Shown piece by piece: positions 1 to 64,000 of a DNA stretch of 64,000 nt. The stretch comes from Coptis chinensis (Eukaryota > Streptophyta > Magnoliopsida > Ranunculales > Ranunculaceae). The stretch covers positions 67,011,501 through 67,075,500 of the forward strand of contig CM027381.1 in assembly GCA_015680905.1 (NCBI GenBank). Reading direction: 5' to 3'. A program made the position numbers and the translations under genes. Each line of letters opens with the position of its first letter. The stretch's first letter is position 1. The notes under the pieces are model-generated. The model had not been told where the DNA came from, ran no database searches, and was given only the letters and a program-made list of their open reading frames with translations.

Positions 1-250
1 TTGGAGTGAGCTTAAACTTGAGTGGAAAAATCAGAGTGTTTTTGTCTTGACATATATGTGAGGACCTACTTAAGGACGCTATTCCAAAGTTTTAGAAACA
101 GATCTGTTATTGCATTTCAAAGCATAATTCATTATATATATGTTTATCCGTAGATGATTGATTATTATGCATATATTAACTTAGGTTTCGAATTGATTAT
201 TCTGTATCCATTGCTAGTGACCCAAAGATGTACGTCAGTGTTCTAGCTCT
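1..250 (-). mobile_element. Athila-related retrotransposon fragment, cut by window edge
   Basis: Read on the minus strand, bases 1 to about 190 match about 41130-41310, the non-coding 3' part of the Athila element later in the window. Shared blocks include 'aatagcgtccttaagtagg', 'gtcctcacat' and 'atatatgcataataatcaa'. Similarity fades between about 190 and 250. The fragment holds no coding sequence. The rest of the element would lie left of the window. It is in the opposite orientation to the later copy, so it is an independent insertion or fragment. Confidence 0.6.
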
Positions 251-827
251 CTGAGTTATATTGTTGCATCTGGAATCCCTGAAATTGTAAGTTGTTAGAT
301 TTTGTGCGTTATGCTTTCAATCTGAAACCTCTAATAACCGTAGTATTGAAAGTTCATAGTTTCTGCTTGGTGTGCTTATATATCAGAGATACAGAGCTTA
401 TATTTGAGCAATGCTCAATATAGCTCGATTATATTTGACTAGAACTGCCAAATTATCTATACAAGTTGGTTTGCAATGAGATGGTAGAAAAAGTTCATTT
501 TTCTTCTCAGTTGGTTCAATTTCTTGGTAAATATATTGGTACATTTAAAAGCATTTTATAGTTTCTTTGTCATCTTGAAATTAAATTTCAACTGAATATA
601 TTTGGAGCTCAATTAAGTAGCTGCTCCATCTTTTGTACTTGTGATCTTTACACTCTTTATGTTTCTCAAATTTCCTTTCACAATGCTCACAATGCCACAA
701 ATTTAGAGCGGAAGAATTGGCCAAATGTACTGACATTCAAGTGGACATATTACATAGAAAAAGAAGGGATAATAGTTAAGGAAATTTGGTTGCTATACAT
801 AGAACTACTACATGAAAGAGATCCCAC
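251..827. other. AT-rich intergenic / psaO 3' flank
   Basis: I see no gene here. The stretch is AT-rich and lies between the Athila-like fragment and the psaO stop codon. Because psaO runs on the minus strand, the part nearest 827 should hold its 3' UTR, but I could not identify a clear poly(A) signal that decides its end. Confidence 0.5.
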
Positions 828-2174
828 TTAGAAGTACGACTCGGTCCTTCCCTTGAATCCAATCTGCCCAAAAGTAAGGCAAAGGAATAGTCCAAAATGC
901 CAAGTAACCAACCACAACCTGTACAGAAACAAAAAACAATTCTTGGTGAGATACTTGTAGAAGCATGAGGTGGGACGTCAGATCCAATTTCAGGAACAAA
1001 ACATAACATTCAAAATGCATGGGATTTAGGATTGAGAGATGGTCTAGTGAACATTAAGTGGGGAAGAAAAACAGACGTGAAAGCGCCGTATCCACCTTGG
1101 AGTGTTTGTGGACATTGCTTTGAGTGTTCTCTACTTAAACGGATTCACTATCCATGGACCATGGTGAACTCTGCACCTTCATAATCTTTTTATTCGTACT
1201 TTAATATCTTTGAGGTTTGTGATTCGCTAATCGCTAGATATTGAGATATGGATACCTTTGACTGTCCCAAATTCACTTATTCCAACTTCATATGGATCAT
1301 GCTTCTTCTACTCAACCATAAGGCAAACTTATAACATTTGGTCAGAGATACTGTTTTTCCCTCTGAGACATATCGAGTCGAAAGTTCAGATCTATGCTTG
1401 GTACCTTAAATTTGTAAAATGATTATGAGATGATGTAGACTTAATTAATTTAGTTTAGTAGAGTACTCACCAAAACTGGGAACCAATAGCTGGGGGTGTA
1501 GGGAAGTGAGACAGCTCTTCTCCAATGCTCCCGAAGAAAAGACCCGTCAAACTGTTACCATTAATTAGGGGTATGCTCGATGGTGCCAACCATCCGATCA
1601 ACCCAAATCCGATAACACTGAGGTCCTTACGAAGCCAGTCTCTTTCAAAGCTTTAAAAACCAAATTGAACAAAACAACCATAAACAATCTTAAACTAATC
1701 ATAAACTTATTAGCTAAAGAAATCTAATGCAGCTTAATTAAACCAATTTCAACAAGAACTTGTTATAAGGTGTGAAAGTAAGTTACCATGTAAACCTTCC
1801 ACCTGAAGCATTTGATTGCTTCAGTGGATTTCTTGCTGCAACTCTAGACTTGATAAAACCTGCACTATAAAAAAACGTATAATTTAAAGAAAAAAAATGA
1901 GGATTTAAAGAGGCTACTCAATTTGAAAACGATGTAAATGCACTATATATCAAATGGTAATACACCCTCGCGCGTTTTTTAAGTAGTAAATTTTGTGTTC
2001 CTAAGAAGCGTGAATGCGTGATAACAACGAAATGTAGTAATACACACTAGCGAAAAGAGTGGAAGAGAGAGGGGTGCCTGAAGTGAGATTAGTTCTTTTG
2101 GGTGAAGAGAGGGAAGAAGTGGCCAAGCCTGCAACAGTTGTGGTAATGGCTGCTGTTGCCATGGTTGCTGCCAT
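828..2174 (-). CDS. psaO: Photosystem I subunit O, chloroplast precursor (4 exons)
   Basis: PsaO is a small thylakoid membrane subunit of photosystem I. With PsaH and PsaL it forms the docking side for light-harvesting complex II during state transitions (family knowledge). I built the gene by eye: exons 2174-2048, 1859-1787, 1650-1471 and 918-828, all with GT...AG introns (donors GTGTGT, GTAACT, GTGAGT) and codons that join in frame, giving 156 residues. The first ~60 residues are rich in A, T and S like a chloroplast transit peptide. The mature part begins near CFERDWLRKDLSVIGFG, then GWLAPSSIPLINGNSLTGLF (first membrane region), EELSHFPTPPAIGSQFW, and ends LTFGQIGFKGRTESYF; these match the PsaO family closely. 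The start is the first ATG of a reading frame typical of transit peptides. No stop or frameshift is seen, so it is probably functional. It is the only intact gene in the window. Confidence 0.93.
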
Positions 2175-2300
2175 TGATTTTTTTGTTTCACTGATCGCAA
2201 GTGGTGTACGAACTTTTTTCTAAAGGTTGAGGTTTCTTTTTTTGAAGTTTTGTGATGGAGGTTTTCTTGTGATTATTAAGATTGCATGGCTGGATTTTCG

Positions 2301-2348
2301 GATATATTTAAGCAATAAGGCTTTGCCATGTGGAGATATATGGATAAG
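2301..2348 (-). promoter_or_regulatory. Putative psaO core promoter: TATA-like box and I-box
   Basis: On the minus strand upstream of the psaO ATG there is a TATA-like TAAATATATC (2301-2310), about 130 bp before the start codon. Further upstream is a GATAAG motif (2343-2348 as read on the plus strand), the I-box core common in light-regulated photosynthesis genes. Short motifs like these occur by chance, so this is an inference from position. Confidence 0.35.
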
Positions 2349-2698
2349 TGTATAGAAGTGATGGTTCAGCAATGGCGAGATCTTCACATCCGCATTGCTT
2401 GATTGCTAGTGGTGAGGGCATCTTGTTGGATGGGCCAAACGCCCAAACATCAACATCCATGGAGCAGCCCGGTATGTGTTAGGGTGACTTCAAATTGGAT
2501 CGGATCGAGAGTTTTTCGAAAAAATTTCTAATTTTTTTTTTCAGAACTCTTTTCTTTGTAACAATTTCGATCGAATTACTTTCGGATCTACAAATATTTT
2601 TTCGAATTCGAAAATTCAGAAAATAATTGAAATTTTAGAATTGGAAATAGTTCGACCAAAAAAGTAATTCATTTTCGCAACCACTTTGTATATGTTAG
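2349..2698. other. Intergenic stretch upstream of psaO
   Basis: I recognise no gene. It includes an AT-rich, degenerate part around 2500-2690 with runs of T and repeated 'tcga' words. It ends where the nested MITE cluster begins. Confidence 0.4.
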
Positions 2699-2801
2699 CA
2701 TAGTACAAAATATCTCGATATATCGCGATATTTAGGGATATCTATCTAGATTTTAGAGAAAGATATATAAATATCACAATATGTTCAGAGATATATACGA
2801 C

Positions 2802-3192
2802 CATAGTACAAAATATCAGGATATGGATATTTATCGATATTCAATTTCTAGATATGTATCGTGGATATATCCCCCTCTTTGGGGATATTTGACATTGTTT
2901 CACATGCAAATATCGTGAATATATCTAAAATATCGACAAATATCATAGATATTGTAGATATTTTTTGATATATCATGATACATTATTTATATTTATTTGA
3001 AATATAATGGTAAATATTAAATAAAATTGTTATATACACAAAATATCACAAATATCACAAATATCGTTGAAATATCACCGATATTTGCAATCGTATATAT
3101 CTCTGAACATATCGTGATATTTATATATCTTTCTCTAGAATCTGGATAGATATCCCAAACTATCGCGATATATCGGGATATTTTGTACTATG
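2802..3192 (+). mobile_element. MITE, catagtac family, copy 1 (391 bp)
   Basis: It begins catagtacaaaatatc and ends gatattttgtactatg, which gives inverted termini of about 20 bp. The interior is very AT-rich, made of 'atatc/gatat' words, and has no ORF. Together with copy 2 it is bounded by the exact direct repeat atatatacgac (2791-2801 and 3616-3626). The intact sister copies show this sequence only once, so it is a true 11-bp target duplication. That length suggests a Mutator-like (MULE) origin, which is inference. Confidence 0.8.
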
Positions 3193-3197
3193 TATAC

Positions 3198-3615
3198 CAT
3201 AGTACAAAATATCAGGATATGAGTATTTATCGATATTCAATTTCTGGATATGTATCGTGGATATATCCCTCTTTGGGGATATTTGATATTGTTTCACATG
3301 CAAATATCGTGGATATATCCAAAATATCGATAAATATCGTGAATATTGTGGATATTTTTTGATATATCATGATACATTATTTATATTTATTTGAAATATA
3401 ATAGTAAATATTAAATAAAATTGTTATATATACAAAATATCGCCAAATATCACAAAATATCCCCAAATATCACAAATATCGCAAATATCATTGAAATATC
3501 ATTGATATTTGCAGTCGTATATATCTCTGAACATATCATGATATTTATATATATTTTTCTGGAATCTGGATAGATATCCCCAAATATCGCGATATATCGG
3601 ATATTTTGTACTATG
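3198..3615 (+). mobile_element. MITE, catagtac family, copy 2 (418 bp)
   Basis: It has the same ends and order as copy 1 and is separated from it by only 5 bp (tatac, 3193-3197). It differs from copy 1 by scattered substitutions and a few extra bases in the 'caaatatcgc' part. Being in tandem within one 11-bp duplication suggests the pair either moved together or formed by insertion of one copy at the edge of the other. Confidence 0.8.
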
Positions 3616-3720
3616 ATATATACGACTACAAATATCGGCGATATTTTACGATATTTTGTATATATAACAATTTTATTTAATATTTACCATTATATTTCAA
3701 ATAAATCTCTACTAGTAGTA

Positions 3721-4371
3721 TAGCCTATAATGATCATGGCCTCTTAAATTCATCCGGGTTTTTTTTTGACGCGTAATACCCTTGATGAATAATAAAATCA
3801 GATGCCTAGATATTTATTAATGAGGACTACTTTGTCTTTTTATGCCTTTATAAATTTTCAGTACCGATATTGTCCTTAAATAAAAATATTGTTTAACACC
3901 TTTAAATGGGAGCAATCAATCATTTCTTGTGGTGATAAATTAAATTTCCAAATCCACGCCACATTTGAATTGTACGCACACCATAAATACAATTTAATTA
4001 CCATAAATAGATAGCATTTAATTAGACGTAATTAGACGTGTAGAAATTGAAAAGACTAAAGAGAGAGAGTACAAAGGGTTCTCAACAACAAAAACAACTT
4101 ACCCCTTGCTTTTCTCGCCTGCTTCTCAACAACCAAAAAAAATTCCAATTCTTCAAGACAATCTCAATTCTTCGTCAAGAACAAACAAAAAAAAAACCAA
4201 TTTTATTATATAGAAATCCCAAATCAAAGTACCTGATGTCTCGATGCTTCTTTCATTTTGTTTTTTTTTTTTTTTTTTTTTTCAATATGTTGAGTTTTAG
4301 ATTGCTTAAGATCCTTTTGTTTTATATTGTTTTGTAGGCTTTTAGTTTTTAATATTTGACTATTGAAGGTT
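3721..4371. other. Helitron 5' region, no recognised gene
   Basis: AT-rich sequence between the Helitron 5' end and the first kinesin exon. A plus-strand reading frame at 4047-4337 is low in complexity (poly-Q/K, then poly-F from a T run near 4260-4282) and resembles UTR more than protein. It may be the leader of the captured kinesin gene, but nothing shows this directly. Confidence 0.4.
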
Positions 4372-5755
4372 TGTTTTGGTATGGACAAACAGGAACAGGA
4401 AAGACCTTCACAATGGAGGGTATTGAGCGAAATCGAGGAGTCAATTATAGGACTCTAGAGGAATTGTTCAAGATTGCCAAAGAAAGGAATGAGACTTTTG
4501 CCTACAACATATCCGTCAGCGTGCTTGAAGTCTATAATGAACATATTAGGGACTTGCTTGCAAACTCGCCAACATAAAAAAAAGTAAATATAACATCATT
4601 ACCTTTAGTGTAAAGTTAAAATTTATCCATTTCACTGGTTCAACACTTAGCAGGCTTAGAATCTGCTGCTAAGTTACAAATTACTCTTTAAGTTATCAAT
4701 AATATCAGTATTGAATTTCTGCCAATAACAGCTGGATTTGGATGTAGGTTGGAGATAAGGCAAGTTTATGAAGGGGTTCATCATGTTCCAGGAATTGTTG
4801 AAGCAAAAGTGGAGAACATAAAGGAGGTATGGGATGTACTGCAAGCTGGAAGCAATGCAAGGGCTGTTGGATATAATAATGTTAATGATCATGAGCATAG
4901 TAGCCGATCTCACTGGTCTATGGACACTCGGAACTTTTATTCTTTTTCTTTTATTTTTTCCTTACAACACATTTCTCTGTTACTTTAGAAGAAAATAAAC
5001 TGATTTTCTACCTTTTCCAACATACTCTGTAATTATCTGGGAGTTGTTATAGGTATAGGTATTTTGGTGCTGCGAAGAAGTTACCCGGTGTTAGAGAGTT
5101 GTTTGAGAAACCGCCTGAGTTAAGGAAGAGGAGGTCTAGGTATGATATTTTTAAAAGGATTGACGCGAGTTATTATGGGTATCGTGATGACGAGGATGGG
5201 ATTCTTGGGAAACTTGAAGGACCTGCTGAAGCTGAGATGCATGCTGCGGCTGTGAAGGAATGGTAGAGGATGGAAAATATCAAGCTAGAGGCTAAGAGAG
5301 CGGTTAAGAGTGGGGAAGTTGTTAATGCTGCGATTATATTGTTTGAAGAAGAGGAAGATGTTGTGGAGGAGGAGAGGAAGGCGAAAGAGGAAGAGAATCA
5401 GAAAGAGCAAGAGTTGGCTTGTAGAGATGGTTAAGTCAAAGAACTTGATAAATGGGGAGTGCACCAATAGCAAGCTTTGGCTTGTAGATTTGGCTGGCAG
5501 CGAGAGGCTTGCAAAGACTAATGTGCAAGAGGAACGACTCAAGGAAGCTCAAAACATCAATAGATCACTTTAAGCTCTGGGTGATGTCATATCTTCTCCA
5601 GCAAACAAAAGCAGCCACATTCCATATAGGTCGCTCTTGCGTAACTTGCTTATTCCGTTGGACTTTATCCGGGCATACTTTATTCTTCCTCCACCACACA
5701 CCATGGGGATGTTGCGAGAATTCAAAGTGACACATCTACTTCAAGATTCATTAGG
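4372..5755 (+). pseudogene. Kinesin-14 motor domain fragment (captured, broken)
   Basis: Kinesin-14 proteins are minus-end-directed microtubule motors. Visible pieces in order: the P-loop YGQTGTGKTFTMEG with NRGVNYRTLEELF and LEVYNEHIRDLL (4372-4587); LEIRQVYEGVHHVPGIVEAK, ARAVGYNNVN and the switch I region SSRSH (about 4747-4914); then MVKSKNL, the switch II region LWLVDLAGSERL and EAQNINRSL (5427-5571), followed by ALGDVIS, SSHIPYR and THLLQDSLG to a GT donor at about 5755. These segments match the plant KIN-14 class that carries 'GVNYRTLEELF'. Damage: an in-frame TAA after LLANSPT, another TAA between INRSL and ALGD, and about 70 extra bases between IPYR and THLLQ. An ISY1 fragment occupies the gap between SSRSH and MVKSKN. 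The stalk and the rest of the motor are missing, so it cannot be functional. Confidence 0.88.
5053..5434 (+). pseudogene. ISY1: ISY1-like splicing factor fragment lying inside the kinesin pseudogene
   Basis: ISY1 is a component of the NineTeen complex of the spliceosome. Reading from 5054: YRYFGAAKKLPGVRELF, KPPELRKRRSRYDIF, RIDASYYGYRDDEDG, KLEGPAEAEM and KRAVKSGEVV, then an acidic EEEEDVVEEERKAKEEE tract. This is the conserved C-terminal half of plant ISY1. It starts right after an AG (5051-5052) that can serve as splice acceptor. It has an in-frame TAG at 5264-5266, where the family has an arginine codon (W*RME instead of WRRME), and stops at 5432-5434 just inside the following kinesin exon. 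The N-terminal half and the final part are absent. Its insertion between two consecutive kinesin blocks makes a chimeric structure. Confidence 0.88.
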
Positions 5756-6812
5756 TAAGGCAAACTATCATACTTATTTGATTGCCTATCCTGCCGCGTC
5801 GAGACGCTAGGAGTCTTCAATTTTTTTTTTATAATTTCTGGGTTGGATGGAGATTGTCGTTTGTGTGCTCAGCTTATGGAGGCTTATTTGTGTAATGGTA
5901 AATATGAAGGTATGTAGTCAATCTTTCATTCATTTTTGTATTTGATGTTTATTCTTTGAATGGTATACATACTATTTGCGTTGGTTGCAAAGAAATTGTA
6001 TTGCCAAGTATTGGTTTGTTTTTGAGAGTTTTAGCAGACGGAGGTACATGTCTTAATATTGTCAAAATGTTACTTCTCAAATTTCAGAAACTTATAGTCG
6101 TATAAAGAAGAGAGAGGCAGATAGTGGGTTTTAGCCTTTTAGGGACAAGTTGATAATGGGTTATACTCCTAAATGGACTGATTTTAAAGGTATGAAACAA
6201 ATTCCAATTAACTTTACAATGATCAAATCAACTACTTGTTGCTTTTGTGTGAGTTTGTCATAACATGCCTAAAAGCTATGCATTTTCATGTTTAGTGCGT
6301 CTCATTGCCTTTAATTTTGTATTGTGAATATGTATTTACAAGAATCGATGGGTTCTTTTTTTGTAAGTCTAAATACCATAAAATGAATAATTTTGAGTGC
6401 TCAACAGGTATTCCGCTTATGGCCATATCTAATTCCTATGGTTATGTGTTTTGAATTAGCATATATGTTTTGTTGCTAACTAAAAAGATTTGGGCTTTCT
6501 AAATGCCTCACAAACATCTAATCCGAGAATCCCTACTGTGGATGCAGGTTTCAATTCTGGAAGGGGAAACCAAGACACAACTCTACATTTCATAAACCTT
6601 ACAAACATGGTAAGAACCTTCATACATGTATCGTGAGCAATACATTATTGAATTTTAAACTTTTTTACTTTAAAATGACATGTTCAATACTTCAATGTGA
6701 TACAGTAATATTGTTTTCTTAATTACAAATAGTATCTTCGTAGTAATACACTTTTAGTTATTGCAAACTATATTTTTGTCTTCCAAAATGTGTTTTCCCA
6801 TTCACTCATAAA
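5756..6812 (+). other. Helitron interior with unassigned exon-like pieces
   Basis: I recognise no family. Exon-like pieces with plausible splice signals are seen: around 5868-5912 (frame giving GLDGDCRLCAQLMEAYLCNG), 6088-6190 (ETYSRIKKREADSG, a stop, then MGYTPKWTDFKG before a GT) and 6549-6609 (after TGCAG, before GTAAGA). They may be a further captured gene, but the evidence is only length and splice-like borders. Confidence 0.3.
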
Positions 6813-7163
6813 ATGGCAGACGTCGAAGCAACCAGAGCAGTAGGAATTATTTTTATAAACTCTTTCTTTCGACAAATAAATTTAGTCAAACAAACTAACC
6901 CATTCAAGTTCAAGCATTTGTGGAGATTCCAGGCCGTATGATAGAAGCTACTGGCAAGTTGAAACATGTATTACTCTAAAAATGAATTAGTGTACTCAAA
7001 TTGTATTCATTTATATTATATTATATTTTAATTTACACTAAATGTATTTTTCAGGTGGTGGCTCAAATGCGAAACAAAGAGACGGAGAAAAAACGTGCTT
7101 TTTTACTAACACTGGAAGAATTACGACCATTGCCCGAGGATACAAATACTTACAAATCTGTTG
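6813..7163 (+). pseudogene. PFD1: Prefoldin subunit 1 fragment (first three exons)
   Basis: Prefoldin is the hexameric co-chaperone that hands tubulin and actin to the CCT chaperonin; subunit 1 is a beta-type subunit. Exon 1 (from ATG 6813) gives MADVEATRA. Exon 2 (6915-6967) gives FVEIPGRMIEATGKLKH. Exon 3 (7055-7163) gives QMRNKETEKKRAFL, LTLEELRPLPEDTNTYKSVG and ends at a GTATGA donor. These match the first half of plant prefoldin 1 (about 125-130 residues). Exon 3 carries an extra leucine codon and a few extra residues at its start, and the exon 1 donor is doubtful. The following exons, with the FVLEP and second coiled-coil parts, are absent, so the fragment ends within the gene. Same strand as the other captured pieces. 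Confidence 0.87.
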
Positions 7164-7681
7164 GTATGATTCAAATATTAGTTCTTGTGATATAAGTAAC
7201 ATTTTTTTCTTTTATGGTTGTGCTTTTACTAAACTAGGATTTGGTTATATGGTTGAGTGTTTTAAGGTTATTTGGAAATATTAGTTAAGAACTAAGGGGT
7301 TGATAGACATATAGTAATTATTTAGGTAATAACTAAAACATATTTGCTGGAGTACAAACACACAAACACACAACATACAGACACAGCACACAGAGACACA
7401 TATAACAATATTGGCCAAGCATATTTGAGAAGGTAGACTGGATGTACCTTTGCATGTTTGTCTCTAATGAAAGTCCTAACATATGGTTGCAAACTTTACT
7501 ATTCACTCAAATTTTGTTTGGAAAAAGATTTGCTTGTATTCTCAAATACAAAAGCCCCTTTGAAGAATTGTTTTGTTGGGTGAGCTAAATTGATTTTAAT
7601 AGTCCTTGGGTACTCTATGACTCTGATATATTTTGGAATTTTTTTTAAAGAAGGAAATTACGTATCTTCGATGGTTTTCAG
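7164..7681. other. Helitron interior, no recognised gene
   Basis: AT-rich sequence containing a CA-rich low-complexity patch near 7357-7405 (acacacaaacacac). It probably includes intron sequence following the prefoldin exon 3 donor and intron sequence preceding the choline-transporter exon. Confidence 0.4.
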
Positions 7682-8645
7682 ATCCTTGAAGCAAGCAGCT
7701 CTTTGCATGTACCTTGGCTTGGCTCTGTTGCTCTTGGTTCCCTAATTGTACCATTTGTCAAATTCCTATGATCTCCACTCGACTCAATTCGCCGTAGGTT
7801 GAAAGGTGCTAATAGGATAGGGAAGCTGGCATCTGGTTCTTCTCGGTGCTGTCTTGGTTGTGTTGGTTGGACAGGAAAATCAGCAAATCACAATGCTTAT
7901 ATAATGGTAATCTTATGCAACAATTCTTTAGCTATAGATATTAAGTAACAAAAATAATTAATAACTATTTTTGGATCAAGTATCTGACCTATGTTGGGTA
8001 AGGATGGCAGGATAGAAAATGATACCCTCTCTGTCTCTGCTTTGTGCACAGCTCATAGACTGTCATAGTAGCAATCCACCATTTGATAGGTCACATGCTA
8101 ATTTACTACAAATGTTCCACTAGCTATTAGTTGTAACTTTCAAATTTTGAGAATATTCTGGTCGTTTTGATTAATCTCTTTAGTCAGGAGAGAAAAGAAA
8201 TGGAAACTGGAAAATAACTACTCCAGCTTTTTATTAAATACAAAATCATAAATTCAATCGGCAGTCTTCATACAAAAGTTTGGATGAAAACCACCATTTG
8301 GTCGCTGTCTTATAGTATGTAGAAACATCATGGGCTGTAGTGTTGATTTTTTCACATCCGCCCAACCTAATTTAGAGTAACTTTTGAAGTCCCTATGTTT
8401 CTTGGTTGATCACTAACTACGTTACTAAATTTTCATCATTTTACTTGCAAATAGCCATTACATGTAAAAGCTTCTTTAGTGCTTCCACACTTGCAACAAC
8501 ATTGATCATAAATAACATTATTCAAATAGGGAAGGTAAATGTAATTGGAGATGTTATTCTCTTTCTCGGGAAATTATGCATCAACCTTTTCAATGTTGTG
8601 TTTGCATTCCTAATGTTGGATACTCATAAATACAATTCCATTATG
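7682..8645 (+). pseudogene. Choline-transporter-like protein fragment (two exons)
   Basis: The CTL/PNS1 family (Pfam choline_transpo) consists of multi-span membrane proteins. Exon A (7682-7906, after TTTTCAG, before GTAATC) reads LGSVALGSLIVPFVKF, a TGA stop, LDSIRRRLK, GKLASGSSRCCLGCVGW and SANHNAYIM. Exon B (8451 to about 8645) reads IAITCKSFFSASTLATTLII, INNIIQIGKVNVIGDVILFL, GKLCINLFNVVFAFLMLDTH, and KY. Order and spacing match the C-terminal membrane region of the plant family. Damage: an in-frame TGA in exon A, and the acceptor before exon B reads ...TTGCAA (8450 is A), so the normal AG is lost. Upstream transmembrane exons and the C-terminal tail are absent. Confidence 0.82.
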
Positions 8646-10880
8646 TACAACCATCAATCAGCTACATAATCCTTAGAACAACTTCTTGAATATTTCACCC
8701 TAATAGCTCTGGCAAGTGCAGGATCACCTGTCTTTGTACCCTATAAGGAAAGGCCATAACGCACACAAGTCTGATCCTTCTCCTCCCATGCACTCCTGTC
8801 CCCTCCCCTTTTCTCCTGTCCCCTCCCATTCATCCCATGTTGTTGTGTGAATGAATATGGAAGATACTGCTTTGCATGGGGATTTGCGGACTTGAACCCG
8901 CTAACTGATATGTTGATCACAATAACTGCTATACACACGAGGATTTTGTCTGCAAATTAAACATGAAGCGAGGACTTATGAGATGTATATAATGACACAT
9001 TCTTATTGTTTTCAAACTTTCAAAGGCAGTTTTCCCGTTTCCTTTTCGTGTGTCAGAATGCCTTCTTTAGCTTGCTGACATTTTCCCTTTTTTACCTCAT
9101 TATTGCTTGAGACAAAGCAAGGGCAGTCGTTTGGAGTCAAAGCATTGAGGAGCACACTCCTGTTGTACCAAACTAAGTATATAGTAACGATGAAGTCAAT
9201 GGGATAAGTAGTTTTTGATGAAAAGGTGTGTCCTACCAGTCAGTCCATTATTGTTTTTGTAGTTATTTTGTATATATAATTGCTTGCATTATTGATTACT
9301 TTTAGGAATATTGATTTATTAAAAAAAAATATGTTTCGTTCATAACAACGACACTGTTTGATTATGTGATTCAATTCTAACTCTATCAAAGTCGTAGGCT
9401 ATTTTGTGACAACAATGAAACAAGCGAAGTTCACACACTTTAACGGCTGGAAAGTGAATTATTGTCAGCTGTGATGAGATATGAGAATACACTTTCATAG
9501 CACTTTTAACTTTGGAGAAAACTTGACGAATTGAAGAAGAAAGCGTATAAACCCCTAGGGCTGTTATTTCTACTTGGTCGGAATATAGGAGCGCCTACTA
9601 TTATATATTAAATCTTTATTGCTATTTTGGTTAATTATTGGTGTTCATTGGATACATCTAGAACAAGTTAGAATATATATATTGTTTGTGTAGGTTCAAC
9701 ACTCTGCCCAAATGTTGGTGAGGTACTGAACTTCCTCGAGTTGGCGAGAACCACCTCTCTGAGATCATGGGTTTTGATTTTTGAACCTTATGTTTTTATT
9801 CACTGTGTGGAAGTGTTATTTATACATTTACAAAATATTTAACATATCATTTTTAGTCGTCTTTTGTTTTTCTCTTTGAGATTGTTCTTCATGATCTCTC
9901 TTTTAAAAACTATCTGCATTTTTTTCCCACAATAAATGACATTTGGAGTTAAAAACCATTGAAAACAATAGTTGGAGGAGAGAACCATTAATTAGAGAAA
10001 GAAGTATAGATAGTTTGCTTGGGGAGTCTAGAAGATTTGACCATAGTTGGCTTAGGGAGTCCTGAAGTTACAATTTAAATATAACAAATTGTTTTTGAAT
10101 TTTTTTTTGTAATTTTGGTTTTAATCCTTTGGTGTTTGGTGTATGTAGAAATATGTCATAACACCAATACGTATCTTCCTCGAAGTCTATCATAACACTG
10201 TCATCAGATATGATTTATTAATCAATAGAATTTAGTGATTTACACATTCTCACAACTGACTTTGATGAGTTGTTTTAAACACTAATTTTTACCATATATA
10301 TTTGAGGCAATTGTTTGCTTGGGAAGTTCTTAAGTTACGATCTATTTATATTAAATATGTTGTGTAGAGCTATGTGCGTGCTTACACATACGAACAACAA
10401 GACAACTTGCTGGGAAGGTTTTCCAGCCAAAATGTCTGAGGAACCTTCATACTACTGGTGAGTGATTACCATTCTCTATGTATTATTACACCTATTGAAT
10501 ATCATGATCATCTTCAAGTAACACATTTTCTTCACAATTGGTTATGTGCTAGATTGACTCAATCATTGCTCTCTTATAAGTGGATTTCACTGGTAGTGGT
10601 GAGCTTGCAGAGCGCCAGGTTAGCTCATAAACCACTATTGCTTGCATAATTTCTTATTTCTGGCATATGATATTTATGATTTCCATTTAGACAAAGAAAA
10701 GATAAATACAGTTATGTGGTTTTTCCCATGTCGTTAGTATTTGTGAGATCTCGAAGTATTCTTAGGTTCGAGGCTTTTAATTTTTTTCTCTGTAGGTAAT
10801 GAATCATTTTGAGTTAATCATATGTCATTGGATAACATATTGTTCTCTTAATTTGAGACACACGTGTTTATTTTATCTGC
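8646..10880. other. Helitron interior, no confidently recognised gene
   Basis: About 2.2 kb without a gene I can name. A short exon-like piece near 9691-9775 (after GTAG, frame STLCPNVGEVLNFLELART) and another at about 10403-10454, ending at a GTGAGT donor, could belong to captured genes. The second may be an upstream exon of the CRCK-like kinase that follows, but this is only suggested by position. Confidence 0.35.
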
Positions 10881-10881
10881 A

Positions 10882-11520
10882 GTGGAGAAGCCTTGAAGGG
10901 CAAGGAGAAAGATTTTGCTTGGTTCAGAAACAAAAGAGTCCAAAAACGGTGATGTTGGTCACAAAGGCCACTCAACAAACGACAACCATGATTATGTTTC
11001 TTTCTTAGAACAAAAAATAATGGGTATTGCAGTTCTAGGAATGTTCATTCTATGTTGTGGTTTGCTTTGTCCATGCTTTTGTTCGAAAAGGAAAGAAGCT
11101 TCCCGAGTTGTTCTCGAACCAAGTTCAAGTGAGTCAAAACTGTTATCACTATAGGCATTCAATTTTTAGGTCCATGTACTTCTAAATCCCTCAAACATTT
11201 GCGAATGATGAAAAAATGGTGAACAACATACCGTTGTGGCTTTGTATAATGGTCCTCTCTGTTGTTATGCTACAAACTTGTTAGTGCTTTTGATTCAAAT
11301 GGTCTTTGATTGATACTTGATACTAGGTATCATCAATGTATAAAGAAACTAACTCAATTAAGGCATACATTATCGGTTATTGGTACGTGAATGATGTATT
11401 TAATTTCCATTAATAGGACCCATTAGAAGAGGCTGATATGTGACAGGTAACTGAGTGGTGATTCCATCAGGGATCCCTTTCCCATTATCCGTGCACATTT
11501 TATTGTGATGTTTTAGGATA

Positions 11521-11557
<37 letters not shown>

Positions 11558-12014
11558 AGTGTTCATACGTTTTATGTTAACATTAGACTAACTAATGTTG
11601 ACTCTTATTGGATTAACTTGGGAGAGCATCTTTATTTGCTAATGAACTATCAAATGTTGCAGTGGATTCTGTTCCCTCTGCGGAATTGAACTCTGCTCCT
11701 GAAAATATTCCTGACAGGCTTGACACCCCACTCCGAGGGCCTAGAAGTCCACTTCGGATGCCAGCAGCTCCACTCCGAGTCCCCCCAAGCCCTTCTCGAT
11801 TCACAATGTCCCCGCAAATGAAAAGAATTGGATTTGTACATCTTAATTTAAATCAAGTTATGAAATCAACGGAAAACTTTCTCACCTTTACTACAAATAG
11901 GTGAAGGGGGTTTTGGAACCGTCTACAGGGCTCAGTTGCAAGATGGTCAGGTTGTCGCCATAAAATGTGCATATTACATGGAGTTCAATGTTGCAGTCTA
12001 CATGACTAAACAAG
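10882..12014 (+). pseudogene. CRCK-type receptor-like cytoplasmic kinase fragment
   Basis: Calmodulin-binding receptor-like cytoplasmic kinases have a short N-terminal region, one hydrophobic segment in some members, and a Ser/Thr kinase domain. Exon A (10882-11128, after CTGCAG, before GTGAGT) contains the hydrophobic segment MGIAVLGMFILCCGLLCPCF followed by KRKEASRVVLEPSS. Exon B (11662-12014, after TTGCAG, before GTAAAA) contains LRVPPSPSRFTMSPQMKRIG and VHLNLNQVMKSTENF, the usual juxtamembrane region of CRCK3-like proteins. Then, after a +1 frameshift at about 11880, come the glycine loop IGEGGFGTVYRAQL and QVVAIK with the ATP-binding lysine. Nothing beyond the N-lobe (HRD, DFG) is present. 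The frameshift and truncation make it a pseudogene. Confidence 0.85.
11523..11553. repeat. Poly(T) run of 31 bases
   Basis: An uninterrupted T run lies in the intron between the two CRCK-like exons. It is a simple repeat and likely variable between individuals. Confidence 0.95.
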
Positions 12015-13330
12015 GTAAAATTATCGATATGAAACTTGGATGTCTATTGATATTATGTGCGAATAATTTAAACTAATGCCTGTAACTCAATCACATAATG
12101 TTAGAAATTACATATTTGAATGGTCACAGTCATTGTTGACCAATGTAGTGGTATGTTCATATATGATCCAAAGAAACTAGAAAAGGGTGTGTCCTACCTC
12201 ATGTTGCCATAGTTAAGTTAATGTTTCTTAGAAAGGGCAAAGGTGAACAATGTGATGCAAAGTGTTCGACTCTCAAAATCTGCCCGAATCTAAAGCTATA
12301 TCCTCATACTTGCATTATTTATCCTAAAATTTATAAGCTTACCATCATGACCGGAGCAATAGGAACACCAAATGCAACTATTAATTGAAATCATTGTGCT
12401 TAGAGGGGGTGGCCTTGGTGATCTAATTATGCTAATCAAGAGTTATATTACATATTTATCTTCAATAACTTTCCCATATACTAACTCCCAACCCTCTAAT
12501 TGTATCAATATACTACTTTTTTAGCTAATTTCCTTATTGCCTTAAACCTTATTGCCTTAGCAAGATCCTCATAGGAGTCAATTATGGGATTTATGCAGTG
12601 TAACCTATCCAATTGTAGTTTATGTTAAATGTGAATTGTTAAACTCATTCCAATGTGAATTAATCTTGGTTCTGTCCCATGAGGCCATTACATTAATATT
12701 GATCTCTTCCTTGTGAGGTGGTGATGTAGAATCTGATTATGTGATAACCCAATTTGCTAACATAAAATTGACCAAGGCCTATTATCACTTAAACGGTTGA
12801 AGCACCAAGTTAAAGACCCATAACCCAAGTACCCAACCAATATGGTTAAGTTCACCACGAATAAATTAGACGGTTCCAAAAGTAAATTTGTTTTGTGACT
12901 AAATTAAGTTTTCGTTGTCTATGTTCTATAGGACATGTCATCATGCCAACCGACATTGCGAAATACCAGACCCAATGTCCTCGGTTAAATATAAGCAATT
13001 AGTCAAGACTACCTTTCCAGTTCAGGCTCCTCAAGCGTGCCCAATTTACCTAAGGGTTGGATACTATTACATAGATGCTTTTGATGCACTAACCTTTTAT
13101 CTTTGTTGTTTGCAACGTGCACTTACTAGAATGAGAGGCTCAAAGTACATGTTATTTGGAGCTATACTTAAAAGTTTATTTCTTAGTTATGTATGGAAAT
13201 CAAATAGGAATAAAGCTTCATTAAATTCAAAATTTAAACGGCTGTCAATGTGTCTGCTAGGACATAATGTCAATTGTAAGTGTGCTCACCCAAATTATGC
13301 TTACATTTTTCGGCAAGTTTTGTTTAACAT
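12015..13330. other. Helitron 3' region, no recognised gene
   Basis: AT-rich sequence after the kinase fragment. A plus-strand frame of 147 codons (12915-13358) ends on the TAG of the Helitron CTAG terminus. It has no motif I recognise and an unremarkable composition, so I do not call it a gene. Confidence 0.4.
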
Positions 13331-13641
13331 CGTGTGCATAGCACGTGCATCTTGCTAGTATAAATAATGTATCATGATATATCAAGAAATATCTACAATA
13401 TCCACGATACATGTCGATATTTTGGATATATCCACGATATTTGCATGTGAAACAATATCAAATATCCCCAAAGAGGGGGATATATCCACGATACATATCC
13501 AGAAATTGAATATCGATAAATACCCATATCCTGATATTTTGTACTATGCATGTTAGTGTAATTCACTCATCAACCATTTTGAATGTGTTAACATGTGGCG
13601 ACAGGCTAGCCAAAATAGACTTCACTTTTAACTAGGGGCAT

Positions 13642-13992
13642 TGTAGTGGTGAGGTCCGCGACATCAAGGGTCAAAGGTCAAGGGGGGCCGATGCAAGCCG
13701 CAGTAGTAGGAATCAGGGAGTAGTAGATCCCTTTGAAGGGAGGGCCTGAAGTGAGATAATCAGAAGACGCGGGAGCCGAGTAGCATACCGCGGAATGTAA
13801 AGGTACAGTGAAAACCCTACACGTGGGAAGTGGAGAAGCGATGGATGGGAGAGCAGGTGGACGACTGTAATATGAGAACGGGAGTATAAAAAGAACAGTG
13901 ATAGAGAGAGAAAGGGAGGTCTTTCATTCCAAAGGGGTGAGACTTAGTGTGAGAGGAGGGAGATTGTATGTAATAGTGTCTGAGCTCCAACA
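13642..13992 (+). repeat. Tat-A 5' LTR
   Basis: It begins tgtagtggtgaggtccg and ends gctccaaca. A TATA-like 'gtataaaaag' near 13883 fits an LTR promoter. The matching 3' copy starts at 23878. Confidence 0.9.
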
Positions 13993-13994
13993 TT

Positions 13995-14012
13995 TGGCGC
14001 CGTTTGTGGGGA
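13995..14012 (+). promoter_or_regulatory. Tat-A primer binding site
   Basis: tggcgccgtttgtgggga lies 2 nt after the LTR. It starts with TGGCGCCG, the complement of a tRNA 3' end (CGGCGCCA) of the type used by Tat and Athila elements, often attributed to tRNA-Asp or tRNA-Arg; I do not decide which. Confidence 0.8.
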
Positions 14013-14035
14013 CCGAGATCTAAGCAGTAGTAGAT

Positions 14036-14770
14036 ATGACAATAGGAGTAAAGAGAGGGGTAGGAAGACCAAGGAAGGTGGTGCTTGTAGAGGAGGAGGT
14101 GGAATCGGTGGGGAATGATGGGGGAGAACAAGAAGGAGAAGAGACGGTCGCGTCGACATTAGAGGAAACAAGACAGTTAAAGGAGGAAGTAGCAAGGTTG
14201 AGGGAAGAGAATGATGGACTGCAGAGGGAGAGGGAGACTATAGAGGAATCGGAGAGAGAGGCGGCAGAGATGGAGATAGAGGAGGAAGGGAGGCCCAACT
14301 TGGGGGAGAATGTGGTGCCGGGACTCACGAGGGAGCAGGTGAAGGAGATGATCGCCAGTGATTTGAAAGCAAGCTTGGAACAAGTGAAGGGCTTAAGTGG
14401 AACGACGAACCAAGTAGTGGCGGGGTTGAACCGTAACCCATTGGCGGATGCAATTTGGAGGGCGGAGGTCCCAAAAGCGGTTCAACCAGCCCAGATTTGA
14501 GAGATATGATGGGACAGGAGACCCGGCGGACCACATCCACCACTTCCGACAGCAGATGCCGCTGTGGCAGGAACCCAAATACGACGAACTGCGGTGCATG
14601 ATGTTCCCCGCAAGCTTGAAGGGGGAGCCTCGGATTGGTACTATCGGTTGCCTTCGAAAAGTATAAACAACTTCCAAGAGTTAGAGCAAGCTTTCGTGGA
14701 CCATTTCACACACGGAAAAAGGCATGATATCATCCCCCAACGTAGAGACGGAGGACTACGAGTCGGATGA
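14036..14770 (+). pseudogene. Tat-A gag, N-terminal part
   Basis: Gag forms the virus-like particle. The first frame (14036-14500) starts MTIGVKRGVGRPRK, is rich in E and K, and includes a coiled-coil stretch (ETRQLKEEVARLREENDGLQ). After a frame change the capsid region reads FERYDGTGDPADHIHHFRQQ and LRCMMFPASLKG. After another it reads SINNFQELEQAFVDHF, the usual plant gag order. Two frameshifts break it, and the rest of gag is displaced by a further insertion at about 14771. Confidence 0.8.
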
Positions 14771-16190
14771 GAAAATTTTTATGCACTGGAAAAATTTGGA
14801 CGAAAAGGACTACAAATGATTGGTATTTGATTGCCTTCCGGTAGAATGAGATCGCGAAACAAGATTTAATCAAAAAATATCCAAAGGTATGAGGATACCA
14901 GAGAGATGAAGGCTGGAAGACCATTAACCCTCGATTATGCCTCTTGTTTAGCCATCTTAGTGGACTAATAGTGTTTATAAGTTGTGTTTTAAGATTCTAC
15001 GGTGAAAAGAGTTTTGTAGAATATTAGAAAATGGGGTAAAAGCGAAGCAATTCGGGCATTAAGGATCACATGGGAGGCCCGTGGACAATCATGGAGAAGG
15101 CGAGGAATTGGAGATGCTAAAGATGCGACTTGGACCTATTTTAAAGTCTATTTGGAAGCCCAAGAATTTTGTTTGGACCAAAGCCCGCAAAAGAGGATAG
15201 AAGGATAGAAGCGAGATTCAGCTTAAGGGGGCGATGTATTCACGCATGAATAATGCGTCGAGGCATGAATCGACTGTAGCTAATTCCTTCCGGTTTTGAA
15301 GACGAAGTCGGACTCTGGAAGAAGTCTATTTGTATTAGGAAACAAATGACGGTTTGGAATCTTCTAGAGGAAAATAGAAGACCTAAGTGCCTCATGTAAT
15401 TGGGCTTTATTCACTTATAATTTGAAAAGAGAGAGATTAATAATAAAAGGACGGTTTTAACTAGTGATAAATTAGTCTTTCTAGTCTTATGTTCTTCAAC
15501 TCTTCTTCTTCTTGTTCTTCCTTCTTTATGGAAGGCTAATCTTCTCCTTCAAGGGAGGAGATAAAGCCGCTAAAGGTTTAATGATTCTTACGGTTCATGG
15601 TGTTCTTGACATTAGTTCTTTATGTTTGTAGTTATTAGTTCCATTTATATCCGGAGGGAATGGAAAATATAATATCATGTATGTTCTTTACCTTCTAGTA
15701 GTGTAATTCTTTAGAGTTAGAGATTCTTTGTGTTGCCTTAGAGGGGTAGCGGGGAAGGCTACCTAGGAGAAGTGTTTTGCCTTAAGTTTTCATTGAATGG
15801 TCGCTGCCCTAGGAAGTACCGGAGATGTTGCTCTTTTGAATGGCTGCCCGAGCTTACATAAAAAGAAAGAAGGGAATAACCTTAAAGAAATTGAAGTCCG
15901 GATGGAAAATAGAATTGTAGTCTACTTGCCTTATCGAGAAAAAGTGGAGCCGCTCTTGAATTCCCTCTCTTATAAATTCTCAACTTTAGTTAGTTTAGCT
16001 TAGTTTAGCATTAGAATTCAATCTACAATATTAGTTTTAATCCTCAAACCCCCTTTTCCAGTCATCCTTCCGTAAAGCAAACCGCATAATAATCCTTTAC
16101 TTATTGGGGATAATTAGTATTGATGCATATCACCGATCATCATCTATCTACATCAATACCATGAGAAGAGTGTCGAACGAATCTTACTCT
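14771..16190 (+). mobile_element. Retroelement fragment with LTR-like part inserted in Tat-A gag
   Basis: Tat-A gag is interrupted here. At 15221-15234 a purine tract (ttaagggggcga) is followed by tgtattcacgc at 15235, which looks like a polypurine tract plus the start of an LTR. The following ~0.9 kb has no ORF, as expected of an LTR. The part before it (about 14771-15220) would be the 3' internal end of that element. I see neither the matching second LTR nor a clear target duplication, so borders are approximate. Confidence 0.5.
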
Positions 16191-16200
16191 CCTTTGGAAA

Positions 16201-16647
16201 ATGGCTAGTACAAAGGATGATAGGGAAGGGTTCTTGAAGGAGTTTACCAAAGGGGTTCTTGACCAAAAAACACAAAAAGGGAAAGAGGAGCGGGCGGATG
16301 TAAACCAAGGGAGAATACTGGGTACCATAAATGTCATATTCAGTGGGGAGATTTTGAGCCACAATGCCCATAGAGATAGGATAAGGTGGACGGCTAGTAT
16401 ATAGTAGGTTAACGAAGAGTCAGGTTACTCGCAACCCGCACCATGGTCCGCGATGGGGAAAGGAAGCATAGTGTTTACTAACGCGGACTTGAAAACGGTC
16501 GACTCCCCGCACGAGGATGCATTGGTAATCACAGTGGCAATGGGGAATTACATGGTGAAAAGTGTGTTAATCGATTATGGCAGTGTAGTGGATTTGTTGT
16601 TCATAGGGACGATGGAAGAGATGAAGATAGGCGAGGAGAGCGGTTGA
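16201..16647 (+). pseudogene. Tat-A gag end and aspartic protease
   Basis: The gag-protease linker reads GTINVIFSGEILSHNAHRDR. The protease part then reads IVFTNADLKTVDSPHEDALV and KSVLIDYGSVVDLLF, the Tat retropepsin arrangement. The active-site D-[ST]-G is altered to DYGS where the lineage has D-x-G-S-S. A stop lies between the two parts and another at 16645. Confidence 0.75.
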
Positions 16648-17025
16648 GGCCTTAAGTGGACAAATTTATGCGGGTTCACCGTGAAGCATGACCGAGCCTC
16701 TAGGGGAGCTCCTGCTGCTAGTGACCACGGGACTAGTGACAGTGTTCTCTTGATTCAAGGTGGTGGACGCAAGTTCACAGTTTAATGCCATCCTTGGGAG
16801 GCTGTGGATTCACGAGATGAAGGCGATACCATCTACGTATTACCAGGTGATCAAATTTCCCACCCCGACGGGGATGCATGAAGTTCGCGGTGATCAAGTG
16901 ACAGTGAGGAATAGTCATTAGGGAACAGTGAAGAGGTTGATCAGAGGGGACGAAGGGGAAGCCTCAAAACCTAGAAAGAGGTAGGCATAGCAATTACAGT
17001 GTGCCTCTGCGGAAGTAGAGGCAGA

Positions 17026-18010
17026 GATGTCGGTGGTACCAAAAACATTGGATGAGATTGAGACAATAAATGTGGGGACATGGGAGGAGGAGAAGTTTAC
17101 CTCAGTGGGATCTAATTTGCTGGAAGAGTGGAAGAACAAATTGATATAGTTCCTCTCAGAGAATAAGGATGTCTTTGCTTGGACAATTGAGGAGATCATG
17201 AGGTTGGATCCAGAGTTCGCATGTCACCGGTTGCACATGAGGGAAGACGCTAAACCAATGAGACAGAAAATGCGCGGCGTCAGGCCAAAGTATGCAGAGG
17301 GAATCCGTGAGGAGGTTGCAAGGTTAAAAGGAGCGGGCATAATATGAGAAGTAGAGTTCATGGACTGGTTGTCCAACATCATCGCGGTACCTAAAAAGAA
17401 TGGAAAAGTGCGTATGTGCGTCGACTTTACGGATGTCAATTCCGAGTGTCCTAAAGACAACTATCCAATGCCGCGGGTGGACGAGTTAGTGGATCGAACG
17501 GCGGCATTCAAGATTTTCTCTTTCATGAACGCGTCGATGGGATATAACCAGGTCGCGATGTATGGACCGGATCAGGAAAAGACATCTTTCATAGTGGGGT
17601 GGTACCTATTGTTACACTAGAATGCCATTCGGTTTGAAGAACGATGGGGCCACGTTCTAGTGACTGGGGGAGAAAAAGTTTGAGAGCAAAATCCGGAAGG
17701 GAATTGAGATATATATCGATGATATGGTGGAAAATAGCATATCAGAAGAGGAGCATTTGGAGGGACTGAGGGAAACGTTCAGCATATTGCGGCGCATAAT
17801 TTGAAGTTGAACCCAGAGAAATGCACGTTCGGGGTGACCACAGGGAAATTTCTGGGTTACATTGTGACTCATTTGGGAATAGAAGCCAATCCCGAGCAGA
17901 TAAGAGAACTAGTAGAGATGTCGTCTCCTCAGAATGTTAAAGAAGTATAGAGGCTAGCAGGAAGGGTCACGACATTAAATCATTTCATATCTAAGTCATC
18001 TGACAAGTGT
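17026..18010 (+). pseudogene. Tat-A reverse transcriptase
   Basis: RT copies the element RNA into DNA. Visible: FAWTIEEIMRLDPEF, LSNIIAVPKKNGKVRMCVDF, NSECPKDNYPMPRVDELVD, a GYNQV region and the catalytic YIDD at about 17710-17725. In-frame stops (for example after NKLI, after KGAGII, and near 17617) and frameshifts after the fingers region show it is dead. Confidence 0.85.
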
Positions 18011-18016
18011 AGGCCA

Positions 18017-18535
18017 TTGTATCGGCTATTGAGAAGGATGCCAGACTTTGTGTGGACGGCGGAATGTGAGGAAACTTTTCAAGAATTAAAGAGCTATTTG
18101 GGTAAGGTGCCTTTGCTATCGCGACCTGAACAGGGGGAGAGGCTGTACTTATATTTGGGAGTTACAGAGTACGTTGTAAGTTCGGTTCTCGTCCGGGTGG
18201 TGGACAAGGTTGGAAAACCGGTTTATTTCCATAACAAAACCTTAATGGACACGGAGACCCGATACAGTAAAGTGGAGAAATATGCCCTGACACCAATATT
18301 CTCGGCATTAAAGTTGAAGCCTTACTTTGAGGCACATTCATTCAGTAGTGGTGGTGACAAACCTACCCCTCAAGCAAGCGCTGAAGATGGAAAAGTCTGG
18401 GAGAATGCTCAAATGGGCGGTGATGCTAAGTTCCTATGAAGTGCAATATCATATAAGAACCACGGAAAAGGCACAGGCAGTAGTGGAGTTGTTGGTAGAG
18501 TTCCAGCGGAGGACCCCACATGGAGCGAGGAGATA
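18017..18535 (+). pseudogene. Tat-A RNase H (retroelement type)
   Basis: It reads MYRLLRRMPDFVWTAECEET then FQELKSYLGKVPLLSRPEQG, then a degraded LYLYLGVTEYVVSSVLVR and KPVYFHNKTLMDTETRYSKV, the normal connection and RNase H region after gypsy RT. A frame change at about 18320 leads to LKWAVMLSSYEVQYHIRTTE. Confidence 0.8.
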
Positions 18536-18539
18536 GTCA

Positions 18540-19163
18540 TGGAGCCTGATCATGAGGGGGAGCCAGACAGGATGGATCCCTGGGATAAAAGGAATGGGTG
18601 GAGAGTGTTCATGGATGGCTCAGCAACAAACGCGTGCATCGGAGTAGGCATTATGGTGGTTACTCCAGATAATGACCGGATTGAGTTGTCCATGAAGCTC
18701 GGGGTTTGTGGCCACAAATAATGAGACAGAGTATGAAGCTGTGATAGCGGGATTGGGAATGGCAGAGGATTTGGGGGTGGATGAGTTAACGGTGTATTAA
18801 GATTCTAACTTAGTGGTATGTCAGGCAAACAGAGGATTCGTCGCTAGATGTGCTCGAATGGCCAAATACTTGGAGATTGTGCACCGCAAAGCAGCCAAGT
18901 TCAAAAAAGTCAGATTCATACATTTGGTCCGCGGGGAGAACTGGCATGCAGATGCTTTGGCATATGTCGCGGCCGTAATGCCGGGGTCAGAGGAAAGAAC
19001 CATAAGAGTAAGGAGGTTGGAGAAATCAAGCATCGAGAGGGTGGACGAAGTATGTCAGGCTGCAGAGGGGGTAGGAGGATGGATGGACCCTATTAAACAC
19101 TTCTTATTAGGAGGGGAGATGATGGACCATAAAGAAAGAAGGAGGTTGGAACAAACTTCATGA
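18540..19163 (+). pseudogene. Tat-A second RNase H (archaeal-type, aRH)
   Basis: Elements of the Tat lineage carry an additional RNase H between the first RNase H and integrase. Here WRVFMDGSATNACIGVGIMV is followed by NETEYEAVIAGLGMAEDLGV and, after a TAA (near 18798), DSNLVVCQANRGF and ENWHADALAYVAAV. D, E, D and the final D of the RNase H fold are visible. Its presence assigns the element to Tat. Confidence 0.82.
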
Positions 19164-20303
19164 AGATACATTCTGATAGAAAGAGAGATGTACCATAAGA
19201 ACTTTGATGGATTGCTGTTGAGGTGTTTGGGGCCGAGCCTGGCACAAGAAGTATAAGCAGAACTGCACGCAGGAGACAACTATGGAAGTCATTCAGCAGG
19301 AAGAACAACTGCACACCAACTGTTGATGCAAGATTATTTCGGCCTCACATGAAAAGGGACACGGTGGAGTTTGCCAAGAGGTGTGGGAAATGCCAGAGGT
19401 TTGCTCAGCTAATATTTGCACCAGCAGAGCCGCTGCACAATGTATCCAGTCTGTGGCCGTTCGCCATGTGGGCCATGGATATTGTGGGTCCGCTGCCGAT
19501 GGCCAGCGGTACGAGAATATTCATGCTGGTCGCTACTGATTATTTCACCAAGTGGATAGAGGTCGTAGCTCTACAGCAGGTAAAGGAGGAACATGTGATT
19601 AAGTTTTTGTGGGAGAACATTATCTGCAGGTTTGGACTACTGCATTCCATTATCACGGACAATAGAACATAATTCACGAGGTCGAAAGTGAGAGAGTTCT
19701 TGCAGACCTATAACATGAAACAGGGATTTTCGGCTCCTTACAACCCAAAGGGTAATGGGCAGGCCGAATCATCTAGCAAAACTATCATGAACAATCTCAA
19801 GAGAAAATTAGAGGATCGGAAAGGAGCGTGGGCCGATGAGCTGAGTCATATGTTATGGGCTTATCGTACTACACCGCAGACCTCCACTAAAGAGACTCCT
19901 TTTTCATTGGCATACGGTATAGAGGCAGTGATCCCTTCGAAGATGGTGGTATCCACGATGCGCACGAAAGCGCTCGAAAGGGTTTTGAACTGGGGCATAC
20001 TGGCTAGAGATTTGAACTTGGCTGAGGAAAAGAGGGACACCGCGTGTATCAGGCTAGGAGAATATCACAGACACTTGCAAAGGTAGTATAACAAGTGGTT
20101 GAGGCCGCGGCAGTATCAAGTGGGAGATTTCGTGTTCCGAAGAGTGACTCCAAGCACCAAGAAAGTAAAGGATGGAAAGTTGGGGCCAAATTAGGAAGGG
20201 CCCTACCAGGTGGAGGAAGTTGGAGGGGCTGGCAACGGACCATGGAGGGAAAACTGATAGATAGACTATGGAATGTAAGGATGTTGAAAAAGTTTTATGT
20301 TTG
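19164..20303 (+). pseudogene. Tat-A integrase
   Basis: The zinc-binding end reads RCGKCQRFAQ (19378 onward). The catalytic core shows MDIVGPLPMASGT with the first Asp, SIITDNRT with the second Asp, and NPKGNGQAESSSKT with the Glu (D,D-35-E). Then come [20 protein letters not shown] and FSLAYGIEAVIPSKM, typical of the lineage. A TAA follows DNRT (19671), with further stops at 20084 and 20192. Confidence 0.87.
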
Positions 20304-20402
20304 AATGTACTACCAGTCCGAGACAAGGGACTTGGCCTGTTTGCACATACATAATACAACGACACTTTTGGGAAATGAGCATACTGAATTAACACAGACA
20401 AA

Positions 20403-20835
20403 TCCAACTTAGGGGCAAAGGGTTGCCAATGGCAGGCTCGGCGGCCTCACAGAGATAGCAGGGGGGGGGGGGGGGTTGAGCCCTTCAGCGGACAACATGT
20501 CCGAATCAAACTCAGGGGCAAAGAGACTTGCCCCTAGCAAGCTCATCAGCCTCAGAAAGATAGCGGGGGGGATGAGGCCTTCACGGACAGTATGTCCAAA
20601 TCAAACATAGGGGAAAAGAGACTTGCCCCTAGCAGGCTCATTAGCCTCAGAGAGACAGTGGGGGGGGGGGGATGAGCCCTTCAGCGGATAGCATGTCCGA
20701 ATCAAACTTAGGGGCAAAGAGATTTTCCCCTACAGGCTCGTTGGCCTCAGAAAGACATCGAGGGGGAGGAGCCCTTCACGGACATCATGTCCGAATCAAA
20801 CTCAGGGGCAAGACAAGTTGCCCCCATCAGATTTT
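20403..20835. repeat. G-rich tandem repeats, ~100-bp unit, ~4 copies
   Basis: Units begin near 20431, 20539, 20637 and 20735 with 'aggctc.t.agcctcag', followed by a run of 7-15 G, 'atgagcccttcagcgga', 'atgtccgaatcaaac' and 'aggggcaaagagacttgccc'. Such tandem arrays after integrase are usual for Tat elements. The longest G run is at about 20461-20475. Confidence 0.9.
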
Positions 20836-21149
20836 GGGATCAGGAGGTTCGGCCTACATGATATTCGAGGCCAGAAAAGACTAATGGGGAAGCAAGAGAG
20901 AAAGGCAAAGGAAAACATCATCCACAGTTGATGAGGAAGAACAAGAGCAGAGAGGATAAAAGACATAACTTAAGCATAAAAAGGGAAGAAAACATCCATA
21001 GTATCAAGTTCACTTACAAAGATCACATATACAACACATCAAAAACTTCTTCAGTAAAGATAAATGCTAGAGTTTAAACATCATAAAGAGACAAATCATT
21101 TCAAGGCGGAAGGCCAAAACATATTCAAAGGATGTCGGAGGGTGTTCCT

Positions 21150-23434
21150 AGAGAAGGGTCATTAACAACAGGGGTGTCCGCAGTTGTGAGTATGGCTTCA
21201 GTACTAGTAGCCGCCGCAGCCTCTTTAGGGTGCTCCTCCATTTCATTCAGCCCCTCGTTTCCCAAAGCATCTTCAGCTTGATCCGCAGCCAGAGTGGGTG
21301 GGTTTTCCGGAAGGAGGTGTCCTTCCTTGAGAAGCCGAGCGTGCTCCGCCTATATCTTTTTAGCCACCCGCTTATCTACTAAAGCCTTGTAATGGGTTTG
21401 AAAGGCGGCCATGTCCGCCGCATGTTGAGATGCGATAGCGGCGAGAGCTTTCCTGATGTTGTTGGAGGAGTGTGGCGCGCTGTTGACTTAGGCGGTCGTT
21501 GACGGTGTTCATATATTTCCCATGGTTGGCTTCCGCAGTCCTCAGCTCGTCTTGAGCCCGAAGTTTGGCTATATTCGTTGCCTCGAGCTCCAACTGAAGG
21601 CGGGTGCAGGTCGCTTTTAGGCCATCGCGGCCGTGCCATTCCTTATCCAGAGCCTCCACCTTGTTCCGGGCACCGAAGAGACTGCGAATCATATACGAGA
21701 TATGAAAAAGACTCACCTGAAGGGAAAAGAGACAGCGAATCAGAAGGGAAATGCGGGAGAAAAAGAATATGGGGCATAGTAAAGTACCTTCTCCCAGTTC
21801 ATATATAAGGAGGTTCGGTGCTACTCAAAGGTCCCTCCTTCCGCATAGGCCATGTCTTTTGGCAGGTAGGAGCCATAGAAGATAGAGGAAGCTACTGCGG
21901 ATTCTCAAGGGCAGAGTCCGCGATAGTGACTTTGCGACTGCGCACATTAAAGGTCGGGGCGAACACGACAAGGGTGACATCGCGGTCAGAGGAGGAGGTT
22001 CGTCTCTTTGCCTGGCTGACGGGTAGACATAGCAAAAGCCTCCTATTCAGCGGCCCGGACAATAGGAGCCAGTTCGTCGGACGCAGTGGTTCTTGACCGC
22101 TTGCTTGGCAGCCCATCAGTGGGTGCAGCCACCATAGAGGGAGAGACCTCTATTACTTCATCTTCATCATCACTTTCAAACAACTTCATCTTGGAGAGAT
22201 CCATGTCTGCGGAGGGAGAGAGCGGAGGAATGTATTGATCTTCCCAGGTGGCAATGGATTTGTAAGAGGGGAGAGGTTCTCGGTCGGCTGGAAGGAGAAG
22301 GTCGCTGTGTACCGGTCACGATAGAGGTAGAGGAGTCTCCCCGAGGCGGTGCCGAAGAAGTGGGCGGGAATGCTTTTTGGGAGGAGGTGATGCCCTAGGT
22401 TTCCGTTCTTTAGGAGGGGGTGGACGATAAAAGGGCGCAGCATAATCAGAGATATTGTGAAGCAGCGGAGACTCTAGCAGAGGGGTGCCAGTGGTAGGGT
22501 GAATGTTCAGACGATCAGCTTGTGCAGGACCAAGATTGCGAAGCCTATCGAAAATAGGACAGATAGTGCCGGCATGTATCCTCGATTTAGAATCGGGTCG
22601 CCAACCTGCAAGGAAATACAACCGGGAGAATGTTAGTTTGCGGAGTCAAGGTCAAAAGAGACAGAGTCAGCAACGGCACTCACCACTAGATTGGAAAATG
22701 AGATGATTAAGTGTCAGCCCAGTGGGGAGGTCCGCGGGCAAGAAATTCCCGGAAACATACAGCAGATAGTGGTGCCACTGTTTATCAGACGTGGTGATGC
22801 GGAGTAAGAAGGATTTCTTTTAGGGATGGACACAAAAGGATTGGTACCCCACGCCAACATCTTTGGTACTCTTCTTTATGAAATATTGGGAAACAATGTC
22901 GCGGCTTGTTAGTTTGGGATCACCAGTTCTGTTATAGTAGTTCGGGGCATACATTACTCTCCAGAAATTGTCGATGCCTTGGCAGGGAGGGATATTGAAG
23001 TGATTGCATACCTCCACATCCAATAAAGTGATGGGGAGCCGCAGTCCGGCAACAATCTAACCTACTGACAGTACTAGGAACCCGGGCCGCGGTGAAACTA
23101 AGTGGGGGTAATGGGTGACCGAGGGCACGTGCTCTATCAGAATGTCAGCTGGAATTCCGTAGGCAACCCTAATTGCACTCAAATTAGGTCTATGATATCT
23201 AGATGGCGGCGGTAATGGGAGGATGAATTGGCAAGAGGTGGACGGGGCCGCCGTAGTAGCCACGGGAGGTGGAAAGGCCATCTCGGTAGACCGAGAGGAG
23301 GAAGAGTCGGCGGAAGGAGAGGGGGAAGGGTTCTCGGAGGCCGTCGCCGATATCGAGGGAAAGATGAACAGATTTGAAGAAAAGAAGAAGATACTAACAG
23401 TTGCAATGTAAAGAGAGGGAAGAAGATAATGCAA
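21150..23434 (-). pseudogene. Tat-A antisense ORF ('putative gypsy-type transposon' family)
   Basis: It lies on the strand opposite to gag-pol, downstream of integrase. The N-terminal part reads MAFPPPVATTAAPSTS (start near 23281) and YGIPADILIEHVPS. Then, after a stop and frame change, come AGLRLPITLLDVEVCNHFNI and YFIKKSTKDVGVGYQSF, the pattern I know from antisense ORFs of Grande-like elements (Pfam 'Transposase_28'-like; function unknown). The C-terminal part (21716-21372) is a coiled coil: LKATCTRLQLELEATNIAKL. The middle (22200-22620) is proline-rich. Several stops break it, and intron use cannot be excluded. Confidence 0.65.
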
Positions 23435-23862
23435 TCAATAAGATAAGGAGAACAAGGACAAAGAGAAATGAACCTAAACTGGAGCCCAAAGGTGACGAAA
23501 TCGGACCGGAGCAAATGCCAAGGGTGGAGGATTCAAGTGAGTGAAGAGTGAAAAGGTTTTGGAGATGGAGAGAGGTATAGTGGGAGAGGAACTGAATGGA
23601 GAAAATGAGGGAGAAGAGAGGAGCGGGAGTTTAAATAGTGCGGGGCAAAACCATAATTACCCAGGTGCGGAAACCAAAGGGACGGCAGAGGAACCGACAG
23701 GAGATCAACACGTGGAGGTTCAGAACCCGAGGGGGTGCAAAATGGGCCGCGTGATGAGTGTCTTGCAGTGCACACAAATACCGATGAAGGGTCAAAAGAT
23801 ATATCCAGGTAAAAAAGGAAAGCAGGTTCTCAACCTCGGGCCTATTAGTAAAGGCAATGGAA

Positions 23863-23877
23863 TCGAGAAGGGGCATC
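23863..23877 (+). promoter_or_regulatory. Tat-A polypurine tract
   Basis: cgagaaggggcatc ends directly before the 3' LTR and is the expected primer for plus-strand DNA synthesis. Confidence 0.7.
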
Positions 23878-24229
23878 TGTAGTGGTGGGGTCCGTGACAT
23901 CAAGGGTCAAAGGTCAAGGGGGGACGATGCAAGCTGCAGTAGAAGGAATCAGGGAGTAGTAGATCCCTTTGAAGGGAGGACCCGAAGCGAGATAATCAAA
24001 AAACGCGAGAGCAGAGTAGCATACTGCAGAATGTAAAGGTACAGTGGAAACCCTACACGTGGGAAGTGGAGAAGCGATGGATGGGAGAGCAGGTGGACGA
24101 CTGTGATATGAGAAAGGGAGTATAAAAAGAACAGTGATAGAGAGAGAAAGGGAGGTCTTTCATTCCAAAGGGGGTGAGACTTAGAGTGAGAGGAGGGAGA
24201 TTGTATGTAACAGTGTTTGAGCTCCAACA
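23878..24229 (+). repeat. Tat-A 3' LTR
   Basis: It begins tgtagtggtggggtccg and ends gctccaaca. It matches the 5' copy over its whole length with scattered substitutions. Confidence 0.9.
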
Positions 24230-24988
24230 TGCGCGGTATTGGCACCCCCATAAATGGGACTAGCACCCCTTTGACAAAAAGTAAAACAATAATGGTTATT
24301 TCTTCTATGCCCTTTTACACCCCACATGCCCATAGTTCTATGGCAGGCAGTTTCCGCGAGATCTCATATCCCACGGCAGGCAGTTGCTGCGAGATCGCAC
24401 AATCTATAGCATCAGGTTGCCATGAGATCCCATATCCCACGGCAGGCAGTTGCCGCAGCATATTTTTTTTTTGTGTTTTTTGTTTTTTTTCACTTCATAT
24501 TTTGCATATTGAACACACACAACATATGGATACTAATTTTCTTCTTTAAAGTTTCTTTATACACTCCAAGAACAACACCAAAACCATGACAAAAAAAATA
24601 TACAATTGAGCCATAATTTTGCTATCTTGCGGCAAATATTTTCATATGATATAAAGAAATTTTGTGATCAAATTAATGAAGAAGAGTTTTGATAATTAAC
24701 ACAAACAAAGACTCCATTTTAGTAAACAAAATCATCTTGGCGGCAACTAACTTTTTTTACGGTGGCTATTAATTTTTTTTTTTTTTTTTAAAATGACCCA
24801 CGGCAACCACCTTCAGTGGGATATGGGATCTCACGGCAACCCGATGTCGTGGATTGTGCGATCCCTGCGACAGCTGCTTGATGTTAATGTTTTTTGTGTA
24901 TTTAATGGAGGGGTGCTAGTACTTTTGAATTGGTCAAAGGGGTGTTAGTCCCACTTATGGGGGTGTCAATACCGCGGCCCTTTAACTA

Positions 24989-26486
24989 AGGGTAGTGGCA
25001 CCCTTTTGGCAAAAAGTAAAACAATAATGGTTATTTCTTATATGTCATTTTACACCCCACATACCCATAGTTCTACGACATCGGGTTGTTGCGAGATCCC
25101 ATATCTTATAGCAGGCAGTTGTCGTGAGATTGCACAATCTACGGCATCGGGTTGCCACGAGATCCCGTAGGGATGTCCATCTTGCCTGAAACTTGAAACC
25201 CGCCCAAAACTCAAACAAAATACTCGCACTGAACCCTGCCCGAACCCAACAAAACCCGAACCCGAACCCAAATCGACATACATAGGGTAGGGTTTGGTTA
25301 CACTCTCTAAACCCAGACCGACCCGAGCCCAACCCGATAATTTATCCCTAAACCCGTTAAAAGGGCTAAAAACCCAAATCGAACCCCAAATCCGGTTTCA
25401 ATTGCATACTACTAATCTCATATAAAAGAATGAGTTAGATAAATATTTGGATTGTGATCTCATTCATGTTTACAATGATGAGTTATTTAATATATTGGAT
25501 TATGAAAAAAAATTTATGTCGGATTTCCAATTTTTTCAGTAATTGCATGTGATCATGTGTCTATAGTTCATTCCGAGTCCATCTATTTTTAAATCATATC
25601 AAATAATTATGTCCGAGTATAGGTGATAATTACTTCCAAGTTCATTAGAAGTTTTATTTTGTTTGAAGGATTGGTGGATAGCCGAAGAAGGAAAAAAATG
25701 TATATATATATTTAAAATAAAGTCTCTTATTGTCTTCTTTCTTCATTTATATCGGGCTATCCGAAACCCGAACCTGAGCCCAATGGGTACCCGAAATATA
25801 GGGTTAGGGTAGGGTTTGGTCACACTTCTCGACAAAATACCCGACTCCAAACCCAACCCGCCGAAAACTGATCCGGGTTTAGGTAACCCGATACCCGTTC
25901 AAAACCTAAAAAGTCGAGTTCGGGTCGGGTCAGGTACCCGTTTGGACATCCCGACATATCCCACAGCAGGCAGTTGCCGCGGAACATTTTTTTTTGTGTT
26001 TTTTGTTTTTTTTTCAATTTAAATTTTACGTATTGAACATACACGATATATGAATACCTCATTTTATTCTTTATACACTCCAAGAACAACACCAAAACCA
26101 TGACAAAATGTACAATCGAGACATAATTTTGCTATCTCGCGGCAAATATTTTCATATGCTATAAAAAAAACTTGTGATCAAATTAATGAAGAAGAGTTTT
26201 GATAATTAACACAAGCAAATACCTCATTTTAGTGAACACAACCATCTCGCCGCAACTAACTTTTTTTACGGTGCCTATTAAAAAAAATTAAAAGAAAAAA
26301 GGACCCACGACAATCACCTTCCGTGGGATATGGGATCTCGCAGCAACTCGATGTCGTGGATTGTGCGATCTCGCAACAACTTCTTGCTGAAAGTATTTTT
26401 TATATGATTAATGGAGGGGTGCTAGTAACTTTGAATTGGTCAAAGGGGTGCCAATTCCATAAAGTAGGGTGTCATTACCGCGACCC
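24989..26486 (+). mobile_element. hAT-like TIR element 2 with an internal hAT-type insertion
   Basis: It is a sister of element 1, starting agggtagtggcaccc and ending in the inverse (ggtgtcattaccgcgaccc). It is flanked by TTTAACTA (24981-24988) and TTAACTA (26487-26493). It is larger than element 1 because of an insertion at about 25170-25952. No coding sequence. Confidence 0.65.
25170..25952. mobile_element. hAT-type MITE-like insertion, gggatgtcca...tggacatccc
   Basis: Inverted ends gggatgtcca and tggacatccc enclose C- and G-rich 'acccgaacccg' and 'gggttagggtagggttt' words, a composition common in plant hAT-derived repeats. The host element matches its sister on both sides, which shows this part is inserted. 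The duplication at its edges is not clean. Confidence 0.6.
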
Positions 26487-26923
26487 TTAACTAATACCAT
26501 GGATTTTTATTTGGTTGTAAACTAATTGTGGTTAGAGCATCTCTAGGTGGTGGTAGTATACTCTTCAAATTTGAAGAAAAGTTTTGGAGAATTTGGTCGC
26601 AAATTTCGACCAACTCTAGGTGGTTGTAAATATCGACCGCAAAATTGATAGTAGGCCCCACCACGCGTGCCATTAGTAATGTCGCATGCCAATACCACTG
26701 TCGCGCGCTAATACTAATGTCGCGTGTTATGCATGTTTAAATGTCGCGCGACAGTCGGACTTTTGTCATTCCACACCTTTTTTCTTAATCTAGTTTCTCT
26801 AGTTCTAACAAAAAAATGGATTTCGATGATGAATACGTCTATAATAACCAAACAAGATGGAGTGGTGACGGTGAGGAAGATGAAAACAGTGGTAATAGTG
26901 CACTGGTTTGGAGCAATCCCATG

Positions 26924-27606
26924 TGTAAGGGAAATTCCAAGTATCCCATGATCTTCCTCTGTGCCTTGTGATATGGAATCCTTTGCTGAATAGAGAAGGG
27001 ATGAGATGATGATGAGTTCAGGGTTAAACCATCTGACGGCTGCCTACGTATCTCCTTTGTTCTATTAGAGAATCAAACCCTATTTTGCATAGTTCCTAAG
27101 AGCAAATCCCTATGGTTTATATAGTAAGGGCGATGAGAGTCCTAGGGTTAGGGTTGTCCTCACCGCTTGTAGGTTCCCTTCCATCTTTGGACTCTACCTT
27201 CCTATTAGGAATCCTCTTCTTATGGAAGTCTGAATCTAGACCATATCTTATGAGAGGTAAGTTTCATTGTCGATCATAATGTCCCATCGTGTAAGGGAAG
27301 ATTATATCTAAAAGGTAACTCCTAAGATATGTCATCATGATTCCTTCATTATTATCAAAGATCGCCATATTCAGTTTCCTTCTGTTCAGGAACTATCTAT
27401 ATCAGCTCTTAATGACTGGGATAACTGTTATGTTTGAAGGCACTCAGTCATGTGCCTGGCACATGTCCACTAAACACTCGTGCTAAGCACGAGATCACTT
27501 ATTCACAGAACTAATTCGATGGTCCTCGACTCATTCTGGACATCTATAGTCTTAGGTTATTTCCCATACACGTGTCATCTGTTCAATGACGGGAAATTCC
27601 CCTACA
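26924..27606 (-). repeat. Tat-B 3' LTR
   Basis: On the minus strand it reads tgtaggggaattt... to ...cccttaca. It is the partner of 55362-56045. Directly right of it is the purine tract (minus strand gagagggggcatc, 27607-27619). Confidence 0.9.
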
Positions 27607-27619
27607 GATGCCCCCTCTC
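27607..27619 (-). promoter_or_regulatory. Tat-B polypurine tract
   Basis: Minus-strand gagagggggcatc abuts the 3' LTR. This fixes the element orientation as minus together with the primer site at the other end. Confidence 0.75.
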
Positions 27620-27950
27620 GTGCCATCTAGCACGTGGGCGCTTGAAGCAACGCTGCTTTTGGCGCGAGAATCCTTTTCCAAAACTGTTGTTGGAACTGTT
27701 GACATATCCAACTAATTAAAGGCTCTAAAAAGACGATTCGAACATACACGCTGTTTCCTAAAAAAGGTAATGATGGCTGTTCCATCCCGAAAAAGCTTGG
27801 GCTCATCCTAACCGTTCATCTTATCTATATATAAGGGATCTGGTGAGAGAGCTTTCATTATCTCTTCTGCTATGTTTTTTTGTATACTGAAACTTTTGAT
27901 CTCCCGTTAGGGTTTAACTAAAGCTTGAAACTTTTCCTCTTTCTCGATCA

Positions 27951-30631
27951 TGAATCCCAACTAATCATTTGTAAACTTCAGAGATCTTTCCTCCCTAGAA
28001 ATGATCAGTGAGAAATTTCACATCCCTGAAGATATCGGCCTAGAGTGGGGGAGGTTATCTAATGACTTGGCCTTATAAGGAGGTGGTGCTCATCACTATT
28101 GGTCAGTTTAGGGCCGGACTCACTCTTTGCCTCCACCCATTACTACGAAAGTGTCTAATTCACTTTAATCTTGCTCTTGGTTAGGTAGCACCCCTGTTTT
28201 ACATAACTGTTATGTACTCTGCCCTTCTTGCCAAGAGACATGGATTTGCTCTAAACCATTAGGTGTTCGGTTACTTTTATGAGGTCCGACGTATTCGAGA
28301 CCAATCGTACTATTACTTCATGACCAGAGACAAGAATTCTTCAATCGTCTTTTTTAAGGGATAGCAGAGTGACGAAGGCTGGGCTGATAATCACTTTTGT
28401 GTGTTAGGTGATGCGTGGGACATTCACCCCTCTTATGCTGATGGTGAACCATGGGGAATTCTTATTCCCAGAAAACATACCCATGCTCCAACTAGTAAGT
28501 CTTCCTACTCAGGTACATTATAACTTGATATAAGAGTCTTTTGCCTAAATATCTTTGTTACTATTCCTTAGATGACTCTTCCCCCTGGAATCAACTAACT
28601 GCAACTGATGCTGCTACGATGGACTTCATCAAGAAGATCCCCAAGGAATAGAGGATACCTTGGGTGATAGTTCCTGATCTCACCCGTCTTTTTGAATATT
28701 TCAACATGTCTACTGAAGAATTTCTGCAACTTGCCCCTGGTTTTTCCCCTTTTGGGATAAGTACTGTGAGTTCTGGGCGCACAACACTTCCTCCTCCTGT
28801 GGATCAGGATGTGGGACTTCTTCCTCCTCCAGTTCAGGGCGAATCCTCTTTGACTACTAGAAGGAGAGGAAATCGTAAGGAGAAGAGTTCTGTGGCCGCC
28901 TCTAACGATGCTGTGACATCGGGCCTAGTTTAGGAGCCTACTGTCAGTGATGATTGTGTGATCATTGGTGGGAGGGGCGGCCCTGAACTACCTCATGAAC
29001 TGCTAGCGGCTAGTAATTTTAAAAGGGAAGCGTGTGCGTCCAACCATCATAAACTGAAGAGAACTAATACTTCTTCTACTTTTGATGTTGCCCCCTCAGG
29101 TAAGAAAACAAAGTTTCGCTTTCTCTCTATTAGTGAAGACACACCTTTAAAGATTCTTGCTAGTATTCCCCCACCTGTTAAGCCATGTAAGAATGTAGTT
29201 GTACCCCATCGGTTCGGATCCTTCTACAGGGTTAAGAACAAACCGAGTGATAATGTCCTTCGATTTGACCCCGCTTCCTCCCTCGATAATCGCAAGGGGA
29301 AGGGTATTGTTGAAACCACTGCTGTAACTGTCGCTCTCCTTCCTCCTCGATCCAGTGATAGGAGGGGGGTAAGTGACGACATTCCCTTTTCACCAAGATC
29401 TCTAGATTCCCCTGAGAAGGAGACGATTGTGGAGATGAGGCGTTGGGGATGAACTGATTAACTACCTGTTACCAACAAGCACTCTGTTAAAGATGTTGAT
29501 ATAGTGCTTGGAGTTCTGGAAGTTGCGCGACTTCCTGTTGACAAGGCTGAAGCCAAGATAGTTGGGACCTTGGACCTGTCCTTTTGTCGATATGCTGTTC
29601 ACTTTGCCAAGATAAAACTTTCTTCTTTGTTTAGTGTTCAGTTTCTCATTGTGTTTCTTACACATCCTATATTCTCTCCAGTTAGTGAATAACCTTTTGG
29701 CTATGAAAGAACCCATCTTTGCGGCCTCCGCCAATTCATCCACTAATGCCATGGCTACCAGTGAGCTGATATAGGCGAAAGAGGCTGCTAAGAAGAGAAC
29801 TGCGGAGCTGGAGATCTAGGTTGACCAGCTCTTGGCTAAAGAGAAGAAATCTAATACTGGCTTCAAGAATATGAGAGACACTATCTCCAACCTTTGGAGC
29901 TCTCTGGAGAAAGCCCAAAAAGAGCTGATGCCGCCACTTAGAAAGTGAAGTTCTTGGAATTGCGTGCCCACTTTACTACCCTGCAAGCAAAATATGACCA
30001 AGTCCAAGGGGAACTTAACCGTAGGAACGCCGAGATAAGGACCCTTGGGCAAGCCATTGCCCATGCAAATGAGGTCATGTCAAGCTATGAGAGGGCTCTA
30101 AAAGAGAAACGTCTTCTCTCTGATAAGAAGGCTGGTGACCTCTTGGCGAAGTCCTCTGAGTTCTATTCTCAAGTGGTGAAGGAGGTGAAGAAGAGGTCAG
30201 CTACAAATGGCATTCACTTTGCTCTGAGAGTACTTGATGTTTCTCGAGAGTCCTTCAATGCTGCCAGACAAGTTAAGTTTGAAGAGGTTATTGAGGCTAC
30301 TAGATATGTCTCTCAGTTGAATGCTCAGGAGCGAGTGACTAACCCTTTCATCTTGTTTCCTGATCTAAACACCAATATCTCAGCTATCCAGGAATAACTT
30401 ATGCCTAATGCCTCCTCATCCTCTGAAGAAGACACCAATGATGACATGCCTCCCATTCAACTTCCTTTTATGCTAGTTCCAATTTCAAGTGAGTGTTCTA
30501 TTCAGCCTTCAACCATTCCAGCTAATCCAACCACACAGTCTGTTATTGAGAGTGAAACACGAGTTCTTGACGATGGTGCAACAACAAGCACTGATGGTGA
30601 TTCGAAGTTTGATTCTACCCCTGCTTCATAA
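27951..30631 (+). pseudogene. Tat-B antisense ORF (same family as in Tat-A)
   Basis: It is on the plus strand, opposite to Tat-B gag-pol, and near the 3' LTR as in Tat-A. The N-terminal part reads FHIPEDIGLEWGRLSNDL, then QFRAGLTLCLHPLLRKCLIH and HFNLALG, the counterpart of the AGLRLP...CNHFNI part in Tat-A. Then MYSALLAKRHGFA, SYYYFMTRDKN and WADNHFCVLGDAW. Later frames contain a K/R-rich linker (28958-29452), a coiled coil (29945-30397: FTTLQAKYDQVQGELNRRNA) and an acidic S/T-rich tail (30401-30631). Stops and a possible intron at 28498-28571 separate the pieces. Function unknown. Confidence 0.65.
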
Positions 30632-31716
30632 GCTTTTCAATTGACGATTCACATAAAGAATTATTTTTAAACAATTATTCTATGGATCTGTAATATTGAG
30701 CTATATAGCTCACATACAATTTACTTACTGAGCTCTGCAACTCTTTTATTTTATGCATGTGTACTATTTACTTACTGAGCTCTGTAGCTCTTCTAGTTTA
30801 TGTATACATTAGAAGCACTTTATGTTATATGATAGGTGTTACTATGTATACTCTACCCCTGATGCCCCCAAAGTTAATTTGGAACAACAATAGGTGACCC
30901 TAGTAGGCTAAACAGATTAAAATGAGGCATGACCAGAATCTGATCAGGATATCATGGGAGCCATTCAAGTTAACTGTAATTAGGAGTTCGATCGCAAGAG
31001 AGTCATATGTCTTTGCGAAAGTAACTTGGTGCCATGAGCATAACATTGTGTTTAATAAAGATAGGTTCTATTTATTTAAAAAATAAATAGGTTATCGCCA
31101 GAACAGTAGTGGGTGAGTCTTCCTCAGTGCCATCATGCCGATACAGTTCCAGGCCCATGATTTGCGTGCTAGGATTTGGATCCAACCCAGATCTTCCCAA
31201 CAACTCCTATGTTGATGTTTCGAGAGCGGTAGGAACTGACATACAGTTTAGGCTCTCAAGAACACTATCTCTTGATCCAAGTCAAACTGGCATACAGTTT
31301 ACTGAAAAGTTAGTGTGGTCGGATTCCCTAAAGGCTTAACCCATCAAGAATAATCACAGTTTGAAAGAACTGGCATATAGTTCCAACTGCGTGGGAATGG
31401 GAAAGGATCTGGCATACAATTTAACTTTCCCATACTCAGTATCACTGGTTCTAATGCAAATTGGCATACAATATTCTTGAACAGATAGTGAGAAGATAAT
31501 TCCCTAAAGGCTTAGTCCATTCTGGATCATGAAGAAAAAACTAATGCAAGGAATAAATTCGATGGCAATGTGAAGCACTTTATTGATAATTTAGAGAGGA
31601 GTGAACAATGTATATAAAAGCATAAAATAACAATTTACTGATAGTACTTGCGAAGGTGCTACGCGTTCCATGGTTTGACAAGAATGTCCCCATACACAGT
31701 GTGTAGATAATAAAAA
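30632..31716. repeat. Tat-B 3' non-coding region with degenerate repeats
   Basis: No gene. Short repeats are seen: 'tttacttactgagctctg' twice (near 30720 and 30766), 'ctggcatacagtt'-like words five times between about 31218 and 31470, and 'attccctaaaggctta' at about 31323 and 31500. This fits a decayed tandem array like the one after integrase in Tat-A. Confidence 0.6.
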
Positions 31717-34700
31717 TGTCACACCCCGAGACCCAACACACATCCCGAGGACGTGGAATGAATCTCGAGGCCGACACCATCCCGATTCTACCGAAATTTC
31801 GGCAGAGTTTCCTTTGTTTAATCGACGTTCGTAAACCCTAAAACCTGTTATAAACCTGTCATAACCTGGAAATCCTAAACTACAACCTTCCAACAACCAT
31901 ATATATACAAACCAACCTTCTAAACAACATCACATCCCATCCACCAACTATGTAAGTGTAGCTGCTACTTAAATACATCAAATATTACATCAAAATGAGC
32001 GGAGCTTTATATATATACAACCAAAATGACTAGACTATCTCTATACAACCAAAAGTATGAACTTGACTCTGTCCTCATCAAGCATAAAGAAATCCTCCCA
32101 AATCACCATAACCGTCATCACTAGGGTTAGGTAAAACCTCCTCCGCAACTGGCTCGTCTGAAATGTTAAGTAGGATGAGCAAACAACTATGCCCAGTAGA
32201 AACGCACATAGCCAATAAATAGTTACTTATAGAAAACATTTAAAACATGCAGGGTTTCCATAAAAGTATTCAAATATCGTGACTATATATATACATCACT
32301 AACTAGCAGAAATCATCTCGACATGCTTCATTGATATACAAAATATAGTTTTTCACAATCATCATACAACTATTGTGGCCGCTGCATCCTATTAGAATGG
32401 TGAGGTAGTACTTTATATCATAGGCAATCTCGGTTCGATTACTTTCGGTGTGAACCATGCACCGTTGTTTTCCCCGATTTTACGGAAGGAGCTGAAATGC
32501 CGTTGTTGTGTTAAAGACACACAAAATCCCCAAAGCTTTTAGGGCTCGGGTGGGCCCCAGTGACCCGCGACCCCCATACGGGCTGTCACCTAATTCACGG
32601 TGGTCCGACCGTTCGACTATGACCGACAGATTTCGGGATCGACACATCGAGTGGACTAAACTCTCACTCCTGGAATGTCTAAACCTCATCGAGGTAGCAT
32701 GTAACCCACACAAGCTAATCACCATACATACATTGACACGTTAAAGCATGGTTATCTAGAAAAGTAGAAAAGGAATTCGGGACTACATCCAGTGATGCAT
32801 CTCTTTAAAGGTGGCCCACCACCTCGAAGGTGTACACCATAATTGGAATCCTAGAAGCTGAATCTGCCAGTCTCGAATTGACAATAGTTCCTTCTTTATA
32901 GGAATTCACAATTCCTTTTCTAAATCCCCTCGTATTGATAAGCATAGTAATATCTATATATATACTCAGATTACCGATTGTTTTCAAATACTCTAGATAC
33001 ATATTTAGTTTTTCTTTTAAAAACTGGTCACTGTATGTGTGAGTTAGGGATGTCCCCATCGATCACATACAACCTATGACTCCCAAACGGATTGGTCATA
33101 GTAAATGACAACCGATGATTCCCAAAACGCGAATCATCGTAAATAACAAACGAACTCTATCCCGGGACAATCGAAACCTCACACATATTTACAAAACAAC
33201 CGGTAATCCTCACCCGCATACAAAATCCATCTCTGCGTCTCTTTCTTTAGACAAAGAGACGCGAACCCTTCCCAAAACCAGTTTTCTCTTTTAACAAAGA
33301 AAACAAATCTCCGCTACCCGATTTTTACCAAAAACCATTTCATCACGAAAGCTATCTATATATACATTTATATCGAGGAAATCACATGTAAAACATGAAT
33401 ATCATATATACATGCATGGTTGATACGCTAACTATCTATTTCCTATTTAAACGGTTCAAATCATGCATGAAATAAAGCGGACCATATATTGGTATGTAGG
33501 TTCCTACTTTAGCAAGCTCCTTCTCCTCGAAGCCCACTTAAACCAAATCGAGGCAGCAAATCAACTCCGAATTCACTCCTATAACAAAGATATACATATC
33601 GTCGGTTGTTAGAATTGATCGAACAACGAGGAATTCTTAACTAGTGTAAGCGAGAAGAAATCTCGGCGTTAAGAAATTGGTTTTGATTTTTTCCTATAAC
33701 TCTTCGTCAACAGAGCTCTGAGGCCATTTCGGAACCTTTATTACTCTCGACGGTCTCTACTATTTCGGCCATGGCGGGCCCCATATCGACGCCAATCCTA
33801 TCACATCTCAATTCAAATTCCAAATTTTAACTACAACACAATCCCAGCGCCCCCGATTCATATTAAATCTCTAGAAATTCACATTAACAGGTTATAAATC
33901 GACATGAATCTCTCCGAATTTGCAATGAATAACCAAATTCTTACCAAGTCGGTGACAAAATCTCTCCTAGCTTCATTTTATCCACCAAAATCGCTCCACT
34001 CTATCGCCACCCCCACCGGTACATCGACATAACAACCACCCCATTCAATTATCTTTCATCAAATACCACTAATTAACTTCGAAATCGAAGTTACACTATC
34101 GATTTGTAGGCGAAATTCACTAACCTTTTCGCGAAACCCGACGATCCAAGAATTTTCGGCTCCACCACTATTTCCCTCCACTTTAGCTCCTCCAAACTGC
34201 CACTGCCGACCTTCAACACCCCTAATACAATCAATTTCAGCATTACACCCTCAAGTAATCGAAATTGAAGCTAACTATTTATTTGAAACGAATTCAAACT
34301 CACCTTTCGCCGCGATTTTGCTTCGGTTTCGCTTGTGTACGCTCGAATTTTCAGGAGATTACTTCAGTTTAGTGTTTCTAGGTTGGAGTGTGAAGAATTG
34401 AGGTAGAATCGATGGGAATTGAGAGGATTAGGTCTCTCTCTCTCCTAGGGTTTGGAAAAAATAGCGAAATTGGAGAGAAATATGGGCGATTTTGATTTGG
34501 GGAAATTTTTTTCTTCTGTTTCGCGATTTCGTTCGATTTGGGCCGAGATATTAAGGCCCAAGCCCAATATATTCTAATTAGGCTTAAGGTCCTAATACTC
34601 CTAACCACCACTCATTTGACGTCGCGTCGTAATTATTTTTTCGGCCCATCCCACTAAATTTAATCTTCTATATTCTATCTCACCGCAGGCTATAATAATG

Positions 34701-34945
34701 ACCCACTCATGCGTGTAAGCTGTTAACTCATGCCAGCCATGCAAGACGCCTAAAAACCGCTTAACCGCATTTTGTCAAATTTTTAGATATGGGTCGCTTA
34801 CCTAACGTGACTTATGAGTCGGAGTTAAGTTTCAGTAAGTTACGTACGTTTGAAATATAAAGCCGATGACCAATTTACATAAATGACCCTAGATTTAATA
34901 TGAAATTTACCAAAAATACCCTTAATAATAATTCAGGACTTCACA
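31717..34945 (-). mobile_element. LTR-like element, probable solo LTR (3,229 bp)
   Basis: It starts tgtcacaccccgag and ends ggacttcaca, so it has TG...CA ends. It is flanked by aaaaa on both sides (31712-31716 and 34946-34950), which fits a 5-bp duplication. No domain is found. On the minus strand a CT-repeat with 'aaccctagg' near 34430-34460 resembles an LTR transcription start and leader, and the minus-strand end ...ggggtgtgaca is common for plant gypsy LTRs. The A-run duplication is weak evidence by itself, so a non-LTR origin is not excluded. Confidence 0.55.
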
Positions 34946-34950
34946 AAAAA

Positions 34951-36083
34951 CTAGTTCGACCAACCTTGTCGATGATGTATGGTCCCTCCCAGTTGGGCCT
35001 AAGCTTGCTGTTGGGCTCTGGGATCTCGCGCAAAACTAGATCTCCTGATTTGAAAGATCAAATCTAGACTCTCTTGTCATATGATCTCTTCAAAATCTAC
35101 TGGTTAGCAGCTAAACGAAGTGCGACACCTTCTCATTTTTCATCTAGGAGATCCATTTCACTACATAACAACTCCTCATTGTCCAGAGTGTGCACAACAT
35201 TTGAGTTCTGAGTGGGAGCTACCAGTTCTGGAGGTATGATAGCCTCAGTTTCTGTAGGTCAGTGAAAATAGGGATTCACCAGTTGACCATCTGGGTGTAG
35301 TTCGGTATGCCCATAAGACCTTAGGTAATTCCTCAACCCATAAACCTTTCGCGTTATCTAATTTACGCTTCATGTTATCCAAGATGACCCTGTTAGAGGC
35401 TTCAGCCTAGCCATTACCTTGTGGGTACCTTGGAGTTGAGAACAGATGGGTAATGTGAAACTCCGGAGTTCAGCGACCAATCCTCCAGTGAACTATTGCT
35501 CATTATCGGAGATGATAAATTTGGATATGCCGAACCTATAGACAATGTTGTTCCAAATGAACTTTCTGACGTCATGTTCTCGAATGAAGACAAGGGGAAC
35601 TACTTCTATTTACTTGGTGAAGTAATCCGTCGCAATTAGTAGGAATCGGACATTGCTAGGAGCAAGTGGTAGAGGTCCTACGATGTCAGTTCCCCACTTT
35701 ATAAATGGCCATGGACTGGCCAATGGGTGCAGTTTTGTTGCTTGAGCATGGATTAGCAGAGCATATTGTTGACATTTTTCACATTTGCTGGTAAAAACAT
35801 GTGCATCCTTTTGCATATAAGGCCAAATGTATCCTTGCCTTAGGATCTTGAAAGCTAGTGTTCTGCCCCCAGCATGGTTTCCACAAATTCCTTCATGAAC
35901 TTCTCGCATAACCTGTTCAGTGAGGTGTAGGGAGAGATATTTGAGATGAGGTCCTATAAAGGACTTCTTGTACAGATCGTTTCCAACGAGGGTGAATCTT
36001 TGTATCTTTGCACGCAGACGCCTTGCTATATTCTTATCCTCAGGGAGTGTTCCATCTTTAAGGAAGGGCTTATATGGATACAT
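34951..36083 (-). pseudogene. Tat-B integrase
   Basis: The N-terminal part reads DGTLPEDKNIARRLRAKIQR, LHLTEQVMREVHEGICGNHA and the zinc end KCEKCQQYALL. The core has WGTDIVGPLPLAPSNVRFLL (first Asp), then ISDNEQ (second Asp) after stops. The C-terminal part near 34951-35070 still reads FKSGDLVLREIPEPNSKLRP. The LTR-like element inserted just past its end. Confidence 0.82.
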
Positions 36084-36179
36084 CCAACTTAGAGTAATGG
36101 CTGGAACAACACAAACTGTTGTAACTGGGATCTGAATTCTAGATTTCTCCTTGAAATCTATAGGGATAGAACGTATGCC

Positions 36180-36660
36180 AAAGCATCTGCGTGTCGATTT
36201 TCAGATTGAGGCAGCTAATAGAACTAAATGTTCTTGAACTTTCCTTAAAGATCCCTTACCAGTTCTAGGTATTTGGCCATTCATTCGTCCCTGGCCTCAT
36301 ACCCTCCATCAACTTGGAACACAACCAACTATGAGTCACTAAAAACTGTGAGGTGTGTTAGGCCCAGGTCAAGGGCCATTGTGAGGCCAGCAAGTGTCGC
36401 CTCATACTCTGCCTCATTGTTAGAGGCATTCCAACCTAATCGGATGGATTTCTCCAGTCGCATATTGTCAGGAGTAACTAACATAGCTCCAACTCATGCA
36501 CCTCTGTCATTTGAAGATCCATCCACAAACAACCGCTATCCGGAGCTCGACTCCTATGGGTCTGGATGGGAGTTTGGAGATTCAGGCAGGATGCCATCAT
36601 CGGAACTGGGGGTTGTTGAATCGTACCCCGTGTAGGTCATTGGGAAATCTCGCCAAGAAT
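36180..36660 (-). pseudogene. Tat-B second RNase H (aRH)
   Basis: Minus strand: LFVDGSSNDR, VMLVTPDNMRLEKSIRLGW, NEAEYEATLAGLTMALDLGL, FSDSQLVVFQV and ENRHADALAYV. This matches the aRH of Tat-A and confirms the lineage. Stops occur near its end. Confidence 0.72.
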
Positions 36661-36940
36661 TCTGCTAGTGCCTGACCTTTCTCTGAAATTCTGGGGACAT
36701 AAATATCATATTCCAACAGTTGCACAGACCATTTAGCTAGCCTTCCTGACCTGTTCGGTCATTCCAGAACTGATCACAATTGGTACTCTGTGGTCACTCT
36801 GATGGTGTGGGACTGAAAGTACGGTCGTAATTTCTCTGCAGCAAAAACAAATGCTAAAGCGACCCTTTCGAGTTTAGAGTACCTTGTTTCTGCTGGTAGG
36901 AGCATCCGACTCAAGAATAAATAGGTTTTTCAACCCTATT

Positions 36941-37841
36941 TTAATCCATGCATATCAGTACAGAACTGATGTCGTAGTCAAATGAACAAAGATAAAGACC
37001 CAAGACTTCTCCCTCAACAGGCTTTGAAAGGATTGGCGGTGCCCCCAGGTATGTTTTAAGTTGATCGAACGCCTTTTGGCACTCTTCCATCCATGCAAAG
37101 GAGGTGTTCTTTCGTAGTAATTGAAAGAGGGGTTTGCAGTTATCTGAACTCTTGGAGATGAACATGTTCAGAGCTGCTAACCTGCCTGTAACTTTTTGAA
37201 CCTCTTTCATGTTTTTAGGTGGGGGAATTTCTATGAGCGCTTGGATTTGATCTGGGTTTGCCTCAATCCCTCTCTCTTAGTAACTACGTACCCTAAAAAC
37301 TTTCCTGATGATACAGCGAAAGCACATTTCATAGGTCGCATCCACCAACTTGTCAATTCGTAGTAGAGGGTAGCTGTCTTTTGGACATGCACGGTTCAAA
37401 TCCGTGAAGTCAATACAGATTCTCTATGACCCATTCTTCTTTCTTACTGGGACAATATTAGAAATCCAGGTGGGGAAATTGATTTCCCTGACAAAATTAG
37501 CTTGCCTTTAGTTTTTCAACTTCAGCTTTTACTGCTTTGTATCTGTCAGCACCTATCCTTCTCGGTTTTTGCTTGACTACTATTGCATCACTGCAAACAT
37601 TGAGCTGGTGGCTTGCCATGTGGGGGTTAATTCCTGGCATTTCTTCGAATGACCAAGCAAACATATCTCTGTGCTCTTGGAGGAACTGTATCAGAGTTTG
37701 GCGCTCTTCAGAACTCAACAAGGTGCCGATGAAAGTGGTTTTTGGCAACCTGCCACCTATAATTTCCACTTCCTTTAATGGCTCCAGCAAGGGGGTATCC
37801 TCCCTCTCTCGTGGGACCAGGTCTGGGAGAGGTGGATTCAA
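36941..37841 (-). pseudogene. Tat-B reverse transcriptase start and RNase H
   Basis: From 37841: MFAWSFEEMPGINPHMASHQ and KQKPRRIGADRYKAVKAEVE (RT N-terminal part). A damaged fingers/palm part follows around 37250-37500. From 37210: VTGRLAALNMFISKSSDNCK, FQLLRKNTSFAWMEECQKAF and KPVEGEVLGLYL (connection/RNase H). The catalytic palm is largely missing, so RT has a sizeable internal deletion. Confidence 0.78.
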
Positions 37842-38110
37842 CTGTAATTGCTATTTGGCGGGTCACTCCACCTCCATTGGTTCAAAAGGGAGTGGGGACT
37901 GCTTCGTCGCTAACACATAGCATGCTTTGGCAACCACCTGATCGTCTCGATTGTCCCGTTATACATGAACTTCAGACATTGATGATAGGTGCTAGGAACA
38001 ACTCAGAGTCTGTGCAGCCAGGTCCTACCCAAGATCATATGATAGGGTGTGTTAGTTTTTGCTACGACAAAGTTTATGATGAGAGTTACCAAACCAGTAG
38101 CTACGGGTAC

Positions 38111-38605
38111 TTAGATCTCCCCAACTGTTAGAGCTTTGTCCCCACTGAATCCATATAGGTTGGAGTTGGTGGCGACCATTTCAGAGTTAGGAATTTGCAG
38201 CTTTTTTAATGCGGCGTAGTATAGCACATCTGTTGAGCTGCCTGGATCAACCAATATGCAATGCAAATTATAATCTCCAAAAGGAAGTGTCAAAACAAGC
38301 GCATCCTCATGGGGGCTCTGGATGCTACAAGAGTCAGCCTCAGTGAAGAGGATGAGCAGATCTTTGTAGGGTATTGCGTTAACCTGAGCTCCTGTAGTCA
38401 GCTCACTATTCATGATCCTCATCTGCTTGGCAATGCGCATTTGATATCGAGCACCCATTTCAGTGATTTGTCCATTCCATTTACTTGCTTTTCTGGAAAT
38501 CATATTTATCTGGAGTCGGCCATTGAGTGGTCCAAGACTGGGATCCCGAATCGACGTCTCGATTTCCTCGGGTTGTCTTCGCGTTCGCCTATTCATGTGC
38601 CACAA
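38111..38605 (-). pseudogene. Tat-B aspartic protease
   Basis: It reads FTEADSCSIQSPHEDALVLT, then HCILVDPGSSTDVLYYAALK, with D-P-G-S-S at the active site position seen in Tat elements. It is followed by the usual YGFSGD region. It sits between gag and RT as expected. Confidence 0.8.
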
Positions 38606-38636
38606 ACTACTTCAGGTACCCCCTTTCAATCAGATC

Positions 38637-39345
38637 CTATAGTTCATTTTTCAGGGTCATGCAGGCTTCGGTGCTGTGACCCTTACTCTTATGGAACTTG
38701 TCGTAGGTCCTTTGGTCTCTGGTACCCAGGGAGCCTAGCTTTAGTGGAGCTGGCCATTTGAGGTAGCTCTGATTTTTTATCGAGTCCAAAACCTCATCTG
38801 GCATTTTGTTCAGAGGGGCGAAGTTTCTATCCATCGAGGGAAGAGTTTCTTCAGTTCTTTCCACACGTGGCTCCTTCTGTGGTTTTCCATCTGCACAACT
38901 GGCTACATTTTGGTATTTCCCTCTGGGCATTCGTCCCTTTGATGGAGATTCGGCCCTTTGGCGATTACGATTACGGTCTCTCTTAGACTTTTGAAAGGAA
39001 AAATTTCCATTCCCTTCTCAGGGAAGCCCAAGAACTGTCCGACTAGTCTTCTTCGCTTTCTGACATCTGTTCAGGACATCTTCTTCCCAGCCCACATGAG
39101 TTTCAACCCTGTCAAGGAGTTCCTCTAAATCGCGGGGTGGTTTCTTGGAGAGAGATTCGAATAAGGCATTGTTTTCATCCAACCCTTGCTTGAAAGCTAT
39201 TATAGCAGTCTGTTTGCCACAAGACTCTATTTGGATTGAAATTTCCATGAACCGTTGCATGTAGGATTTCAATGCCTCTCTATCCTTTTTCTTGATGTTG
39301 AATAGTGCATCAATTAGTTTTGGCTGATGCTTATTGCATGAGTAC
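38637..39345 (-). pseudogene. Tat-B gag, C-terminal part
   Basis: KHQPKLIDALFNIKKKDREA, LKSYMQRFMEI, CGKQTAIIAFKQGL, KKPPRDLEELLDRVETHVGW, then KFHKSKGHSTEACMTLKNEL (a zinc-knuckle-like end without all cysteines). It continues in frame from the right half of gag at 54345 across the Athila insertion (IDRY then SCNKHQ). Confidence 0.82.
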
Positions 39346-40817
39346 TGATAAATCATAAAAATGAATAGTTTACCTACGAAAAGAACGATGAACTCAAAAC
39401 GTAAGTAAACTAAAACTATTTACTAGTCTAAATTTATCAAAGTTTCTACTCTCAATTCTATCGAAATAGAGTGGAGTAACAAATTCGTTCCACTCCTAGT
39501 TCTCTAGCATGGAATGTTTTCTAATCTAATTAGTCGGTCTTAAGTCAAATGAGAGCTTTACGAAGGGGGTTATACTACGATACAATATGAAATTGATTAT
39601 GTTGAATTTAAACTACTTAATGCTATGGAAATATGATTGTTTTGAATCTAGATAAAGGATTAGAGGGGAATTGAATCCACCTTGAATCCAACTTAATAAC
39701 CTAGCATAGATTCTTGTATCTCGATTCTTACGTTCTTCTGGCAAGAAATTCGAGTTCTAATCCCTAGTGTTATGGCATTTCTACCAAATACTAACTAGAA
39801 TGTGAGGTCGTCCACCCATTCTCATGGCTTAATCATGACCTTCTAGAGTGGAATAGATTCTACAACGCTTCTACACTATACCACTAAGTTTTCATCAAGG
39901 CTTCATCAACCCCTCTAATGGAGGTTTTAGCCTTGTGTCATCAACCCATCATTTCCCATTGAATTATAACTACACATCATATTAAAATTCTAACTTAACT
40001 AATTTAACTAACAATGCTTCAATCTACTTAAACTACGGAATGATAATCAACAAGAATTAAAACTAGATCTATAAATTGACATAACAAAAATCGAAATTGA
40101 CAAAAATAACTATTTTATTTATCTAATCAATCAAGAACAATGATTCAAAGACTTAATCTAAAACAAGAATTGAAAATGAACTTAAACTTAATTAATTTAC
40201 TGAAAACTAGATCTAGAATTATATATATTTTTAGGTCTAACTAGCTACCATTAACAAAGAGCTAAGCTTTTGTTTTTATATGTCCAGATCCAAAAATCGT
40301 GCATGGGCTTGGAGCCATGTTTTGGGCCAGAGAATCAGGCCCAAAACCCAATTCTTTCAGTCCAAAAAGGCCTCTCCAGCTACAGTTGGCTTCAATAGAA
40401 TTTTCGTCCACTTCTGCTCATCTGATTGGCTCAAAACTTAGACCATTGGAAATCTCTTTCCGAGCCAGTCGTTTTGACATAAGGTAGGCCCCATTCCGAG
40501 GTCTGAGTCCAAAGATACAGCCTTTGGAAGTTCTGCTGATTTGTGTGCTGTTTCTGCCCGCGTCGACTTTTCAGCTTTTGACCGGGCTTTAGAAAGGCTT
40601 TGTCTTCTTGAATCTTGGCCTTTAATCACGGAACTCCTTAGTAACCGACCTTTGCTCCTTTATCTCGCTAAAGTGGCACATTTCTGCACATAATGGACTT
40701 TGAAACCTGAAATGAATAAAAACACGTAATCAGTGTTAACTCTTAATTATTACTCACATAATTGGTCTAAAAGTATGATGTTACAGGCTTTAAACTACAA
40801 TTTTTAAGCTCTTTTCA
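39346..40817 (-). repeat. Athila 3' LTR
   Basis: TG...CA ended on the plus strand (tgataaatc... to ...ctcttttca). It is the partner of 52866-54339 with only scattered differences. Confidence 0.92.
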
Positions 40818-43186
40818 ACCCACCCCCAAACAGCATTTTGCTTGTCCTCAAGCAAAGATGAGAAATTAGAATAAGTGACCAAAAATGGAGTTTTATCTAC
40901 TCTCGTTTATTTGAAAAGCGATTGCATTGACCATATACAACAAGACCTTAAACCACTAGGAATTCCCTAGTGGACGAGTTATAGCCTCGTGAGAGTTTTC
41001 CAGTGAAGGTACTCACAAACTTCAACTATACTACAACGACTAAGAAATAAAACTATTGTTTCCTCATTCATGTCTCAACTATCTATACATCTCACTAGCA
41101 AATGAATAAAAATGACCAAGTCAAAAACCTAAACTAATATATGCATAATAATCAATAATCTATGATACAAATATATATATTATGAGTAATACCATGAAAT
41201 GCCTAGCAGGTTCGGTTCTGAAAACTCGGAATAGCGTCCTTAAGTAGGTCCTCACATAAATGTCAAGACAAAAACCACTCGATTTTTCCTTCGAAGTTTT
41301 CACTACTCTAGTGTGCAACGGGCACACTTTTACCTTACAATCTCAATGACAACAAGGAAGCCGGGGTCGATCAAACACATATGCCACTTACTATCACACT
41401 AACCTATTCCTAATTGAGCTAGAGGTCTTTATTAGGTGTTGCGGGGATTAGGAGATGGTTTAAGAAGGAAGGAAATGGATATTCAAAAGGACAAGTCAGA
41501 GATAATAGAGTCTTCATATTATGTAACTTAGAGAAAACCTTGTTATTTACTTTTGCTTCTACACTTTGTTTCCATCCTTAGCCATATTTTTTTTTCTTTT
41601 TCTTTGGCTTGTGACTCCTTTTATTCTTTTTTTTTTTTTTTGGAGTTTTTATTTTATTTCTATTTTATTTTTATTTTTTTTCTTTGGATGGAAACTTCTT
41701 TTCTTTATTTTCTGAAGCAATTAACTAACTTTTGTTTATACCGGTTTTTCTCTTCTTCTTTCTTCCTCATTCTATTCTCAGACTTATTCTAGATTGGGTA
41801 GGTTGATTTTTTTTTTTTTTTTATTTTGTTTTGTTTTTATAACAGGTAAAGGATTTGTGGGTTATGAAAGGCTAAAGAAAGGCTCGAGGGGCTTACTAGC
41901 GGAAAATAATTCATAGGTTTGAATTTCTGGCTATATCGATCCAAATAGGGCCTAAATTCTCGCTTTAGGATATGGCATAGTGATCAAGCAAGTGGACGTG
42001 TGATTTCTCTATCCGGATTTTACTTCTCCCTTGTGTCATTTCTCAAATGTTTCGCTCATATAAAGCTTTTAGGCTATATTCTCACAGATTTGTAGAATAA
42101 GTACTCTAGCCTTGCTTTCAAAAAAACTTCATTGCTAACAATCATAGATACTCATGTAATATATTTATAGATAGATGCAAAGATTATTACCTACATATTA
42201 ACCTAAGTTTCTAACAATTATTTTAATGCAAAAGCTACGTGAGACTTCTAGATTGTTAAGAGCATAGAGAAAGAAAACAATACCAATATTCCTAAGTGTA
42301 TAGCATAACTTATTTATTTATATATTTTTTTAAATTTTTAACTTGAAAACAAATGCATGTTATACATATCTATATCCTAGCAGATGCCTTAATTACACGT
42401 GTTTCTATGCCCCCCCCCCCCCAAACAAGAAGCATGCTTTGTCCTCAAAGCATTTAAATAAAGAGGGTAGAAAAAATACCATGGAAACGCGTGAAATTCG
42501 GGAACATCTGCAAAATAAGGTTAGAACATACTAATATAGGGAAAATAAAAATACTGGTGCAACTCTATAAGAGTTCCACCCATTATGGGGTTAACAAAAT
42601 TAATTTGCTTGGGACATAAGCGCAATAACAAAACTAAAACTTACCTTATCTCCCATTTAAACATCCTCCTCCTCCTCGAAAGAGATGAGGTTCCTTCACA
42701 TCCCCGCCAATCCATTATAACTTGCCAAGCTTGTCGACATTTATCATCTACTAATGCTAACCTGTTAAGTGTTATTATGTCTGATGGGATGTACAGGGCG
42801 ACCAAATGAGGCTGCACCTGCCATCCCGACCAAGTCATTATTCGCAATGAGCGAACCACCCAATTGGTGGGTCTCATGACTTCAACCCTTTTCCAATCTG
42901 TGAATTGTGCACAGAATACAGGTAAACAACTACGCATGATGCGGCTTACCAAAACAGGCATAAGAAGATAGTTACGCCTAATACTTTGGGCTCTTTTAAG
43001 ACTAGCGACTAAAACTCGGGGAATGTCATATCGGCGACGTCCCCATTAAAGTGAGGAAAATGTCACCCAAAATCATTGTTTGCGAAATGAACCGCCATTC
43101 CCCAAAATATTCATCGGGATGAATAACATGGTGGTGCCTACGTTTAAGGAAAGGCTACCAAGGGCAATGCTATATCTCCCGGTCCA
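40818..43186 (-). other. Athila 3' non-coding region with two polypurine-like motifs
   Basis: No gene. Right next to the LTR, minus-strand cttgaggacaagcaaaatgc is followed by a tttgggggtggg tract (40822-40856), the normal polypurine tract. A second, similar motif sits at about 42410-42450: minus-strand tttgaggacaaagc, then tttg and 13 G. The ~1.55 kb between them is T- and A-rich (long T runs near 41585-41700 and 41808-41822). The sequence at about 41130-41310 matches the start of the window inverted. Confidence 0.6.
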
Positions 43187-45585
43187 TTACTCGAAATACC
43201 CCTCCCCATAATACTCATGGAAATATGTATAATCATAAAGGTATGCATTATCGGTCATATATGCCCATGTGTGAACATGATCGGTATTGGTAATCCACGA
43301 AACTAAAGCGACCACATTTTTATTGAATTTATGTGTCGTGTCATCTACTACTGACGGAGAATTCTTGTTCTCCATCCCGATTACAATAGAATTTAACGTG
43401 GTCATAGAAATAAGCGATAAGTGGTGAATATGAATCGCCATCACTTACTAGTAGATAACGCCTATCCATCCTAATCGCGAGGATCCCGTGGTTTGGAACC
43501 AATGTCCATAGGTCTCCGGTTCCCAACGCCTTCGAAAAGACCTGTTCGAGGTATGACTATAGGAGATGTCATCTCAACGACTCTTTGAACAGTTCAAAAT
43601 CCTGGAATGAACCTCGGAAAATTTAAATTTCCGTGTTTACCGATGGCGGCGCTGGTGCGGTCGCTCCATGGGTTTTGGAATTACGGTGTTTGGGCACGAA
43701 GTTGAGGGCGCTGAAGTCAGCGCTCATGGGTTTTGGAATTACGTGTTTGGGCATGAGTCACGAAAGTAAAAAATTCTGAAAGTGTACACGGGCGCTGGCG
43801 AAGCGCTCGACGAAGCGGCGCTCGTAAATCTTTTTGAAACGTAGTTTATAGGAAAAAGAAGGAAAAGCTTGGAGTGAAAGGTCGCGGGATGATGGTGGGG
43901 TGTAGTGTGGTTTGTTAGTGTAGAATGAAGGGAGTTTAAATAGGTTCCGAGCTTCCAAAGCGAATCGGCAAAATTCCCTAATTGTTTTAAGGCAATTTCC
44001 GAAATAAAAAATTCCAAACCCAAAATGGAAACAAACCATCTTCGCGTGATTTTCTAAAAATCCTGTATCTTTCATCTTTGGATTTAGAATAGTAACTTCT
44101 AAACTCTCCTAGATTTCATGCTACCACCACACAAAATCATAGATATGCCGATATCGCCAAATTCTCAACCTTCCTCCAAGAACTGAACTTTACAAAGATA
44201 TGATCATATAAATCGAATTATGCTCGGTATAAATATTACCACCCCCAAACAAGTCGGGAAGGTGGGGTTAATGATAAAAACAAGCAGAACTCGAAAACAA
44301 CCAATTATCTTAAAACTAAAATTTAAAACCAAACAACATAAAACAAACACCTTAATATTTAAATTTAACAACTGAATTAAAATTCAACTAATAAAACAAA
44401 ATCATGAAATAACAGCGAACACAAACTGATGGTGAACACCTAGTTATGTGATGAAGATGGACCCTGAGATGGAGATTGGCTCTGGGATGGAGAATGGCTT
44501 GAACCATCTGTCCTTCGGTGACGACGCTCATGCCTATCGGACTCAGCTGAAACAAAATCCTCCACGGGTGGCATGCGTCGTAGCATCTCTATTCGGAACA
44601 AGCGCTGTGCTTCCATCTCGATCTTGAAATCGCATCTTTGGGCTTGGTGATCTTTGGTGGATAGTCTCCAAGTTAGACAAGATATTGTCCCGACCCCTTT
44701 CGAGCATTTCAAGTCTCGTCGAAGGTTCGTTTGCTTATTTCAACTACAATCTGTCTATCTCGGATATTTTCACAAATACCATAAACGCATAACGTAAAGG
44801 CGGTTTGCAACACTTGTATCGCGCTCTAAATTAGAACTACAGCTATCTAATGCATCGTCATCCGGACATGTCATATCCTCCCTTTTCATCCTCGACTCAA
44901 CCACCTTTCCTTGGACAATGGCCAAGTCTCTTGGATGCAATCCATATAGATACTTGCATTAGAATGCAATTTGATCTTAATAGGAGCAGATTTTGCGGCG
45001 GTTCTAAAGGAGAGCATGATCTTAGTGATCAATATCACGGGAAGAGGCCAAGCTCTTTCCCACTCCTCTAATCACATTAAACATTAAATCAGGATGCAGA
45101 AATTATACATTTGCAAAATCCAGAACGGCCGATATCATCAACGACTTTGTCTTTCCCGGGGACGTTCCTACCAATCCACCGAGCTCTGACCAGTTGATTG
45201 GTTCTCGAGGTCGACGCGGGGCCTTGAATGAGATGTCGGATTGTATTCACCTCCACGACAAGTATCTTTTATCAAAGCAGGAACTCCAATATACCGATTC
45301 CCCTGAATTGTCGTTACTAGGTTGCTTTCAAAGCGTAATTCCTAACAATTCAACAACAACCGCCTCCGTTACTTCCCTCCTCGTTCCCGCTACCTTTATG
45401 AAAATCCTATCCCCCTCCAATTCTCGCTTCTTATAAAACTGTTCTACCAAATCATAATGATAGAACTCCTCAGTCGAGTACCACAGTCCATTCCAATCCC
45501 TCCTAATCATCTCCGCGTCGTAAAATGGCGCGAAGCTGTCGGCAGCAAACGCGTGCTCCGGAAAAATTCTTCGTCGTAGCGCCAT
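43187..45585 (-). pseudogene. Athila downstream ORF region (env-like / plant transposon protein type)
   Basis: From 45585: MALRRRIFPEHAFAADSFAP, RDWNGLWYSTEEFYHYDLVE, QFYKKREL and REVTEAVVVELLGI, the layout of the 'putative plant transposon protein' domain found after integrase in Athila-type elements. A degraded continuation reads FANV then LMFNVIRGVGKSLASSRDI in other frames, and 44712-44440 gives an S- and R-rich tail (SQSQSPSQGPSSS). The part below 44440 has no recognisable motif. Envelope function is not shown; I see no clear membrane anchor. Confidence 0.5.
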
Positions 45586-46357
45586 TGAAGTTTCAGAGAC
45601 AACTAATGGTTTTGTAGACTGTGGGGGAGGCGAGTTTGAAGAAAAATAACTAAAAACAACGGTGGTGGCGTTGGTGGCGGTGGTGGTTACTTGAATTGGT
45701 GGATGTTTTCGGAGTTGGGGTGGTGGTGGTAATGGTTTGGAGAAGATTTTAGTTGGATTGAATTGCTTGGCGTGGGTGTAGTTAGGTTTTCTTCTCTCTC
45801 TTTTTTTTTTTTTATTTTTTTATTTTGGTGTTCAAGGTTTGATTTAAACTTGGTAACCGGCAGGATTGAAAAGGAAAGAACTGTGCGTTTTTGGGAAGGA
45901 AGGAGACGCCGCGGGCGTCGTCGCGGTTTGGGCCCAAAGCCCAATTTGAATTCGAGTTTTCGATTTTTGCGCAATTTCAAATTCAATTTGTCGCTTCGTT
46001 ACTGGTCCGATTTTGGCGAATGAGTTATGGAAATGATCAGTAGAGAATTTCCAATTCAATGATCCATAAAACACTCAATTCCAACCATGGGTGACGTATA
46101 AGAAGGTAGAAAACACCTCAAAGTGCGTGTGTGACGTAAGTTATGCGAACGAAGGAAATCTAAGTTTAAGATAACGTCAACCCTATTGAACTACAAGTAA
46201 TGGGCCTAAGCAACACAAATGGAAAGTTCGAGCAATCCAGATGGAAAGACCGATTGCCCACCCCAAACAAATTTTTAAACACAAAATTTGTTCTAACGCG
46301 TCGATGGTTTAAAGTCGATTCCCAAGACTTGTTGGATTGCTATTTCTATGATTAAGA

Positions 46358-46440
<83 letters not shown>

Positions 46441-46601
46441 GTTTATTATAAGAAAAACGAAAAACAATAAATACATAATTCACCCCATAGAGGAACATGA
46501 CTCAAAATCGAGAAAACATGCAAAAGTGGAAAACGTGAATTATGTTAACCATGGACTTAGGATCCGGTACTTACCGCCACACACTCCATAGGGAGGGCCG
46601 A
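45586..46601. other. Athila spacer between integrase and downstream ORF
   Basis: No gene recognised. It includes TGG/GGT-rich low-complexity sequence at about 45658-45735 and the TA repeat. In retroelements of this lineage this part is normally non-coding leader for the downstream ORF. Confidence 0.45.
46361..46437. repeat. (TA)n microsatellite, ~38 units
   Basis: A pure alternating TA tract of about 77 bp lies inside the Athila spacer. Confidence 0.97.
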
Positions 46602-48121
46602 TTACCTGAATGGTGCACTTACCACTATATGGAAGTGAAAGGAAGTACACCAATGACAAAGGTCAATCCTCATAGATGTGGTCCCCAAAAGGACTTCCTC
46701 TACATCGGGGGACGAAAGTTCGTGAAAATGTTTTAACCGTTGACCATTAAATTGAAAGGTACTGTTGTCATTGGGATTTACCAAGGTGATTGCCCGTAAG
46801 GGGTGACTTCAATAACGAGAAAAGGACCGGACCAGCGGGTTTTAGTTTCCCTAGGAAAATATGTAGGCGGGGAGTTGTAAAGCAAGACCTTTTGATGACC
46901 ACAAACTCTTTTTGCAAGATTTGCTTATCATGAACCGCGTTTCATGTTAGCTTTATAATCCTTCACGAGATCATAAGAATCGCCACGGATTTCTTCAAGA
47001 TCATTCAATTGCAACTTGCGTTTGACACCTGCCTCATCAATATTGAAGTTAAGGCTTTTTATAGCCCACGAGCCGGTGCTCTAATTCAATCGGGCAAATG
47101 ACATGGTTTCCCAAATACAAGTCTAAAGGGAGACATACCTATAGGAGTTTTGAAAGCAGTTCTATACACCCATAAGGCATCCGATAGACGCCCGACCCGA
47201 TCTTTCCTATCGGGGTTCTGAGTTGTTTATAAAATCTTTTGATTTCCCTATTAGAAACTTCTACTTGTCCGCTAGTTTGTGGATGATAAGGAGTTGCTAC
47301 TTTGTGTGTAACTCCATACTTTTCACTAGGGATGCAACAACTCTGTTGCAAAAATGTGTTCCACCATCACTAATGATGGCTTTAGGAATGCCAAACCGAC
47401 GTAAAATATATTCTTTAATAAAAAAATACAACGGTCTTATGGTCATTGCTACGACAAGCTAGGGCCTCTATCCATTTAGACACGTAGTCCACGGCAACTA
47501 GAATATAAATGAAACCGTGGGAAACAGGGAAGGGACCCATGAAATCAATGCCCCAAACGTCAAAAATTTCTACTATCAAGATTGGATTTAATGGCATCAT
47601 ATTACGTTTAAGTGATTAAGCCCAAGTTGTTGGCAGCGAATACACGTCTTGCAATGCACTTGGGCATCCTTAAAAGGGTAGGCCAATAAAATCCACATTG
47701 AAGAACTTTAGCGGCTATTTTCATCCCACTAAAATGGCCACCACACTCTTTGTCATGGCAAAAGATAGAACTTCATTATATTCCCACCGGGAATACAACG
47801 ACGAATAATCGATCCGCCAATACTTAAAAAGGTAGGGCTCATCCCAAAGGTATAACTTAACTCGGCCAAGAACTTCTTACGTTCATTTCTTGACCAATTA
47901 TAAGGCATAACATCAGCCGCTAAATAATTTACAATGTCGAGATACCATGGTGCTGAAAAATAGCATACTCTGAGATGCTCATCGGGGAAAAGAGTCCAAT
48001 ATGGACTCAAAATCACTCGATCGTCGTTTGTGAGTCTAGATAAGTGGTCGGCAACTACGTTTTTGACCCTCTTTTTGTCCTTTTTTATTTCTAATGTGAA
48101 CTCTTGCGGAGAAGGATCCAT
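46602..48121 (-). pseudogene. Athila RNase H end and integrase
   Basis: From 48121: KNVVADHLSRL (end of the RNase H domain), PDEHLRVCYFSAPWYLDIVN and the zinc region. From 47600: [20 protein letters not shown] (first Asp) with [14 protein letters not shown]. From 47351: [20 protein letters not shown] (catalytic Glu in GQVEVSN). The C-terminal part VNPNDNSTFQFNGQRLKHF is at about 46725-46784. [12 protein letters not shown] is diagnostic for Athila. Several stops break it. Confidence 0.87.
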
Positions 48122-49224
48122 CGGATTAATCTCTGCTTAGCATCATTCTTTGCAAGAAGGTACTTAAAATGGTCAGATGGTCCGTGTAAACTAAAGTTTT
48201 AGAACGAACCAAATAAGGACGAAACTTATCTAAAGCATAAATGACAGCTAAGAATTCTTTTTTCGGTAGTTGAATAATTCCGTTGAGCATCGTTTAAGGT
48301 TTTACTAGCATAATAAATAACGATGGACTTATTATCTAGTTTTTGTCCCAAGATCGCACTAACTGCATAGTCACTAGCATCACACATGAGTTCGAAAGGT
48401 TTAGACCAATCGGGGAGGTTGTATAATTGGTGCAGAGGTTAGGGCGGCTTTTTAAAGTTTCAAAAGCCTTCTTACAGTTAAAATTAAAATCAAAGATTGC
48501 ATCTTTCAAAAGCATATTAGTTAAAGGCCTAGCTATTTTCGAGAAGTCTTTAATAAACCGCCTATAAAAACCTGCATGGCCTAGAAAGGCTCTAATATCA
48601 CGGACAGTCCGTGGTTTAGGTAGAGTCACTATCTTATCTAGTTTGGCCTTATCTACTTCGATGCCATCACTAGATACGATGTGACCTAGTACTATGCCCT
48701 TTTCACCATGAAATGACACTTTTCCCACTTTAAAACGAGGCTCTTTTCTTCACACCGTGTCAAAACCTTAGATAGGTTAGACAAACAGTCTGTGAAGGAG
48801 TCTCCATAGATAGAAAAATCATCCATGAAAACTTCCATAAAGTGCTCTACCATGTCACTAAATATATGAAGCATACACCGTTGGAAGGTACTAGGAGCAT
48901 TACAAAGGCCAAAAGGCATTCGTTTATAGGCATACATTCCAAAGGGACATGTGAAGGTAGTCTTTTCTTGGTCATCAATATCAATAATAATCTGAAAATA
49001 GCCTGAGTAGCCATCCAGAAAACAATAAAAGCATGACCAGCTAAGCGTTCGAAAGCATTTGATCTATAAAAGGTAAAGGAAAGTGATCCTTTCGTGTCAT
49101 AGCATTTAAACGTCGTAAATCAATACGATCCTCCATTTCATAGGACCTTATGTGACAACATAGTTACCCTTCCCGCTACGCACCATGGTAACTCCCGATT
49201 TCTTAGGAACTACATGAATGGGGC
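48122..49224 (-). pseudogene. Athila reverse transcriptase and RNase H
   Basis: From 48937: YKRMPFGLCNAPSTFQRCML, IFSDMVEHFMEVFMDDFSIY with the catalytic F-MDD (FMDD, usual for Athila), then ECSLVL-like CEEKSLVLKWEKCHFMV. From 48728: GIVLGHIVSSDGIEVDKAKL, then RTVRDIRAFLGHAGFYRRFI and DFSKIARPLTNML. The RNase H part down to 48122 is frameshifted. Confidence 0.87.
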
Positions 49225-49812
49225 TTACCCATTCGCTATCGAGATTGGGTATATGATACCCACATCGAGTAATCGTAAGACTTCTTCCCTAACCACCTCT
49301 TTCATGGCGGGGTTCAAACGTAGCCGAGGTTCGCGAAGTTTCGCGTTATCCAAATGGATACGATGAGTGCAAACATTAGGGTCAATTCCGCCAATGTCGG
49401 CTAGGGACCAACCAATCGCAGACCGATGTTCCCTAATCACCCGGATTAAACGTGTCTCTTCATCATTAGATAATAGAGAAGATATAATTACCGGATGACT
49501 ACCATCCGGATCAAGTTGAATATATTTTAACTCCGAGGGAAGAGGTTTAAGCACTGGGGTGGAAGGAAAATCAATAGATGTTTCATCGGGGTCCTCATTT
49601 TGCATAATGAATACTTGCTTAGGTAGCAAGTCTTCATACTCAGTATATGGAGCAACCGAAGGGTCTACAATTGGTGTGGACTCAAGGATGGTGTTGACTT
49701 CCTCTAAGTAGGAGTCATTTACAAAATCTGAAGTTCCAAAAGAAAAGAATTTGTACATATTGTTTTCGGGAAACGTGTTGTTAAAATAATCTTGAGCTAA
49801 GCTCTCGATCAT
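49225..49812 (-). pseudogene. Athila protease-RT linker and RT N-terminus
   Basis: A single frame of 195 codons: acidic linker, then LPSELKYIQLDPDGSHPVII, EETRLIRVIREHRSAIGWSL, DIGGIDPNVCTHRIHLD and RLRLNPAMKEVVREEVLRLL, which is the standard start of the Athila RT (…GWSLADIGGI…). It ends at a stop just before the palm. Confidence 0.82.
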
Positions 49813-50300
49813 GCTAACCTCCCCATCTATGTAGCGAATCGGTAACTATTTCATCATTTTAAAACATTTACCTCAACCGTAAGATGGCCAAAAGATAAGG
49901 ACATCTTACCACCATCGCGCAATTTATAAGTCGTTGGTTGTTGCCAAGAAGGGGCTTTAAGATGATCGATACAGAGTCGTTAGCGACTTACGTATCGAGA
50001 ATAACAAAATCAGCGGGATAGTAGAAATCCTAAACCTTAACAAGCACGCTTTTCCACTACACCCTTAGGATACTTAATTGACATGTCCGCTAATTGCAAC
50101 GTTATTTTTGTAGGTTGCATTTCTTGTAGACCTATTTTTTTATACAAATAATCACGGGGAGTAAGTTAACACTTCGCCCCAGTGTCTAATAAAGCGATTA
50201 GTCATGTGGGAATCTCCTAAGGTGCATTTTACTGATGGGGCTGACCGGGGTCCTTGTACTTAACAATTCCATTATTTTTTAGGATAAAGTTGGGAACTGT

Positions 50301-52205
50301 TTAGTTAAAAGCGTCTTTAGGTATGTTAGTCTTACACCTAGTAGTCCACAACTCCTTAAGAAACTTAGCGTGGTTAGGTAGCTTTTTAATAGCTTCGAGA
50401 AAAGGAAGGTTTATCGTTAGATTTTTGAAAACGTTCCTAATCTCCTCAAAGTTTGTATCCCTGGTTAGCATGGCTAATTTATGAGGGAATGGTGGTTTCG
50501 CTCTATATTTAGCGTATGGCTCGACTTGATGTGTAACCTTGGCTTTCTGTTTCTTAGTTTGTTGTTTAACTGGTACATCTACAGTGGTAGGCTCTTCAGT
50601 TTCTATTTCGGTATCTAGTTCGATATCCGGTGTAGGGAGTACTAATGGGGTAACTATAGGTATAGTTACTTTGTTATCAACCACTCTTCCAGAACGGAGA
50701 GTGGTGATGGCATTTAGGTCACCTACTATTGTTGTTTCCGTACTAGTATGACCGTTTACCTCAAAGGCTGTGTTTGTTGTTTTCGGGTTTGGTATCGCTT
50801 GTCCTGGAAACGCGCCTTTTGGTTGGGCTTTCTCTTGGGCTAACTGTTGTATGCCCTGATTTATGGATTGTAAGATCTGTTGGTTTGATTGAGTCATTGA
50901 TTGGAAAAGTTGTAGGGTAACCTGTATAAAGGCGTCGATACGATCCGGTTGTGTAGGTGTGTAGTTGTCGCAGTGGTGCGACCGAACTATCTCATGTTGA
51001 TTATTTATGGGTGGGTTGTGATAGTTACTATTGTTAACCTAACGATACCTCTATTGGTATTATAACTATTATAATTACTCGACCTTATGCTATACCTTGT
51101 CGTGGTTTAAGCTTGGTTGTTATAATTATTATAATTTCCCCGACCTTGTCCCCGTCCTTGCCTAGGTGGAGCTTGATTATAGTTGTTTGCTTGCCTAACA
51201 TTTTGGTTATTAAACCACGGAGGTGAAACTTGTTGATTGTTTATGACTAAAGTTGGGATGTTGTCTCCATGGGGCATTAAGAATAGGATAGCTATTAATG
51301 GAGCAAACATTGTCTTGCTCTAATTGTTGTTGTTCATAGGCGAAAAGGACAATAGGAGTCGTGGTGCTTTCGGGACTCAAACAAACATTACATGGGTTGG
51401 AGTTGACATTCATGATGGGGATAGGCTTTTGTTACCGCGAAATAGCCTCAACCTTTTTAGTTAGAGATTCGATTAAATTTTTAAGTTCTAGATCGGGTTT
51501 CATCTCAAACATACCGGTGCCTTAACTGTTGAAGAAGAACTAGCGGGCGGGGATATCATCACTACCCCAATTGTTATTAGCGTTTAATTTGATCTTCTAA
51601 AAATTTGTAAGCCTCCGGGGCTCCTTTTACTTAGAAACTACCCCATTCATTATGTCAAGGACTTTTTATGGTGATGTTGAAGTCCTTTGAAAAAGGCACA
51701 AACTAACGTGTCTTTTTGCTAGGTTATGGTGTGGACACTCTATAAGCGATCGGTGAAACGATTCCAAGCCTCGAGAAAATGATTCATGAGGATTTTGTCG
51801 GAAAAAATGAATCTTGGAAAGCATCTCATCCGTCTTTAGGGGTGGGTAAAAAATGTTCCATAAACAAACCGAACAAATTTAGCCCACGAGTCCACAGAGT
51901 TAGGCCAGGCGAGTTAACCAAAAAACGCTGCCTTATCGGCTAAGGTGAAGGGAAATACCCTCGGTTTAATTTGTTCCGTACCAACCGTGAAGATAATGGA
52001 ATGTTGTAAGGACTTGCTCAATCCTACGCATGTGTTGGTAAGGTTTTTCATGGTCTAAACCATGGAAAATGGGTAACAAATTAAATATGTTTGGGGGAAT
52101 TCGAAAATCCCCCACTGGGTTTGCTAGAACGATGCAAGATTTAAGGCTATCACTCGAGGCTTTGTAAAAGTCGAGAGAGAGAGGAGTCTCTCTTTCTTCA
52201 GCCAT
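50301..52205 (-). pseudogene. Athila gag
   Basis: It starts MAEERETPLS (52205), followed by IPPNIFNLLPIFHGLDHEKP, the Athila gag beginning. The middle is full of stops; 51310-51107 gives an N/Q/R-rich zinc-knuckle-region remnant (APPRQGRGQGRGNYNNYN). The last part, 50897-50301, reads AITTLRSGRVVDNK, then KPPFPHKLAML, FKNLTINLPFLEAIKKLPNH and AKFLKELWTTR, a clear Athila pattern. Confidence 0.85.
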
Positions 52206-52850
52206 TATGTCGGTGTGGTTGGTGGAATAGTAGCTAGAGGTGTAGTGATTGGTATACTCGATAGATTTGTTTGTTGACGCTGGCGGTTAATTACGTTCGG
52301 TGTTTTCTCCCACCGGACCTTAATCTCATGCAAGTCTAAGTCTAAACACGACAACACTCCAAACAATCTTGATATTTTAGTATAAACCTCTAACCGAGAT
52401 CGCGAGGTATGGAAGAAAGGAATACCTGATAAGCGTCTTTGCTTTGCTTATGAATAGCGTCTTGTTTACGCGTGTTCAGTGTAAATAACAAGTTAGAATA
52501 CTGAGTAAAACTTAAAAATCGAAGTTCAAAAGAAACCTGTAGAAATCTGGAAAATTTAGCTTAGAGGCGCGCGAGTCGCTAAAGAACGCATCGGCTCTGT
52601 GTAACTCCAAGTTACAGTGTTTTAGGGCGGGTCGCACTCAAGATGGGGGCGGGTCGCGCCCTAGGTTCCAGGCGTTTGGCAGCAGTGTGCGCTTCAGATA
52701 GAGGCGTGGTCGTGCTCCGTCTTTTTTTCGGGAACTTTTCAACGCTGAAACGGACAACCACAATATGAATCAAACAAGGGTGGGTGGGTTTAATGGGACT
52801 TAAAAATGACTAATTATACTATGAAAATAATGCTAAAGTGAAACTAAGAT

Positions 52851-52863
52851 GGCAGCGGCGCCA
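52851..52863 (-). promoter_or_regulatory. Athila primer binding site
   Basis: Minus-strand TGGCGCCGCTGCC lies 2 nt from the 5' LTR and resembles the Athila primer site (TGGCGCCGTTGCC). Confidence 0.8.
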
Positions 52864-52865
52864 TT

Positions 52866-54339
52866 TGACAAATCATAAAATGGAATAGTTTACCTACGAA
52901 ATGAACGATGAACTCAAAACGTAAGTAAACTAAAACTATTTACTAGTCTAAATTTATCAAAGTTTCTACTATCAATTCTATCGAAATAGAGTGGAGTAAC
53001 AAATTCGTTCCACTCCTAGTTCTCTAGCATGGAATGTTTTCTAATCTAATTAGTCGGTCTTAAGTCAAATGAGAGCTTTACGAAGGGGGTTATACTACGA
53101 TACAATATGAAATTGATTATGTTGAATTTAAACTACGAATGCTATGGAAATATGATTGTTTTTGAATCTAGATAAAGGATTAGAGGGGAATTGAATCCAC
53201 CTTCAATCCAACTTAATAACCTAGCATAGATTCTTGTATCTCGATTCTTACGTTCTTACGGCAAGAAATTCGAGTTCTAATCCCTAGTGTTCATGGCATT
53301 TCTACCAAATACTAACTAGCATGTGAGGTCGTCCACCCATTCTCATGGCGAATCACGACCTTCTAGAGTGGAATAGATTCTACAACACTTCTACACTATA
53401 CCACTAAGTTTTCATTAAGGCTTCATCAACCCCTCTAATGGAGGTTTTAGCCTTGTGTCATCAACCCATCATTTCCCATTGAATTATAACTACACATCAT
53501 ATTAAAATTCTAACTTAACTAATTTAACTAATAATGCTTCAATCTACTTAAACTACGAAATGATAATCAACAAGAATTAAAACTAGATCTATAAATTGAC
53601 ATAACAAAAATCGAAATTGACAAAAATAACTATTTTATTTATCTAATCAATCAAGAACAATGATTTAAAGACTTAATCTAAAACAAGAATTGAAAATGAA
53701 CTTAAACTTAATTAATTTACTGAAAACTAGATCTAGAATTATATATATTTTTAGGTCTAACTAGCTACCATTAACAAAGAGCTAAGCTTTTGTTTTTATA
53801 TGTCCAGATCCAAAAATCGTGCATGGGCTTGGAGCCATATTTTGGGCCAGAGAATCAGGCCCAAAACCCAATTCTTTCAGTCCAAAAAGGCCTCTCCAGC
53901 TGCAGTTGGCTTCAACAGACTTTTCATTCTACTTCTGCTTCTCTGATTGGCTCAAGGCTTAGACCATTAGAAAGCTCTTTCCGAACCGGTTGTTTTGACA
54001 TAAGGTAGGTCCCATTCCGAGGTCTGAGTCCAAAGATACGGACTTCGAAAGTTTTTTGATTTTGTGTCTTTGTTTACGCCCGCGTCGACTTTTTAAGCTT
54101 TTGACCGGGCTTTAGAAGGCTTTGTCTTCTTGAATCTTGGCCTTTAATCATGGAACTCCTTAGTAACCGACCTTTGCTCCTTTATCTCGCTAAAGTGGCA
54201 CATTTATGCACATAATGGACTTTGAAACCTGAAATGCATAAAAACACGTAATCAGTGTTAACTCTTAATTATTACTCACATAATTGGTCTAAAAGTATGA
54301 CTGTTACAGGGTTAAAACTACAGTTTTGGGCTCTTATCA
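52866..54339 (-). repeat. Athila 5' LTR
   Basis: It is the partner of the 3' copy at 39346-40817, with TG...CA ends, adjacent to the AGTAC duplication at 54340-54344. Confidence 0.92.
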
Positions 54340-54344
54340 AGTAC

Positions 54345-55277
54345 CTGTCTATGAAGGTCCTAAATAGTTCTTCTGAGGAGCTAATCTGACGCTAAGGTAA
54401 TCTGTGATACCACTGTAGCATAGATCCAGACAGGGAGGCTTTAAACTCTTGACACATGACATGGTCATATCTCTCATATTGTCACATAGTAGCACGATAC
54501 CTGAACACGTGATCCACTAGATCTGACTTGCCACTAAAGACACTAAACTTCGGTTGTCTATACCCATGAGGATATGGCTTCCTCATCACCCATGACGCAA
54601 AAGAGATCTGCCTACCCCCATTATGGCATATTGAACAAGGGAGTCTTGCATTTTTCTCCCCTTGCCTATTATCCGATGCATCTGACGGATCAGGTCATTC
54701 TTCTCAGTTTTTCATGCACTTTTTTTGGTAGAAAGTTTCTTATTCTATGTTCTTTTTCAGTGTCGAGGGTCGACATCACGATCCTGGTCAGTGGACTCTG
54801 GCTCTGAGGCTGTTCTTGAGTCCACATCTGAGTTGTTGTATTCTTACTCAAATAACTCGCGCCGAACTGGGTCCCCACACCTTAAGTCCTAGCACGACCA
54901 CCTTTCGGAGGGTCTTCATTATCAAGATCGATGAGTGGATCCTTCCCTGTGTCAGACTGATATAAGGGCCTTAGCAGCTGTAATTCTCGCTCAAGGTTGC
55001 TCCTTTGTTGTTCCAGAGCCTGCACCGCCTGACTCGCCTTAACAGATCTGGGTTCATGAGGACAGCATTCTTGCCATTTTAACCTTCCTTTTGAGCTTTA
55101 TTCCTGGGACCTACTCTACGAACAACTGGTTCATCGATGCTGGTCATAGGTCCTTGGGGGATCATTCGCTTCTTGGAAACCGACATTCTCACCCCCTTCA
55201 GGCATCTCGTGCACTTCCTCTCTAATGGCGACGCTGCGCGTGGTAGCGCCACCCTTTGTTTTCTTTGCTCCTGCCAT
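54345..55277 (-). pseudogene. Tat-B gag, N-terminal part
   Basis: It starts MAGAKKTKGGATTRSVAIRE (55277), then a K/E-rich stretch with stops, and ends SEELFRTFIDRY at the Athila border, continuing in frame into 39345. The middle is frameshifted. Confidence 0.72.
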
Positions 55278-55338
55278 CACAACAATAAGAGTTTTTAGAA
55301 TAAATCAATCGTTTGAAACGAATATTCACTTGCTTTCA

Positions 55339-55356
55339 TCCCCACAGACGGTGCCA
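55339..55356 (-). promoter_or_regulatory. Tat-B primer binding site
   Basis: Minus-strand TGGCACCGTCTGTGGGGA lies 5 nt from the LTR end. Same layout as in Tat-A, with one CA for GC change in the first 8 bases. Confidence 0.75.
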
Positions 55357-55361
55357 AAAGA

Positions 55362-56045
55362 TGTAAGGGAAATTCTAAGTATTCCCTGACCTTCCTCTGT
55401 GACTTGTGATCTAGAATCCTTTGCTGAATAGAGAAGGGATGAGATGATGGTGAGTTCAAGGTTGAACCATCTGACGGCTGCCTACGTATCTCCTTTGTTC
55501 TATTGGAGAACCAAACCCTATTTTGCATAGTTCCTAAGAGCGAATCCCTATGGTTTATATAGTAAGGGTGACGAGAGCCCTAAGGTTAGGGTTGTCCTCA
55601 CCACTTGTGAGTTCCCTTCCATCTTTGGACTCTGCCTTCCTATTAGGATTCCTCTTCTTATATAAGTCTGAATCTATACCATATCTTATGAGAGGTAAGT
55701 TTCCTTGTTGATCATAATGTCCCATCGTGTATGGGAAGATTATATCTAAAAGGTAACTTCTAAGATATGTCATCATGATTCCTTCCTTATCATCAAAGAT
55801 TATCATCTTCAATTTCTTTCTGTTCAAGAACTGTCTAGATCAATTCCTATCAACTGGGGTAACTGTTATGTTTGAAGGCGATCAGTCATGTGCTTGGCAC
55901 ATGTCCACTAAACACTCATGCTAAACACGAGATCACTTATTCACAGAACTTATCCGATGGTCCTCGCCTCATTCTGGATATCTATAGTCTTAGGTTATTG
56001 CCCATACACGTGTCATTTGTTCAATGATGGGAAATCCCCCCTACA
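55362..56045 (-). repeat. Tat-B 5' LTR
   Basis: It is the partner of 26924-27606. The CCATG duplication follows directly (56046-56050), then the PMD reading frame resumes. Confidence 0.92.
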
Positions 56046-58010
56046 CCATGGGTGATCTAGATGATGAACCAAGCACTTCTGGAGCTGGAAATCAGGGAGC
56101 TGTGCCTAATGATCCTTTGTTGCTTCAGTATCAGCAAGTTGATTTTGAATTTCTTGTTGAGGCTATGGATTTCAGCCATCTTAGACCGGTGTCTATGAGG
56201 TTTCATGATAGGTATGCCTCAAGATCTCAAGAGTTGTTCTTAAACAACATGTATGTATTTTAATTTCATATATTAGCAGTAGTAGTAGTTAATTTTAGTA
56301 GTTAAATACGTACATTTTTATTTTTATTTTTTTAATTTTAGTTTCATTTTGCGTACATCAAAGATGTGTTATGTATCGGGTTCGGTGCACTCCACGTTCG
56401 CTTAAGACGTGGTGGGATGATATTAAAAAATTTGATGCACTTGACCATGTTAGAGATGCAATTCTAGCGACTCCCTTTGGTCATCTAGTTGACATACCTT
56501 ACAATAAGACTGACATTCAGGGAGTTATAAATGGTTTAGTTGAAAATGGTGGGATAGTACACATACTTTTCACTTCCCTCAAGGAGAGTTGGGCTTCACT
56601 CCACTACATTTTTGTATGATATCTGGTTTGACTATAGGATTAGGTCAGCTGTTGAGATGTAGCACTGAATTCCAGAGTTGTGCCCAAATGATGACTTTCT
56701 TCCCTTGTCTGACCGAGGAGTCATTTAACAGTGTTGGTGTTAGGATTTCTGGTATCAAGGCTACATACATTACACCATTGACTAATGATGATGGGTTGTA
56801 GTTTTTAATAAATTATTTGTTACTTGATTCTAATGATGGTCAAGCACATGTTGATGAATATGTAAGAGCTTTCTGTATGTATTTGATGGGCATCTTGTTT
56901 CTTCCTTCTGGCCATTCCACGATTAACTTAGGGTATTTAGCCAACTTTGAGCACTTGCATGAGTTGGGCGGTATTGATTTTAGTGGAGCCATATACTGTA
57001 ATTTGTTGCGTTGTTTAGATAGGGCTTCTTGGTAGACTGGTGTTGTTAGTAGTCCCCAGATGGGAGGGTTTGTCATTCTCTTAGAGGTATGGTTTTATGA
57101 GTATTTTCGTGCTGTAAATTCTATCCTCACAGAGTACACCGATGAGAGGCCTAGGCTCAGGGCTTGGCACGGACCTCATCAAGCTCGTCTGACCAGTGAG
57201 ATCAGTCATAACATAACTTCTGTAAGAACCCAGATTGAGCTTAGCACACAAGCTTCTATTGTTTGGAGGCCTTGGCAGACATTTGTGTACATCGGCGCGA
57301 ATGACTGTAGATACGCATTGTTCATTTCTCATATGAGGATGGTATTCACTTATGGGAGTGATATGGAGTGGTATTTAGGGGATAGATGTTACAGATAGCT
57401 CACACCATACTTTGGTATCCCCCCTGATCAGCCTACCCATGTATCAGAGGCTAAGGACATGACCTTACAACAAGTCATCGAGAGAAACGTGCATTGGAGT
57501 TGGCTAGTAGCTTCTGACCTAATTACATTACAGACTTATGATCATTATTACCGTTATTGGTTTAAGGTATCTATTGGTCATTTGCTCCCAGCTGTGGGTT
57601 GTATAGGCAACATTCATACGGTTAATAGAATGGGTGTCAGACATGAATATCAGATTGGCCAGCCATCACAGCTGACGTTTCAACATGGACCTGTACACAC
57701 ATTTGTTCCAGCACCAGATCCCCCTCAGTCAGAGTGTCCTTGGGTTTTCAGTTTGAGTGATCCGAGTGGCCAAACAATTTACCATCCCATTTCTTTTATT
57801 TATGACACTCACGTCGTACAGTTAGAGCCTAACCTTGGACATCTACCTCTAGTAATTATTTTTATTAGTTTTGGTTTATTATTTTTGTTTATTATGAAAA
57901 TGTCAAAAATTATTAATGAATAATTATTTCAGGATGAGCTACGCATGAGATATGAGACATGCCTTCGTGTAAATGATGGCTTGTGCTCCTCGATATTCGC
58001 CTATAGTGTT

Positions 58011-58032
58011 GAGAGAGAGAGAGAGAGAGAGA
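58011..58032. repeat. (GA)n microsatellite inside the PMD pseudogene
   Basis: A run of GA units encodes RERERE in the PMD frame. Length change here would shift the frame between the upstream and downstream parts. Confidence 0.9.
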
Positions 58033-58468
58033 CTTCTTTCCCAGGCTCATGTGGATTATGACGATTTGCAATGCCAGGTTGATGAGTTACAGGCTCAGAT
58101 TCATCGCACAAGGGTGAGTTCATCACATGAACAGACGGAGAGTTCAGCAGAAGAACAGTCGAGGAGGAGTTCACGGCAGAGGAGGCGTATGTAGGAAGTG
58201 AGCACTTGATGATTTATAATATTAAGTTTGTTGTATGACAATTATTATTATGTTGTGTGATTTAGAATTGTTCATTTGATCATTTTGATAAGTTCTAATT
58301 TACTTCCTTTGATCAATTTGATTTAGCAAATGAATTGCAATTTTTATTAATAGAATGACAACTAATACATGATTGCAAAAATATAAAATAAAAATAAATA
58401 AATAAATAAAAGACAACTATTACATATCACCCTTATTACATACTACTAGAGTTACTCTAGTTATCAAG

Positions 58469-59541
58469 TCAATCATCATTTTCTTCATCATTGGCTATTT
58501 CGTCTTTGGAAGCTTCATTTGTAGTACTTGATCCAACATTTTTTTTTTCATATTTAGTTACAATTACTCCTTGTTTTAGCTCTAAAACCCTTCGCAAACA
58601 AGGATTGACTTTGTCGAGTGACATTGCCAACAACCTAGTCTCATTTTCCTCCTCTCTAACACGGAGTTTTTCTTGCTTCAAAAATAACTTTTTTTGTGTC
58701 TTCTCTTGCTTCAATTTCATCATAGTTTGAAATTGGCTATTTAGAATCTTTTCTCTATTTCTTCGGCTTTCTTTAAAAGCTTGAAGAAATTCATCCATAT
58801 TTTTAGCAGTGGATGCAACATTACCCTCGAGAGTAGAAGCGATTTTCTTGTTCTTTTCAATTTCTTTGCTCTGATTCCTACCAACCAACCTCTCCAAAAA
58901 ACCTTCGGTACTGCTAGGATCGTATTCCGAGTACAGTGAAGGTGAAGGGTTAGAGTGAGGCGTTGAAGGGGTTGGGGTTGATGGTGAAGAATTGTAGCCT
59001 TCAAGATCTTTGGATCTTGCTTTCTTCTTTGGTCTTAGAGCAAGCATTTCGTTATGTAACTAAGTTCTTTGCCACTTTGGCATATTTTTTACTAGATTAT
59101 AACAATCTTGCCATATCCATGGTTTCCCAGTAGTAGTCGCATAAGTTGCTACCGCGTCTGTAAGCTATATTTATTTAAAAAAAATCAATATCAAGTAGCA
59201 TATAAACGAAGTATAAATTAAACGAAATATAAGCGAATCTTATAATGTCTTCACGTCCCCACCCGCTTAGAGGTTGTTCTTCAAGCTTTCTTAGTATAAC
59301 ATGATATTTGTTGAAGAACGGTAAAAGAATCACCTAACGTTGTGAGACTCCCTTCCACTTACGGTTGTGGTCAAAACCTTGAATTTCATTCATCCTTGCC
59401 ATAATTCGTTCCTAATAAACTAGTCCCGATTGATCATTCCCTACTATAAGGATCTTCTCCAATCTCAATCCACGCTCTAGTAAGAGCAATATTTTCTTCA
59501 TTTGTCCAACTTGGACCCCTGCCTTGTTTTGGTTGTGACAT
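58469..59541 (-). pseudogene. Harbinger ORF1-type protein: SANT/Myb-like plus NAM-associated C-terminal domain
   Basis: PIF/Harbinger elements encode, besides the transposase, a Myb/SANT-like DNA-binding partner. Here MSQPKQGRGPSWTNEENIAL starts at 59541, followed by TRAWIEIGEDPYSRE and a stop. After a frame change come GNDQSG, RIMARMNEIQGFDHNRKWKG, VSQRW and ILLPFFNKYHVILRKLEEQP, then KPWIWQDCYNLVKNMPKWQR. The last frame (59047-58469) starts MLALRPKKKARSKDLEGYNS, has an S/P-rich linker and a coiled coil, and ends NDEENDD. Two frameshifts and stops break it. It is convergent with the PMD gene. Confidence 0.78.
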
Positions 59542-59936
59542 TGAGAGTGTTGTGTGTGAAATGGTTGAGTTGTTTGATAAGAATGTTTGAGTTGAGTGTA
59601 TGTAAAATGAAGAAGGAGATGAGTGTAGATATATGGATGTAGAATTCCGACCGTTTTTTGCCCATTTTTTTCCGGTTGGAGCATGCGACATTAGTAGTGG
59701 CGCGTAGTGCTGGTCAAAGTCAAAAAAAAATTTTGAGCAACATTTGCAATGGCGCGCGACATTACCAATGTCGCTCCGCATCCGCATCCAAATTGCCAAA
59801 TTTGTGAACAAGAATGCAAACAAGCAGGTGATGCGACCGAATTTGAGGCCACCTAGAGATGGAATTCCGAGAAATTTCAAAGTTTTTCTTCAAATTTGAA
59901 GAATTTGACGGGTTATACTACCACCTAGAGATGCTC

Positions 59937-60191
59937 TTATAATCTAGTGTTATTGTGTTGATATATAAAATGGAAGGTTAAGATGTGTGTCCCCATGATT
60001 TTGTGAAAAATCGAAAATCGAATCCGATTGGATTTTGAAAACTCATCCCACTCCAATCCAATTATTTTCCATAAAAGTTAGACATCGTAACACAAATATC
60101 AGTGTTAAATGCTGAAAAATATCGGATTGGTTTTGAGAAAATGGAATTTTTGAAAAAAATTGGCACTCTTACTAGGTAAGTAGGTATGTTA
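59937..60191. other. Intergenic flank right of the Harbinger element
   Basis: AT-rich, no gene. It resumes host sequence after the TTA duplication. Confidence 0.4.
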
Positions 60192-60218
60192 CTAGATTTT
60201 AAACCTGGGCATATGCCC
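60192..60218 (-). mobile_element. Helitron-like 3' terminus (minus strand)
   Basis: Read on the minus strand: palindrome GGGCATATGCCC (60218-60207), an 11-nt spacer, then CTAG (60195-60192) followed by T. This is the hairpin-plus-CTRR pattern of a Helitron end. I did not find the matching TC 5' end in the window, so it may be a fragment or chance. Confidence 0.4.
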
Positions 60219-60303
60219 GACCTCTTTCAGTTATTTTGCATGATAGGATGAATTTTTTTTAATCCAATTTCATTTCAAATTTTTGCACTTTGTAGTCTCT
60301 AAG

Positions 60304-60839
60304 CATCTCCAATGGGGGGGTGTAAACAGTATAAAGTGTAAGTTTTACACTCCAAGTGCCAAAAAAAAACTCCTTCCAATGGGGCTTGTATATCATAGGT
60401 AATAGGTTATTAGTAAAAAAGCCCGGACAACACTTATAGTAACATCTGTTTAACTTAAAAACTCGGACGTCACTTCAACTCACGTTTGGAGCTTATTCTT
60501 TTGTTTGCGACGGTCTAAGTCTGTTGCTGAGTGATTTAGAAGTTATTGAGAAACACGAGCGTTGTTTTGAATGTCGTATGAAGGGGGACTACTATTTGTT
60601 TTAAGCCTTTGCGACGGGCCAAGCCCGTCATTTTTCATTATTTTGAATGGGATGTGACAGTTTAAGTCCGTTGTTATCTCTTTTTACACATTTGCCTCCA
60701 ACCAACCATTGGAAGAGCCACAAGTAGTAAATATATACTTTATGTATTTGGGAGTTAGATAGAGTGTATAATCCTAATGGCACCTATGTGGAGGTGGATT
60801 TTTACACTCTCCATTGGAGATGTATATATATACATTATA
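60304..60839. mobile_element. MITE-like element, catctccaatgg...ccattggagatg
   Basis: Inverted ends catctccaatgg (60304-60315) and ccattggagatg (60811-60822) continue less perfectly inward ('gtgtaaa' and 'tttacac'). The 11-bp word tagtctctaag lies directly left (60293-60303) and at 60840-60850, after 17 bp of TA-rich sequence. No coding sequence. Confidence 0.6.
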
Positions 60840-60850
60840 TAGTCTCTAAG

Positions 60851-61253
60851 AAGTCCCGCATAGTCAGACACTTTTAGATATTAAAAAAAAATGAATTCTT
60901 TCCCCATAAAAAAAAAAAGGTGAAGCTATCAAGTCAAACATATACACATTCACCTTTAGCAATGAGAATTTTTAAACTGCTTCATAAAAACTCATAGTAA
61001 AACAATCAACATAGGTACAGTCCCCTACATAATTGCCTTAAAAAAAACTTTTACATGCCCTCATAGCTAAAGTACCAGAGCTCTATAATGTGAAAAACCT
61101 ACCTTCGTACCATGGACTATAGAAATAAGAAATAATTCCATAATTTAACCTATAAAATTTAACGCTTAGATGTCCGCGAAATTAGAAAAAGGAATAGGGC
61201 ATATTTAGAAGAAATAATGCAAGATAATGAGTTAATTGTTGAGTATCTAAGTT
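60851..61253. other. AT-rich intergenic stretch
   Basis: Nothing recognised. Several A runs are present. Confidence 0.4.
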
Positions 61254-61630
61254 TTAAGAGTTTTGCAACTTTAAAATAGCATAAGTGGTCTTAGTTTTCA
61301 AAATGTTAATAATTTCAGAAGCATTATCTTTGTCTAGGCCATTATCTTCACCTACATTTGAGTGACTCCCATGCATATGCTGCCACACTATTATGCATAG
61401 GGCTTTTAGTGGATATCTTCTGTTTCTGAATTTGAACAGGACATTGAAAGCCTTAAGCTCTACTTTAGACATTGATCGAGCTGGGATGCACAATACCTTC
61501 AAATTAAGACAATGTTGAGTTAAGTTTTTTCTTGCCCAGTCGTCGTCCTCAAACCAAAGTCATCCCCTACCCATATCACAATGAATTTCAGAGTGAGTAG
61601 TAATTAATTCCTTGGGCCATACATTCACAA
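61254..61630 (-). pseudogene. Unassigned coding remnant
   Basis: The frame from about 61630 reads NVWPKELITTHSEIHCDMGR, a stop, LWFEDDDWARKNLTQHCLNL, KVLCIPARSMSKVELKAFNV and FKFRNRRYPLKALCIIVW. Its composition (W, C, H and charged residues evenly spread) is protein-like across a single stop, so a decayed exon is likely. I do not recognise the family. Confidence 0.35.
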
Positions 61631-62018
61631 TCATATTTCTCGCTATCTGTTACCGAGTCTTGAGTGCTTCCTAATATTGTTAGCTACCATTCTCCATGTG
61701 TTCCATACTTGGTTATATATTCTCCACTGCAAACTTGTTTCGACTTACTATACAGTACTGCCAACTTTCCTGCACTTAATAAGGATTTTCTTCTTCAATA
61801 ATTCCCTACCGCTCAATCATGTAATACGTGCAATTGCATGACCAACATAATTATATTTCATATATGCATTACATATAGGAACAAAATTGAATGCATATTG
61901 TCAAGACTATTTGTACAATCAAACTCAGTGTCCCTGCTACACTCACATCAAACTCTATTATCTCGAGAAAAAAGAGAGAAGCATAGCATGACATAATAAG
62001 ATTATAAAATATAGTTTA
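61631..62018. other. Non-coding stretch between two coding remnants
   Basis: I see no gene. It could be intron sequence if the two minus-strand remnants belong to one gene, but nothing shows this. Confidence 0.3.
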
Positions 62019-62084
62019 CTTGCAAGCATTCAAAATAGCTGAGAAGGTGACAACATTATGTTTTATATTTAGTTCATGCATTTT
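62019..62084 (-). pseudogene. Pentatricopeptide-like motif remnant
   Basis: Minus strand reads KMHELNIKHNVVTFSAILNA followed by C, which has the shape of a PPR repeat (…NVVTFSAILNAC…), and the next bases AAGTAAAC could be a splice donor. Only one repeat is visible, with a stop shortly upstream, so this is a fragment at best. It resembles a repeat of GUN1-like PPR proteins, but the match is too short to assign. Confidence 0.4.
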
Positions 62085-63523
62085 GTAGAGAAGTCCCCAG
62101 ATGCACAATCACTCCTGAGATTCTCCTTTAATTTGGCTTCTTCCTTCGAAGGATGTGTTTTTTCAACAGCTAATCAAACAACATCTTAACCCTGTCGTCA
62201 CTATTGCTCTCCTTTCCTTCATTAATTTCAATTTGGTTGTGTTAAGTACTACATATCAACCTTACAAACTTTAGAATTCGTGGACCAATAAGTTTTGTTA
62301 CTCCGTGATGATTCTGATATACAAAAGTTCCAATTATCTTGTGATCAACACTGTGATGTGGAGCAAATCATTAACTGGATTATAGTTGCAGTTCAACGAC
62401 ATATTTATTTACATCAACAATCTTAGTATTCAAGTTCTGTATTTTCTTGACTTCCCAATTCAATGCAACTTAAAACTTTGGAATTATGTTCTGCTCGATT
62501 TCCTCCGGTGAAGTAGTATTGAATTATCCTATTTTGGAAAATTTGAGCTTAAAATAATGTAATCTTGGCCCTATCAATAGTCTTATCATTTGTGCTCCTC
62601 AACTTTAGAACTTGGTAGTAGTAAATGAGTACAACATGAAGTCTTGCAAGATCAAGATGTCTACTCGAAACTTGCATCCTTAACTCTCAAAGGTCGTTTA
62701 TTTAAGGATTGTTCTATAAATAACATGTCCTCTCTAAAATTGTTGCACGCAGCTTGGAGTGTGGATATTGAATTCCCAAAGAAACCACCCTTCTGTGTGT
62801 AAAGTGTAAACCACCCCACTCACATGACGGTAAAATATTTGTGTCTCTGGGAGTCTAGGCAAGATGGGTCTATAATGTCCCTAAGACCCAATTAATGTGA
62901 TATGATGTAATGAGTGATAACATCCTTACAACCATGAGCATCTAAACTTTGAAGGAAACCTTTTTTTAATTATTGAATCATAAGCAACACAATTGCCATA
63001 CAGTAGACATTGATTATCGAAAAAAAATATAAATACGGGTTAGACATTGATTTCCAAACAATACAAAAATGCTTCATTGATATTTCACCATTTTTAATCT
63101 TGCACATTTCAAAAGCTAAAATCTATTTCACGCTTATATACTCGATAAGTCTCCGCATAAAAAAAAAAATAAAACAATTAGGCAGGAATTGGTATGGACT
63201 TAACTTGGTACCTGTCCAACTGTATTCTCATCATCAGTTTCCCACAATATAAGGAATGATAGTGGCCATTAGTAAGTTGTACGCTATTTGGGAAAGAAAA
63301 TCCTTTGTTTCCTTAAACCCTTTCCTTAATTAGTTAAAACACTTAATAAATTTAATAATGCAATGCGTTTTTAAATATGAACTTCTTGTGCAGATCATAC
63401 CAACGTTTTCTATCAAATTAGACCTTTTTAGTATGTCAGTTTCCAAATTGGACTTAGAATCACCTATTTTTTAGCAACGTTTTCTATATGGTTGCCTATT
63501 AGAACTCTCTTGTTGAAACATGG
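62085..63523. other. AT-rich intergenic stretch
   Basis: Over 1.4 kb without a supported gene. A plus-strand frame at 63010-63252 is K/I/F-rich and looks random. Confidence 0.4.
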
Positions 63524-63755
63524 AAAGTAGAAATATAATCAAACTCTCTAAGGAGGTTCCACGTGGCATGGTAGAGAGCATGATAGAAAGCCACCTAGGA
63601 GAGAGAAAACTATTTTTTAGCAAGTTTTTTTTTCTTTGGTAAAATATATAGGAAGTAGAAATACACTCAAACTCTCTAAATAGGTTCCACATGGCATTGT
63701 AAGCTATTAGAAAAAGACTATCTCTCATATTAGAGTGCCACCTAGGAGAGAGAAA
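63524..63755. repeat. Direct tandem duplication, ~128-bp period
   Basis: Two copies of 'ggaa(a)gtagaaatataatcaaactctctaa...ggttccacgtggcat...gccacctaggagagagaaaa' start near 63519 and 63648. They are diverged, and the second has extra bases in the middle. No coding content. Confidence 0.8.
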
Positions 63756-63964
63756 ATCCTCCCTTAGAGGAGAAATATATAGACAAGGTTTTAGACCCGG
63801 CTATATGGCGGAATTATTTCTAAAATTCACATCCCTTAAATTTTTGTGAGGAATTCAATGACTGATAATTAATAACATAAGTTTTTGGAGTTGATTTAGC
63901 AATGTTTTCTTATTGGAGTCGCATAAAATTTCCTTGTCAGATGTTGATTGACTTATTAGAGTTA

Positions 63965-64000
63965 GGGGTGGCAACGGGTCGATTTTGGGTCGGGTTTTAA
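63965..64000 (+). mobile_element. Start of a hAT-type repeat, cut by the window end
   Basis: taggggtggcaacgggtcg followed by tcgggt-rich sequence is a common plant hAT/MITE terminus. Only 36 bases are visible. Confidence 0.5.

Follow-up and report, generated by a model that had tools for sequence, protein, structure and literature searches.

A Helitron in Coptis chinensis carrying pieces of at least seven host genes, two of them nested inside others

Our analysis of a 64-kb window of the Coptis chinensis genome (the whole stretch of DNA studied here, 64,000 nucleotides) leads us, with considerable confidence, to a 9.65-kb non-autonomous Helitron that captured pieces of at least seven genes stepwise, two of them probably nested by break repair, and parts of whose array were multiplied and re-joined. 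Such an element would depend on a rolling-circle Rep/helicase from another locus to mobilise it in trans and would have gained genomic DNA pieces from its seven or more donors in steps, with ISY1 and a CRCK-type kinase laid into kinesin and DMC1 pieces that it already carried. The simplest route to this nesting may be break repair inside the element that copied host DNA as filler. Array parts would then have multiplied and been re-joined at several genomic loci, presumably in a Helitron setting, and the captured pieces now appear to be decaying.

Ends, insertion site and coding capacity of the element

That the element has exact Helitron ends, as claimed in a first-pass annotation of this DNA, was confirmed. 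It begins with the T of 5'-TCTCTACTAG at 3706 and finishes with the G of CTAG-3' at 13358, in agreement with the TC and CTRR termini of Helitrons, and is flanked by A at 3705 and T at 13359 (Table 1). Two paralogous empty sites in the window show that it inserted between A and T and duplicated no target sequence: the joined sequence (caaataaa followed directly by tataaataatg) occurs twice, both times on the minus strand (2981, 3375), and both copies align across the insertion point. Host-repeat copies lacking this joined sequence had been set in advance as evidence against the element, and the search returned two copies that contain it. A Pack-MULE or CACTA identity was rejected, as there is no target duplication at the empty site and the ends, judged by eye, are not mutual inverted repeats. 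Within the 64-kb window neither Helitron end has a second copy; TCTCTACTA is found again at 17910 (minus strand), where only the first 11 element bases match, and at 33754 (plus strand), where only 9 do. Rfam gave no matches in the window at the gathering threshold.

The GC-rich hairpin expected some 10 nt ahead of a Helitron's 3' end gave a less clear picture. A stem of five pairs, one of them G-T, does precede CTAG, but its strength had been overstated, since it folds at -4.8 kcal/mol (z -0.97), is equalled or bettered by 34 of 200 shuffles and was missed by a strict perfect-stem scan. The element looks non-autonomous because Pfam finds no Rep/helicase domain in the six whole frames at E values up to 1; matches from these frames fall on the plus strand only and none is to a transposase. 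An open frame at 12903-13355 (151 aa) was dropped as a candidate, since a frame at least as long turns up in 9 of 200 dinucleotide-shuffled versions of the element and Pfam gives no match to it. Selected and whole frames across 8651-10366 are likewise free of Pfam matches, and the three plus-strand frames of 8660-10890 yield only DMC1 matches from the PDB, in one frame.

Table 1. Features of the Helitron and its host repeat in the window
Feature	Position	Strand	Details
Helitron, apparently non-autonomous	3706..13358	+	5' TC, 3' CTAG; between A and T of AT-rich host repeat
Host repeat, left part	3661..3705	+	inside 46-bp match (3661-3706 against 3036-2991, 100%)
Host repeat, right part	13359..13548	+	94.7% to 2991-2802; 95.3% to 3385-3198
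Paralogous empty site 1, CAAATAAATATAAATAATG	2981..2999	-	
Paralogous empty site 2, CAAATAAATATAAATAATG	3375..3393	-	
Kinesin motor, exon piece 1	4359..4583	+	PF00225 2.1e-23; stop near end
Kinesin motor, exon piece 2	4746..4913	+	PF00225 3.6e-7
ISY1 splicing-factor piece	5052..5413	+	PF06246 6.1e-23; one stop; between kinesin pieces 2 and 3
Kinesin motor, exon piece 3	5413..5632	+	PF00225 4e-13; one stop
87 bp between kinesin motor parts	5633..5719	+	absent from proteins P0138, P0159
Kinesin motor, last piece (THLLQDSLG)	5720..5756	+	PF00225 3.5e-4
Piece X	5762..6609	+	exon-like parts about 5835-5909, 6088-6189 (one stop), 6547-6609
Prefoldin subunit 1	6813..7165	+	exons 6813-6839, 6914-6964, 7057-7165
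Choline-transporter-like (CTL)	7681..8650	+	exons 7681-7906 (one stop), 8451-8650 (acceptor reads CAA)
DMC1 piece before CRCK	10367..10618	+	exons 10367-10455 (frameshift), 10548-10618 (stop); PF08423 1.1e-8
CRCK-type receptor-like kinase	10883..11966	+	exons 10883-11128 (stop), 11662-11966 (frameshift)
DMC1 piece after CRCK	11976..12305	+	exons 11976-12012, 12130-12305 (frameshifts); PF08423 1.4e-6
Weak 3' hairpin, CGTGT-GCATA-GCACG	13331..13345	+	9 nt before CTAG

Donor pieces and related gene models

At least seven donors contributed to the array (kinesin, ISY1, a piece X, prefoldin 1, a choline-transporter-like gene, DMC1, which is a meiotic recombinase, and CRCK), and six of these families are recognisable. 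The five donors named previously (kinesin, ISY1, prefoldin 1, choline-transporter-like, CRCK-type kinase) are supported by Pfam, PDB and protein matches and, in line with the same-strand layout stated then, all seven pieces lie on the plus strand; that list was incomplete, however, having missed DMC1, piece X and the nesting.

Kinesin piece 1 has KIFC3 as its best PDB match (2e-16) and piece 2 is 87% identical to residues 1-52 of P0001, a Coptis chinensis gene model. The stretch at 5633-5719, with 48% GC compared to 35% for the whole element, may be a further insertion, or it may be an intron left in place, for which a GT...AG reading is possible; protein models cannot separate these two options. 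The ISY1 piece matches ISY1 in the PDB (1.5e-17) and is 94% identical to P0001. In an ISY1 tree the window and P0001 pieces group together (support 0.90) and adjoin Aquilegia (0.74); the grouping depends on a single residue that only these two share, and support for the deeper branches of the tree is poor. Piece X, whose part 1 recurs in model P0159 and part 3 in P0138 and P0159, gave no Pfam match and a best PDB match of E 0.39. For prefoldin 1, also shared with P0138, a single exon scores 2e-5 against Prefoldin_2 (PF01920), below the curated cut-off, and three exons joined manually reach 3.6e-6, just below it, while PDB matches to the exon are weak (best 0.096). The choline-transporter-like piece matches Choline_transpo (PF04515) at 1.8e-11, besides two values under the cut-off (0.01, 1.4e-5), and plant choline-transporter-like proteins at E values down to 7.7e-42. 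A protein search covering this piece and X, which scores only proteins of about 153-488 aa, returned 46 matches, of which Pfam assigns 43 to choline-transporter-like proteins, the remaining 3 being the Coptis models.

The two DMC1 pieces correspond by PDB match to chain residues 190-246 (before CRCK) and 256-314 (after it). Joined, they match DMC1 (1.6e-12) in the PDB ahead of RAD51 (6.5e-10), with RAD51 making up 17 of the 25 sequences. CRCK is represented by the start of the kinase domain only (Pkinase 0.0011, under the cut-off), but a typed read-through of the piece gives an E value of 4.4e-43 against calmodulin-binding receptor-like cytoplasmic kinase 3 from a plant.

Introns are retained and, as far as the frames could be read by eye, their GT/AG borders are mostly intact. 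Together with the exact ends, the two empty sites and the C. chinensis fusions described below, this supports the earlier proposal of multi-gene capture from genomic DNA. Stops or frameshifts in six of the seven donor pieces make it unlikely that the window copy yields a long chimeric protein, and the decaying pieces most likely have no functional protein product.

Six proteins predicted for Coptis chinensis have pieces in common with the window. Five of them are clear chimeras on at least four contigs; with P0166 included, the six models lie on at least five. P0001 has the same kinesin-ISY1 fusion as the window and the same non-ISY1 tail, P0138 and P0159 read kinesin-X-prefoldin, and P0167 and P0168 place ribonucleotide reductase upstream of CRCK. 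Since these five chimeric models have different partners, parts of the array seem to recur at several C. chinensis loci, seen here as predicted proteins, which may skip or misjoin DNA, and probably in a Helitron setting. We suggest that IFM89_005880, 003199, 023320, 039160 and 028618 are transposon-borne chimeras rather than real genes. A Nudix gene was also seen in sister models.

Nesting and rival routes of capture

Along the Pfam kinesin profile the pieces run 78-145 and 151-204, then ISY1, then 210-259 and 280-302, so that kinesin resumes after ISY1 with about 5 profile positions missing; along the Rad51 profile 97-148 is followed by CRCK and then by 164-222, with about 15 positions missing where Rad51/DMC1 resumes. 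Hence, ISY1 and CRCK each sit inside what would be older sequence of the element (kinesin and DMC1, respectively), the situation expected of filler DNA, and this nesting fits internal break repair better than read-through at the 3' end.

Under end bypass, a model described in PMC6544945, each piece would instead be joined at the 3' end and nesting would come from later rearrangement or inter-copy recombination. CRCK has different neighbours in P0167/P0168 (ribonucleotide reductase) and in the window (DMC1 on both sides), and pieces may therefore get re-joined; addition at an end, however, does not give the missing kinesin and Rad51/DMC1 profile positions, and to our minds this route is unlikely. 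More improbable still is a scenario where ISY1 and CRCK arrived within smaller Helitrons, or within transposons of another kind, that inserted into kinesin and DMC1. Nested insertion of transposable elements is common in plants, and TC preceded by A does occur at the starting borders of ISY1 (5035) and CRCK (four places, 10748 to 10875), albeit as a motif too short to be informative by itself; against this, CTRR is absent where kinesin and DMC1 resume (78 and 85 bases scanned, respectively), and coding sequence was lost at each junction.

We also give little credence to a young chimeric gene under selection (kinesin-ISY1, for example) that is carried by the Helitron family: although NCBI holds the chimeras as predicted proteins and P0001 runs for 176 aa with no stop, in the window copy ISY1 contains one stop and kinesin two, and most of the remaining pieces have lesions as well. 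An ordinary gene cluster or segmental duplication, which would account for the retained introns, is hardly credible and is largely refuted at 3706-13358 by the empty sites, where two host-repeat copies lack the whole block, precisely from end to end; its pieces, moreover, are fragmentary, mostly broken and in two cases nested.

Break repair inside the element is our preferred route. A broader version of it, which we offer tentatively as a possibility, sees an inside-growing Coptis Helitron lineage where later captures land inside earlier ones and broken modules are exchanged, leaving at least nine donors as a nested, datable record. This tally adds ribonucleotide reductase and the Nudix gene from the sister models, and the CRCK piece, whose frameshift in 11662-11966 is common to P0167 and P0168, would exemplify a broken module passed between family copies. 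Two captures inside two others, along with related chimeras elsewhere, give an order of events and junctions that become directly testable through comparison of Coptis DNA.

Comparison with known gene-capturing elements

Terminal inverted repeats and target duplications characterise Pack-MULE and Pack-TYPE elements; the Coptis element resembles them in carrying host gene pieces yet shows neither feature. Maize Helitrons have TC and CTRR ends and insert between A and T, traits it shares. Their consensus, TCTMTAYTA, did not occur in the open-licence literature searched, where none of the titles listed describes the Coptis gene-capturing Helitron at 3706-13358 either. PMC2575219 reports 44 captured genes for maize Helitrons, whose copies retain differing parts of a single capture. 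As with these non-autonomous elements, the Coptis array holds pieces of several genes, several exons from one gene and captures partly shared between copies (PMC2575219), but it differs by its place in Ranunculales, its gene set and the position of two pieces inside earlier captures.

The mechanism of gene capture by Helitrons is still unsettled, with end bypass and filler DNA as the candidates (PMC6544945). For Hel1A exemplars of Spodoptera frugiperda the same paper describes internal, stepwise acquisition, its authors excluding end bypass and favouring filler DNA (PMC6544945). The Coptis element is similar in that pieces were apparently added inside it, whereas for the insect Hel1A both the source loci and matches of 2-13 bp at the junctions were demonstrated (PMC6544945). 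Taken together, the Coptis Helitron provides a good further example of a process already described.

Ends of the Helitron and its empty site

The 9653-bp element is a Helitron insertion. As the first-pass annotation had read it, it starts with TC at 3706 and ends with CTAG at 13358, with A before and T after. Self-comparison of the window shows the element's flanks to be a single, interrupted copy of an AT-rich repeat, and two further copies continue unbroken across the site of insertion. Joining the two sides gives the 19-mer CAAATAAATATAAATAATG, which that annotation expected in sister copies and which occurs exactly twice in the window (2981 and 3375, both minus strand). These repeat copies provide a clean paralogous empty site, and target duplication is absent. 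The 3' hairpin, previously counted among the exact end features, is poor: 34 of 200 shuffles fold equally well or better (-4.8 kcal/mol, z -0.97), and a strict perfect-stem scan missed it (0/56 CTAGT sites, plus strand). Hence, our Helitron call is based on the ends and the empty site, without the hairpin.

Features of the window (positions within it) and predicted Coptis chinensis proteins sharing pieces with it
Feature	Position	Description
Helitron	3706-13358	
Helitron host site	2699-3705, 13359-13548	small AT-rich repeat array; units ~396 bp apart, GATATTT-rich, both orientations present
Interrupted repeat copy	3661-3705, 13359-13548	
Continuous repeat copies	~2991, ~3385	minus strand
Kinesin resumption	within scanned stretch 5353-5430	
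Split in kinesin motor	5633-5719	87 bp
Piece X	5762-6609	three exon-like parts (5835-5909, 6088-6189, 6547-6609), two kept in Coptis chimeras; searches named no parent gene
DMC1 resumption	within scanned stretch 11906-11990	
3' hairpin	13331-13345	
Direct repeat pair	13634-24230	~360 bp, 93.9%; primer-site-like TTGGCGCC after left repeat; by eye, the enclosed frames look pol-like; may be an LTR retrotransposon in decay, adjoining the Helitron
Two-copy sequence	26924-27606, 55362-56045	683 bp, 91%; ends TGTAAGGG... and ...CCCCTACA; looks like a MITE
LTR retrotransposon	39346-54339	complete-looking; 1.47-kb repeats 95.6% identical, TG...CA, AGTAC at both sides; candidate gag/pol in minus-strand frames, by eye
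P0001		kinesin + ISY1; first in its list among the matches listed
P0138		kinesin + X + prefoldin 1
P0159		kinesin + X + prefoldin 1 (prefoldin from match to window, without Pfam listing)
P0166 (IFM89_009575)		choline-transporter-like (CTL) piece of ~40 residues embedded in other sequence; weak Pfam match (0.075)
P0167		ribonucleotide reductase + Nudix + CRCK; top of list with P0168
P0168		ribonucleotide reductase + CRCK; top of list with P0167

Captured pieces and their nested order

The element carries seven gene pieces. When its six whole frames were scanned against Pfam (stops as X, E up to 1), the plus strand matched Isy1, Rad51, Prefoldin_2 and Kinesin, the last overlapped by a Microtub_bd match; the minus strand gave zero matches and none of the six frames matched Rep/helicase. 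Single-reading-frame scans added Choline_transpo (1.4e-5, 1.8e-11) and a kinase domain start (0.0011); in a protein search, the latter falls among CRCK3-type kinases. Pfam and protein-search matches on the plus strand thus bear out the same-strand kinesin, ISY1, prefoldin, CTL and CRCK pieces claimed earlier. As to the proposed kinesin-14 donor, Pfam upholds kinesin; in a PDB search covering piece 1 among the kinesin pieces, the top match was KIFC3, a kinesin-14. DMC1 was recognised because of the Rad51 match and accounts for all 7/7 PDB matches (E up to 0.1) of one plus frame of 8660-10890. Joined exons 5' and 3' of the CRCK piece match Rad51 at 1.1e-8 and 1.4e-6 (Pfam); all Rad51-matching exons joined retrieve 25 PDB sequences, 8 DMC1 (best 1.6e-12) and 17 RAD51 (best 6.5e-10).

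Exon-like pieces sum to 2789 of the 9653 bp and, in line with the claim of retained intron-exon borders, most borders still read GT and AG by inspection, the exceptions being the acceptors of CTL exon 2 (CAA) and prefoldin exon 2 (ambiguous). The pieces are decayed: two stops interrupt kinesin, stops are also present in ISY1, X, CTL, CRCK and DMC1, and the last two are frameshifted as well. Prefoldin 1 is free of both kinds of lesion but has one additional codon relative to P0138. They would seem to be without protein function.

ISY1 is nested in kinesin, whose profile positions run in order (78-145, 151-204, ISY1, 210-259, 280-302; Pfam), and CRCK in DMC1, between Rad51 profile positions 97-148 and 164-222. 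The 87-bp stretch splitting the motor again is missing from both Coptis proteins spanning the site (2/2) and may be an intron removed by gene models. That the nested pieces were carried in by smaller Helitrons is spoken against by the lack of CTRR in the stretches scanned around kinesin and DMC1 resumption. Simple extension past the 3' end does not make nested pieces. Probably, the gene pieces were acquired via break repair, with amplification within Helitrons and movement in trans.

Related chimeras among predicted Coptis proteins

Related chimeras exist among predicted Coptis chinensis proteins; six proteins sharing pieces with the window are prominent in three protein searches (best 120 of 580 matches, E up to 0.001; 46/46, E up to 10; 44/44, E up to 1). 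Their models lie on contigs of five sizes (97-125 Mb; P0001 and P0167 on the same size). Divergence between the window and the C. chinensis models amounts to several percent or more, so the window may represent a different locus, cultivar or species. An ISY1 tree was built from 20 pieces, those of the window and P0001 plus 18 hand-chosen from 119 others listed. In it, window and P0001 cluster (support 0.90) with Aquilegia adjacent (0.74); one residue is exclusive to the pair and deep branches are weakly resolved. Together with the six Coptis models, this position of the ISY1 piece makes a Coptis origin of the window very likely.

Judged by alignment, P0167, P0168 and the window have a common CRCK frameshift: all read NFLTFTT(D/N)R, then a stop or the protein end, where NFSP continues to GEGGFGTV in 4/4 other plant kinases aligned (from 42 other matches listed). 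This makes descent from one broken copy most likely. The ribonucleotide reductase piece was not found in the window. In P0166, the short CTL piece adjoins a putative SAC phosphatase-like stretch and other, dissimilar sequence; this protein is possibly another multi-gene capture.

Comparison with known Helitrons

Repeats make up ~62% of the C. chinensis genome (PMC8166882, PMC8172641), and by count neither paper has a word beginning with Helitron. In insect Helitrons, as PMC6544945 argues, nested pieces likewise speak against simple 3'-end extension. Multi-gene capture is already well described in maize (PMC2575219, PMC13317346); in the present case, the plant is an early-diverging eudicot and the order of nesting is clear.
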